A stretch of 44,909 nucleotides of DNA. It comes from Phycisphaerae bacterium (GTDB lineage Bacteria; Planctomycetota; Phycisphaerae; Sedimentisphaerales; Anaerobacaceae). Where the stretch lies: NCBI GenBank assembly GCA_028714255.1, contig JAQTMR010000017.1, positions 1-44,909 on the forward strand. The letters run 5' to 3'. Positions 1 to 44,909 of the stretch are shown piece by piece. The first letter of the stretch is position 1. Each line of letters starts with the position of its first letter. The translations under genes and the position numbers were made by a program. The notes under the pieces are model-generated. The model did no database searches. It was not told the origin of the DNA and worked only from the letters and a program-made list of their open reading frames with translations.

Positions 1-38
1 GAAAAAAGGCATTAAAAGCGGTATTCTTACGGTTTTCC

Positions 39-125
39 GGAGAGGTGTCCGAGTGGCCGAAGGAGCACGCTTGGAAAGCGTGTGTAGGGTTTACCTTACC
101 GCGGGTTCGAATCCCGCCCTCTCCG
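39..125 (+). tRNA. tRNA-Ser (anticodon GGA)
   Basis: A full class II tRNA cloverleaf can be drawn. The acceptor stem GGAGAGG (39-45) pairs with CCTCTCC (118-124) and G125 is the discriminator base. The anticodon stem is 66-70 with 78-82, and its loop (71-77) carries GGA at 73-75, which reads UCC and UCU serine codons. There is a long variable arm, and the T arm has the TTCGAAT loop between GCGGG and CCCGC. CCA is not encoded. Confidence 0.97.
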
Positions 126-145
126 TTTTGCCTTTGGCAAAAAAA

Positions 146-188
146 CGCAATCGAGAGTTAATCGAAATTTGAGAAATTCTCGATTGCG
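146..188. repeat. 11-bp perfect inverted repeat downstream of tRNA-Ser
   Basis: CGCAATCGAGA (146-156) is exactly repeated in inverse orientation at 178-188, around a 21-nt AT-rich centre. A smaller hairpin, TTTTGCC-TTT-GGCAAAA (126-142), lies directly at the tRNA 3' end. No T-run follows the large stem on either strand, so a simple Rho-independent terminator is not obvious. It could be a processing signal or a mobile palindrome. Confidence 0.55.
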
Positions 189-221
189 GTCAACTGTTCC
201 ACTGTTCAACTATCCAAAAGT

Positions 222-242
222 GTGGGGAAAATGTTTTCCCAC
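222..242 (-). terminator. possible terminator hairpin after cluster A secretin
   Basis: On the minus strand GTGGGAAAA and TTTTCCCCAC form a near-perfect stem with one bulged G, about 40 bases after the secretin stop codon. It is followed only by ACTTTT, a short T-run. The position at the end of the long minus-strand operon favours a terminator, but the T tract is weak. Confidence 0.4.
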
Positions 243-283
243 GTCGTCGGAGTAACAGCCACAGGCGGAACAGCAGAGCCTTG

Positions 284-1519
284 TTATTTCTTCGGAGATG
301 GTTTGCCGATAGTGCGGAATGGGTCCCGCCAGTCGGAGGGCAGTGAAAGAATGGGTTTTTCGCTAAGCTCGGTGAATCTTTTCATTGCTTCTTCGGAAAT
401 CGGCTCTCCCTTATCAAGGTGCGGCGAGACGAGAACCATAAGCTCGGAATTCTTAACATCTCTCTTGTCATAAGAGAAGAGCAGGCCGACCAGCGGTATA
501 TCACCAAGCAAAGGTATCTGGCTCTTGCTGACTCTTGTTTCTTTTTTTCTCAAGCCGCCCATAATAAGGACCTGTCCATCTTCCATAATAAGAGTGGTGC
601 TGGCCTTTCTTTTGTCAACTATAGGAACCGTGGTGGCACCGGCCCCTGTCCCCACCCCTGCTACACCGGTGTTGATACTTTGCTCAGGTTCTAACGTCAT
701 CAGGATTTTCTGCCCGTCAACGATGGTTGCTTTAACTTTGAGAGTGACACCGGCCTCCTTAAACTTTGTCGAGGATATATAATTTCCGGCTTCACCGCCG
801 GTGCTTTCGGTAAGCTCTGTATATGGTATTTCTTCGGTGGTTTGAATGTAGGCTTCCTTTCCACTGGCAACAAGTATGCGCGGGCTTGCGAGTATTTCAA
901 CATTTCGAATTTGCTGCAGAGCGTGAACGGTACCAATGATGTTGGTTTTAGTGAGGGTAAAAACTCCGCCGGTCGTTAACGTGGTCGGTATCAGGGTTTG
1001 TATATAATTCTGGTCGCGTATCGGTTCGAAAAAACGCTCCCAGTCCATACCGATTTCGGTGTCATCACCGAGCTGGACGTCTAAAATAACAACCTCTACC
1101 ATAATCTGTTCAGGAGTTTTGTCGGCTCTTTTAATCTGAGTGACAATTTTCTCAAGAACCTCATTTGAGTCACAGATAACTAAAGAATTGCTTTTATCAT
1201 CGATAGAAATACTGCCATATCCGGAAGACATACCTATAAGTGCGGGCCTGAGATTTCCGGCATTGAGAAATTTAAGGGTCACAGTTTCAACGAATAACTC
1301 CGGCTTTTCGTCCGCCGGCTGGGCAGTTTGGGAAGCTTCCTGCGGTGTGAATTCTTTGTTGTTGAGGAAATCTGCGAAAGGATTATCCCTGCCGACGTCC
1401 AACGTGCCGTCCTGTTCAACTTCAGATTCTGTCGGCTGCTGGGCCTCTGCCGGGCCGCACCATAGGCCAACGGTCAAAATAATACAGAAAACTATTTTTG
1501 CATACGATAGCTTATTCAT
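284..1519 (-). CDS. gspD: secretin (GspD/PilQ family), cluster A
   Basis: This is the outer-membrane channel of the cluster A machine, 411 residues. It begins with a signal peptide (residues 1-26: a hydrophobic stretch, then PAEAQQ). Residues about 55-125 form an N-domain of the secretin type (KFLNAGNLRPAL...DDKSNSLVI). The secretin core follows from about residue 135 to 385, with the typical ASPRILVASG, EIPYTE, LIMGGLRKKE and IPLLGDIPLVGLLF motifs. It is shorter than full GspD or PilQ and lacks the STN domain seen in the cluster B secretin. The ATG overlaps the PilO stop by 4 bases (ATGA), which implies translational coupling. It is the last gene of the operon. Confidence 0.92.
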   Translation of the reverse strand: MNKLSYAKIVFCIILTVGLWCGPAEAQQPTESEVEQDGTLDVGRDNPFADFLNNKEFTPQEASQTAQPADEKPELFVETVTLKFLNAGNLRPALIGMSSGYGSISIDDKSNSLVICDSNEVLEKIVTQIKRADKTPEQIMVEVVILDVQLGDDTEIGMDWERFFEPIRDQNYIQTLIPTTLTTGGVFTLTKTNIIGTVHALQQIRNVEILASPRILVASGKEAYIQTTEEIPYTELTESTGGEAGNYISSTKFKEAGVTLKVKATIVDGQKILMTLEPEQSINTGVAGVGTGAGATTVPIVDKRKASTTLIMEDGQVLIMGGLRKKETRVSKSQIPLLGDIPLVGLLFSYDKRDVKNSELMVLVSPHLDKGEPISEEAMKRFTELSEKPILSLPSDWRDPFRTIGKPSPKK

Positions 1520-2103
1520 AATGCGGCATCCTTACTCTGGATTGTGTAAATCGTAATAGTCATATCGCACTTAAGCTCCGAAGAGCCGAATTTGACAGGT
1601 TCCATTTTAAATGAGTCTATCCAAACTTTTTGGGAATAGTTTTGCAGTTTTTCCACCAGCCTGGTTACGTTGTTATATCGGCCGGTAAAGCTCAACACTG
1701 CACTATCGGCGACTATACTCAAAGCATCCTCTCCTGAAGACGGCGCTTTCGCTACCAGGTTAAGTGAATTAACCGAACAACCTGCTTCTTTGGAAATGGC
1801 CTGCAAATTATCGAAGAATTTTTTGGCCTCATCAGCAGTAAACAAGACGCTGCGGCTCCTGGCAAACTGTTCATTTAATTCTTTGAGCTTTTTCGTTTGT
1901 ATCTCCACCTCACCGATAATGGCCTTGTTTTTCTTTACAGCGTTACTTACAACCGATTCGTATTCCTGCACCGCGAACAAATAAGTAATATGCGGAGCGA
2001 CTATCCAGTCATACATCAGTATTGTTGTTATTACAATCAGCCCCGTAAAAACGGTGTTTCTTGTCGAGCGACTCAAGTTGGCAAGATTATCAATTAATAT
2101 CAT
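1516..2103 (-). CDS. PilO/GspM-like inner-membrane alignment protein, cluster A
   Basis: This 195-residue protein has one N-terminal membrane helix (about residues 16-40), a coiled-coil stretch (about 45-85) and a periplasmic ferredoxin-like region (about 90-190, with FTGRYNNVTRLVEKLQ). That is the plan of PilO and GspM. It should bind the PilN half of the upstream fusion and link the inner-membrane platform to the secretin. Its ATG overlaps the upstream stop by 4 bases and its own stop overlaps the secretin start in the same way. Sequence similarity within this family is always low, so the assignment rests on architecture and neighbours. Confidence 0.8.
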   Translation of the reverse strand: MILIDNLANLSRSTRNTVFTGLIVITTILMYDWIVAPHITYLFAVQEYESVVSNAVKKNKAIIGEVEIQTKKLKELNEQFARSRSVLFTADEAKKFFDNLQAISKEAGCSVNSLNLVAKAPSSGEDALSIVADSAVLSFTGRYNNVTRLVEKLQNYSQKVWIDSFKMEPVKFGSSELKCDMTITIYTIQSKDAAL

Positions 2104-3707
2104 TTTTCACCTTTTTCCGTGACCGGGGTACAACCGATTTCATAACCGACGAAATCCTTTTTATCTCTTTTTGTTTCAGCAATGGAAGCTGACTTTATGT
2201 ATTCGGATTTGTTCAGCATCTCCACAAATAAATAAACATCCTCACTCGATAACGCCAAACCTTTTAGTGATATCCCGGAACCTGCCCTGCTGAACAGGCT
2301 GGTCATACATACTGTTTTGGGTATTCTTTTTCCGATGTCATTCAATATGCCGGCCAAGTCCGTGTCGCAACGAGCGACTGTGACCTTGTTTACCTGGGCA
2401 AGTTTATTGCTTACGGTGTTGATTTGCTTATTCACCAATGCCCGCTCTCTAAGCAGAGCATATGTGTTCTGCAATAAATGGGTCTTCTTGTAGTTGATGC
2501 TTTCGTTTAGTTTTTTAATCTTCCATGTCGGTCCATTTACCGCCAGCGCCATAATCAGCAGTAGCGCCGCTACAATATTGGCTGTTATGAGAGCTCCTTT
2601 TCGGACGGTTCTAAGCCGAACTACTTGCTGGGGGAGCAGGTTCACGCCCAAATTATGCGCATCTGTTTCCAAAAGCTTCATAGCCAGCCCGAGCGCCACC
2701 GGTGAAGGTTTATCGGCTCGCTGACAATCAGCAGACCGACTAACGACAGCGGTATGGCAAATATCCTCGTTGGTCAGCACTTTTAAATTGCTGCTCGCAA
2801 TTTTAGTCTTTAGAACCGCTTCTGTATTCTCAGGCAATTGCTCATCAGCAGCAACCACTGTAATTTCCCACTTCCCGCAACTGTCCGGAACATCTACGTC
2901 ATAAAATTGGATAACCTTATTTATTTGTTCAGCGAGCCAGTGACAAAGCTGCTCTGATTCTGTTTTTTCTCCGTAAGGACTCTCCGGGGCCTTGCTAACA
3001 CTCTTTGTTCTGACAAAATCCATGGCCTGTTTTTTGAACACGCACAGAGTCAGGGTGTCATCCTGCAATACGGCTATAAGCACGTTGCAATCGAATTTTC
3101 CTGCTATATTCCCGGCATAAAGCGCCCTGGTATAGGCAAACAGTGCCGGCTCAATCGACTCGACAACAAGGTCGGCTTGACCGCACATTTTGACAATCTC
3201 GCCTATCTTGCGGTCATCAGTGGCAGTAATAAGAAGCCTGCCCGCAGAACTCACATCCGAACCGGCCCCGCTAACTCCACAATAGTCCAAAGCAATTTTC
3301 CTGCCCGGTAAGACGGCGCAGTCTTTCATCTGGTCATGGACAAACTGTCCTACATTGCTCGGAACCTGTCTCGGTATGTTTATAATTTGCGTAATAACCG
3401 GCCTGGCAAATAATAATACGGCGGCGCGTGTCGCCCGTATTTTGCTGCTGTTCTTTAATTTCCTTATCGCCCTGGCTAAAACGGCGGCGTTTTCGATGTT
3501 GCCGTTCTTTATCGCCCCCTCGGGGACAGAAGAACTGGCGGACTTGAGTATCTCAATTCCGTTTTTGCCTTTTTTAAGAAGCACCAGATTTATTTGCTTC
3601 TCCGAGATACTTACACCCAGGACGGTCTTAGCCTTGAGCATATTCGGTGACGTAAACCGTCTTGACGATACGCCGCGGAGCTTAAACATTTTCAGTGCGG
3701 TTCTCAT
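2100..3707 (-). CDS. PilM-PilN fusion (GspL-type) protein, cluster A
   Basis: A single 535-residue protein joins two domains that are separate genes in cluster B. Residues about 28-345 form an actin-like PilM domain. It is followed by LGVNLLPQQ, the classical cytoplasmic start of PilN, a membrane helix (about 370-392), a coiled coil and a PilN-type periplasmic domain (about 430-530). GspL of type II secretion has the same plan. The phosphate-1 loop reads GVSISEKQ instead of the usual G-D-I-G-type motif, and the second loop is also degenerate, so ATP binding may be lost. The gene lies 3 bases after the PilX-like stop and overlaps PilO by 4. Several in-frame ATG codons near the N-terminus leave the exact start open. 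Confidence 0.85.
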   Translation of the reverse strand: MRTALKMFKLRGVSSRRFTSPNMLKAKTVLGVSISEKQINLVLLKKGKNGIEILKSASSSVPEGAIKNGNIENAAVLARAIRKLKNSSKIRATRAAVLLFARPVITQIINIPRQVPSNVGQFVHDQMKDCAVLPGRKIALDYCGVSGAGSDVSSAGRLLITATDDRKIGEIVKMCGQADLVVESIEPALFAYTRALYAGNIAGKFDCNVLIAVLQDDTLTLCVFKKQAMDFVRTKSVSKAPESPYGEKTESEQLCHWLAEQINKVIQFYDVDVPDSCGKWEITVVAADEQLPENTEAVLKTKIASSNLKVLTNEDICHTAVVSRSADCQRADKPSPVALGLAMKLLETDAHNLGVNLLPQQVVRLRTVRKGALITANIVAALLLIMALAVNGPTWKIKKLNESINYKKTHLLQNTYALLRERALVNKQINTVSNKLAQVNKVTVARCDTDLAGILNDIGKRIPKTVCMTSLFSRAGSGISLKGLALSSEDVYLFVEMLNKSEYIKSASIAETKRDKKDFVGYEIGCTPVTEKGEK

Positions 3708-3710
3708 GAA

Positions 3711-4178
3711 TTATTCGTTTATCCTTAAATTATCAATTCTGATTATGTAGGGACTGCCGGTTCCTACCGTTATATCTGCTTCCACTCTGGCGACAAAGCC
3801 CTGCGATGTGGTGGCTGTGGAAGTAATTGTAAGATTCGGCAAAGTGCCTGCTACATTGACATCGTACACATCACCATTAAAGCTTTTATCAGTAAAGCCT
3901 GTTGTCCAGCTTGAGTCGTCCCTGATTTCAGCGAAAGCATCGTTAAGGCCTGCCTCTGCGACAGCCTGCGCGCGAGCCGCGCAGACTTGATTCCGCATAA
4001 GCTGTAATTCTTCCGTACTCATCTCCAAGATACCGACCGTTATCGTGGCCATAAGTGCAATCGCAAAAACGGTTATTAAAAGTACCGACCCGCCTTCGCT
4101 TCGCTTCGGCGAGGCAGGCCCGGCTTCGACTCTTGTCTTCGCCGCGGCAGGCCCGTTATTTTTAGTCTTTGTTTTCAT
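3711..4178 (-). CDS. PilX/GspK-like minor pilin, cluster A
   Basis: This 155-residue protein has a charged leader of about 30 residues, a hydrophobic helix starting GSVLLITVFAIALMATI (about 30-50), then EELQLMRNQ and an AEAGLNDA motif. These are typical of the PilX N-terminal domain, where a helix of the type LAEAGL follows the pilin transmembrane segment. A Glu at +5 of the mature pilin is not evident, as in GspK-like proteins. The rest (about 80-155) is a small beta-rich domain of unknown role. It lies 12 bases after the LamG pseudopilin. The leader is unusual: part of it (PASPKRSEGG) is encoded by a palindromic element. Confidence 0.8.
   Translation of the reverse strand: MKTKTKNNGPAAAKTRVEAGPASPKRSEGGSVLLITVFAIALMATITVGILEMSTEELQLMRNQVCAARAQAVAEAGLNDAFAEIRDDSSWTTGFTDKSFNGDVYDVNVAGTLPNLTITSTATTSQGFVARVEADITVGTGSPYIIRIDNLRINE
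4088..4120. repeat. palindromic element inside the PilX-like leader
   Basis: The GC-rich stretch holds CGCC (4091-4094), TTCGCTTCGCTT and GGCG, followed by AGGCAGG. It resembles the REP-like palindromes scattered through many bacterial genomes. It is translated in frame as the leader segment PASPKRSEGG of the PilX-like protein. That it is a mobile palindrome inserted into a permissive leader is inferred from its look, not from a second copy in the window. Confidence 0.4.
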
Positions 4179-4190
4179 AATAGTTTCTCT

Positions 4191-6740
4191 TTAAGGTTGC
4201 AGCTGCCCTCCGCAGCAATAGTCATCGCCGGCGGCTGGGGCTATGGCTATTGTAAGCATCGCCGCTTCGTTCTCCCTGTCCAGTGCGAAGTTCGATGTCC
4301 CGCTGTTGCCTGCCATTGCCTGCCTGATATAGCCTGCTCCGCCGGAGCAGGTGTTGGTATAACAGTTAGTAGGAGCTATACAAGGTGACGCGGTCCAATA
4401 CGCCTCGCTGACGGTGAGCCAAAAGTTGCTGGCGGGACCGTTTCCAGTATGCTCCATATATCCAGAGCCACCTGAGATTGAACCATCGCCCGTGTTACTG
4501 CGGTCCATTGTAATATCATTATGGTCAGCTAACCCGGGGACATCAATATTGATAGCATCGCCGTCAAAGGCTCCCAGCCTAACAGTTATAACGTTACCCA
4601 CACCCGTCGGCCCCACGTATGAGGGTCCGCAGGGCGGGTCTATTCTGGGTGTGTTGCTGTATATAGGGCTTGCCCACGCACCGTACCTAAGATTGGTGCC
4701 GACCAATCGTACTATCCAGCCATATGCCTGTTCGCCGCCTGCCCAGCTAAAGGAGTAATCGTTCGGTTCTGAAGCGCCCGCTGTTCTATGCCATGCCCTC
4801 AACGTTACCGCCGTAGGAGGAGACCCGCCGGGCAAAGTTGTGATTGTGCTCCAACCGGTTGCCGGCAAAGAAGGCGCAAGACTATCATAGGTGGCTCCGT
4901 CTGTGGCGACGGCCGCAAGCAAAAAATCCCCCGCAGCAGTATCGTCCGGCTTCGGAATGGTAATGGAGATGCCGTCGGTATCCAACTTGGCCTCGCTAAA
5001 TCCGCCATACTCGTTAGGCATGTTAGAATCGGCGCTTTTATCCATTGTAATTGCAGTATGGTCGAGCAGGCCGGGATTACCTGGCTCAGGGGTAGTGACA
5101 ACATCGTCGTCATCAAACGCCCCGAGACGAAGAATCAGACAATTATTGACTGTTGTTGTAACCGCCGGACTGGTTGGAGTGATGCTGGACTCTCCGCCGA
5201 CCGAGTGGGCATTTATTGGCTTAACAGGGTTGTGGCCGGTGAATCGCATCATCCAGCCATACGCCTGACGGCTTCCCGACCAGGTGAACGGATGGTAGCT
5301 CGGCTCTGAAGAGCCCACAATTTTATACCATACACCTAATGTAACAGCTCCGTCGTAATCGTCGAGGCTTATCAATGTCCAGCCCGCGTTGACAGGTACA
5401 AGAGACAACGTGGTATCTCCGTCCGTAGCAACTGCGGTGATTAGTAAATCGCCGACGTTCGAGGGAGGAGTTGTAATGTAAACCGACGTAAGGTAGTAAC
5501 CGGTTTTGTACTCTCTGATATCCCTGTATCGGAGGGTATTGGCCAGCTCGGCGACCTCGTCTGCGCTGAGCGCACGATTATAGACACGGACATCGTCAAT
5601 CATACCGTAAAATGGAGCAAACGTCGCGTCAGTAACTGCCGTCCCCAATCCTAACGGCCCTGCATTATCATCGATAGTTCCACTCGGACTGGCATTACTG
5701 GCAACTTCTTGCCCGTCAACATACAATCTTAAAGTTTCTTCGTCGTAAGTAGCGAATACATGATACCATTGCTTGGTATTAGTGCTCGAAGGACTTGACG
5801 CTCTATATCTTAGCCCTCCTACAACTACTTCTGCCTTAAATCCATTCCAATCAAATAATTCACATATTCCCGTACCGCCGCTATTTTCCTTAAATATAAT
5901 TCTCTCCGCCCATTTTTTGGGTTCGTCTAATCTTACCCAGCCACCCCAACTTCCGGCATCCAGGTTGAGGCCGTTGTTATTGCCGCAATCAACACCATCG
6001 TTAGTTCCATCGAAAGCTAATCCCCTGTTTATTACGCCTCCGGTCCATTCATCGCCGGCCATATTAATCAGAGTGCCGTCGTGGCCTGACCCGCTGCTGT
6101 CAGCCGCTGTTAAGCCGGAAGCCTCATCCAGTTTCCAGCACCCTGCGATGCCGCATCCAGCGTTTGCGTTTGTGCGAAGATAGACCCAGGTGGTGAAGGT
6201 TTTGTCCCGACCGGACGACTCTGAGTCAATAATAGTGGCGTCAACCTTGACAATGCGGATGAGATTAACATCCGTAATCGGCGTATTCAAATCGCACGCA
6301 TCGTAACAGGTAAACTGCAGCAAGCCTGCCGGCCCTGCGAGGCATGATAGACTGCCCGGAGCACCAAACTCCACGTAGTTATTGGCAGAACTAATATCAT
6401 ACCTGCTCACATCTCCGTCATAATTGGCGAAGTTGATGTAACCCCCGGTGTCGTAGGACTGGCTGACGGCTGTTATCTGCACCGCCTTCGAAAGATTGCG
6501 GTTAATATGGTCTATCAGAATTCTGCCGTTTTGAATGAGCTCGGAATTTACGCGCTTGGAGTCCCAGCCGTTCTGGATGACCCTGAATTGCGGCAGCACC
6601 GCTGCGAAGATAATGGTCATTATGGCCAAAGCTATTATCATCTCCACAATAGTTAGTCCGCCACAGCAAAGCCGTTCGTCAGAACGAAGGCCATGCAGGA
6701 ACGCTGGACATCGCCGAAATTTTTTGTTTCGATAACTCAT
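4191..6740 (-). CDS. large LamG-bearing minor pseudopilin, cluster A
   Basis: The protein has 849 residues from the ATG at 6740, which is preceded by a good ribosome site (GGTGA, 4 bases). A GTG 45 bases upstream has none. After a 30-residue leader it carries the prepilin site GG|LTIVEMII with Glu at +5, then a PilW/GspJ-like helix. Residues about 190-397 form a LamG/concanavalin-like domain (WKLDEASG...DDVRVYNRALSADEV). Residues about 429-570 and 603-753 are two copies of one module, each with a VATDG motif, QAYGW and TMD[KR]S. Pseudopilins are usually 150-250 residues, so this is a pilin stalk carrying a long, probably carbohydrate-binding passenger. A tip or surface role is inferred. The C-terminus is Cys-rich (YCCGG). 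Confidence 0.85.
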   Translation of the reverse strand: MSYRNKKFRRCPAFLHGLRSDERLCCGGLTIVEMIIALAIMTIIFAAVLPQFRVIQNGWDSKRVNSELIQNGRILIDHINRNLSKAVQITAVSQSYDTGGYINFANYDGDVSRYDISSANNYVEFGAPGSLSCLAGPAGLLQFTCYDACDLNTPITDVNLIRIVKVDATIIDSESSGRDKTFTTWVYLRTNANAGCGIAGCWKLDEASGLTAADSSGSGHDGTLINMAGDEWTGGVINRGLAFDGTNDGVDCGNNNGLNLDAGSWGGWVRLDEPKKWAERIIFKENSGGTGICELFDWNGFKAEVVVGGLRYRASSPSSTNTKQWYHVFATYDEETLRLYVDGQEVASNASPSGTIDDNAGPLGLGTAVTDATFAPFYGMIDDVRVYNRALSADEVAELANTLRYRDIREYKTGYYLTSVYITTPPSNVGDLLITAVATDGDTTLSLVPVNAGWTLISLDDYDGAVTLGVWYKIVGSSEPSYHPFTWSGSRQAYGWMMRFTGHNPVKPINAHSVGGESSITPTSPAVTTTVNNCLILRLGAFDDDDVVTTPEPGNPGLLDHTAITMDKSADSNMPNEYGGFSEAKLDTDGISITIPKPDDTAAGDFLLAAVATDGATYDSLAPSLPATGWSTITTLPGGSPPTAVTLRAWHRTAGASEPNDYSFSWAGGEQAYGWIVRLVGTNLRYGAWASPIYSNTPRIDPPCGPSYVGPTGVGNVITVRLGAFDGDAINIDVPGLADHNDITMDRSNTGDGSISGGSGYMEHTGNGPASNFWLTVSEAYWTASPCIAPTNCYTNTCSGGAGYIRQAMAGNSGTSNFALDRENEAAMLTIAIAPAAGDDYCCGGQLQP

Positions 6741-7008
6741 CTTGTCACCAAATATTTTTTGCACCACTGTCGGTATTTTCGGCACAAGACAAAACGTCCG
6801 TTATGCAAGTTTCAAATTATCCGCCGTTAAAATGAGAACAGAAAAAACGGCAATAAATGAGGGCTTTGGGGGCTGAAAGAGTGTTTTTATAGGGCGTTAG
6901 CGGCTGACTAATAGAAGGAATACTCGGGCCGGCAAGAATGTCCTATAAGTCCCGTAAGGCCCGCAGGATGGCTGGCGCCAGATGCCTCACGGCATTTGGG
7001 CAGGCGAG
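6741..7008. other. structured spacer between two pseudopilin genes
   Basis: No gene was found in this 268-base gap, which is long for this tightly packed operon. It contains the palindrome CTGGCGCCAG, a hairpin ATGCC-TCAC-GGCAT, an inverted pair CGGGCC/GGCCCG and the 11-mer GTCCTATAAGT (6940-6950), which recurs at 36562. It may hold a processing site or an attenuator between the GspI-like and LamG genes. Confidence 0.4.
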
Positions 7009-7470
7009 TTAATCGTTCCATCTTCTGGCAATAAGGGTTGCCAGTGTTATGTCGATTTCATCGCCTGTTAGTGTGGCGTCACCGTTCGAATCAAAGCCTA
7101 CCGAGACCGTTATTGTTTTGAGCTGGTCGTCGGAATCATCTGTTACGTTACACCGATATGAGCCGCCAAGAGAAATGTTATTTCCCGCAAATGAACCGCC
7201 GTTGGTGTAATTGTAAACCGACCTCGCTTTTATTTCATCGAGCTTGGCCTGGGCAAGAACAAGACTAACGCTTTTATGCTCGATATTTATATTGTTAGCG
7301 TGGGCAACGGTCAAACATTGCAGCATTGGAACTATCGCTATAGCCAGTAACGCCGAAGCAATAACAACTTCGACAATAGATAATCCCGCAAAACGTTTTG
7401 CGTTTTGCGATTTGCGATTCCTTCGATTCCGCTCGGTATAAGCCGCGATTTTTATTTGATTCTTTGGCAT
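7009..7470 (-). CDS. PilV/GspI-like minor pseudopilin, cluster A
   Basis: The 153-residue protein carries a long basic leader of 29 residues ending in AG, then LSIVEVVIASALLAIAIVPML, the type III prepilin site and hydrophobic helix with Glu at +5. The S-I-V-E start and the PMLQ that follows resemble the GspI/PilV group. The globular part has a Gly-rich segment and a short DSNGDATLTGDE stretch (about 125-136) resembling a calcium-binding loop; calcium-bound loops are known in GspG-type pseudopilins. It starts inside the end of the upstream GspH-like gene (19-base overlap), so the two are probably coupled. Its ribosome site is weak. Confidence 0.85.
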   Translation of the reverse strand: MPKNQIKIAAYTERNRRNRKSQNAKRFAGLSIVEVVIASALLAIAIVPMLQCLTVAHANNINIEHKSVSLVLAQAKLDEIKARSVYNYTNGGSFAGNNISLGGSYRCNVTDDSDDQLKTITVSVGFDSNGDATLTGDEIDITLATLIARRWND

Positions 7471-7916
7471 CTCATCATACCCGTAGCACTGTAGAATATA
7501 ATCCTGTAAGTTCTGTCTCCTGTGTAAATGAGAATCATGATACCGCCGGCGGTCTTATTTCCCAACGGCCCAAACCTAAAGTAGTTAAGACCTAAAGGAA
7601 TAACATTGATATTTGAGCCTATCGTTTGTGTATCCACCACAACACCGTTAGAATCATCGATTATTTGATAGCCCGAGTAGGGTGCTGTACCGGTCATCTG
7701 CAACTTAAATCCGGTTTGATTTGTCGCCGCATTGGCAATGGCCAGAGTACGTGTTCGGCGCAGGTCGGTAATAAGTTTTCTCGTAACTATGTCGGCTTGT
7801 TTATTATATAAGGTGGAAAACTGAAGTTTTGGTACCGCTACAACGGCTAACGCGGCTAAAATTATTAAAATTACAATCAGTTCGATCAGTGTGTGAGCAT
7901 TGCTTTTCTTTGTCAT
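7452..7916 (-). CDS. GspH-like pseudopilin, cluster A
   Basis: The chosen ATG at 7916 gives 154 residues and a short basic leader, MTKKSNA, before HTLIELIVILIILAALAVV, with Glu at +5 of the mature pilin. A frame upstream is open for another 37 codons but would bury this leader. The body (LQFSTLYNKQADIVTRKLITDLRRTRTLA) matches the GspH/FimT pattern, in which the helix is followed by a stretch rich in Arg before a beta domain (about 65-154). An Ala at -1 and His at +1 are uncommon for prepilin peptidase substrates. The gene sits 76 bases after the GspG-like gene and overlaps the next pseudopilin gene by 19 bases. Confidence 0.87.
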   Translation of the reverse strand: MTKKSNAHTLIELIVILIILAALAVVAVPKLQFSTLYNKQADIVTRKLITDLRRTRTLAIANAATNQTGFKLQMTGTAPYSGYQIIDDSNGVVVDTQTIGSNINVIPLGLNYFRFGPLGNKTAGGIMILIYTGDRTYRIIFYSATGMMRCQRIK

Positions 7917-7992
7917 AATGCAAATTAACCCTCTGCCTCCCGGCAAAAGTAGGGAGGGAGCTTTTCGTACCCCATGTGATTTGGTCCTTTTA

Positions 7993-8331
7993 TCAGGGGT
8001 TGTGGCCGGGGGTGCTGCATTCGACACGGTTATCAGTGTTCAACGAATAAGGGGTACTCGTTCCAGTGGTCGGACATACAGGAGCACCGTCAGGGAAGTA
8101 GTTAGCGTCAGCAACGAGAGTAGCCAAGGCCGGATATGATTCATTTTCGGCATACCACAATTCAAGTTGTGTGTTCATCGTAGCGACATTAGCCTGGCAG
8201 GCCCTCAACTTAGCGGTGGTCGAACTTTGAGACATCCTCGGAATTGCAATTGCAGCTAACGCTCCTAAAATTAAAACCACAATGAGCAACTCAATTAATG
8301 TAAGGCCTTTTCTGCGATTTAACAGCTTCAT
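7993..8331 (-). CDS. gspG: GspG-like major pseudopilin, cluster A
   Basis: This 112-residue protein has the textbook prepilin start MKLLNRRKG|LTLIELLIVVLILGALAA, with cleavage after Gly9 and Glu at +5. ATG 8331 is preceded by GAGG at 6 bases; the upstream TTG is not needed. The mature domain is short, with AKLRACQANVATMNTQLELWYAENESYP, the helix of GspG and small type IV pilins, and a C-terminal loop holding two Cys (CPTTG... and VECSTPG) that could form a disulphide. As first pilin gene after the platform protein, it probably encodes the main pseudopilus subunit of cluster A. Confidence 0.9.
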   Translation of the reverse strand: MKLLNRRKGLTLIELLIVVLILGALAAIAIPRMSQSSTTAKLRACQANVATMNTQLELWYAENESYPALATLVADANYFPDGAPVCPTTGTSTPYSLNTDNRVECSTPGHNP

Positions 8332-8535
8332 ATTATGCCTCTTTCCCAAAGAATTTTTATTTACTTTATTAACTCGGTTGCATAATCGTCATAAAACATC
8401 CTCTACTTTATAAAAAGCCCATCCGTCACGTTGAACATTGTTCTGATAATTAATGTAATCTACTTACACAAACAAATTTTATGGGACGCAACTGCCTGTT
8501 ATTTACAGTCGCCTAATCTAAATAAATACTTTTGG

Positions 8536-9732
8536 CTATTGCAGATGCCCCATGTAATCGAACATAGGCAAATACGCACCTATGAGAATCAATCCAACAA
8601 TAAGCCCCATAATAATTGTCAGGGCCGGCTCCAGTTTTATAAGCAAAGCATTTATTGTCCTGTCAATATCCTTATCAAGGATGTCGGTGCCTTTGTTCAA
8701 CATCTCCGGCAATTGCCCCACCTGTTCACCGGAAGCTGCCAACTGTACAATTATCGGGGGGAAAATTGCATAGCTTTTAAGTGATTTCGCAATAGCATTA
8801 CCCGCCTTGACCTCTTGCTGCAATTCTTCGGCTATTTCGGTCAACTTGTGATTGTGAGCAACCATACTTGCTACTTCCAGCGCCTTAATCAGCGGTACTC
8901 CAACCGAAGCCAGCATTGCGAATGTCCGGGTAAAATGCGAGACCACAAGCATACGATTTAGTTTGGCAAAAACAGGCATATTCAGTTTGAAAGAGTCCCA
9001 CCACACCTGCGCTTGTGGTTTTTTCAGCAGCCATCGCCCTGTTATCACCCCCGCCACTATCACAATAATAACCGCCCACCACTGCTGTGTTATCATCGAA
9101 CTTACGCCTACAAGAATTCGAGTCGGAAGCGGCAACAATACATGCGCCTGCTTATACAATTTCATAAAAATTGGTATGACAAAAATCAGCAGAAAACCGA
9201 TAACCACAAAACACATAATCGCCACTATAACCGGATAAGCAAAAGCGGAGGTGACCTTTCGTTTAATCTCCGCCTGTTTCTCCAGATACGCAGCGCTTAT
9301 ATCGAGTGTCTTTCCCAGCTTTCCGCTGGCCTCACCGGCCTCAATCATTCCGAGAAAGAAACCCGAGAATAAATTTTTGTATTTTTCGCAGGCGTTTTTC
9401 AGGCTCGAGCCCGTTTGTATGCTTTGCTTAATATCAGCAATTACGTCCTTGAAGGCCTGATTTTCGGTCTGCTCCTCCAGCGTTTCGAGGCAGCTTACTA
9501 TTGACAAACCTGCCGAATACATACCCGCGAATTTATATGCGAAAGTCGCTACTTCCGAACGCTTTATTCTCCTGCGCTTCGCCGCTGAGCCTTTTTTCCG
9601 CCGGGCCCTTACGAGAACACAACCTATCTTGGCAAGTTCCTTTCTCAGCGCCGCAATATTATTAACCTCGGTGTATAAGCCGGTGAACTTTTTGCCGGTT
9701 CCGTCTTTCGCCACATATTGATAAGCTGTCAT
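8536..9732 (-). CDS. gspF: GspF/PilC inner-membrane platform protein, cluster A
   Basis: The 398-residue protein has the two tandem T2SF domains of this family (about 65-190 and 270-390). Each starts with a helical cytoplasmic part (FAYKFAGMYSAGLSIVSCLETLE; FTRTFAMLASVGVPLIKALEVAS). There are three membrane segments: about 170-195, 215-238 and 370-392. An N-terminal domain of about 50 residues (YQYVAKDGTG) is also family-typical. GspF/PilC connects the motor ATPase to pilin assembly. The ATG at 9732 shares one base with the GspE stop (TGATG), and GAGG lies 8 bases upstream. Confidence 0.95.
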   Translation of the reverse strand: MTAYQYVAKDGTGKKFTGLYTEVNNIAALRKELAKIGCVLVRARRKKGSAAKRRRIKRSEVATFAYKFAGMYSAGLSIVSCLETLEEQTENQAFKDVIADIKQSIQTGSSLKNACEKYKNLFSGFFLGMIEAGEASGKLGKTLDISAAYLEKQAEIKRKVTSAFAYPVIVAIMCFVVIGFLLIFVIPIFMKLYKQAHVLLPLPTRILVGVSSMITQQWWAVIIVIVAGVITGRWLLKKPQAQVWWDSFKLNMPVFAKLNRMLVVSHFTRTFAMLASVGVPLIKALEVASMVAHNHKLTEIAEELQQEVKAGNAIAKSLKSYAIFPPIIVQLAASGEQVGQLPEMLNKGTDILDKDIDRTINALLIKLEPALTIIMGLIVGLILIGAYLPMFDYMGHLQ

Positions 9733-11435
9733 CACTCTGTCCTCATATTGATGACTCGAATTATCTCATCCACTGTTGTCACTCCATCAAGAACCTCTTT
9801 GACAGCACCTTCGTGAAGGGTACTCATACCTTCTTTAACAGCCTGCTGTCTAATCGCGTCGTTGTCGCATCCATCTGTAATCATTTTTCTTATTGCCGGT
9901 GATACGGGTAATATTTCAAAAACACCCTTTCGGCCGTGATAGCCGGTATGGTAGCAACTGTCACATCCTGCCCCCCGATAAAGCTCTATCTTTTCATTCG
10001 GGGCAGATTTGCCGAACAGACACTTCAGGTCATCTTCGGAAGGCTTATAAACTTTCCTGCATTTGCTGCAGCAGGTCCTTACGAGCCTTTGGGCGATTGT
10101 TCCCAAAAGCGCCGAAGCGACAAGAAACGGGGCTACTCCGAGATTGATTAAACGTGATATCGCTCCCGCTGCATCATTGGTATGCAATGTGCTCAACACG
10201 AGATGTCCCGTCAGGGCTGCGCTGATGGCTATTTCCGCTGTTTCATAATCTCGTATTTCACCTATCAATATGATGTCCGGGTCCTGCCGAACTATGCTTC
10301 GCAACGCTGACGCAAATGTTATCCCGGCAATCGGTTTGACCTGCATCTGTGTAATGCCGTCGAGGTGATATTCGACAGGGTCCTCGACAGTAACGATATT
10401 TCTTTCTGTGGTATTCAGCAGTTTCAGTACCGAATACAGGGTGGTCGTTTTGCCGCTGCCGGTCGGACCGGTCAGTAGCAGCATACCATAGGGATTGCCG
10501 GCCAATTCTCGAAATTTCCGATTGTCCTCGGGCGAAGGTACAACGGCATCGAGCGACCATTTAATCGCGTCCCTGTCGAGAATCCTGATAACTATTTTCT
10601 CACCTCTCATACCCGGCAGCGACGAAACCCTCATATCGTACTCCTTGCCGTCATGCCGCACAATCATATGGCCGTCCTGCGGGATTCTTCGCTCGGAAAT
10701 ATCCATATCCGCTGCAACCTTAATGTGCGAGACCACCTCGAGATGTGCCGATGAAGGCACTTTTATCGCATCGTGCAGGATGCCGTCCACACGGTATCGA
10801 ACCCTCATATCGGGCTGTTCCGGCTCGATGTGTATGTCACTGGCGTTGGCGTCAATCGCGCTGTTTATTATCGAAGAAACCAGCTTCGTAATAGGTGCAT
10901 CGGCAACCTGGGACGATTTATATTCGAGCTCCGTCTCGTTTAATTTATCTTTATCGCTGTCGGTGGTTAACCGCATCGAAGCTATAGCCTGGCGCGTTAC
11001 GTTTTTCACGTTGAAGTGATATATAACAGCCTGCCTGATTGCCTCCTGGGTAGCTGCCAGAGGAACTACCTTTAAACCCGTCCTCATCTCTATTTCATCC
11101 CTGACTGCGAGATTCAAAGGCGAACTCATCGCAACCAGCAGCTTGTTGTTCTCTTTTTTAACGGGGATTATATTGTACTGGTTTGCCATCTCGTACGTTA
11201 TCATATGAGCGGCTATAGGATTTATCATATCCGGCGAAAGGTTCACAAATTCTATCTTATGACTAGCGGCAACTATCTTTATGAACTGCTCTTCATCTAC
11301 AAAGTTGTTTTTTTTGAGTACGCCTATCAGGCTCAGGCCGCTTTGCTCCTGTTCCTTGAGAACCTCCTGCAGGGTCTTTTCATCAAGAATATTCTGCTCC
11401 AGAATATACGAAATTATTTGTTCCTGGTTTTGCAT
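9732..11435 (-). CDS. gspE: GspE/PilB assembly ATPase, cluster A
   Basis: This is the cytoplasmic hexameric motor that drives pseudopilus assembly, 567 residues. An N-terminal MshEN/GspE-N domain (about 1-140) precedes the RecA-like core. The Walker A box GPTGSGKTTT begins at Gly323, with Lys329. Downstream follow the Asp box, the Walker B box DPDIILIGEIRD and the His box. A four-Cys zinc motif (CCSKC...GCDSC) sits about residues 455-510. Ribosome site: AGGGAG, 4-5 bases before ATG. It is the first gene of the cluster A operon, and a possible promoter lies about 90 bases upstream. It resembles the cluster B ATPase throughout; neither is a PilT-type retraction motor. Confidence 0.96.
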   Translation of the reverse strand: MQNQEQIISYILEQNILDEKTLQEVLKEQEQSGLSLIGVLKKNNFVDEEQFIKIVAASHKIEFVNLSPDMINPIAAHMITYEMANQYNIIPVKKENNKLLVAMSSPLNLAVRDEIEMRTGLKVVPLAATQEAIRQAVIYHFNVKNVTRQAIASMRLTTDSDKDKLNETELEYKSSQVADAPITKLVSSIINSAIDANASDIHIEPEQPDMRVRYRVDGILHDAIKVPSSAHLEVVSHIKVAADMDISERRIPQDGHMIVRHDGKEYDMRVSSLPGMRGEKIVIRILDRDAIKWSLDAVVPSPEDNRKFRELAGNPYGMLLLTGPTGSGKTTTLYSVLKLLNTTERNIVTVEDPVEYHLDGITQMQVKPIAGITFASALRSIVRQDPDIILIGEIRDYETAEIAISAALTGHLVLSTLHTNDAAGAISRLINLGVAPFLVASALLGTIAQRLVRTCCSKCRKVYKPSEDDLKCLFGKSAPNEKIELYRGAGCDSCYHTGYHGRKGVFEILPVSPAIRKMITDGCDNDAIRQQAVKEGMSTLHEGAVKEVLDGVTTVDEIIRVINMRTE

Positions 11436-11812
11436 ATCACTCCCTGAATATATGATTGTACAGACTCACAATCACTATCGACATTGCCCAGTGGAGACTT
11501 AATAATAAGCTTCTATCCGGACATTCTATGCGTGATAAGACCTGCGCCAAACAATTGATACCCTTACCAGTCTTTGTGAAAAAGCCGGGTTTATGACCGA
11601 TAATCTCTTTTCCTTGGAACCGTTAATCTGTCAAATTGAGAACTTTACCCGACTATTTATTCTAAACACGAATATGAACCCGCATATCCTTGTACCCGCA
11701 TTATTCTTTACTAATGCCATAATTGGTTTGGGTCGATAAAAACAGGTGACTCGATTCTGCGAATTAAGAAAGTGCGGAAACTTTATACGGGAACTCAAAG
11801 GGGAAACCTATA
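11436..11812. other. divergent intergenic region between cluster A and the signalling island
   Basis: This 377-base gap must hold the promoters for the minus-strand cluster A operon and the plus-strand receiver gene at 11813. One minus-strand sigma70-like candidate is listed separately. On the plus strand only the ribosome site AAGGGG before 11813 is clear. No gene, tRNA or strong terminator was seen. Confidence 0.5.
11523..11550 (-). promoter_or_regulatory. candidate promoter of cluster A operon
   Basis: On the minus strand TTGGCG (11550-11545) and TAGAAT (11528-11523) are separated by 16 bases. The match to the sigma70 consensus is 4/6 and 5/6. It would place transcription start about 80 bases before gspE. 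TTGACA also occurs further upstream (about 11637-11632) but without a well-spaced -10 box. Confidence 0.35.
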
Positions 11813-12226
11813 ATGTTAAATTTGTTTAAGCCAAAAAAGAAGACTTCCCGGGCCAGAGTGCTTATCGTCGATGACGAAGCCGACATAATCAGCACCGTCC
11901 AATACCGACTTGAATTCTGCGAATTTGATGTTATTACCGCCGGCAATGGAAAAGACTGCCTGGAAAAAGCGGCAAACGAAAAACCGGACCTAATATTATT
12001 GGATATCAATATGCCGATTATGAACGGCTACGAGGCGCTCGAACGCCTCAAAAATAACCCGGAGCTAAAGAACATACCTGTAATAGTGCTTACCGCTTTC
12101 AGTGACGCCAGGGACATATCCAAAGCCGCCGAATTCGGCATTTTTGATTACGTCACCAAACCGTTCGATTTCCCGGAGTTGATGGGAAAAATATCGAATG
12201 CGCTGGGAAATAAATTCCAGCAGTAA
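11813..12226 (+). CDS. single-domain response regulator (REC)
   Basis: After a 12-residue basic N-terminus this 137-residue protein is a CheY-like receiver. The acidic pair Asp20-Asp21, the phosphoacceptor Asp64 (LLDINMPIMNG), the switch Thr (VLTAFSD) and the conserved Lys (TKPFDFPEL) are all present, so it should be phosphorylated. There is no output domain, so it must act by protein contact or in a phosphorelay with the kinase 75 bases downstream. Ribosome site: AAGGGG about 10 bases before ATG. It is divergent from the cluster A pilus operon, so control of that machine is possible but not shown. Confidence 0.93.
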   Translation: MLNLFKPKKKTSRARVLIVDDEADIISTVQYRLEFCEFDVITAGNGKDCLEKAANEKPDLILLDINMPIMNGYEALERLKNNPELKNIPVIVLTAFSDARDISKAAEFGIFDYVTKPFDFPELMGKISNALGNKFQQ

Positions 12227-12301
12227 GCTGAAGGTCTAAAATAAGACAGGGCGAGGGACAATCCACCAGCCAAAGAGATATTTGTTATACGCAGAGCGAA
12301 A

Positions 12302-14290
12302 ATGGAGACAGAGGCCGCACAAAAATTAAAAATTCTCCTGGTTGAAGATGACCTAATTGACAGAAAATTGCTGCAAAGACTACTGTCGCAATCGGCTCTG
12401 TCTATTTCAGATATAAAACCCGCAGACTGTCTCCGTACGGCCCTTGAATTTCTGGAGAAAGACCATTTCGACGTCGTATTCCTCGACCTCGGCCTGCCGG
12501 ACAGTCAGGGGATAGACACCTTCACCGCAATATACGATAGGGCCGAGGATATACCCATTATCGTATTAAGCGGCCTTGACGATGAAAAAATGGCTGTTAC
12601 GGCCGTGAAAAAGGGAGTGCAGGATTATTTCGTCAAGGGACAGATTGACAGCAATCTGCTGACACGCGCCGTGCGGTACGCCATTGAGCGCAAGCGTATC
12701 AGTAAAATACTCGATGAAAAACAGAAAAACATAGAAGCGATATTCGACGCAGCGCCTATCGGTATGATGTTAATCGACGAACATACCGTAGTTAAGCGAG
12801 TCAATGACGCCGTCAGGCAACTGCTCAACAAGGATTACCGGCAGATTATTAATCAACGATTTGGCGATGCTCTCGGCTGTGTTAATGCCGCCAACAGCGG
12901 AAAAGGCTGCGGAAACAGCTCGGCTTGCGAAACGTGCCTCCTCCATAAAGCCATAAGCACGGTACTGGATTTACAACAGTCCGTTCACGAGGTTGAGGTC
13001 CAGCTTGCGCTCAAGATTGACGATAAACAATTCACGCACTGGCTTCTTGTTAGCGGCGTACCCGCAACAATAGATGGTCACCTGCACGCGGTTTTTGCCG
13101 TTAACGACATTACCAAGAGTAAGCTTGCAGAGCGCGACTGCCAACTCGCGGAAGACAGGTACCGAACTATCTTTGAAAATTCCGCGGTCTCCATCTCGCT
13201 TGTCGATGAACAGGAGCGCCTTATCTCCTGGAACAAATTCACAGAGAGCCTTCTGGGTATGAACAAAGAGGATTTATACCTTAAGCCGGTAAAATCGCTC
13301 TACCCCGAAGGTCAGTGGCATAAAATAAGGGCCCTCAACGTCAGACAAAAAGGACTGCAGCGCCATCTGGAATCCGAAATGATTAGAAAAGACGGAAGTT
13401 TGATTGCTGTTGATGTTTCGCTAAGCGTCTTGAAAAATCCTGAAGGAAAAGTAATAGGTTCGATAGGTGTCGTCGCGGATATTACCGAACGTAAAAGAGC
13501 GGAAGAGGAATTAAAATCAACAATGGAGGCAAAATCGCAATTTATATCCACGGTTTCGCACGAACTGCGAACGCCTTTGGCGTCTATGAAAGAAGCCATC
13601 TCTATCGTATTGGATGGAATAGCAGGAAAAATTAATAAAGACCAGAAGCGTTTCCTGGATATCGCACAAAGAAATATAAACAGGCTCGCCAGATTAATCA
13701 ACGAGGTGCTGGATTTCCAGAAGCTCAACGCCAATAAAACGAAACTTAACATACAGCCTAACGATATCGCTGAAGCCGTAAGGGATGCCTGTCACACAAT
13801 GACCCTCTACGCGCAGAAGAAAAAGGTGAAACTTTCCATTAATCTTGATGATGATTTGCCTAAAGCCAGCTTCGATGTTGACGCAATTGTGCAGGTTCTG
13901 ACAAATTTAATAAGCAATTCAATCAAGTTCACTCCTGAAAACGGCGTGGTTTCTGTTTCTGCTCAGCAAAAAGAGGGAGATTTAGTTATCCATGTCAGCG
14001 ATACGGGGATAGGGGTGAACAAGGAGTTTCTTACTAAAATATTCGACCCATTTTATCAGGTGCACCCGCCCGGACAGGAATCCAAGGGCACAGGCCTGGG
14101 ACTTTCCATAGTTAACAAAATCGTGATGATGCACGGCGGCAGAATCGAGGTCGAAAGCGAGGTAAACCAGGGCACAACTTTCTCTGTCTTTCTGCCGTTA
14201 GACAGCAAAGCCAAACCGGAGGTTTTGCCGGAAGAAACAGACGAATTTCTGGAAAATACCGTTGTTGATAGTCAAGTCCGCACAGCATAA
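12302..14290 (+). CDS. hybrid sensor kinase REC-PAS-PAS-HisKA-HATPase
   Basis: The 662-residue protein begins with a receiver domain (about 9-125; Asp16-Asp17, phosphoacceptor Asp62, Lys112). Then come a first PAS domain (about 140-275), a second PAS domain (about 283-400), a HisKA dimerisation helix with the phospho-His H420 (VSHELRTPL) and an HATPase with N, G1 (DTGIGV) and G2 (GTGLGLSI) boxes. No membrane segment is visible, so sensing is cytoplasmic. The first PAS carries a five-Cys cluster (GCVN...GCGN...CETC) of the kind seen in some PAS kinases, possibly redox- or metal-sensitive. The receiver at the N-terminus suggests that this kinase receives input from another one. Confidence 0.92.
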   Translation: METEAAQKLKILLVEDDLIDRKLLQRLLSQSALSISDIKPADCLRTALEFLEKDHFDVVFLDLGLPDSQGIDTFTAIYDRAEDIPIIVLSGLDDEKMAVTAVKKGVQDYFVKGQIDSNLLTRAVRYAIERKRISKILDEKQKNIEAIFDAAPIGMMLIDEHTVVKRVNDAVRQLLNKDYRQIINQRFGDALGCVNAANSGKGCGNSSACETCLLHKAISTVLDLQQSVHEVEVQLALKIDDKQFTHWLLVSGVPATIDGHLHAVFAVNDITKSKLAERDCQLAEDRYRTIFENSAVSISLVDEQERLISWNKFTESLLGMNKEDLYLKPVKSLYPEGQWHKIRALNVRQKGLQRHLESEMIRKDGSLIAVDVSLSVLKNPEGKVIGSIGVVADITERKRAEEELKSTMEAKSQFISTVSHELRTPLASMKEAISIVLDGIAGKINKDQKRFLDIAQRNINRLARLINEVLDFQKLNANKTKLNIQPNDIAEAVRDACHTMTLYAQKKKVKLSINLDDDLPKASFDVDAIVQVLTNLISNSIKFTPENGVVSVSAQQKEGDLVIHVSDTGIGVNKEFLTKIFDPFYQVHPPGQESKGTGLGLSIVNKIVMMHGGRIEVESEVNQGTTFSVFLPLDSKAKPEVLPEETDEFLENTVVDSQVRTA

Positions 14291-14533
14291 AGGCCTGTGC
14301 CGGTCTGCAAGTCATACTTAACACCTCTTTAATAACGAATTTAAGCCTATTCTACGTCCCAGAATATAAAGGGAAATTCCGAAATATTCTCAAAAAAAAC
14401 ACTCCTGAAAATAAAACCTCATCCTGATTATGCCGATGATTTCCTTATGACTGACTTCTTAAAAATCGGACCGTAAACACATATGAGAAATTAAACACCA
14501 CCGTTTATAATAAACAAAATAAAAGGGTATGAA

Positions 14534-15652
14534 ATGCAAAAAACAATAACGGCATACGGACAAACCGAAGAGAAACTGGAACTATTTCAAAACCTGATAA
14601 ACTGGTCGAACGACTGCATCTTCATTATGGAGCCTGAATCGGGCCTTTTGCTGGATGTGAACGACAGAGCATGTGCCGAGCTCGGGTACGACCGGGAAGA
14701 CCTGCTCAATATGACCTTCAAAGACATTGAGCAGACTCTGGCGGATGATTCCAGCTGGCTCGAGCAAACAAAAAAGCTTAACGACAAGAAAGAGTTAGTC
14801 ATACAAGGACATCATAAACGCAAGGATGGAACTGCCTTATCCACGGAAACCTGCCTAAGGCTCGTAACTCAAAACCAAAAACCCGGAGAAGAGCTCATAG
14901 TAGCAATTACGCGCAATATCCCCAAGCCCAAGCAGGCAGGGCAAAAACAGGACTCGCCCGAATTCGCTAATCAGGAAGTGGAAAAAATCAGTCAGGAATT
15001 AAGGGATTTTGTATATATAGTTTCGCATGATTTGAAGGCTCCTCTGCGGGGAATCGAGACCCTCGCCAACTGGATATCAACTGACTACGCGGGTAAACTC
15101 GATGATGAAGGCAAAGAGCAAATAACTCTGCTTGTCAGCCGCGTGAACAGAATGCACAATCTCATTGAAGGCATTTTGCAGTACTCCAGGGTCGGACGCG
15201 AGGAAGATGAAAAAGTCACGGTAAATCTGAACGAGCTTGTCTCGGATGTTATCGATAGAATTGCTCCGCCGGAAAACATTACAATTACCGTCGAAAACGA
15301 ACTGCCCGAAATCCAGTGCGGACAGGCCCGTATCACGCAGGTATTCCTGAACCTGCTGAACAACGCCGTAAATTATATGGACAAACCGAAAGGCCAGATA
15401 AAGGTCGCCTGCGTCGAAGAGGACGGCTTCTGGAAGTTCAGTATCACCGATAACGGACCCGGAATCGAGGAAAAACACTTTGAAAGGATTTTCAAAATCT
15501 TCCAGACGTTGAATCCTCGCGACGAACTCGAAAGCACCGGCATCGGCCTTACTATAACAAAGAAAATCGTTGAATTATATAACGGAAAAATCTGGTTAGA
15601 GTCAAAGCCGGGACAAGGCACTACGTTCTTCTTTACATTGCCAAAACAGTAA
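14534..15652 (+). CDS. PAS histidine kinase, phytochrome-kinase type
   Basis: The 372-residue cytoplasmic protein has one PAS domain (about 15-130), a HisKA helix with His165 in VSHDLKAPLRG and an HATPase domain (about 260-370) with N box (NLLNNAVNY), G1 (DNGPGI) and G2 (STGIGLTI). The D-L-K-A-P form of the H box is typical of phytochrome-like and Rcp-coupled kinases. It is followed 13 bases later by an Rcp1-like receiver, its likely partner. A TATAAT box at 14506-14511 would start transcription about 15 bases before the ATG, with a poor -35 box, so this pair may be separately transcribed. Confidence 0.92.
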   Translation: MQKTITAYGQTEEKLELFQNLINWSNDCIFIMEPESGLLLDVNDRACAELGYDREDLLNMTFKDIEQTLADDSSWLEQTKKLNDKKELVIQGHHKRKDGTALSTETCLRLVTQNQKPGEELIVAITRNIPKPKQAGQKQDSPEFANQEVEKISQELRDFVYIVSHDLKAPLRGIETLANWISTDYAGKLDDEGKEQITLLVSRVNRMHNLIEGILQYSRVGREEDEKVTVNLNELVSDVIDRIAPPENITITVENELPEIQCGQARITQVFLNLLNNAVNYMDKPKGQIKVACVEEDGFWKFSITDNGPGIEEKHFERIFKIFQTLNPRDELESTGIGLTITKKIVELYNGKIWLESKPGQGTTFFFTLPKQ

Positions 15653-15665
15653 ACGGGGGTTAAAT

Positions 15666-16085
15666 ATGCGGAACACCAAGCCAATACTGCTGGTTGAAGA
15701 TGACAACGTTGACGCAATGATGGTCAAGCGTTCGCTTAAAGATTTGAATATTCCAAATCCGATGATACACCTGCTCAACGGAGAAGAAGCGCTGGGACAT
15801 TTACAAAACGACAGCAATGAAAGGCCTTGTGTTATTCTTCTGGATTTAAATATGCCGCGGATGAACGGCATCGAATTACTGCAGGTCGTAAAAAACGATG
15901 ATAAATTAAGAAAGATTCCAATCGTAGTTTTAACCACATCCAAAGCAGAACAGGATAAAACAGAAACCTTCAAACTCGGTGTTGCAGGATATATGCTAAA
16001 GGGCACCGACTACAAAAAGTTTGTGGAAATAATGAGGGTAATCGACCTTTACTGGACCTTAAGCGAATTACCCGAAGACGAATAA
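15666..16085 (+). CDS. Rcp1-like single-domain response regulator
   Basis: This 139-residue receiver has Asp12-Asp13, phosphoacceptor Asp60 (LLDLNMPRMNG) and the Thr-Thr switch (VLTTSKAEQD), the family hallmarks of Rcp1/CheY-like regulators that pair with phytochrome-type kinases. The usual K-P after beta-5 is K-G here (YMLKGTDYKKF). The C-terminal helix (VIDLYWTLSELP) is also typical. Ribosome site: GGGG about 9 bases before the ATG. No output domain is present. With the upstream kinase it makes a complete phosphotransfer pair. Confidence 0.92.
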   Translation: MRNTKPILLVEDDNVDAMMVKRSLKDLNIPNPMIHLLNGEEALGHLQNDSNERPCVILLDLNMPRMNGIELLQVVKNDDKLRKIPIVVLTTSKAEQDKTETFKLGVAGYMLKGTDYKKFVEIMRVIDLYWTLSELPEDE

Positions 16086-16089
16086 ACTG

Positions 16090-16120
16090 AAACGCCTTCG
16101 AAATCTATGCGTTTTATTTT
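16090..16120. terminator. possible terminator between convergent genes
   Basis: AAACGC (16090-16095) pairs with GCGTTT (16109-16114) around a 13-base loop, followed on the plus strand by TATTTT. It falls between the receiver gene (plus) and holA (minus), whose stop codons are 28 bases apart. The stem is short, so confidence is modest. Confidence 0.4.
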
Positions 16121-17085
16121 CCCGCCCCTAATCCGAGAACCAGTTGCTCCGTTGCCGCGGCGGCTTTAATCTGCCCCTTTTTTATCGCGTAATCGGTCGC
16201 AGCCAACTGCTGCAAAATAGAGCCTATTTGTCTCAAAGATATTTTTCCAAGTTGTGCAAAAAAACTGTTCCTGTCGCCCCATATCCGCAGCCTCTTTGCG
16301 ACTTCCTCGCAGCCAACCCCCTGCTCAAGAAGGACTTTAGCGCCGAACATCCTGCGGAAATGAAACGCAAAAGCGCCGACAACGGTATATTCCGCCGATT
16401 TGTCCTCCGCGAACATTGTCCTCAGCCGATTTATCGCCTGTGTAATATCCCCGGCAATAACAGCATCAATCACCGCGAAGACGTTGAATATGCGATTATG
16501 ACCAACCAGAGATTCTATATGTTTTTCTGTTATCACCTTTTCGTTGTGCGCGAACAGGGCCAGCTTGTCAACTTCGCCGTATAACCTGACCAGTTCGTCA
16601 CCTGCCAGCTCGACTAAAAGCTCGGCCGCGGCCTCGCTGATGACTTTGCCATGTGCCTCTCTGGCATATTGAACAAGACGCTTGGGAAGCTGCCATCGCT
16701 TCAGTTGAACTACGCTGACCAATTTACCGACCGATGGCAATTTCTTCGCCAGCTTCGTGCGCTCGGGCCAACTGCTCACAACCAATATAAGAACACCGCT
16801 CGGACAGGGATTATCGAAATACTTCTCAAGAAGCTGACGGTTCTCGGAAACAAATTTATCGGCGTCCCTTACGAGAACGACTCTTCTATCGGTTAAAAAC
16901 GGAAGTGTCCGAAGCTCGTCAAAAACATGGGCGGCTGAAACCTCGGCAGGGTCGGCATTAAAAAAACCTGTCGCTCTTTGCTCCGGCTCAAGAAGCTTCT
17001 CAACAAGCTTTTCGCTCTCGGCGTCAACAAGGGATTTTTCTCCGCCGAAGATTACATAAATCAGTTCGCTTTTACTTTTAGCCAT
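16114..17085 (-). CDS. holA: DNA polymerase III subunit delta
   Basis: HolA is the clamp-loader subunit that opens the beta sliding clamp. The 323-residue protein has the HolA plan: an AAA-like N-terminal domain without a working Walker A (ELIYVIFGGEKSL), the segment LRTLPFLTDRRVVLVRDADKF (about 55-80), a middle helical domain with LVELAGDELVRLYGEVDKL, and a C-terminal collar domain (about 205-323). The ATG at 17085 is preferred over an upstream TTG. It begins 30 bases after the gyrA stop and is probably co-transcribed with it. The length fits the family (about 320-350). Confidence 0.9.
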   Translation of the reverse strand: MAKSKSELIYVIFGGEKSLVDAESEKLVEKLLEPEQRATGFFNADPAEVSAAHVFDELRTLPFLTDRRVVLVRDADKFVSENRQLLEKYFDNPCPSGVLILVVSSWPERTKLAKKLPSVGKLVSVVQLKRWQLPKRLVQYAREAHGKVISEAAAELLVELAGDELVRLYGEVDKLALFAHNEKVITEKHIESLVGHNRIFNVFAVIDAVIAGDITQAINRLRTMFAEDKSAEYTVVGAFAFHFRRMFGAKVLLEQGVGCEEVAKRLRIWGDRNSFFAQLGKISLRQIGSILQQLAATDYAIKKGQIKAAAATEQLVLGLGAGK

Positions 17086-17115
17086 TTTAGTCAACCGCGC
17101 CAACCCGCCGGAGTG

Positions 17116-19737
17116 CTATTTAGATTTGCGGCTTTTTTTATTCTTCTTTTCCCTGGCTTTAGGTTCGGATTTGGAGTTACTGTCGTCTTTCGTTTCCGAA
17201 TCGTCAACAGCCTCAGCGCCGATTTTCTCCGCAGCAACAAGTTTGTCACCTGTCTTGAGATTTATCAAGCGAACGCCCTGCGTGTTTCTGCCTATCGAAC
17301 GGACTTCCTCCAGCCCCGTGCGGATTATCATCCCGTTGGCCGTTATCATCATCAACTCATCCTTGTCCTGAACGGCGTCAAGCGTTACCACTTTTCCGTT
17401 CCGTGCGCTTGTCTTTATATTTATCAGCCCTATTCCGCCCCTGTGTTGGGAACGATAATCGTCAAGACTGGTTCGTTTGCCGTAACCTTTTTCACAGACC
17501 GTAAGCAGCGATGCGCCCTTCTCTGCTATTGCCATACCGATAACACTGTCTTTGCCGCGAAGCTTCATACCCCTGACGCCTCGCGAGACTCGGCCCATCG
17601 AACGCACCTGGTCCTCGCCGAAACGTATTGCCATTCCGTCCTGGGTACCTAAAACAATCTGGTCTTTGCCGCTGGTCATCGCTACGCCGATTACTTCGTC
17701 AATGGGGTCGAGTTTGATTGCCGTAACGCCTGTCGCCCTCGGATTACTGTAAGCGGTAAGGTTGGTCTTTTTCACCACTCCGTTCTTCGTGGCCATAACA
17801 AGCTGACGCTTTTCTTTTTCCTTGTCGCTTATATCACTGAACTTCCGCACGCTGATTATCGAGGTTATCGACTGGTTGCCCATCTTCAAAAGATTGACGA
17901 TATTCCTGCCCATGCTCTGCCGGGACATACTCGGAATATCATAGACCCTAAGCCAATAGCATCTGCCGCGATTGGTAAAGATAAGCAGATAATCGTGAGT
18001 GGAAGCGGTGAAGAGGTGCTCTATGAAATCGCCCTCTTTGGTATCGGAACCGATAATGCCTTTGCCGCCTCGGCCCTGCTTGCGATACGAGTCAACCGGT
18101 ATCCGCTTCACATAACCGGTATGGCTTATCGTTACGATAACTTCTTCATCCGCGACCAAATCCTCAAGATCAAGTTCTTCGACCTTGGCGGTAATTGCCG
18201 TCCGCCTTTTGTCGCTGTATTTCTCTTTGATTTCCTGGATGTCCTCACAGATAATATCCAGCAGTGCCTGGTCGCTGGCCAATATCGCCTCATAGCCCTC
18301 TATCTGCTCGACAAGCTCGGAGTAATCTTTGGCAAGCTTTTCCATCTCAAGGCCCGTCAATTTTTGCAGCTGCATCGTTAATATCGCGTCTGCCTGTGGC
18401 CCGGTAAGATACTGGTCTGTCTTGCTCTTTTCCTTAACAAACGCTTCGGGAAGAAGTTTTTTAAGAGTAGCCGAGACTGCCAGCCTCAGCTTTTTCTTCA
18501 TCAGGTTCACCTTCGCCGTCGGACTATCAGGTGATTTTTTTATCAGCTCGATAATTTCGTCAATGTCGCTGACTGCCAGGATAAGACCTTCGAGGATATG
18601 GGCCTTGTTCTGGCATCTCTTCAGCAAAAAGTTGCTTCGTCTGCGGATAACAACCTTGCGATGCTCTATAAAATAGTTAAGTGTCTGCTTGATATTAAGA
18701 GTTTCAGGTCTGTTCCTGACCAGTGCTATATTGGCTATGGCAAAAGTGTTCTGCAAAGGGGTGTAGCGGTAAATCTTGTTCAATGCGACCTCGGCGTCGC
18801 CGTCTTTCTTCAACTCCACCACTATCCGCAATCCGTGCCGGTCTGATTCGTCCCGGACGTCGGAGATTTCCGCAATATGACCGTCGCGGACGCAGTCGGC
18901 TATCTTGGAGACGATTATCGTCTTGACGACCATGTACGGTATTTCAGTGATTATGATTCTTGTCTTGCCCTGCTTTGTCGTTTCGATATCCGTCTTGCCG
19001 CGTACCGTCAGGTGTCCCCTACCGGTAGTGTAAGCATCCACAATACCTTTTCTGCCGCAGATAATTCCGCCGGTCGGAAAGTCCGGGCCGGGCAGACATT
19101 TCATAATGTCCTTGAATCCGCAGTTCGGGTCTTTTATGACCAGCAATAAGGCATCACAAACCTCTCCGACATTGTGAGGTGGAATATTCGTCGCCATTCC
19201 AACGGCAATACCTGTCGAGCCGTTGACCAAAAGATTCGGAAATTTTGAGGGCAGAACCGTAGGCTCCATCCGGGTTTCATCGTAATTCGGAATAAAATCG
19301 ACGCTGTCTAAGTCGATGTCCTCAAGCATCTCCATCGCAGGGGCTGCCATTCTCGCTTCGGTATATCTCATAGCGGCAGGCGGGTCGGCGTCGATACTGC
19401 CGAAGTTGCCCTGCGGGTCAACCAGCGTGTACCGCATGTTCCATTCCTGGCCCATACGAACAAGAGTGCCGTAGGTCGCCTGGTCGCCGTGCGGGTGGTA
19501 GTTACCGCCCGTATCGCCGACGATTTTCGCGCATTTACGGTGCTTGCTTCGCGGGCCGAGATGCAAATCATTCATCGCCGCCAATATGCGCCTCTGCGAA
19601 GGTTTCAGTCCGTCGCGAACATCAGGCAGCGCACGAGAAACAATAACGCTCATCGCGTAGTTAAGATACGAAGTCTTCAGCTCATCGAGTATCCGCCTGT
19701 CCTCGAAATGCTCCTGCGGCTTGTCAACTTTTTCCAT
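17116..19737 (-). CDS. gyrA: DNA gyrase subunit A
   Basis: Gyrase introduces negative supercoils; GyrA cuts and rejoins DNA. The 873-residue protein has the winged-helix breakage domain with catalytic Tyr125 (AAMRYTEAR), the tower and coiled-coil regions, and a C-terminal beta-pinwheel. The GyrA box QGRGGKG (about residues 555-565) identifies it as gyrase rather than topoisomerase IV. The C-terminus ends in a charged tail (about 840-873, DDSETKDDSNSK then Lys-rich). The quinolone pocket differs from E. coli: Gln86 at the Ser83 position and Gly90 at the Asp87 position. A strong promoter lies at 19822-19850, and AAGG stands 4-5 bases before the ATG. Confidence 0.97.
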   Translation of the reverse strand: MEKVDKPQEHFEDRRILDELKTSYLNYAMSVIVSRALPDVRDGLKPSQRRILAAMNDLHLGPRSKHRKCAKIVGDTGGNYHPHGDQATYGTLVRMGQEWNMRYTLVDPQGNFGSIDADPPAAMRYTEARMAAPAMEMLEDIDLDSVDFIPNYDETRMEPTVLPSKFPNLLVNGSTGIAVGMATNIPPHNVGEVCDALLLVIKDPNCGFKDIMKCLPGPDFPTGGIICGRKGIVDAYTTGRGHLTVRGKTDIETTKQGKTRIIITEIPYMVVKTIIVSKIADCVRDGHIAEISDVRDESDRHGLRIVVELKKDGDAEVALNKIYRYTPLQNTFAIANIALVRNRPETLNIKQTLNYFIEHRKVVIRRRSNFLLKRCQNKAHILEGLILAVSDIDEIIELIKKSPDSPTAKVNLMKKKLRLAVSATLKKLLPEAFVKEKSKTDQYLTGPQADAILTMQLQKLTGLEMEKLAKDYSELVEQIEGYEAILASDQALLDIICEDIQEIKEKYSDKRRTAITAKVEELDLEDLVADEEVIVTISHTGYVKRIPVDSYRKQGRGGKGIIGSDTKEGDFIEHLFTASTHDYLLIFTNRGRCYWLRVYDIPSMSRQSMGRNIVNLLKMGNQSITSIISVRKFSDISDKEKEKRQLVMATKNGVVKKTNLTAYSNPRATGVTAIKLDPIDEVIGVAMTSGKDQIVLGTQDGMAIRFGEDQVRSMGRVSRGVRGMKLRGKDSVIGMAIAEKGASLLTVCEKGYGKRTSLDDYRSQHRGGIGLINIKTSARNGKVVTLDAVQDKDELMMITANGMIIRTGLEEVRSIGRNTQGVRLINLKTGDKLVAAEKIGAEAVDDSETKDDSNSKSEPKAREKKNKKSRKSK

Positions 19738-19755
19738 AATCCTTTATCCAATGGT

Positions 19756-19787
19756 TCGACTTCGCTCACCATCCCGAGCTAAGTCGA
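19756..19787. repeat. REP-like palindrome in gyrA leader
   Basis: TCGACTTCGCTC (19756-19767) and GAGCTAAGTCGA (19776-19787) form an almost perfect stem with an 8-base loop. The sequence is of the widespread 'gcgaagtcga' palindrome type found in intergenic regions of many bacteria. It falls in the 5' untranslated region between the promoter and the gyrA ATG. Confidence 0.5.
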
Positions 19788-19821
19788 GGGACTCTGTTCC
19801 AATTATTCGAAAGTATCAGGT

Positions 19822-19850
19822 AAAATACCTCTAATCAGGCAAAAAGTCAA
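19822..19850 (-). promoter_or_regulatory. sigma70-type promoter of gyrA-holA
   Basis: On the minus strand TTGACT (19850-19845), a 17-base spacer and TATTTT (19827-19822) give a good sigma70 match. The start would be near 19815, leaving a leader of about 78 bases that contains the REP-like palindrome. Confidence 0.6.
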
Positions 19851-19937
19851 GTGGCATAAGCCATCCCATAGCGGAAAAAACAGTCAATTAAATACCGCGG
19901 TTAACCCCAAAAAAGACACCGACCTGTCTGCCGCAGC

Positions 19938-21203
19938 TTATCTCACCCGTTGCGTCCACTTCACGCCGGCACGCTCAAGTTCGACACTATCCTTATGTAT
20001 CTTGACGACTTTCACGCCGTTTATTGTGCCGCCCTCTTTCACTATCTCGCCGTCTATTACTACCAGCGGCTTATCCTCGGAATACAATATCCCTGTTAGC
20101 GATACTTCAGTCGAAGAAACAGCAGCCTCGCTTGGCGGAGAAACAGCAACACCGCCTGACGGAGGAACAACTGCTCCGCCCGACGGGGAAACCGCCGCCG
20201 AATTCGGGGAAATCCCCTGCTCACTTTTTGTTTCCGAACTTGAACTTGGCCATAACCGGCAGACAACCCCCCAAGCCATCGCAACGCTCAATATAATCAG
20301 TATGATAAGCCAAAATATGAAAGATTTGTCGCCTTTGTCTTTGCCTTGCTCTCCAGACTGAACCATAGTAGTAGCTCGGCGGAGCTGGCCGGGTTGAACA
20401 CCAGGGTTAAAATGAACGCCCTGCCCAAGCTGCACCGTCTGCCTGGGCCGAACTGCGGACTCTAACTGGTTACTGCCGGTACCGAGCTTGGCCAATTCAG
20501 GCGTTTGTTCCAGCAGGAGCCGATACACAAGAGCCATTGCCGTCATAATTATTGGAAGCGCCGCAAGTATGCCGACAAAAAAACAGAGTAAGCCGAGGAT
20601 ATATATCAGAAAGCACAGAATACCGAAGAAAAACAGCGACCATTTGACGCCGGCCGTTGCAAGACTGCTCGCCTTCAGCGCACTGACAGGACCAAGGCCC
20701 TTATCGACTACAAAATAAAAACACAGGCTGAACCTGATTAGCAGATGTATCACCAAAACTAAAACCGCAAAAACAACCGACAGAGATAAAAACGCGTTCC
20801 GCATCATGCCAAATAGAAATACGAACGGTAAAATACACGCGATAGAAATACCGATATAAATCAAAGCGCAAAGAAGTCCCGTCCCGATATACCGCCAAAA
20901 ACAGTCCATCCCGTTAAATAAAGTGCTGAACCTCGGCTTTTGCCCGTCGCAAAAACTCAGAGTTATTTTGATGAACCCTATCCCCAATATGGTTTCGACC
21001 ACAAAAGACACGCCAAGCATCAAAAAAAACAAAAAAGGCGGAACCGCCCCGGGGCAATATCTCATTATTGACTTTGGAATTTGTCCCAGCGCCGAAACCA
21101 GTAATATAATACCGCCCACACCCACGAAGAACCAGAAGTTAGCTGTCATCACACGCCAGCCAAAACCCAATACGCTGCTGTAGCTGAAAGATTTGCTCGG
21201 CAT
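19938..21203 (-). CDS. polytopic membrane protein with GspC/PilP-like C-terminal domain
   Basis: The 421-residue protein begins with about six hydrophobic segments (residues 20-235), the whole resembling the glycerophosphodiester-phosphodiesterase-type or DUF975-like membrane domains of unknown role. A hydrophilic stretch, a further membrane helix (about 289-306) and a low-complexity Pro/Ser/Gly/Val linker (about 320-360) follow. The last 55 residues (ILYSEDKPLVVIDGEIVKEGG...VELERAGVKW) closely match the end of the cluster B protein at 32468-33217, a GspC/PilP-like periplasmic domain. This suggests a part that docks on a secretin or its partner, by inference only. The ribosome site is weak. 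Confidence 0.7.
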   Translation of the reverse strand: MPSKSFSYSSVLGFGWRVMTANFWFFVGVGGIILLVSALGQIPKSIMRYCPGAVPPFLFFLMLGVSFVVETILGIGFIKITLSFCDGQKPRFSTLFNGMDCFWRYIGTGLLCALIYIGISIACILPFVFLFGMMRNAFLSLSVVFAVLVLVIHLLIRFSLCFYFVVDKGLGPVSALKASSLATAGVKWSLFFFGILCFLIYILGLLCFFVGILAALPIIMTAMALVYRLLLEQTPELAKLGTGSNQLESAVRPRQTVQLGQGVHFNPGVQPGQLRRATTMVQSGEQGKDKGDKSFIFWLIILIILSVAMAWGVVCRLWPSSSSETKSEQGISPNSAAVSPSGGAVVPPSGGVAVSPPSEAAVSSTEVSLTGILYSEDKPLVVIDGEIVKEGGTINGVKVVKIHKDSVELERAGVKWTQRVR

Positions 21204-21337
21204 AAACTATCTTTTTTTACCCCGTGATTCAGCCAAAAATACCGATAATTACCTCGCTCGGCCTGCAACACTGTTGCATGCAATCAATATTAATAATCGG
21301 CTGTTTTTGCGAAACTCCCCACAACATTTTCTACCTT

Positions 21338-22318
21338 TTAGCCTGCTTTGCCTGTTTCGCCGCAAGGCATAGTAGCAGTGTAGCTCCATACCTCTTTCGC
21401 CTCGTATTTGCCCGCATCGACGCGCTCCATCCATGTCACAGTTATATCAAGACCATCAATCTTAACCAGACAATAACCATACTCACTTGAGTGGTAAATG
21501 CCCTTTACCGTATAGGGGCCGTTTTCGCCGTCGTAATCCCCCGACCAGTTACGCAGCGGCGCCCCGGAAGTCCCGACAATGAATTGTTGAATGTCGTTGT
21601 TCGGGTCGCCGTCATCGTCGATTCGAGCGTGGTCATAAAAGTGGTCATGACCACAGAAATATATTCGCCCTCCGGCCTTTTTAATGCTGGCCCAGAATAT
21701 ATCTCGTTCAGCCGGATTAACATCAAGGCAACCCTCGTGTCCCACTTCGAAGGCAGGCTCATGACCGAATACGAAAACATGAGGCTGCGTATTTGCTGCA
21801 AACTGGGCATCAAGCCAGCCCTGGTTCACCCGGTTCACTTGAGCGTATTCATCGACACCAACAACAAAGGCCTTTTTATGCCTGAAAGAATATGTCACGT
21901 TCTTCTCACCTGCAGGGCCGTTGTCGGGCATGGAATACTTGTCTTTGAAAATGTTGTTCCACGACGTATCTTTCTGCGGGCAGTCGATATCATGATTGCC
22001 GCGAACAGCATAAACACCGATACCGGCATCGTAAACCGGTTGCATTGTGTCCCGCCACTTCTCGAGCTGGCCGTCCATCGCCTCCTGGTCAACATGGCCT
22101 TGAACCAAATCGCCGCTAAACAGGACAAAGTCAACCTGCTTCTTTACCGCCTCTGCCGCGAGCTCACCCATAATGACCGTATTCACGCCATCATCTTTGC
22201 TCCGGCTGTCACCGGCAACGATGAATTGCCACGGCAGCTCTGCTGCGCTGCCGGCCAGAGAGACTATTGCTAAAAAAACATATATAAAGACAACCATTAG
22301 TGTACTTCTCTGTCTCAT
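21338..22318 (-). CDS. secreted calcineurin-like metallophosphoesterase
   Basis: A signal peptide (residues 1-26, cut after GSAA) precedes a full metallophosphoesterase fold in the 326-residue protein. All five metal motifs are seen: GDSRS (Asp37), GDLVQG, GNHD, GHEPAF and GHDHFYDH. The first has Ser-Arg where GDxH is usual, a known variant. It should hydrolyse phosphomono- or diesters in the periplasm or outside; the substrate cannot be told. Ribosome site GGAG lies 6 bases before the ATG. It starts 35 bases after the signal peptidase stop, so the two are probably co-transcribed. Confidence 0.92.
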   Translation of the reverse strand: MRQRSTLMVVFIYVFLAIVSLAGSAAELPWQFIVAGDSRSKDDGVNTVIMGELAAEAVKKQVDFVLFSGDLVQGHVDQEAMDGQLEKWRDTMQPVYDAGIGVYAVRGNHDIDCPQKDTSWNNIFKDKYSMPDNGPAGEKNVTYSFRHKKAFVVGVDEYAQVNRVNQGWLDAQFAANTQPHVFVFGHEPAFEVGHEGCLDVNPAERDIFWASIKKAGGRIYFCGHDHFYDHARIDDDGDPNNDIQQFIVGTSGAPLRNWSGDYDGENGPYTVKGIYHSSEYGYCLVKIDGLDITVTWMERVDAGKYEAKEVWSYTATMPCGETGKAG

Positions 22319-22353
22319 CCTTTACTCCTTCGATGGTATGTTTTTGGGCTGCC

Positions 22354-23943
22354 TTAGCCGCCCCGGATAAAACGCATCTGGCCGATACACGGAACCCACT
22401 TCCACGAAACAAACCCGTACAGCACCTTGGCCAAACCGTTCTTTCGGCTGCTTTTCAACAAAAAGCTTTTCAGGCTATCGGGCCACGGGGCCTCGAACCC
22501 CCCGGGCCAATAGACAAACAGCGCTTTGCCGACAAGATAATCGCCCGGCACAATACCGTCCCGGTAGAACTGCCCGTTATTACCAATGCCCGCCTTGCTC
22601 CACCATCTGCCATCCTCGCTGTTGGGACTATTGTCCCCAAGTACGAAAAACTCATCTCTGCCGAGCGTAAGAGCATTGCCCTCTATCGCTCTTCCCACTT
22701 CATCACTGCCGGCCCGCTTCTTCGCCGTGTAGTGAATATCCCTAAAAATCGCTACGTGCGAGACCGCCAGTGTGCCGGAGCCTGAAATCTCAACCACCGG
22801 CTCGATGTCACTTTCCCTCTCGCCGGCATCATCGGGCAAACGGCCCAAATCGTAAGTTAATTTGTCACCGCCGAATTGAAATATCAATTGATGGTCAACA
22901 TTGGCAAATTCGACCTCCACAGGTTCACTCACGGCTGATGTGTTTATCATTTTGCTGACCAATTTTATCTCGTTGCCGTCTGAAACCTTTGCGATAACCA
23001 TCTCGCCGCCAAAATCAACCCATGCTTTGTATATAGTTTCATACTTGCTCAAAGATATACCGACGCCGTCCGCCAGTTCGCCCGATTGCACGTAGAAACG
23101 CACCTTCAGGTCGCTGCAATAAGGCATCTCCATATAACTTCCTATGCTGTCATAAGCGTATGTGGCCTTGAAATCATTACCGAGCGAAGTGTCATAAACT
23201 AACGTGCTGGTTTCATCGGCAGCACAGGCCAGCCGGAACTTAGTGGGGTCGGATTCATCGAGCTGCCATTTTGACCCCGCTGCGTTTCTCCAAGGCTGCT
23301 GCCACGGATGACCGTTAAACAAACCCTCCCGCGGACGGACGGGTTGGTAGTCGTTATCATATACAGGCATCCATAGCTCATCCTGAACCCTGGCAGGCTT
23401 TCGGCTGATTTGCCCGTCGATGTAAATGTCCCCGTCGATTATCTCAACTGTCTCTCCGGACCTGCCAATCAATCGCTTAATATAATTCTCCGAAGGATTA
23501 AGCGGATTCTTGAATACAATTACGTCCCATTGCTTGGGTTCGTAAAATTGATAGACGCACTTTAGAACAAGTATCCGGTCGCCATTGAATATCGGAATTG
23601 CACTGTTACCTGCATCATAATAGCCGCAGCTCGGGCAGCGGGAAGCAGGCGGCTTGACGTAGCCGGAAACAACAGAATCCCTGCTCGGCCTGTATCGCTC
23701 CATATCCGAACCGCAGTCATACCCATACCCGCATTGCCGGCAGCGAAGCCGAAAATGGTCCCCCTTAAGCGTGTCCGCCATACTGCCCGTCGGAATCCGG
23801 TACGCCTCCACTACGAATGCCCGAACAAGAAACGCCAGTATAAAAGCCGTTATCATCCACTCGAACGTATTGGCTATTTCCGCCGCCCTGCTGGTTTCAT
23901 TTCTCTTTTGGGGACTGCTCTTTTTGCTTTTGTCTGCTGCCAT
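22354..23943 (-). CDS. lepB: signal peptidase I with zinc-ribbon-like insert
   Basis: This membrane serine protease removes signal peptides from Sec and Tat substrates. The N-terminal anchor helix (about 28-48) is followed by box B, RIPTGSMADTL, with the catalytic Ser54. Box D holds the general-base Lys156 (YIKRLIGRSGE) and box E is GDNSPNSEDGR (about residue 450). At 529 residues it is about twice the usual size. One insert (about 65-110) has paired cysteines, CRQC and CPSC, and looks like a zinc ribbon. A second, of about 250 residues between boxes D and E, includes a beta-rich domain. Such long forms are known in Planctomycetota. A strong promoter lies at 23977-24005; ribosome site AGGA. 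Confidence 0.93.
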   Translation of the reverse strand: MAADKSKKSSPQKRNETSRAAEIANTFEWMITAFILAFLVRAFVVEAYRIPTGSMADTLKGDHFRLRCRQCGYGYDCGSDMERYRPSRDSVVSGYVKPPASRCPSCGYYDAGNSAIPIFNGDRILVLKCVYQFYEPKQWDVIVFKNPLNPSENYIKRLIGRSGETVEIIDGDIYIDGQISRKPARVQDELWMPVYDNDYQPVRPREGLFNGHPWQQPWRNAAGSKWQLDESDPTKFRLACAADETSTLVYDTSLGNDFKATYAYDSIGSYMEMPYCSDLKVRFYVQSGELADGVGISLSKYETIYKAWVDFGGEMVIAKVSDGNEIKLVSKMINTSAVSEPVEVEFANVDHQLIFQFGGDKLTYDLGRLPDDAGERESDIEPVVEISGSGTLAVSHVAIFRDIHYTAKKRAGSDEVGRAIEGNALTLGRDEFFVLGDNSPNSEDGRWWSKAGIGNNGQFYRDGIVPGDYLVGKALFVYWPGGFEAPWPDSLKSFLLKSSRKNGLAKVLYGFVSWKWVPCIGQMRFIRGG

Positions 23944-23976
23944 AAATCCTGCCAGAACAAATATATAAAAATGTTA

Positions 23977-24005
23977 ATTATGCCGATAAGCCCCCCTCCG
24001 GTCAA
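23977..24005 (-). promoter_or_regulatory. sigma70-type promoter of lepB
   Basis: On the minus strand TTGACC (24005-24000), a 17-base spacer that includes a G-run, and CATAAT (23982-23977) match the consensus 5/6 and 5/6. The start would be near 23970, about 27 bases before the ATG. Confidence 0.65.
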
Positions 24006-24283
24006 CAAACTATTTTCCCGCTGTGGTTTTTGCGGGCTTACCCCGCCCGAAAACACCCCCTTCCTTCTCCACCACCCGCCAACCCGGCAAAATGGAATAA
24101 CTTTTACATAAAGCCTTGAAAATAAACGATTTACGCCAACAACTGACCCCAATCCTATCACCATTTTGGCCTGCCGAACCGCGTTTTTTACCCTCGCCGG
24201 CTTCGCCTAACCTATTTATGGACCTGCCTTTTTCGCAATCCCGGATTTGCCGAAAATTGAAGAATTTTTTGAATAAAAATTGC
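24006..24283. other. intergenic spacer between lepB and HU genes
   Basis: No gene was found in this stretch. It holds a GC-rich hairpin (GCGGGC around 24032 with GCCCG around 24047) and a G/C-skewed tract at about 24050-24090. The divergent lepB and HU promoters lie at its two ends. Confidence 0.4.
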
Positions 24284-24312
24284 TTGCTGTATAGAAGTCT
24301 TTACAGTATAGT
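24284..24312 (+). promoter_or_regulatory. sigma70-type promoter of the HU gene
   Basis: TTGCTG (24284-24289), a 17-base spacer and TATAGT (24307-24312) make a convincing promoter. The start is predicted near 24319, which leaves a leader of about 227 bases before the HU start codon. Confidence 0.65.
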
Positions 24313-24318
24313 AAGTTG

Positions 24319-24545
24319 CGTTGCTCCGATATAACAACTGGCTGCATCAAACCGGTTGTTTTAAACAACCGGCTTAACGGTTAAAAATAAAGGCCGATGG
24401 CGAAGGGTCGTCGCCTTGGAACGATACATAGGTGCGTAATGAATCGTTATTTAACTAATGCTAACATACCGCTTACTCTAAAAACAGCTTGCCCCGCAGG
24501 GGTCAGATTCCATCATTCGCTCTTTCTTGAAATGAGGTAGTATAT
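24319..24545 (+). promoter_or_regulatory. long structured 5' leader of the HU gene
   Basis: The leader holds at least four stems: a 10-bp inverted repeat with one-base centre (24352-24372, CCGGTTGTTT/AAACAACCGG); GGCGA/TCGCC (24399-24415); AACGAT/ATCGTT (24420-24448); and CCCC-GCA-GGGG (24492-24502). A GAGG ribosome site follows. No known riboswitch or ribosomal-protein leader is recognised. The first stem could also be an operator for a dimeric regulator. Confidence 0.45.
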
Positions 24546-24857
24546 ATGGCAACAATTACAAAGAAAGAACTCATCGACCGAATTGCAGAAAAAACACAGG
24601 CAAAGAGGGTCCTGGTAAAACGCATTACTCAAACGCTCCTTGACGAGATAATAGAAGAGCTGCGTAAGAATAATCGTTTGGAGTTCCGGGATTTCGGCGT
24701 ATTCGAAACCAGAATAAGGGCCGCGAGGATAGCGCAGAATCCGAAAACGCTTGAAAGAGTTAAGGTCCCCCCAAAGAGAACTGTTAAGTTCAAAATGGGC
24801 CGACTGATGAGGGAGAATCTTCATGCACCTTCTGCAAAATCCGCCGAAAAAAAATAA
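24546..24857 (+). CDS. hup: HU/IHF-family nucleoid protein
   Basis: The 103-residue protein has the HU fold from TKKELIDRIAEKT through an alpha-helical dimer part (about 1-42), then the beta arm with FGVFETR and the tip motif RIAQNPKT (about 63-70), whose Pro intercalates in DNA, and the closing helix. It binds and bends DNA as a dimer. It is slightly longer than the usual 90 residues because of a C-terminal Ala/Lys/Ser tail. Ribosome site GAGG lies about 8 bases before the ATG. It is expressed from its own promoter with a long structured leader. Confidence 0.96.
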   Translation: MATITKKELIDRIAEKTQAKRVLVKRITQTLLDEIIEELRKNNRLEFRDFGVFETRIRAARIAQNPKTLERVKVPPKRTVKFKMGRLMRENLHAPSAKSAEKK

Positions 24858-24967
24858 TCGCTTTTGTTTAAAGTCGTCGTTCCGCAAAAGCCGCGCCGCA
24901 TTCGAATTCAGGCTGCTTGCCGGACACGTCAGTTTATTTTAGCACAGTTGCCCAAAAGGAGTATTTT

Positions 24968-25291
24968 ATGTCAGAGGGAAAAGTTAAGTGGTTCAACACA
25001 AGAAAAGGTTATGGCTTCATCTCCACCGACGATGGCGCCGATATCTTTGTCCACTACTCGAACATCGCAGCAGATGGCTACAGAACTCTTGCCGAGGGAG
25101 ATCCAGTCAGTTTTGATATCGTCGAGGGAGAAAAAGGCCTAAGGGCAGAAAACGTAGTCGCAAAAGGGACACCGGCAGCTAATCCAGCAGCGGAAGCCGA
25201 ATCGGCTCCCAAAAGAAAAACTGCAAAGAGCATGGTAGATGCAGAAGCCGAAGAGTCATCGGAAAACGAAGATGACGCGGAATCCGAATAG
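24968..25291 (+). CDS. cold-shock domain protein with acidic tail
   Basis: The ATG at 24968 follows AAGGAG by 7 bases and gives 107 residues. Residues 1-67 form a cold-shock domain with both nucleic-acid motifs, RNP1 (KGYGFIS) and RNP2 (DIFVHYS). The remaining 40 residues are a low-complexity tail: an Ala/Glu/Lys segment, then an acidic end ([13 protein letters not shown]). CspA-type proteins normally stop at about 70 residues. The core is an RNA/DNA chaperone by family knowledge; the tail's role is unknown. It follows HU by 110 bases. A frame upstream is open but has no ribosome site. Confidence 0.95.
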
Positions 25292-25314
25292 GCCTTCTTA
25301 AGCCGTTCCTCGCC

Positions 25315-25345
25315 CCATTGTTTAGAGTGTCGTTTACTCTAATGG
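25315..25345 (+). terminator. imperfect hairpin after the cold-shock gene
   Basis: CCATT-GTTT-AGAGT and ACTCTAATGG form an imperfect stem with a bulge, about 25 bases after the stop. There is no T-run, so a Rho-independent terminator is uncertain. Confidence 0.3.
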
Positions 25346-25469
25346 TTACTGTCCACCTCTATAACAGCGTCGCGCAAGCGACTCCACAGCTTTTCGCTTT
25401 AAGCTTTAACTTTTCACTTGCAGTTTATAGGACTTTTTGCTATTTATAATCGGTTACGAGTGGTGATAT

Positions 25470-26105
25470 ATGATTGCTTCAGAACCTAATTCTGGCCTCG
25501 ATTGTAACGTTCTTGTCCTGAACAAGCACTATATGCCTGTCCGCATCATAGGCGTAAGGCGTGCCTTTTCCCTGCTCTTTCGCCAGCTTGCCGAGGTCGT
25601 CTCCCTCGAACAGGGCACATACTCCAACTACAACTTCCAAAGCTGGTGCGAGGTCAGCGAACTCAAACGCAATTTCGAGCCGGAAAACTGCGACTGGATT
25701 TCCACCGTAAATTTCTACGTCGCCGTCCCCCGCATAATTCGTTTATTGTTCTACGACCGCCTCCCCCGCAGCGAAGTAAAATTCAATCGCCGAAACATCT
25801 TCGCCCGCGACAAAAACTCCTGCCAATATTGCGGCCGGCGTTTCCCCACCAGCGAACTGTCACTCGACCACGTCTTCCCAAAAAGTGCTGGCGGAAGCTC
25901 AACATGGGAAAATATAGTTTGTGCCTGTATGAAATGCAACGTCGCCAAAGGTGGCCGAACCCCCAAGCAGGCCGGCATGACTCTCATCCAAAAACCAGTT
26001 AAGCCAAAACACAATCCTCTTGTCCGCGTCCACCTCGGCCAGCCGAGATACAAAAGCTGGCAGCAATTCCTCGACCACGCATACTGGTCCGTGGAACTGA
26101 AATGA
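25470..26105 (+). CDS. HNH endonuclease domain protein
   Basis: The 211-residue protein has a conserved N-terminal domain (about 10-105, VLVLNKHYMPVRIIGVRRAF) and then an HNH nuclease domain. That domain has zinc-binding Cys118 and Cys121 (CQYCG), the catalytic His134 of LDHV, the Asn of WENIV, and a second Cys pair (Cys153, Cys156, CMKCN). This is the form widely found as a single chromosomal gene in Planctomycetota, cyanobacteria and others, where it is not tied to restriction. Its cellular role is not settled. A TATAAT box is present at 25445-25450 but the -35 box is poor. Confidence 0.88.
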   Translation: MIASEPNSGLDCNVLVLNKHYMPVRIIGVRRAFSLLFRQLAEVVSLEQGTYSNYNFQSWCEVSELKRNFEPENCDWISTVNFYVAVPRIIRLLFYDRLPRSEVKFNRRNIFARDKNSCQYCGRRFPTSELSLDHVFPKSAGGSSTWENIVCACMKCNVAKGGRTPKQAGMTLIQKPVKPKHNPLVRVHLGQPRYKSWQQFLDHAYWSVELK

Positions 26106-26122
26106 TACCAAGGGCATTAACG

Positions 26123-28033
26123 CTAACCTTTCCCCTTTGAGAACTTGAACGCTCCTACTAATGGAGCGAGAAAACTTAGAGCAAGCAAAATAGGAAAATT
26201 GAATGATACCCCCCAAACCTCCAACCTTTTGAGGGAAAGCCAGTACTCTTTAGGTTTTAGTTTTCCAGCGGTGCTCCCTGCGGTAATTGTCTCACTGGGT
26301 TTTGATTCTTCAGCAACGCCCCCTGCAATAGTTGTCTTTTTGTGTTTTGATTTTTTAGCGGCGTTCCCTGTAGTAGTTGTCTTTTTGTGTTTTGATTTTT
26401 TAGCGGCGTTCCCTGCAGTAGTTGTCTTTTTGTGTTTTGATTTTTTAGCGGCGTTCCCTGCAGTAGTTATCTTTTCGGGTTCTGATTCTTCAGCGGTGCT
26501 CACTGTAGTAGTTGTCTTTTCGGGTTCTGATTTTTCAGCAACGCCCTTTGCAATATTTATCTTGTCGAGGCACTCGGATTTTAAAGGAGCAACAGACAAG
26601 AGGGTTGACATAATTACGATAAGCCAAAAGGCCTTTAGGTATTCAACGCTGCAAAAGTACTTTGCTCGACGAAATGCGATTTCAAAGCTTGTAACTTTTT
26701 GCTTTATTGATAAAGATACGACAAATAAAGAGCAGACTCCAACCATAGCCGCGAACAAAAGAATCCAGTAAGTGTTATCGGCTATATCATCACGTAGACC
26801 GATACTTATCACGGAAGTTGTGCAAATGACAAAGCCGATAATCGTACCCAGGAGAGTCCTTGGAAAAACAGCTTTCCTCATCAGCCTTTTTGACTCTGGA
26901 AGACCACAAAATTTTTCGCTCAAAGCCCCTTTGTACATTGTCCATATCAAATAAAGATGAACTGCTACAACCCAACTCCACAGCAGTGGCAGGTATCTAT
27001 CATAACGATTATAATAGTGACACACTTCTATAATCAGGCTATTGAATAAGAATGGAAGTATTATTATTGCAAAAATGGTGGTTAACGGGCTGTTAAAGAA
27101 ACTGTTGGATAGGCGCTGTATAATACGACCTTGTTTAATCTGAAGAATTTGACTGGCTCGGCTGTAATCATATACTTCAATAAGACGGTCAAAAGCATCT
27201 TCCACTTCTTCTTTGAATTCACTAAACTTTTCATATCCATGCTCCTTCATAAAACTTATTCGAACGGAAAGTACCCTGTCAAAGCCATTGCCAAAAATCT
27301 GTTGCTTCTCGTGCTCTTCGAGGTATTCCACTAGCGCATCGAGTATTTTTTTGGCCGTGTGCAGCTCAATGACCTCTCCGCCACTTTCTCCGAACCAATC
27401 AGCCTCTTCGAAATATCCGGCAAGAGTATTTAGTTGCTTGTCTATTTTCTCGACCAAAGCTGTTTTCTTTAAATCTGCCCCCATTGTTTCCAGACGAGAT
27501 TTATCCATCAATACGAGCAAATTATATAACGATTGAAAAACTAAGGCTAAATGGTCGCACCTGACAGAAGTGTTATCTGTCATTATGGATTTTTTATCTC
27601 GCTTCTTCCACTCGGCCTTCAATCTGTTCAGATGTTCAAGTGTTGATCTTGCATCTTCAAGATTAAGTTTAATATATCCTCCATAAATTTGTCTTTCAAT
27701 CTCTTCATAATCACTCTCGAGGGCTTTGACATGTTCTTTGATATAACTTGAAAAAGCTTCTGAAAAAAGCTGCAATTTGGTATCTTTGTCTACGTGTTTA
27801 AATAAACCTTTATTAACAAGTGACATAAGTGATGTATGTATAGAGGCTTCGTGTATATTAATGTAGCCGACTTGCTGAGCCGCCAGAAGCCAATCACGCT
27901 CTTCCTCGTCTAAGGCATCCCACATTCTATGAAACTCTTCACTTGCTTCTTCCTTGAAACCTTTTTGCCAGCAGGGTTTGTCCTCGTTGTCATTAGCAAC
28001 CCAATCGAACAAATGTGCACAAGCAATCTTCAA
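26123..28033 (-). CDS. membrane/repeat C-terminal part of split STAND-type ATPase
   Basis: This 636-codon frame opens with a TTG at 28033 that overlaps the ATPase stop by 4 bases, and its first residues (LKIACAHLFDW) read as the direct continuation of the upstream protein's end, AGEHPYF. Both are probably one polypeptide of about 900 residues, broken by a -1 shift. Visible parts: a winged-helix-like segment (about 30-105, ending LQLFSEAFSSYIKEHV); coiled-coil helices (about 105-310); four to six membrane helices (about 325-500); a 15-residue tandem repeat (about 495-595, Lys/Thr-rich); and a last membrane helix (about 612-630). No known catalytic motif is seen; the membrane region could be an effector. 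Base composition is AT-rich compared with neighbours, which suggests transfer. Confidence 0.65.
   Translation of the reverse strand: MKIACAHLFDWVANDNEDKPCWQKGFKEEASEEFHRMWDALDEEERDWLLAAQQVGYINIHEASIHTSLMSLVNKGLFKHVDKDTKLQLFSEAFSSYIKEHVKALESDYEEIERQIYGGYIKLNLEDARSTLEHLNRLKAEWKKRDKKSIMTDNTSVRCDHLALVFQSLYNLLVLMDKSRLETMGADLKKTALVEKIDKQLNTLAGYFEEADWFGESGGEVIELHTAKKILDALVEYLEEHEKQQIFGNGFDRVLSVRISFMKEHGYEKFSEFKEEVEDAFDRLIEVYDYSRASQILQIKQGRIIQRLSNSFFNSPLTTIFAIIILPFLFNSLIIEVCHYYNRYDRYLPLLWSWVVAVHLYLIWTMYKGALSEKFCGLPESKRLMRKAVFPRTLLGTIIGFVICTTSVISIGLRDDIADNTYWILLFAAMVGVCSLFVVSLSIKQKVTSFEIAFRRAKYFCSVEYLKAFWLIVIMSTLLSVAPLKSECLDKINIAKGVAEKSEPEKTTTTVSTAEESEPEKITTAGNAAKKSKHKKTTTAGNAAKKSKHKKTTTTGNAAKKSKHKKTTIAGGVAEESKPSETITAGSTAGKLKPKEYWLSLKRLEVWGVSFNFPILLALSFLAPLVGAFKFSKGKG
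26246..26545 (-). repeat. 45-bp tandem repeat coding a 15-residue unit
   Basis: About six and a half copies, exact period 45 bases, lie within the membrane protein gene. The three central copies (starts near 26361, 26406 and 26451) are almost identical at DNA level, the outer ones diverge. The protein unit is of the type NAAKKSKHKKTTTAG: Lys-rich in the centre, Glu/Pro-rich at the ends. Central identity points to recent expansion or homogenisation. Confidence 0.9.
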
Positions 28034-28812
28034 AAATAGGGATGCTCACCGGCTAATTCGATGGCTTCTTCTTCAAAAGGACTAAGATAGTTTGGTTCAC
28101 ACCCAAATTTTTTCAAAGCCCCCTGAATTAGTTCCTTGCATTCATTTTCCTTAAGAAGACCAAGGTAAAGCGGACTGCTAAAGTTGTTATCGAAGGGAGA
28201 TGCGCCTACATTATGTTCTAAGCATATCTCCTCTAATGATTTCCTTGAGGATGTTACAAATGCCAGAGCATAGTTATCAGAAATACCTCGCATGTATTGA
28301 AGATACCCACTCTCAGAGAGCTCTTTGTTCTTCGCCAATAGCTCAAATTCGTCAATGATGAACACAAACCTATATTTGTCCTTACAAGCTTCCTTAAGAA
28401 GATTTTTTAGTATGATTCGAGGATGCCGTTCAGGGATTGCCTTCTCTTTGTCTCTTGGAGGATAGGCCCTAATATACTCTAACAAGGATTGATTTTCAGA
28501 GACTAATTCATCTATTATTACCCACGTCATGTCACTGGCATGTTCCGTAGCGATCTCTTCCGGATCTAAAAAAATACAAACAAGTTTATTATCGCCGGGA
28601 TTGTCGGCCTTCTGCTCAGACAAAAGATGATAAATATGTGTCAAAAGAGAAGACTTACCGCTTCGCCTTTCTCCAATTACCGCCACACTCTGCGGTTCTG
28701 GATATGTAATCCGGTCTAGTATTTTAGCAATTTCTTTCTTCCGACCAAAAAACTCCTCTGAACTTGTAACTTTGTTGCGATTCAAAAATGGATTGATAGT
28801 CTCACCCTTCAT
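28030..28812 (-). CDS. STAND/AAA-type ATPase, N-terminal part of split gene
   Basis: From the ATG at 28812 (strong ribosome site GGGAGG, 5 bases) 260 residues are read. FFGRKKEIAKIL (about 21-32) is the start typical of STAND/AAA ATPases. The Walker A GERRSGKSS (Gly47-Ser55, Lys53), Walker B FIIDEFELL and a sensor-like TSSRKSLEE follow. The protein ends abruptly at AGEHPYF in a TTTTTGA context, just where relatives continue into a helix of the L-x-I-A-x-x-L type, which is encoded in the next frame. A known effector is not recognised. NTPase, winged-helix and membrane domains in one protein recall antiphage or signal-transduction NTPases, an inference. Confidence 0.7.
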   Translation of the reverse strand: MKGETINPFLNRNKVTSSEEFFGRKKEIAKILDRITYPEPQSVAVIGERRSGKSSLLTHIYHLLSEQKADNPGDNKLVCIFLDPEEIATEHASDMTWVIIDELVSENQSLLEYIRAYPPRDKEKAIPERHPRIILKNLLKEACKDKYRFVFIIDEFELLAKNKELSESGYLQYMRGISDNYALAFVTSSRKSLEEICLEHNVGASPFDNNFSSPLYLGLLKENECKELIQGALKKFGCEPNYLSPFEEEAIELAGEHPYF

Positions 28813-29313
28813 TTTTCCTCCCTTGGGCTGTTCCCCCAAAAACTAAATTTCTAACTTTTCCTCTAAGCATGTTAACTCTAACTCTTTAATATCAAGGTTA
28901 TAATCAACAACTCCACCTCAGCTACCGCTTTTTCTCACCAACCTGAAAATAGCTTCACTGTTAACTCTATAAATTAAACCCAATTGCCTCCAACCAATTG
29001 CAAAAACCCTTTTTGCGCAATAAAACCACGCCCTTTAACCAAAAACACCTAAAAACCCGCGAGATACGACCTGAAATACAAATATATACGCTTTAATGAT
29101 ATTGTACTTACCACCCCCAAAGTTGCAACTATTTTCTAAAAAGTTTTCCTATAAACTGATTATCCACCAATTAGGTGTCACTACTATTTGCAGCATCTTA
29201 ATCAAGCTACGACAAAAATTCCCCCTGTCCCCAACTTTTTACTTTCACGCAGCGTCTCGGCGAAGGCGAACCCCTCTCTTTGTCCCCTAAACCCTGTTCC
29301 TATCTCCTTTTTT
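28813..29313. other. AT-rich intergenic region
   Basis: About 500 bases without a supported gene, strongly AT-rich and rich in A and C on the plus strand. It must contain the promoter for the split ATPase gene (minus strand). A TTGATA box lies near 28899 but a good -10 box does not follow. Short open frames show no family features. Confidence 0.5.
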
Positions 29314-30714
29314 TCACCACGTTTGCGTAGCTGTATATTGGACAGTAACAGTCGAATCAGCCTTGATTTGCACCTCGAACCGGGCGGTATTAGCATCCCG
29401 TTTTTCATACTTTTGCGTATTCTTATCGATAGTCCAGTTCACCCGCTGCGGAAACTTTTCATCCACAAAAACCGTAATATCCTCGGCCTTTCTATTCCTA
29501 AGCTCGATTTTGTGGGTTTCTCGCGTCATTCTTCTATCGTGCTGGCTATCAACCACCGTGTATTCGGCCACCACATCAAACGCGTTTCCAATATAAAGCA
29601 GCAGCTTTTCCTTGTTCGGCGTATGGTCGATTTCATCCTCGCCGACAAACTCGAGCGTATCATCCGCAGGGTCCTTTTTGAATACCCGCACCTTGCCCTT
29701 CGGCAGAGCGATTCCGAGCTTATTTTCCTTAGTATTTTCAAATTCGAGCTTTATCTGTACCTTATCATCAGCCCGGCCGCGTTCATAAATATAGCGTTTC
29801 TCTATCGGCACGCCCACAGCAGGCGTGATAAACTCAATCTGCTTTACCTGATTATTATTTATAGTGCTCTTTCGCCCGAGCGTATAAAGATGATACTCCA
29901 TAAACGCTTTTTCTTCGAAGCCGCCTTTGGCGAGTTCCTCTATATTAAGGGAAAACATTCTGTCATCTCTTGTTGGCTTCGGCTCAGTTACTCTTCTGAC
30001 ATCGCCGGCAATAAGTTTTATAGCTGAATCCTTATAAGTCGCGCCGCTTCTGTTCTCGATTGTCACCCAGCCGGCAAAATCGATTTTCGTTTCGTCGGCG
30101 TTCAGCACCGCCGAGTAATCCGCGTTCCAGCCGAGTCTGCCCGTGGTATAGGTTACCTGGCAAAGCTGACTGGCTGATTCGTTAGCGTTTGCCAGCCAGA
30201 CCAGCGTCGGCCTGGTAACTAAATCATCAGGCAACTCTTTCAGCGAAATCTCTTCTATGCTGTTTTTATCTAAAATCTCGATATCATCTGTCTGACTTTT
30301 CAATATTAAATTCTCGCCGAGCGCAGCCATTAGCTGGCCCGTCAATTTCCTGCCCGTATCTGCGCCGCTGCCCTTCAGGGCAACCGTAACATTTTTATCA
30401 ACATAGCGTTTGAGCAGACTATCGGTATTGACGAGGTCGTATTCGTAGTTCTGTTCGAGCAGGAATACCGCACCGGGCGAGGACAGGCATCGGAAATTTA
30501 CGCTGGTCGGGTCAATCGCCGAGGCGACATCGGTGAATTTTACCGTATTAAGACCCTTCTCGAATGACATCAGCCGGGACTCCCTGACGACCGCAAAGTT
30601 GTCGTTATAAACGGTCAGGGCGACCCCCTGCTCGCCGGTTTCCTTCGGCCCGGCAAAACCAATTGAACAAACTACCATGCAAACTATCGCTGGAAATATT
30701 ATTTGCCTTTTCAT
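29314..30714 (-). CDS. secreted DUF4139-domain protein
   Basis: A signal peptide (residues 1-21, cut near GFA) leads into 445 residues of the DUF4139 family. Recognisable segments are YNDNFAVVRESR (about 36-47), YTTGRLGWNADYSAVL (about 190-205), the DFAGWVTIENRSGATY motif (about 212-228) and the beta-rich C-terminus with the VDEKFPQRVNW motif. Members are secreted or periplasmic beta-sandwich proteins without a known activity. It lies 138 bases downstream of the secretin of cluster B on the same strand and has its own ribosome site (AAGGGG), so a link to the machine is possible but unproven. Confidence 0.88.
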   Translation of the reverse strand: MKRQIIFPAIVCMVVCSIGFAGPKETGEQGVALTVYNDNFAVVRESRLMSFEKGLNTVKFTDVASAIDPTSVNFRCLSSPGAVFLLEQNYEYDLVNTDSLLKRYVDKNVTVALKGSGADTGRKLTGQLMAALGENLILKSQTDDIEILDKNSIEEISLKELPDDLVTRPTLVWLANANESASQLCQVTYTTGRLGWNADYSAVLNADETKIDFAGWVTIENRSGATYKDSAIKLIAGDVRRVTEPKPTRDDRMFSLNIEELAKGGFEEKAFMEYHLYTLGRKSTINNNQVKQIEFITPAVGVPIEKRYIYERGRADDKVQIKLEFENTKENKLGIALPKGKVRVFKKDPADDTLEFVGEDEIDHTPNKEKLLLYIGNAFDVVAEYTVVDSQHDRRMTRETHKIELRNRKAEDITVFVDEKFPQRVNWTIDKNTQKYEKRDANTARFEVQIKADSTVTVQYTATQTW

Positions 30715-30851
30715 GTTATCTACCCCTTAAATTTTAACATCGGATAATTTAGAAATGGTATTGTCGCATAGCTTCTGCTGCGCGTAAAGCAAAAATTGCG
30801 CAAGAAATGACAGGATTGCGAAACCGTCAAAGACGGAGCAAAACGTCGCGG

Positions 30852-32435
30852 TTATTTCTTAGCCTTCTCGGCTTTTTCGTCTCCGGTATAACCAATCCGC
30901 GGGCCGTCGAATTCGGTCTCTTCAAAGCCCTTGAGCTCGTTTGCCGTAAGGGGCTGGGTCGGCCTGGTAACAACTTTAGGCGTTATGAAAATAAACAACT
31001 CGTTGGTTTTTGTCTCCTCTTGTGACTTCGTAAAGAAACTTCCCAGAATTGGTATATCGCCGAGCACCGGCACCTTGTAAATATCCTGTGAAACGTCCCT
31101 TTTGCGAAGCCCGCCAAGCACGACAGTGTGACCGTCCTTTACCAGTGCTTTCGTATCGAATTTACGGGTGTCAATAGTCGGCGGGGTAGCAGTACCTATA
31201 CGAACTCCAAATTCCGGCATAATGTGCAATCTTACCATCCCGTCTCTTGTGACATGCGGGGTAACCTTAAGCTCGACGCCGACCTCTCTCCATTTGGTTG
31301 ACGTCAGCGAGCCGCCGCTGGATGTGTCACTCGTTTCCGTATAGGGAATTTCTCTTACGATTTTGAAATCAGCGGTTTCGTTATCGAGCACCAGAATTCG
31401 CGGGTTCGCAAGCAGCTTGGCTCCAGCCTCGGAACGCAGCATATTCAGCGCCAGGTTTATATTAATCGTATCGAGAAAACCAACGCTTATACTGCCGGCG
31501 CCCTCAGGTGTCCCCGAGCTCGTATCCACTGCAAAGTCGCCGCCTACAAAGGGGTTACTTTTTCTATATAGATAGCTATCAGCGCCTGTTACGCCCCCGG
31601 CAGTATTTGTCTGCCAGGCTGTGTTCTCCGTATCCGTTTTTATTCTACCAGTAGTAGTAGCCCCGGCTGCTGTAGTTTTGGTGGTAACGTCGGTAAGAAC
31701 GGATATCGGGTTGTTTCGGCCCGCGCCCCACTCTGCATCGATTTGGAAGCCGTCGGTGGAGGTAACATCGTAAATCCTCACCTCGACCAATACCTGCGGT
31801 GTCACGCGGTCGATTTTTTCGATAAAGGAATCTATGGCTTTGATTGTGCTCTCGGTATCGGTAACGATTATATTGCTGGTGCCGTAATTGCAGGATAGCG
31901 AACCGCGCTTCGAGATGAATTTCTTCAAAGCCTCTTCGACTTCTTTCACCTCCGCATAAGTAATCTCATAAATTCTGCTCTCGAGGACTTCTTCCTTTTG
32001 GGCAATTTCAGCAATCGGCGCTATTCTTATCATATTCTTGTCTATTACCCGGCCATAGCCGTGCACGGCAAGAATATTATCAATCGCTTCTATCAGCGGC
32101 ACATTTGTGAGCTTGGCGGTAACATTGCCGGTAACATTCGGGCTTTGGATAATATCCACGTCCGCCTGCTCAGCTATCATCTTTATCACGTCTTCGATAG
32201 GCGTATTCGTGAAATCGACGCTTATTTTTTTGAGCATCCGCTGGTCGAGAGTCGCCGAGCCGCCCTGCTTTGAATCCCCGCTTACGGCAACGTTTGCGTC
32301 CGTAACAGTAACACTAACGCCAGGTAAGACTTCCGGTTGTACCGGAGAATCGTTACTGTCCTGAGCAAGGGTTATAGTGCAAGCCGCGATAACGAATGCA
32401 AAAACTGTTAATTTCAATTTTTTATGACTTCTCAT
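30852..32435 (-). CDS. secretin (PilQ/GspD family), cluster B
   Basis: The ATG at 32435 (ribosome site GAGG, 7-8 bases) gives 527 residues and a signal peptide (about 1-25) that the longer upstream ATG would bury. An STN domain (about 65-140, ISVDFTNTPIEDVIKMIAEQ), as in PilQ, is followed by an N1-like domain (about 150-215) and the secretin core (about 215-505, with LLANPRILVLD, EIPYTE, VVLGGLRKRD and VPVLGDIPILGSFF). Residues 245-310 hold a Thr/Ala-rich, probably flexible insert. It forms the outer-membrane pore of the cluster B machine. It is larger than its cluster A paralogue, which has no STN domain. Confidence 0.93.
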   Translation of the reverse strand: MRSHKKLKLTVFAFVIAACTITLAQDSNDSPVQPEVLPGVSVTVTDANVAVSGDSKQGGSATLDQRMLKKISVDFTNTPIEDVIKMIAEQADVDIIQSPNVTGNVTAKLTNVPLIEAIDNILAVHGYGRVIDKNMIRIAPIAEIAQKEEVLESRIYEITYAEVKEVEEALKKFISKRGSLSCNYGTSNIIVTDTESTIKAIDSFIEKIDRVTPQVLVEVRIYDVTSTDGFQIDAEWGAGRNNPISVLTDVTTKTTAAGATTTGRIKTDTENTAWQTNTAGGVTGADSYLYRKSNPFVGGDFAVDTSSGTPEGAGSISVGFLDTININLALNMLRSEAGAKLLANPRILVLDNETADFKIVREIPYTETSDTSSGGSLTSTKWREVGVELKVTPHVTRDGMVRLHIMPEFGVRIGTATPPTIDTRKFDTKALVKDGHTVVLGGLRKRDVSQDIYKVPVLGDIPILGSFFTKSQEETKTNELFIFITPKVVTRPTQPLTANELKGFEETEFDGPRIGYTGDEKAEKAKK

Positions 32436-32467
32436 AAACAAGCCTCTTTCCAAATTAGCTGTTGCTG

Positions 32468-33217
32468 TTAACGTTGAACCTTTTGTTCCCATTTTCTGCC
32501 GTTCGCTTCGAATTCAACGCTGTCTTCATTTATTTTTACGATAACTACATCCAACACTTTATCGCCCTGATGCACCATCCGGTCGCCAATAACCGCACAT
32601 GGATTCTCTTTACTATAGACAATTCCTTTGATGATTAGCCCTGCGGTACCGGTCTCGGCCTGACTCGTCGTCATGGGCGTGGCCGGGCCAAACTGCATAG
32701 GGTCGCGAAGCGTCGTCGGGTAGGGCTGCGGAACCTGCCAATCAACTTTAGCTTTGGCCTCGGAGGCAGGAGCATTCAACTCAGCAGATATCCCGGCCCC
32801 GGTTATCTTGCGCGAAGGCGTACTAAAAGCTCGAATAAACATAAAAATCAGGACAATAAAAAGAATCGGAGCCAAGACTACCATCGTCTTTTGCCGACCG
32901 GCGTTGACCCCGGGCTTTTGAGCAAACAATTTGCTTTTAATCTGCCCCAGCGTCCGCTGCCAGGCTGCTTGTTCAACAGTTTTTATAACGGCACCAGCTT
33001 CAGACTGTTTAGCCTCGGCCGATTTTGCGGGTGACTGTTCGAGTTTCGGCCTGGTGGGAGTCATATGACTCGGAGCAGGCGGTTTCGGAGTATTATTATT
33101 TTGGCTGCCCTGTCCCGGCTGAACAGAAGGCTTCTGCTGGACGTTGTTTTTGGGAAGTGACACGCCGTTAAAAATCTCCGAGACGTCTTTATGCAGCCCT
33201 GCTTTATAATCTGACAT
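32468..33217 (-). CDS. GspC/PilP-like periplasmic linker protein, cluster B
   Basis: This 249-residue protein has a Pro/Gln-rich cytoplasmic region (about 15-85), one membrane helix (about 112-128, VVLAPILFIVLIFMF) and a C-terminal periplasmic domain (about 195-249, IVYSKENPCAVIGDRMV...VEFEANGRKWEQ). The short end domain fits the homology region of GspC or PilP, which contacts the secretin. The unusual N-terminal stretch resembles a GspB- or PilZ-free linker; its partner is unknown. Ribosome site GAGGAG lies 7 bases before the ATG, which overlaps the ParA-like stop by 14 bases. The same domain ends the membrane protein at 19938-21203. Confidence 0.75.
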   Translation of the reverse strand: MSDYKAGLHKDVSEIFNGVSLPKNNVQQKPSVQPGQGSQNNNTPKPPAPSHMTPTRPKLEQSPAKSAEAKQSEAGAVIKTVEQAAWQRTLGQIKSKLFAQKPGVNAGRQKTMVVLAPILFIVLIFMFIRAFSTPSRKITGAGISAELNAPASEAKAKVDWQVPQPYPTTLRDPMQFGPATPMTTSQAETGTAGLIIKGIVYSKENPCAVIGDRMVHQGDKVLDVVIVKINEDSVEFEANGRKWEQKVQR

Positions 33218-34031
33218 TATCTATCTCCTCAACCAAAGCTCCGCCGGCGTTTATCTCCCCGGCCAAAGCCTTGCCATAGATTATCTCATCCGCCAAAGCC
33301 CTGTATTCAACAGCGCCTCTGCTTTCAGGAGCGTAATCCAAAATGGACTGGCCTGCGCTCGTGGCCTCAACCAGTCTGACGTTCCTGTGAATAACCGTAT
33401 CGAATACCAGTCCGCCGAAAAACTCCCGCATTTGCCGCTCAATCTGCCTGCTGAAAATAATCCTGTCTTCAACAAAAGTCAGCAGCAGGCCCATGATATT
33501 TACGGTGCAGGGGTAGAAATGCGTTTTGATAATGTTCGCGGTCTCGAATAATTGTTTCAATCCTTCCATCGCGTAGTAGTTAACCTGAACAGGCACGACA
33601 ACGTCCGTGCTGGCGACAAGCGCGTTAAGGGTCAACAGACCGACCGAAGGCTGACAGTCAATAACACATATATCGTATTGATTACTTATTGTTCTAAGCT
33701 GTTCGCTCAGGACTAATTCTTTTCCGAGCACATCGGCTAATTCAACCTCGGCGCCCGAAAGCAGAATATTGGCCGGAACCAAATCAAGCCCGTCGATGCC
33801 GGTATTTACTATCACTCTGAAGATTGGAACTTGCGAGCCGGTAAGGACATGATAAACAGTTTCATCAAGACTCTCGGGGTTATGGCCGAGCCCCAGCGTG
33901 GTGTGGCCTTGAGGGTCAAGGTCTATTATCAGCGTCCTCTTGCCTTTCTCTGCAAAAGCAGCAGCGAGGTTCACCGCGGTAGTTGTCTTGCCGCAGCCGC
34001 CTTTTTGATTTGCTATTGCTATTATTCTCAT
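33204..34031 (-). CDS. ParA/MinD-family ATPase in pilus cluster
   Basis: The ATG at 34031 gives 275 residues. The deviant Walker A (QKGGCGKTTT, signature Lys10, catalytic Lys15), Walker A' (IIDLDPQGHTT) and Walker B (CVIDCQPS) place it with Soj/ParA. No ParB or centromere-like sites are present, so it is unlikely to partition DNA. Position between PilO and the GspC/PilP-like gene suggests that it positions the machine, like the MinD/ParA relatives that place flagella, chemoreceptors and Tad pili. The last 25 residues are imperfect repeats (KALAGEINAGGALVEEI). Confidence 0.88.
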   Translation of the reverse strand: MRIIAIANQKGGCGKTTTAVNLAAAFAEKGKRTLIIDLDPQGHTTLGLGHNPESLDETVYHVLTGSQVPIFRVIVNTGIDGLDLVPANILLSGAEVELADVLGKELVLSEQLRTISNQYDICVIDCQPSVGLLTLNALVASTDVVVPVQVNYYAMEGLKQLFETANIIKTHFYPCTVNIMGLLLTFVEDRIIFSRQIERQMREFFGGLVFDTVIHRNVRLVEATSAGQSILDYAPESRGAVEYRALADEIIYGKALAGEINAGGALVEEIDNVRL

Positions 34032-34075
34032 TTTTATCTTGTCCCGCAAACTCAGGCCGAGAACTCATCGGCCTG

Positions 34076-34648
34076 TTAACTGTCCTGGGTCTTTCTTACA
34101 AAAACCGACAAACTCATATTCACCTGATGGCTGGAACTATTCTTGTCCGCGCGAGTTATCGAGAAACCATCCACAAAGATAACCGGCTGATGTCTTTCCA
34201 GGGCATTCAGCAAAGCGGCAAACTGGTTAAAATCCGCCGCCAAAAAGCTGACATCAATGCGATTCTCGGATACGCATTTATCAGACACCACAGCGGTTCT
34301 GCCGTCATCCTTTTTAGTATCGATGTTAAACGCAGAAACCTGTTTCCCGCCGGCAATTTGACTTATATCGAACGTCAAATTAGCTGAATCTTCGAAATCA
34401 ATAACGAAGTCCTTCAATTTGTCCCGCAACTGCTGAATCTGCTCGGTCAACTGAATTTTGGTTTCCTTCTCTGTCGCCTTTAGTGCGGAGCTGTATATCT
34501 GCTTTTTCTCTGTGAGCTGTGCTTCGAGCTGTTTTTTGCTCTCTTCCTGCGGAGCCAGCACAAACATATAGACAAGGAAAAGCAGCGCGGCAGAGCCTGC
34601 CCATGTTAAAATCACTTTTATAAAATATTTTTTGTAAATCGATTTCAT
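34076..34648 (-). CDS. pilO: PilO, cluster B
   Basis: The 190-residue protein has an N-terminal membrane helix (about 12-30), a long coiled coil (about 35-80) with KKQIYSSALKATEKE, and a periplasmic ferredoxin-like domain (about 90-190; DVSFLAADFNQFAALLNALERHQPV is typical). It pairs with PilN in the inner membrane and holds the PilP-secretin connection. It starts 11 bases after the PilN stop. It is distantly similar to the cluster A PilO (1516-2103) in architecture. Confidence 0.82.
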   Translation of the reverse strand: MKSIYKKYFIKVILTWAGSAALLFLVYMFVLAPQEESKKQLEAQLTEKKQIYSSALKATEKETKIQLTEQIQQLRDKLKDFVIDFEDSANLTFDISQIAGGKQVSAFNIDTKKDDGRTAVVSDKCVSENRIDVSFLAADFNQFAALLNALERHQPVIFVDGFSITRADKNSSSHQVNMSLSVFVRKTQDS

Positions 34649-34659
34649 AAAAAAACCCG

Positions 34660-35301
34660 TTATAACTCCGGTTTAAAAATACAATCTATCTCGTAAGAGA
34701 CGACACTCTGGCCCTCGAAAGTACCCGACTTCTGCGAAACTATGATGTCTTCGAGCCTCGGAGCAAGCAAAGCGGAAAGGCGAAGACGGTCCTTAAAATC
34801 CCTGACAGCTTCGTCATTGTCACTCTGCGGCCTGCCGCTAACACTCATCCGCAGCGTCCTCACAGGAACACTAATCTCAACTGTTTGTGCGGGGTTATCC
34901 TTCTGGGGAACCTTTTTGTTCACAGTGTGCTGTCTTACCTCGAGGTTGGTCAGCACCATCGAACTGGGCATATTCTCCGCCAAAATTGCCAGAACAGGCG
35001 ACCATTGAGTATGTTCGCTGATAGAAGAAAAAACTTCCGACAAACAGCTATCTATATTGTTTTTCTCCGCCTCGAACGACTTTTGCATCTCCACAGCGTC
35101 CGACAAGGTAACGATGTATTTATCGTAATTAACTATTTCCTGCTTCGCGACTTTGATGACAATCCTGTTGCTCACATAAAAACCGAGCATTACCAACGCG
35201 ACAAGAACGGGCATTGCAAATGCCGCGCCGACAACAGCCGCTCCCCAGGGTCTGTTCTTAGGCGGAATCCCGCGTCCTTTTAATAAATCTATTGTAAACA
35301 T
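34660..35301 (-). CDS. pilN: PilN, cluster B
   Basis: This 213-residue protein has a short cytoplasmic start (FTIDLLKGRGIPPKNRP, where the PilN N-terminus binds PilM), one membrane helix (about 24-45), a coiled-coil stretch and a periplasmic domain with LSEVFSSISEHTQWSPVLAILAENMP and VSGRPQSDNDEAVRDFKDRL, the PilN ferredoxin-like fold. It begins 1 base after the PilM stop, so the pair is probably coupled. In cluster A the same domain is fused to PilM. Confidence 0.82.
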   Translation of the reverse strand: MFTIDLLKGRGIPPKNRPWGAAVVGAAFAMPVLVALVMLGFYVSNRIVIKVAKQEIVNYDKYIVTLSDAVEMQKSFEAEKNNIDSCLSEVFSSISEHTQWSPVLAILAENMPSSMVLTNLEVRQHTVNKKVPQKDNPAQTVEISVPVRTLRMSVSGRPQSDNDEAVRDFKDRLRLSALLAPRLEDIIVSQKSGTFEGQSVVSYEIDCIFKPEL

Positions 35302-35302
35302 A

Positions 35303-36358
35303 TCAGATTGACCTCATCGCAAGACCTGCCGCTACCGCCATTGCGGGACCATTTTTCGCAAGAATGTCCCGGCAATTCTGGTCCCCGTCACAGGGTATTT
35401 TGTCAAACGGATTCCACAATACTGTTTGGACGGGAAGACGGCTGTCCAACAACTCGACAAAACCTTTGGCCGAGGCAAAACCACAAACAAATATTTTTTC
35501 AACAACAGCCGATTTCTCCTGAGCCGTGTAGTAACGCAACGTTTCAGTTATATCGATAACCAATCTCCTGCAGGCCTTGGCCAAACTGTCACCAAGCTCC
35601 ATTTGGGGTTTTTCCGAATCTTCACAGCCGAGCAAGGCCCTCTTGACAGTCTCGGCTGAAACATCTTTGTCCCTTGCAATCTCTTCAACAATTTCCATCC
35701 CGGCGTATGCTATATCGCGAATAAACGGCGAAGCATTCGCTCCCTTTATTGCAAGGGTCGTGTAAGAGCTGCCTATATTCAATATAGCCGTTGTTTGGCC
35801 GGATTTGGCTTTATCATATTCGCTAAAGCAATTCAAAAGCGCCAACCCGTCAACATCCATCAAAACACAATCAAGATTAACTTCCCTGGCAAGCTGTCTC
35901 TTTCTTTCTATCAGCTTATTCGTCGCCGCTACTAACACGCCGCAGACACTCTCTTTGCCGTTAGGAATCACCTGGTAATCAACGGCACTGTCGTCAATGT
36001 TGAACGGGCAAACCTGTGCGGCTTCAAGCAGTACCGCTCCGTGGAGTTCTTCAGAAGGCATGGATGGAAATTTGAAATAGCGCACCGCGACTTCCGGGCC
36101 GCATACGCCGCAAACAGCCAGCCGGGACTGAGCACCAGCCAATTGAAGACATTCACTAATCGCCTTGACGGTGTTGGCCGTCCTTTGCTTCTGGTCATCT
36201 CCCACGCCATTGGCAACATCAGCTACACCGGCCGCGGTAACAACGTACCCATCATCATCCTTGCGCAACTGGATTATTCTGACCGCAGAAGAGCCGATAT
36301 CAAGACCCAGAACCTGCGTCTCCTCAAGATTAAGCAGCCGTTTAAAATCCAAGCTCAT
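35303..36358 (-). CDS. pilM: PilM, cluster B
   Basis: The ATG at 36358 (ribosome site GGAAGG, 4 bases) gives 351 residues. It is an actin-like ATPase with intact phosphate-1 (GLDIGSSAVRI), phosphate-2 (LNIGSSYTTL) and adenosine (VCGFASAKGF) motifs. PilM is the cytoplasmic partner that binds the N-terminus of PilN and relays to the assembly motor. The well-kept ATP motifs contrast with the degenerate ones of the cluster A fusion. It lies 400 bases downstream of the PilX-like gene, so it may start its own transcription unit. Confidence 0.9.
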   Translation of the reverse strand: MSLDFKRLLNLEETQVLGLDIGSSAVRIIQLRKDDDGYVVTAAGVADVANGVGDDQKQRTANTVKAISECLQLAGAQSRLAVCGVCGPEVAVRYFKFPSMPSEELHGAVLLEAAQVCPFNIDDSAVDYQVIPNGKESVCGVLVAATNKLIERKRQLAREVNLDCVLMDVDGLALLNCFSEYDKAKSGQTTAILNIGSSYTTLAIKGANASPFIRDIAYAGMEIVEEIARDKDVSAETVKRALLGCEDSEKPQMELGDSLAKACRRLVIDITETLRYYTAQEKSAVVEKIFVCGFASAKGFVELLDSRLPVQTVLWNPFDKIPCDGDQNCRDILAKNGPAMAVAAGLAMRSI

Positions 36359-36783
36359 AAAACCTTCCATTCAGACTTTTGGGGCTTTGTAAAAAATCTT
36401 AAAATAACGTTTCCAACCTCCTTGTTTTCCCACAATACAGTCATAATCCAACTCTGAACGAATAACACGTATTTGTTCATCGGCTTAAAAAAGTGGACGT
36501 TTTACTTATAAATTACCGCACGCTGGTTCCGCAGGTTATAGCTGTGGTTTTATCGCGTGAAGTCCTATAAGTATTGGAGGTTTAGGTAGCAGATAAAGAT
36601 TTTGAACATTTAGCAAGCTACGATTGCATCAAAGCTTGTAAAATCGAACGGATGCAAAAGATTTGAAGATGGTTTTCAAAAGATTATCGGTCGTGATGTT
36701 CGATAGGGTATGGCGGCAAACCCGCCATCACACAACCAGAGGTGGGGCAAGCCCCACCCCGGATATAAGAATGTTCATACCTG
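36359..36783. other. intergenic region with two tandem GC hairpins
   Basis: There is no gene in this stretch. Two strong stems follow each other: TGGCGG (36711-36716) with CCGCCA (36722-36727), and GGTGGGGC (36741-36748) with GCCCCACC (36751-36758). The second is of the common REP-like type. Upstream of them is GTCCTATAAGT (36562-36572), also found at 6940. The hairpins could end transcription of the PilX-like gene or mark a REP element. Confidence 0.5.
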
Positions 36784-38355
36784 TTAATTCGATGACACTT
36801 CCTGCCAGTCCGTCAGTCCGGCAAAAATGCTTCCCGCACCCCTCGGCAGTCCCGGAGGCTGCGTAGCCTGGGTACGGACCCGGTCATCATACTCAATTTT
36901 CATCTGATAATGCTTGATAGACCGGGTTTCTGTCGAACTTAGGTTTTCTCCTGTTTCAGAGTCAACCCATTTGCGGGTCTTGGGGTTATAAACAGCCGGC
37001 CTGTATTCACTACTGCTGCTTCTGCCCCATCTGCTATAGCTAACCTTCTCATACCAGTCCCGCTCAATCGAAACGTTATTCAACGCGGAAAGGTTACCCT
37101 TAATTGTAAACCCAGAGTCAGGCAGCATTAACTTTTTCCCGATAGGGTCGGTATTGTAAAGAAAATCATTAGCTGCAAACATCATCGCCGAGAAGACGGC
37201 CATATTCCCATAACCCGGGTCGCCGAAATAGATGTTGCCCCCGCTGACCAACTGGCCCGAACTGTTATACTTGCCCAGAGCAACTATGCCAAGCATATCT
37301 CTGTTGTTGTCCTTGTATTCCAGGTTGTCACAAATATGGATATTGCCCGTGGCTACTATTGTCGCTTTTCCTTCCATTTTAAAGCCGTATGTTGGTTTGC
37401 TGTGAACCCAAACATCACCGTCAACATAATAGACTCTGTCAACGCCTGCGTTAAGAGGCGTATCCCCCGTACCCGGGCCGCCGGTTTTGAAGCCGCTGGA
37501 TGGCTCGAAGAAAAAGTCGTCGCCGGCCGTGGTGTCACATTCATCATTCCTATCGGAAGGATTCTTTATAAAAACGTCCCGCAGCTCACTGCTTTGCGGC
37601 AGGGTGCCTCTGCTAACACCTGCGTCTGTAAAGATTTTGCTCACATTATGCGTATTATTCACGCTGTAGTTCATACCAACCAAATCGGGAGAAGGCTGCG
37701 GGTCGGCGCTTTCAGCTACTCCGCCGGAAACAGACGCCCTGTCAAAGATACTGACATCGCCGGTAGCTTCAATATCTCCATTGAGACCATAGTCGTTAGG
37801 CCATGGTGCCGGCTTGATACTGCTTTCTTCGTATAAAGCGGCATCACCATTAACAAATATATTTCCGTAAATCGTGTCTTTGCCGCCGATGCCGTCTCTA
37901 TTGGGATTACCTTCACCCCTTAACATAAACGTCCACCCGTCCCCGCCAAAACCGCCTGCGTATATACCGCATTCGTATGGAGGAGCAAGAAATGCCACGT
38001 CCACCCTTACGCTTTTCTGCTGGCCAGCCACTGTGCCGGTCGCGATAGCATAAGGAGGGTCTGCGTCGGCATAATAATCAAGCCGGTAGGTACCTTCTCC
38101 TAAAGTTGTCTCGCCGATGTCTTCGAGTTGTCCTGCCTGCAGCCTTGCGGAGAATATCGCCATTCCCGCTTCAGCCAGATAAAACGCCTTGGTCTGCTTA
38201 ACTGTATTCTGGGTCAATAGTACCTCGCTATTGGCCACGCTAAGCACGGAGAAACCCAGAATGGTAATAATACAGGCCAAAATTAACGCTATAATAAGCG
38301 CCATTCCTTTTCTCGTCTTACGCAAATAGGCTCTGGATTTTGATATTCTTTTCAT
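36784..38355 (-). CDS. large PilX-like protein with extended passenger, cluster B
   Basis: The 523-residue protein starts with a basic leader, a membrane helix (about 18-40, MALIIALILACIITILGF) and the LAEAGMAIF motif of the PilX N-terminal domain. The rest (about 100-523) is a long Gly/Asp/Asn-rich passenger with repeated short segments (DTIYGNIFVNGDAAL; YYVDGDVWVHSKPTY; GNIHICDNLEY; GGNIYFGDPGYGN), which look like a beta-solenoid or polymer-forming fold. PilX is normally about 160-200 residues, so this is a pilin-type protein with a surface passenger. The stop lies after the hairpin region, and the PilW-like gene is 6 bases upstream. Confidence 0.82.
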   Translation of the reverse strand: MKRISKSRAYLRKTRKGMALIIALILACIITILGFSVLSVANSEVLLTQNTVKQTKAFYLAEAGMAIFSARLQAGQLEDIGETTLGEGTYRLDYYADADPPYAIATGTVAGQQKSVRVDVAFLAPPYECGIYAGGFGGDGWTFMLRGEGNPNRDGIGGKDTIYGNIFVNGDAALYEESSIKPAPWPNDYGLNGDIEATGDVSIFDRASVSGGVAESADPQPSPDLVGMNYSVNNTHNVSKIFTDAGVSRGTLPQSSELRDVFIKNPSDRNDECDTTAGDDFFFEPSSGFKTGGPGTGDTPLNAGVDRVYYVDGDVWVHSKPTYGFKMEGKATIVATGNIHICDNLEYKDNNRDMLGIVALGKYNSSGQLVSGGNIYFGDPGYGNMAVFSAMMFAANDFLYNTDPIGKKLMLPDSGFTIKGNLSALNNVSIERDWYEKVSYSRWGRSSSSEYRPAVYNPKTRKWVDSETGENLSSTETRSIKHYQMKIEYDDRVRTQATQPPGLPRGAGSIFAGLTDWQEVSSN

Positions 38356-38361
38356 CTTGAC

Positions 38362-38820
38362 TCACCCCCCGTAATTACGCATCATCACTGTTGAGACAAA
38401 ATGTGCTTGCGATTCATCCTGTTTCAACTTGAGGTCTATCGTTACTTCATTACCCTGCACATTAAATTGCAAAGCTTCCAGCTTATCGCTTATAACAGTT
38501 TGAGGCTGTTGCCCAATCTGATACCGAAGCTCATTAGGCCCCACTTTGGAAAACACTACGTCGCCTCCGCTGCCGCCGAATATTCTCAGCGCCGAACCGG
38601 CGGATTCCGTCTGTGCGGATGTCGCCGATTTAATGGAATTGCTCATCCTAAGCATAACATAAGAAGCATCTCTCTGGAGATTCACTTTTTTCCAGGCTTC
38701 ATTCCAAAATCCCTGACCGGTAAACAGGACTACACCGACAGCCAAAATCACAATAGCGCTTACCATCATCGCTATCATAAGCTCTAAAAGAGTAAAACCT
38801 TTTTGTGATTTTCTATTCAT
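38362..38820 (-). CDS. PilW-like minor pilin, cluster B
   Basis: From the ATG at 38820, 152 residues with leader MNRKSQKG and then FTLLELMIAMMVSAIVILAVG, the prepilin site (Gly at -1, Phe at +1, Glu at +5). A mature domain with VNLQRDASYVMLRMSNSIK fits the PilW/GspJ type, in which the helix leads into a large beta-sheet. A TTG 33 bases upstream is in frame but unneeded. The gap of 19 bases to the PilV-like gene suggests one transcript. Confidence 0.85.
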   Translation of the reverse strand: MNRKSQKGFTLLELMIAMMVSAIVILAVGVVLFTGQGFWNEAWKKVNLQRDASYVMLRMSNSIKSATSAQTESAGSALRIFGGSGGDVVFSKVGPNELRYQIGQQPQTVISDKLEALQFNVQGNEVTIDLKLKQDESQAHFVSTVMMRNYGG

Positions 38821-38839
38821 TTTCGTAGAACTAATCCAT

Positions 38840-39220
38840 TTACTCTGGAGCAATAATTGTAACCAGGCTTACATTGAACCCGCTGCCTGGCGGCCCCCAG
38901 CTAACGGTAACCGTAACCTTTTTATATAATGAGCCGACGTTCTCTATGACTGTATTTGTAGCATAGGAAACACCCTCTAACGAATAGCTGCTGCTGCCGC
39001 TTACCACTGCGGCATAATCGCCGCCTTTTAACTGCTCTAATCTCTGTGTTGCCAACTGGGCAGCTGCGCGATAATTTTTCTGCTGATTAATCTGCCCCCT
39101 GCCGACAGCAAAGAGAAATGAGGTTCCCACTATGACGATTGTAACAATTAAAGCAGCTATCATCGCTTCGATTAGAGTAAATGCCGCTGCAGACTTGCGT
39201 TGCCTAAAGGTCATATTCAT
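38840..39220 (-). CDS. PilV-like minor pilin, cluster B
   Basis: About 126 residues from ATG 39220; in-frame ATGs at 39235 and 39214 are also possible. Leader RQRKSAAA then FTLIEAMIAALIVTIVIVGT gives a type III prepilin site with Ala at -1 and Glu at +5. The helix QKNYRAAAQLATQRLEQLK is the PilV/GspI pattern. Three small pilins (major, PilV, PilW) and a PilX-like protein together fit a minor-pilin priming set, as in type IV pili and type II secretion. Confidence 0.83.
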   Translation of the reverse strand: MNMTFRQRKSAAAFTLIEAMIAALIVTIVIVGTSFLFAVGRGQINQQKNYRAAAQLATQRLEQLKGGDYAAVVSGSSSYSLEGVSYATNTVIENVGSLYKKVTVTVSWGPPGSGFNVSLVTIIAPE

Positions 39221-39612
39221 CCCCGCTTTCGTCATCACAAAAAACATCCTGTATTGCCATCAAGCAATTCGCTGTAATTTATATAAAAAACACAGGATGC
39301 AGGCTAAGAACTTTCCCCCTTTGCCTTATGTAAAGTATACACCCGAAAACCATCAAGGCAAACTTGCCTTGAACACCTCGAATATTATTAATCCTGCATT
39401 TGGTTCAGAATATAAAAACCCTCTCGCCGTTATCGGACTCGCAGGGATAGGTAAATCCGCCTTTGTCTCTTTTCAGGCATTTAAAAATCAGGATCGGAAA
39501 CACAAAGCCTATCGGTCTTGTCCCGTCCCCTCAACCGTTTTCAAATGTCTGCATAGGGCATCTATGCAGACGCCGGCTTCAAACTAAATAAACAATTGAC
39601 CAACAGCAAACA
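39221..39612. other. intergenic region after the major pilin gene
   Basis: About 390 bases without a recognisable gene between the major pilin (upstream on the minus strand) and the minor pilins. An open plus-strand frame has no family features. No strong hairpin with a T-run was seen, so expression of the minor pilins might need its own promoter here. Confidence 0.4.
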
Positions 39613-40005
39613 TTATGGTGTTTCCGTCCACGTACCCGCCTGACTCAGCACAATCTGGGAGGGTGTGGTGATGCCTGTACCTGCGGTAGCCGTAACCGTG
39701 AAAGCTATTGGGTCAGAGGCGGTTATCGCCCACGTGAAATTGGCTGAGGTGAAATAGGTACCGTTCAAATCACTGGACGAAAAACCCAATTGCGCCAGAG
39801 TGGGGGTGCCAATAGCAGCACTGCCTTTCTCGGCGACATAGGCGCGTATAGACGTCGCTATGGTGCCCATAATCGCCTTTCCCTCGGACCACTTGGCTGA
39901 ATCAATTCGGCCCCTCATAAGCGGAATCGCCACCGAAGCCAGAATACCGACGATGAGAATGACCACCATCAGCTCTATAAGAGTAAAACCTTTCCTGCCT
40001 TTCAT
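39613..40005 (-). CDS. major type IV pilin-like protein, cluster B
   Basis: The 130-residue protein has a classical short leader, MKGRKG, then FTLIELMVVILIVGILASVAIP, with Gly at -1 and Glu at +5. The helix is followed by AKWSEGKAIMGTIATSIRAY and a beta domain rich in Thr, Ala and Ser, with no Cys, so no disulphide loop. It should be the main fibre subunit. The ribosome site AAGGAG is perfect, 8 bases before the ATG, in line with high expression. A hairpin lies 53 bases upstream of the ATG. Confidence 0.92.
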   Translation of the reverse strand: MKGRKGFTLIELMVVILIVGILASVAIPLMRGRIDSAKWSEGKAIMGTIATSIRAYVAEKGSAAIGTPTLAQLGFSSSDLNGTYFTSANFTWAITASDPIAFTVTATAGTGITTPSQIVLSQAGTWTETP

Positions 40006-40057
40006 TTTAACTTCTCCTTAAAAAATGTTTCTAATTAACTTAATTATCTTTTTTACA

Positions 40058-40076
40058 CGAAAGCGAAGAGCTTTCG
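40058..40076 (-). promoter_or_regulatory. hairpin between platform and pilin genes
   Basis: CGAAAGC (40058-40064) pairs exactly with GCTTTCG (40070-40076) around a 5-base loop. No T-run follows on the minus strand (TGTAAAAAAG), so it is more likely an RNA-processing or stabilising stem ahead of the highly expressed pilin than a terminator. Confidence 0.4.
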
Positions 40077-40171
40077 ATTTTACGCTACGTCTATCGGCCA
40101 AATTCATTAGCGACTGTATCAGTTTTTCTATCTTTTAACCGCCTGATTCATCCCTCCGCGAATGAATCGGG

Positions 40172-41383
40172 CTAATGCGCCATGTCCGACATCGTGAAAA
40201 TCGGCAGATACAGCGCAAGAACTACAACCAGCACAATCGCTCCAACCGTTACAATCATTATCGGCTCAAGCATACTCGTCATTACGGTTATCGCCGAATC
40301 GACCTTTCGCTCGTAATGGGCGCTGGTCCTTTCGAGCACCGCGGATAACGAGCCGCTTTCTTCACCGACGCGTATCATTCGGATGACCATATTGGGAAAA
40401 AAGTCAACCGCAGCCATACTCAAAGATATGCTCAAGCCTCCGACAATACATTCCCTGGCTCTTGTTATGGATGATTTTATAATATCGTTATTAGTCATAC
40501 CGGCGAGAATATCGAACACGTCAAGCACCGAAACGCCCGCCGAAACCAATGTTGACATCGTTCTGCAAAACGTCGAAATAAACGCCTGCCTGATTATTCC
40601 GCCAAATATAGGGTTGGAGAGTATGAGTTTGCTGAAGAAATGATGGCCCCTTTTCGTCTTGGAGGCAACGATTACTGAAACTGTCAGCAGAAGAGCGCCG
40701 CCTATAATGTAGAGGATATTATCGTGCAGAATATCATAAAACCCCATAAAGCCGCGGGTAAAGGCGGGCAGCTTACTGCCAATCTGGGCAAATATAACAC
40801 GGAATCGCGGAATAATAAAAGCCATTATGAATATGACTATCAGCACTATGAACACTAACACAAAAATAGGATAGATAATCGCCCCTTTAACTTTCCTTAC
40901 CAATTTATCCCGACCGTCAAAATGCTCCGCGAGCCTCCGCAGCACTTCAGGAAGATTACCGCCGGTTTCCCCGGCTAATATCATCGCGCACGACAACTGG
41001 TTAAAAACCTCCGGAAATTCCGAAACGCTGCCGGAAAAAGTCTCGCCTTTATTCATCTTCTCCAAAACCTGACGTAACACCTCTCGAAGGTGCTGATTTT
41101 CCACGTCTTCAATAATGGCCTCAAGCGCCGCAGGAACAGCGACTCCTCCCTCGAGCATTGTCGTCAACTGCCAATAAAGAGCTGCCGAATCCGAGGATTT
41201 GATATGCCTGCGCATACTTATTTGATGCTTCTTGGGAGCATCCATAGCAATCTCGCAGACCGAAACCGGAGTAAAGCCCTGTTCACGAAGCCAGCCAAGT
41301 AAATCATTCGAGGAATTGGCCTCCTTGAAGCCTTCCTTTCGCTGGCCCGACGAATCACGAGCAATATATTTATAGCCTTTCAT
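40172..41383 (-). CDS. pilC: PilC/GspF inner-membrane platform protein, cluster B
   Basis: This 403-residue protein has the family layout: a 50-residue N-domain (YKYIARDSSGQRKEG), a first T2SF domain (about 65-190, LYWQLTTMLEGGVAVPAALEAI), a membrane segment (about 170-195), a second segment (about 218-240) and the second T2SF domain (about 270-395; FCRTMSTLVSAGVSVLDVFDIL). The last membrane helix is at about 375-397. It organises the inner-membrane platform and couples to the PilB motor. Ribosome site: AAGG, about 8 bases. The gap to PilB is 133 bases, longer than between cluster A's homologues, which overlap. Confidence 0.95.
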   Translation of the reverse strand: MKGYKYIARDSSGQRKEGFKEANSSNDLLGWLREQGFTPVSVCEIAMDAPKKHQISMRRHIKSSDSAALYWQLTTMLEGGVAVPAALEAIIEDVENQHLREVLRQVLEKMNKGETFSGSVSEFPEVFNQLSCAMILAGETGGNLPEVLRRLAEHFDGRDKLVRKVKGAIIYPIFVLVFIVLIVIFIMAFIIPRFRVIFAQIGSKLPAFTRGFMGFYDILHDNILYIIGGALLLTVSVIVASKTKRGHHFFSKLILSNPIFGGIIRQAFISTFCRTMSTLVSAGVSVLDVFDILAGMTNNDIIKSSITRARECIVGGLSISLSMAAVDFFPNMVIRMIRVGEESGSLSAVLERTSAHYERKVDSAITVMTSMLEPIMIVTVGAIVLVVVLALYLPIFTMSDMAH

Positions 41384-41516
41384 TTATAAGACCTTACCAA
41401 AACCGCTTGATGCTTATGCTTATCATTAATTTATGCCTTATCATTGCCATATATCCTCGGCATCCCAAAACCTCGAGTTCAATGAAAAACCGAAGATAGA
41501 CTGCCCCCTCGCCATC

Positions 41517-43310
41517 TTATACATCTTCCGTAAATGTTACCCTAAGAACTTCCTCGGCTGTCGTTAAGCCTTTGAACATATTACTGACGCCGCTTTCAAG
41601 CAGACCGCCATAACCTTTTTGGCGAGCCATCGCTCTTATTTGAGACTCACTGCCGCCGCTGGTAAGTTTTTCGCGTATATCACTGCCGACAACCAGGAAC
41701 TCAAATATAGGCAATCGCCCCAAATAGCCTGTGCCTCCACAAGTCTTACAGCCTTTGCCGTGGTAAAAGACGGCATCCTTGGCCTGCTCGGGAGTAATCT
41801 TCAGATGTTTGAGAACTTCTTCACTGATTTCAAAAGGCTCTTTGCAGCGGTCGCAGATTCTTCGCACCAGTCGCTGGGCAACGATTAAATTGAGCGTCGA
41901 GGCCAGCAAATAAGGCTCGACCCCCATATAGACAAATCTGCTTATCGCGCTGGCCGCGTCATTGGTATGGAAGGTGCTCAGGACCAAATGGCCGGTCATA
42001 GATGCCTTGATTGCTATCTCGACTGTTTCTTTATCTCGGATTTCTCCGATTAAGATTATGTCCGGGTCCTGCCTTAGAATTGCCCGCAAACACGCCGCGA
42101 AATCGAGTTCGATTTCAGGCTTGACCTGAATCTGGTTAATACCCGCAAGGCGGTATTCGACCGGGTCTTCTACCGTCGTAATATTCTTCGCCGGGTCCCT
42201 TAGGTAATTCAGCGCAGCATACAATGTCGTGCTTTTGCCGCTGCCCGTCGGGCCGGTGACAACTATGATGCCGTGAGGCCGTGACAATATCGTCTTAAAC
42301 TCGTCAAGGCGCTTGGGTTCGAACCCAAGCTGGTCTATGTCGTGACTCACCGCAGTTGCGTCAAGAATTCGCATCACCACTTTTTCGCCGTATATCGTCG
42401 GAATCACCGAAACTCGAACGTCTATATCCCTGCCGGAGGCCCTTATTCTTAATCGGCCGTCCTGCGGCAGCCTGCGCTCGGCAATATCCATATCCGCGAG
42501 AATCTTTATCCTCGCAATCACCGCTGCCTGCATATTCCCGGCCGGAGGAACCATGTCACGGAGAACACCGTCGATTCGCATTCGAACAACCATCGACTTT
42601 TCCTGAGGCTCGACATGAATATCACTTGCCCTGCTCTTGACCGCCTGACTTAACAGCAGGTCAACAAAGCGAATCACCGGAGCTTTCGTCGCAGCCGCTT
42701 CGCCCTCCGCATCGGCATCTGAAACATCACTGGTAAACGATTTTATCTTTCCGCCGCCCTTGTCAACCTCAAGCTCCACGAGGTCGCGGAGCTGCTGCTC
42801 CTCGACATCGGAACCATGATAAACCGCCTCTATCGCCTGGCGAATTGCCTGAGGCGAACTAATTACTACTTTAATTCGGCGTCTTATCTTCAGCGTGATT
42901 GTATCTATCGCAACAACATTAAGAGGGTCCGCCATCGCCACAACAACATTGTCTTCTGATTCGCCAATCGCCACAAGGCAAAAGCGTTTCGCAATGGCTT
43001 CAGGCAGCAATCGAGCGGTTTTTATATCTATCTTGCTGATATCGTCGAGACGTGCGTATTCAATCGAGAGATGCTCTGCCAAAGCCATGGTGATATCGTC
43101 ATCGCTCAGCATTTTCAGCCGAAGCAATACCTCACCGAGTCGCCCGCCCTGGTCACGCTGTTCGTTCAAAACTTCGACCAGTTCTTCCTTGCCCAAAAGC
43201 CCCTTGGATACGAGCAGTTCACCGAATAAAAGGTCAGGGCCTATTTTAGGAGTGGAAGTAGCGGGTGCGTCCGCCGCAGTTTTCATTTGTTCACCTTTAA
43301 CTGTCGCCAT
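41517..43310 (-). CDS. pilB: PilB/GspE assembly ATPase, cluster B
   Basis: The 597-residue motor ATPase has an MshEN/GspE-N domain (about 28-165), a RecA-like core with Walker A GPTGSGKSTT from Gly353 (Lys359), Walker B DPDIILIGEIRD, an Asp box and a His box, and a four-Cys zinc motif (CDRC...GCKTC, about 490-530). It powers pilin assembly. Two ribosome sites serve ATGs at 43310 (GAGG) and 43286 (AGGTGA); the first is chosen. A promoter at 43465-43492 leaves a leader of about 148 bases. It has closely similar motifs to the cluster A ATPase. A retraction motor (PilT) is absent from the window. Confidence 0.96.
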   Translation of the reverse strand: MATVKGEQMKTAADAPATSTPKIGPDLLFGELLVSKGLLGKEELVEVLNEQRDQGGRLGEVLLRLKMLSDDDITMALAEHLSIEYARLDDISKIDIKTARLLPEAIAKRFCLVAIGESEDNVVVAMADPLNVVAIDTITLKIRRRIKVVISSPQAIRQAIEAVYHGSDVEEQQLRDLVELEVDKGGGKIKSFTSDVSDADAEGEAAATKAPVIRFVDLLLSQAVKSRASDIHVEPQEKSMVVRMRIDGVLRDMVPPAGNMQAAVIARIKILADMDIAERRLPQDGRLRIRASGRDIDVRVSVIPTIYGEKVVMRILDATAVSHDIDQLGFEPKRLDEFKTILSRPHGIIVVTGPTGSGKSTTLYAALNYLRDPAKNITTVEDPVEYRLAGINQIQVKPEIELDFAACLRAILRQDPDIILIGEIRDKETVEIAIKASMTGHLVLSTFHTNDAASAISRFVYMGVEPYLLASTLNLIVAQRLVRRICDRCKEPFEISEEVLKHLKITPEQAKDAVFYHGKGCKTCGGTGYLGRLPIFEFLVVGSDIREKLTSGGSESQIRAMARQKGYGGLLESGVSNMFKGLTTAEEVLRVTFTEDV

Positions 43311-43464
43311 CTAAATCCTCTTCCCGAAAAACAAGTTCCTTCCCGATAATCTGTAAATACACAAACCGGCAGGTACCCTATTCCTGCCCAGCCATAGTGA
43401 CAAGAATCTCGATAAACAAGGGATGAACTCTTCCTTACTCATCGCCCGCCGCGTCTTTATATAA

Positions 43465-43492
43465 AGTATAACATTAAAAACATCGGACGCAA
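43465..43492 (-). promoter_or_regulatory. promoter of the cluster B operon
   Basis: On the minus strand TTGCGT (43492-43487), a 16-base spacer and TATACT (43470-43465) are seen, with an extended -10 (TGT before TATACT). The start would be near 43458. This is the best candidate for transcription of pilB and perhaps the following genes. Confidence 0.5.
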
Positions 43493-43521
43493 AAACCGCT
43501 GGGTTATCTGAAATGACAAAT

Positions 43522-43584
43522 AAAAAAGTCCCTCACACCGTTTTCGTCTTCGACAAAAGATATGGGGACAGAAGGACTGTTTTT
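43522..43584 (-). terminator. possible compound terminator after UroD-family gene
   Basis: On the minus strand AGTCC and GGACT enclose a smaller stem (TTTTGTC-GAA-GACGAAAA), and a run of six T follows (43527-43522). It lies about 130 bases after the stop of the UroD-family gene. An alternative is a stem-loop of a mobile palindrome. The outer stem is only 5 bp, so support is moderate. Confidence 0.4.
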
Positions 43585-43716
43585 ATGAGACTACCGCCGG
43601 TTCAATTCGATGCCGGCATTTTTATTCGGACAAAAAAGTGTTTAGAAAGAATAGGTACAACCGATACAACAGTCAATACTATGCTTAAGCGCACAAAGCT
43701 TACAAACCCTACAACC

Positions 43717-44886
43717 CTATCCGGGCAATAACTCCGACCGCCTCGTCTTTAATCTGTCCCTGATTTCGCTGCGCCTGCTTCCAATCCTCTTGGTATCGAT
43801 TGGGTACTTCCCATATTCGTGGACTACTTTATACATCGCCTCGGCGTTTTCCGCGGGAACGCTATCTCCAACTTCGCCGGACGACCCTATCAATACCCCG
43901 CCGCCGGGACCGATTCTTTCTATCAGCTCCAGCGTCTCATCCTCAACGTCATAGACGTTCCCCGCAGGCAAAGTAACCGAACAGCATACATTTCCAAAAA
44001 GCAGCTTGTCAGGATACCGCTTTCTTATCTCAAAAATATCGTTGCACCCGTTCCTCTCTATCGGATTAAGACCATCCGCCCCGAACTCATCGAATATTAT
44101 TGGCAAAAGTTCACCGTATCTCCCGTCACTATGAAACAGCAATCTAAAACCCTTCTTTCTTATCGGCTCGCTAATCTGCCTCCATCGCGGCAGTCCCTGC
44201 TCGACTATAAACTTCGGATTGAATATAGCCCCCGTATCGCAGGCGATATCCTCCCCCATAAACAGCATAGGCCCCAACTCACTCTCCGCAAACACCTGCG
44301 CAATATAAGTTGAAAGCAGAGCCGTGCAATCTAAAATATGCGATACCATCTTCGGAGCGTCATAAATCGCCGTCATAAAAAGCTCCATCCCTGCATACAT
44401 ATAAGAATCGCTCACAGGCCCCTCGACCGCCCCGATAAATACAAGGTCGTAATAATCAAAGACCTCTTTTATATGTTTAAAAATCGGCTCGTACCATCCC
44501 CTGACCTCTTCATACCTTGGAAGTTCAGGCAGGTTTTTCTCAAGTTCTTTTAGGTTGGAGAAAGGCTTTTTCGCAATCCAGTCCGTCCCCGCCTTGCGTG
44601 TCACCTCCCAGCCGTCAGAATTCACCCCCAGAAACCGTGCCCAGTTATCAATCTTCGAGCTTATCCAGGGTCTTGCTGGATTATAGATATGGCACGCAGC
44701 GTCAAGCGCAATTGCCTTGAATGTCCTGGCGTTCATTTCAACTATTTCTTTGAAGGAATAGTTTTTCGACTCGTCGAATCCACCGAACTTTGCCAGCAAT
44801 TGCTTACTGACCATAAAGTCATAAGTCAATATTCTGTCCGGCCTCTGCCCGTTAATTACCTGCACGAATCTTTCGTAATTACCCAT
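43717..44886 (-). CDS. uroporphyrinogen decarboxylase-family protein
   Basis: The 389-residue protein has the TIM-barrel of the UroD/MtaA superfamily: RFVQVINGQRPDRI at the start, the motif FHSDGRYGELLPIIFDEFGADGLNPIE (about 250-275) that in this family supplies metal- or cofactor-binding residues, and a C-terminal GGGVLIGSSGEV loop. True HemE has an RQAGR motif at its N-terminus that is not visible here, so haem synthesis is unlikely. The family includes corrinoid or methyl-transferases and other enzymes; the substrate cannot be told. A ribosome site is weak. It is probably unrelated to the pilus operon. Confidence 0.8.
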   Translation of the reverse strand: MGNYERFVQVINGQRPDRILTYDFMVSKQLLAKFGGFDESKNYSFKEIVEMNARTFKAIALDAACHIYNPARPWISSKIDNWARFLGVNSDGWEVTRKAGTDWIAKKPFSNLKELEKNLPELPRYEEVRGWYEPIFKHIKEVFDYYDLVFIGAVEGPVSDSYMYAGMELFMTAIYDAPKMVSHILDCTALLSTYIAQVFAESELGPMLFMGEDIACDTGAIFNPKFIVEQGLPRWRQISEPIRKKGFRLLFHSDGRYGELLPIIFDEFGADGLNPIERNGCNDIFEIRKRYPDKLLFGNVCCSVTLPAGNVYDVEDETLELIERIGPGGGVLIGSSGEVGDSVPAENAEAMYKVVHEYGKYPIDTKRIGSRRSEIRDRLKTRRSELLPG

Positions 44887-44909
44887 CCTGTCCGCTCTTT
44901 CCTTTCGCG

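Follow-up and report, generated by a model that had tools for sequence, protein, structure and literature searches.

The J gene and its operon

The window (the whole 44,909-nucleotide stretch of DNA that was analysed) is one contig of a 2.41-Mb assembly that is 98.9% complete. Its genes at 284-11435 on the minus strand form one T2SS-like operon in the order E-F-G-H-I-J-K-MN-O-D, in which the gene referred to here as J sits between the GspI and GspK genes:

9732..11435, minus strand: GspE/PilB assembly ATPase with MshEN domain (E)
8536..9735, minus strand: GspF/PilC inner-membrane platform protein (F)
7993..8349, minus strand: GspG-like (major) prepilin (G)
7452..8027, minus strand: GspH-like prepilin (H)
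7009..7470, minus strand: GspI-like minor pseudopilin (I)
4191..6740, minus strand: GspJ-like minor pseudopilin, 849 aa, carrying LamG and two M modules, one nested in the other (J)
3711..4178, minus strand: short GspK-like prepilin without Glu+5, 155 aa (K; NF037980 T2SS_GspK, 2.8e-5)
2100..3707, minus strand: PilM-PilN fusion (MN; Pfam)
1516..2103, minus strand: PilO/T2SSM_b-like protein (O; Pfam)
284..1519, minus strand: secretin, PilQ/GspD (D; Pfam)

No operon protein matched GspC or GspL, and the PilM-PilN fusion and the PilO/T2SSM_b-like protein are present. Position +5 of K is hydrophobic in 57 of 57 relatives, and the median length of K is 138 aa. In T2SS, the extreme tip of the filament is where a K lacking Glu+5 is expected, and the K of this operon thus fits as the top-of-filament subunit. 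PilT is absent from the operon. The four PilT proteins over the cut-off are all encoded on other contigs of the genome and a prepilin peptidase gene lies on contig C7, so that retraction is possible; surface extension and retraction are uncertain because the operon has no PilT of its own.

The operon order is kept in nearly all related loci examined, in dozens of Sedimentisphaerales genomes. The named related loci (L numbers below) are all from Planctomycetota, chiefly Phycisphaerae and Sedimentisphaerales. A profile of the J pilin domain was present in 75 of 161 Sedimentisphaerales genomes, and a phylum-wide sample (n = 199) gave two genomes of the order, one of them that of the window, and weak matches in three further genomes. 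The source genomes are mostly MAGs, several being single-contig chromosome assemblies.

Architecture of the J protein

The minus-strand ORF at 4191-6740 has a stop-free translation of 849 aa, or 864 aa from an alternative upstream start at 6785, and consists of the following parts:

6156..6665, minus strand: prepilin site, helix alpha1 and conserved pilin domain, residues 26-195 (A1 alignment, AF2 model)
5535..6161, minus strand: LamG/ConA-like domain, residues 194-402 (Pfam and fold match to AbnA domain 4)
5025..5525, minus strand: module M1, core alone, profile positions 2-164
4365..5012, minus strand: module M2, complete, profile positions 2-206, between the M1 core and the M1 hairpin
4227..4352, minus strand: terminal hairpin completing M1, profile positions 165-205
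4194..4205, minus strand: QLQP tail at the C-terminus, of the Phi-x-P kind seen in J proteins

The first-pass annotation had described this 849-aa ORF as a prepilin leader and helix followed by a LamG domain and a duplicated module, and translation, Pfam and module alignment confirmed this layout. The prepilin site is CGG/LTIVE, with Glu+5 and then a long alpha1. N_methyl was found with E = 0.0014 and 18.6 bits against the 21.2-bit Pfam cut-off in a single-protein scan, and passed the cut-off with 23.9 bits in a genome search. Laminin_G_3 was found at residues 244-397 with E = 2.9e-28 and 99.4 bits (cut-off 27.6). J thus has, in one chain, the N-terminal prepilin motif (N_methyl/IPR012902) and the non-pilin domain that characterize modular type IV pilins. 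Large pilins had been presumed rare, which is untrue within Sedimentisphaerales, where frames of 380-1190 aa are the norm at the J locus.

The identification as a pseudopilin, made from the sequence alone, is backed by operon position, by Glu+5 and by the GspJ fold match of a relative's pilin domain. In the A1 alignment of 32 J relatives, whose pilin domains share 42-64% identity, neither T+2 nor E+5 varies. In the AF2 model of the window J, the pilin domain mostly has pLDDT 80-97, with a helix at residues 31-83. The match list of this model was filled by LamG, and the fold match was taken from the relative L084 (421 aa, model pLDDT 72), whose pilin domain matched the solved structures of XcpW (Z 12.1 and 11.3), EpsJ (11.3) and ETEC GspJ (10.9), followed by S. 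sanguinis PilB (Z 7.7). As J gave no match to the curated GspJ profiles in Pfam (E <= 1) or NCBIfam (E <= 0.1), it is termed GspJ-like. It resembles GspJ/XcpW/EpsJ in pilin-domain fold (Z 11-12, in the relative), in I-J-K gene order and in Glu+5, whereas classical GspJ has about 155-200 residues in the solved chains and, unlike the window J, no cargo behind the pilin domain. Cargo-less outgroup J proteins have 176-188 aa and end in ...CLR(T).

Module M and its nesting

M1 and M2 are homologues: they share 41% identity, and 40 alignment columns do not vary over six copies. They therefore do not align to unrelated folds. Their length, first put at about 150 residues, is that of the core; the complete module has about 205 residues and ends in a closing beta-hairpin (SGGAGY..., TIAIAP). 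In the window J, the hairpin of M1 is found only at the extreme C-terminus, beyond M2, and the profile order is accordingly core 2-164, complete 2-206, hairpin 165-205. This order recurs in L042, L044 and L088, with close variants in L050 (two proteins), L133 and L061, and a different domain stands between M core and hairpin in L043, L045, L046, L047 and L048. In the 1185-aa J of L098, a LamG-module cassette splits a propeller, with three blades before it and four after making up seven, and a sister J of 1165 aa has the same three-blades-before arrangement. Such bracketing is the pattern expected when one domain is inserted into another, a reading that is drawn from sequence and profile order, since the terminal hairpin and the tail are modelled by AF2 at low confidence.

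When 161 Sedimentisphaerales genomes were searched with an M profile, 22 gave matches. Those examined lie inside J proteins or in ORFs adjoining J, some of them in genomes G297 and G333 beside K at contig ends, and among these matches the module appears to be confined to J-locus proteins within the genomes searched. M matched no Pfam, NCBIfam or PDB-sequence family, and a PDB sequence search with its profile gave nothing at E < 1; its only fold matches were generic beta-sandwiches (Z <= 6.3). A weak match to PHROG 3329 (phrog_3329, 1.2e-6) was seen, and the divergent M copy of L061 matched a minor tail protein of an Erythrobacter phage (1e-9). The window copies had no match among plasmids, phages and viral contigs.

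A recent local duplication of M was considered and found unsupported, as in L042, L044 and L088 the inner copy clusters with a J that has one module. The inner copy of the window is divergent and unplaced.

LamG and the exchange of cargo

The model of the window LamG matches domain 4 of the arabinanase AbnA (Z 18.6, rmsd 2.9, 195 aligned residues), the structure of which was solved with an arabino-oligosaccharide. Lower fold matches are other ConA-like lectin folds and are functionally uninformative. At the same insertion point, orthologous J proteins carry CBM9_1 with DUF1349 (5e-44 for CBM9_1; L079), CBM96 (5e-9; L105), CBM_3 with Big_7 (2e-13 for CBM_3; L082) or DUF7305 (L100), and repeat propellers, mostly seven-bladed, in some cases. 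The likeness of LamG to an arabinan-binding domain and the presence of CBM3, CBM9 and CBM96 in orthologous J lend indirect support to the polysaccharide-binding role that had been predicted for the protein. LamG domains are also able to bind proteins, and the propeller, lamin tail domain (LTD) and M cargos are putative binding domains for which a sugar ligand is unproven.

Among the operon proteins only J is conspicuously variable, and its pilin domain is conserved. J has a length CV of 0.41. That of F is 0.03, and those of H, I, K, MN and O lie at 0.11-0.13; the values of 0.20-0.26 for E, G and D are raised in part by ORFs cut at locus ends. With 16 cargo classes over the 65 rows of the J pilin tree, at least 34 changes of class are needed; the independent E+F+MN tree, built from the same operons (49 operons, 17 classes), requires at least 29. 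Both counts are approximate, as the classes were assigned by simple motif and profile criteria and the trees were made by a quick method. On the E+F+MN tree, propeller and LamG+M account for nine changes each, at least seven of each being forced by supported branches alone.

Tandem J genes with unlike cargo occur within one operon, as LamG+M and propeller in L133 and as three genes with LamG, M and a third cargo type in L081:5692-9466. The LamG and M genes of L081 are sisters by pilin domain (SH-aLRT 96), which indicates that cargo was replaced after duplication. L061, from the same genus as the window, has a DUF1349-like domain resembling that of L079 in place of LamG, and it retains an M1 core and a terminal hairpin with 63% identity each to their counterparts in the window. 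Loss of J paralogues, instead of exchange, may underlie part of the cargo pattern.

Other forms of cargo were also encountered, unknown domains among them. A paralogous operon in three genomes encodes a J with LTD (L140:5081-6532, L141:5030-6472, L142:2757-4268), followed in L140 by a MAM-like stretch. The cargo of L074:8146-9306 has no Pfam match and by eye has the look of a ThuA/glutamine-amidotransferase-type alpha/beta protein, not of a beta-sandwich lectin. At L054:6086-7639 and L111:8240-9766, J stops at the module start and the rest of the module is found in a separate downstream ORF with a signal-peptide-like start and the J-type C-terminal tail, a case of cargo fission.

A shared C-terminal tail

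Proline is the last residue in 46 of the 61 distinct complete J proteins longer than 300 aa, 44 of which end in [ILVMF]-x-P (Phi-x-P), and the commonest form of this tail is (E/Q)-(I/V)-L-P. A C-terminal proline is found in 0-12% of the other operon proteins, and the DUF7305 and LTD types of J are without the Phi-x-P tail.

Three explanations for the tail were set aside. It is not a general prepilin feature, as proline is the last residue in only 2 of the 28 further prepilins that the host encodes. An artefact at the DNA level, such as the ribosome-binding site of K or the stop context, is rejected by codon and stop usage: all four CCN codons serve for the tail proline and each of the three stop codons occurs after it, including at loci in which K is not the neighbouring gene. 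That the tail is the last piece of the pilin fold is unsupported, as cargo-less J proteins end without it. The position of the tail is of low confidence in the models, and a function as a mounting or docking signal would be our guess.

J as a candidate tip head

From the gene architecture and synteny, the GspJ fold match of a relative, the homology and nesting order of the modules, the cargo exchange and the tail, we infer, with somewhat better than even confidence, that J is the tip-displayed, exchangeable glycan-binding head of a T2SS/T4P-like machine. Its pilin domain, once processed by the prepilin peptidase from contig C7, would join a K-I-J tip complex, with the C-terminal cargo displayed beside or above K, and extension of the filament could then drive the binding head out through the secretin. 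In the window, this head would consist of a LamG resembling an arabinan-binding domain and two beta-rich modules, of which the first encloses the second. In the order as a whole, cargo at this place has been replaced or re-nested many times on a fixed pilin domain and machine. Its likeliest job would be to bind polysaccharide at the tip, leading to particle adhesion or to glycan capture for the cell's many CAZymes.

A purely periplasmic T2SS-like piston would leave the cargo of J unexposed. It is possible, though on the unlikely side, that J acts as a T2SS-type adaptor whose cargo stays in the periplasmic vestibule, where it docks exoproteins and selects the substrates of the pseudopilus. The GspH-I-J-K-like minor pilins, the GspJ pilin fold and an operon without PilT agree with such an adaptor, for which the five further LamG proteins of the host genome (about 900-1700 aa, none of them a second J) are possible exported clients. 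However, the operon has no visible GspC or GspL and has PilM, PilN and PilO, which are shared with T4P, and three of the exchanged cargos, CBM3, CBM9 and CBM96, belong to families whose ligand is polysaccharide, not protein.

A bolder form of the tip-head reading, which we regard as speculative and unlikely, makes J the swappable glycan-binding tip of a polysaccharide harpoon that would catch large polysaccharides, whose retraction would carry the glycan to or into the periplasm and whose Phi-x-P tail would be a mounting signal for any cargo. If true, this would supply the missing recognition part of macromolecule uptake in planctomycetes.

Exchange as frequent as that at the J locus might also reflect pressure from phages or predators, the exposed tip being a receptor that is swapped to evade recognition, with ligand binding secondary. 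Type IV filaments are known phage receptors, and the distant M-like domains in phage proteins noted above (phrog_3329 and the Erythrobacter phage minor tail protein) would suit this scenario. A point change would suffice for escape, however, and replacement by whole CBM families argues for a change of ligand; we regard the scenario as improbable. It is highly improbable that J functions unattached, as a released or secreted adhesin or coat protein whose pilin domain is an export signal alone: module-bearing cargo does form a separate downstream ORF in some genomes, with a signal-peptide-like start in L054 and L111, but export would not need a full GspJ fold, and the pilin domain is kept at 42-64% identity with an invariant Glu+5. 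Next to no credence can be given to an assembly or gene-calling artefact joining unrelated ORFs by frame or chimeric contigs. MAGs do predominate among the sources, and splits or interruptions affect a few J genes (G057, G082), but independent genomes and the single-contig chromosome assemblies CP070830, CP070715 and CP070675 show these architectures again, in frame and closed by the same tail.

Comparison with known systems

A glycan-binding, tip-displayed J would have parallels in several pilus systems. Modular type IV pilins comprise more than 1,200 proteins with 264 architectures, PF13385 (LamG) included, and in them, as in J, an additional functional module follows the prepilin part on its C-terminal side (Raynaud et al. 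2021; PMC8179133). They were described singly from InterPro, whereas J is one orthologous slot of a conserved operon with order-wide swapping, shows insertion of one domain in another, has a C-terminal tail in common, and in several cases exceeds their 860-residue multi-domain extreme (PMC8179133).

The PilC protein of Streptococcus sanguinis is, like J, a minor pilin bearing a ConA-like module, a glycan-binding lectin, and was modelled at the tip with PilA and PilB (PMC9934059). Unlike J, it belongs to a monoderm T4P without secretin, has another pilin and carries one Ig-like and one lectin module; exchange at its locus is not reported in the accessible part of that paper (PMC9934059). The Kil/Tad pili of Myxococcus, described as having adaptable tips, likewise have minor-pilin tip complexes with extra modular end domains, in four paralogous tip sets in one genome, but these are Tad-type pili with other pilins that serve in prey killing (PMC12075869). 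The MUL type IV-like pili of Akkermansia are a pilus-like system of the PVC superphylum tied to glycan attachment and uptake, but they are encoded by Amuc_1099-1102-type loci, and the sections of the source at hand describe no LamG- or CBM-bearing GspJ (PMC13174399).

Modular pilins are thus already known and common, lectin-bearing and LamG-bearing ones being among those known, and what looks new is the order-wide swapping and nesting at the J slot. A partial literature search found no description of a GspJ slot whose cargo is nested and is exchanged across an entire order, and a search for LamG together with pilin returned no relevant work.

Sedimentisphaerales have the highest diversity of GH/PL families of the phylum at the order level (PMC11131199). 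Planctomycetes take up very large molecules, and dextran binds to pili-like fibres of Planctopirus and Gemmata, where the uptake system is uncharacterised (PMC5394234). Having acquired carbohydrate-binding domains again and again in evolution, the J slot is a concrete candidate for a component that binds macromolecules in planctomycetes. Its loci form natural matched pairs of pilin and cargo that are informative on the cargo tolerated by a pilus tip, and the nested domains offer a clear series for the study of domain-in-domain insertion.

The window has a second type IV filament cluster at 30852-43310 on the minus strand. It encodes an ATPase with MshEN, a platform protein F, three N_methyl prepilins, PilM, a T2SSM-like protein, a 523-aa PilX_N protein and a secretin with GspD N0, and its large minor pilin is PilX-like, not J-like. 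Between the two clusters, also on the minus strand, a 421-aa protein (19938-21203) matches CdsD_C (E = 1.2e-6), a domain that takes its name from a ring protein of type III secretion, and a 529-aa protein (22354-23943), above the usual size, has two stretches that match signal peptidase S26.
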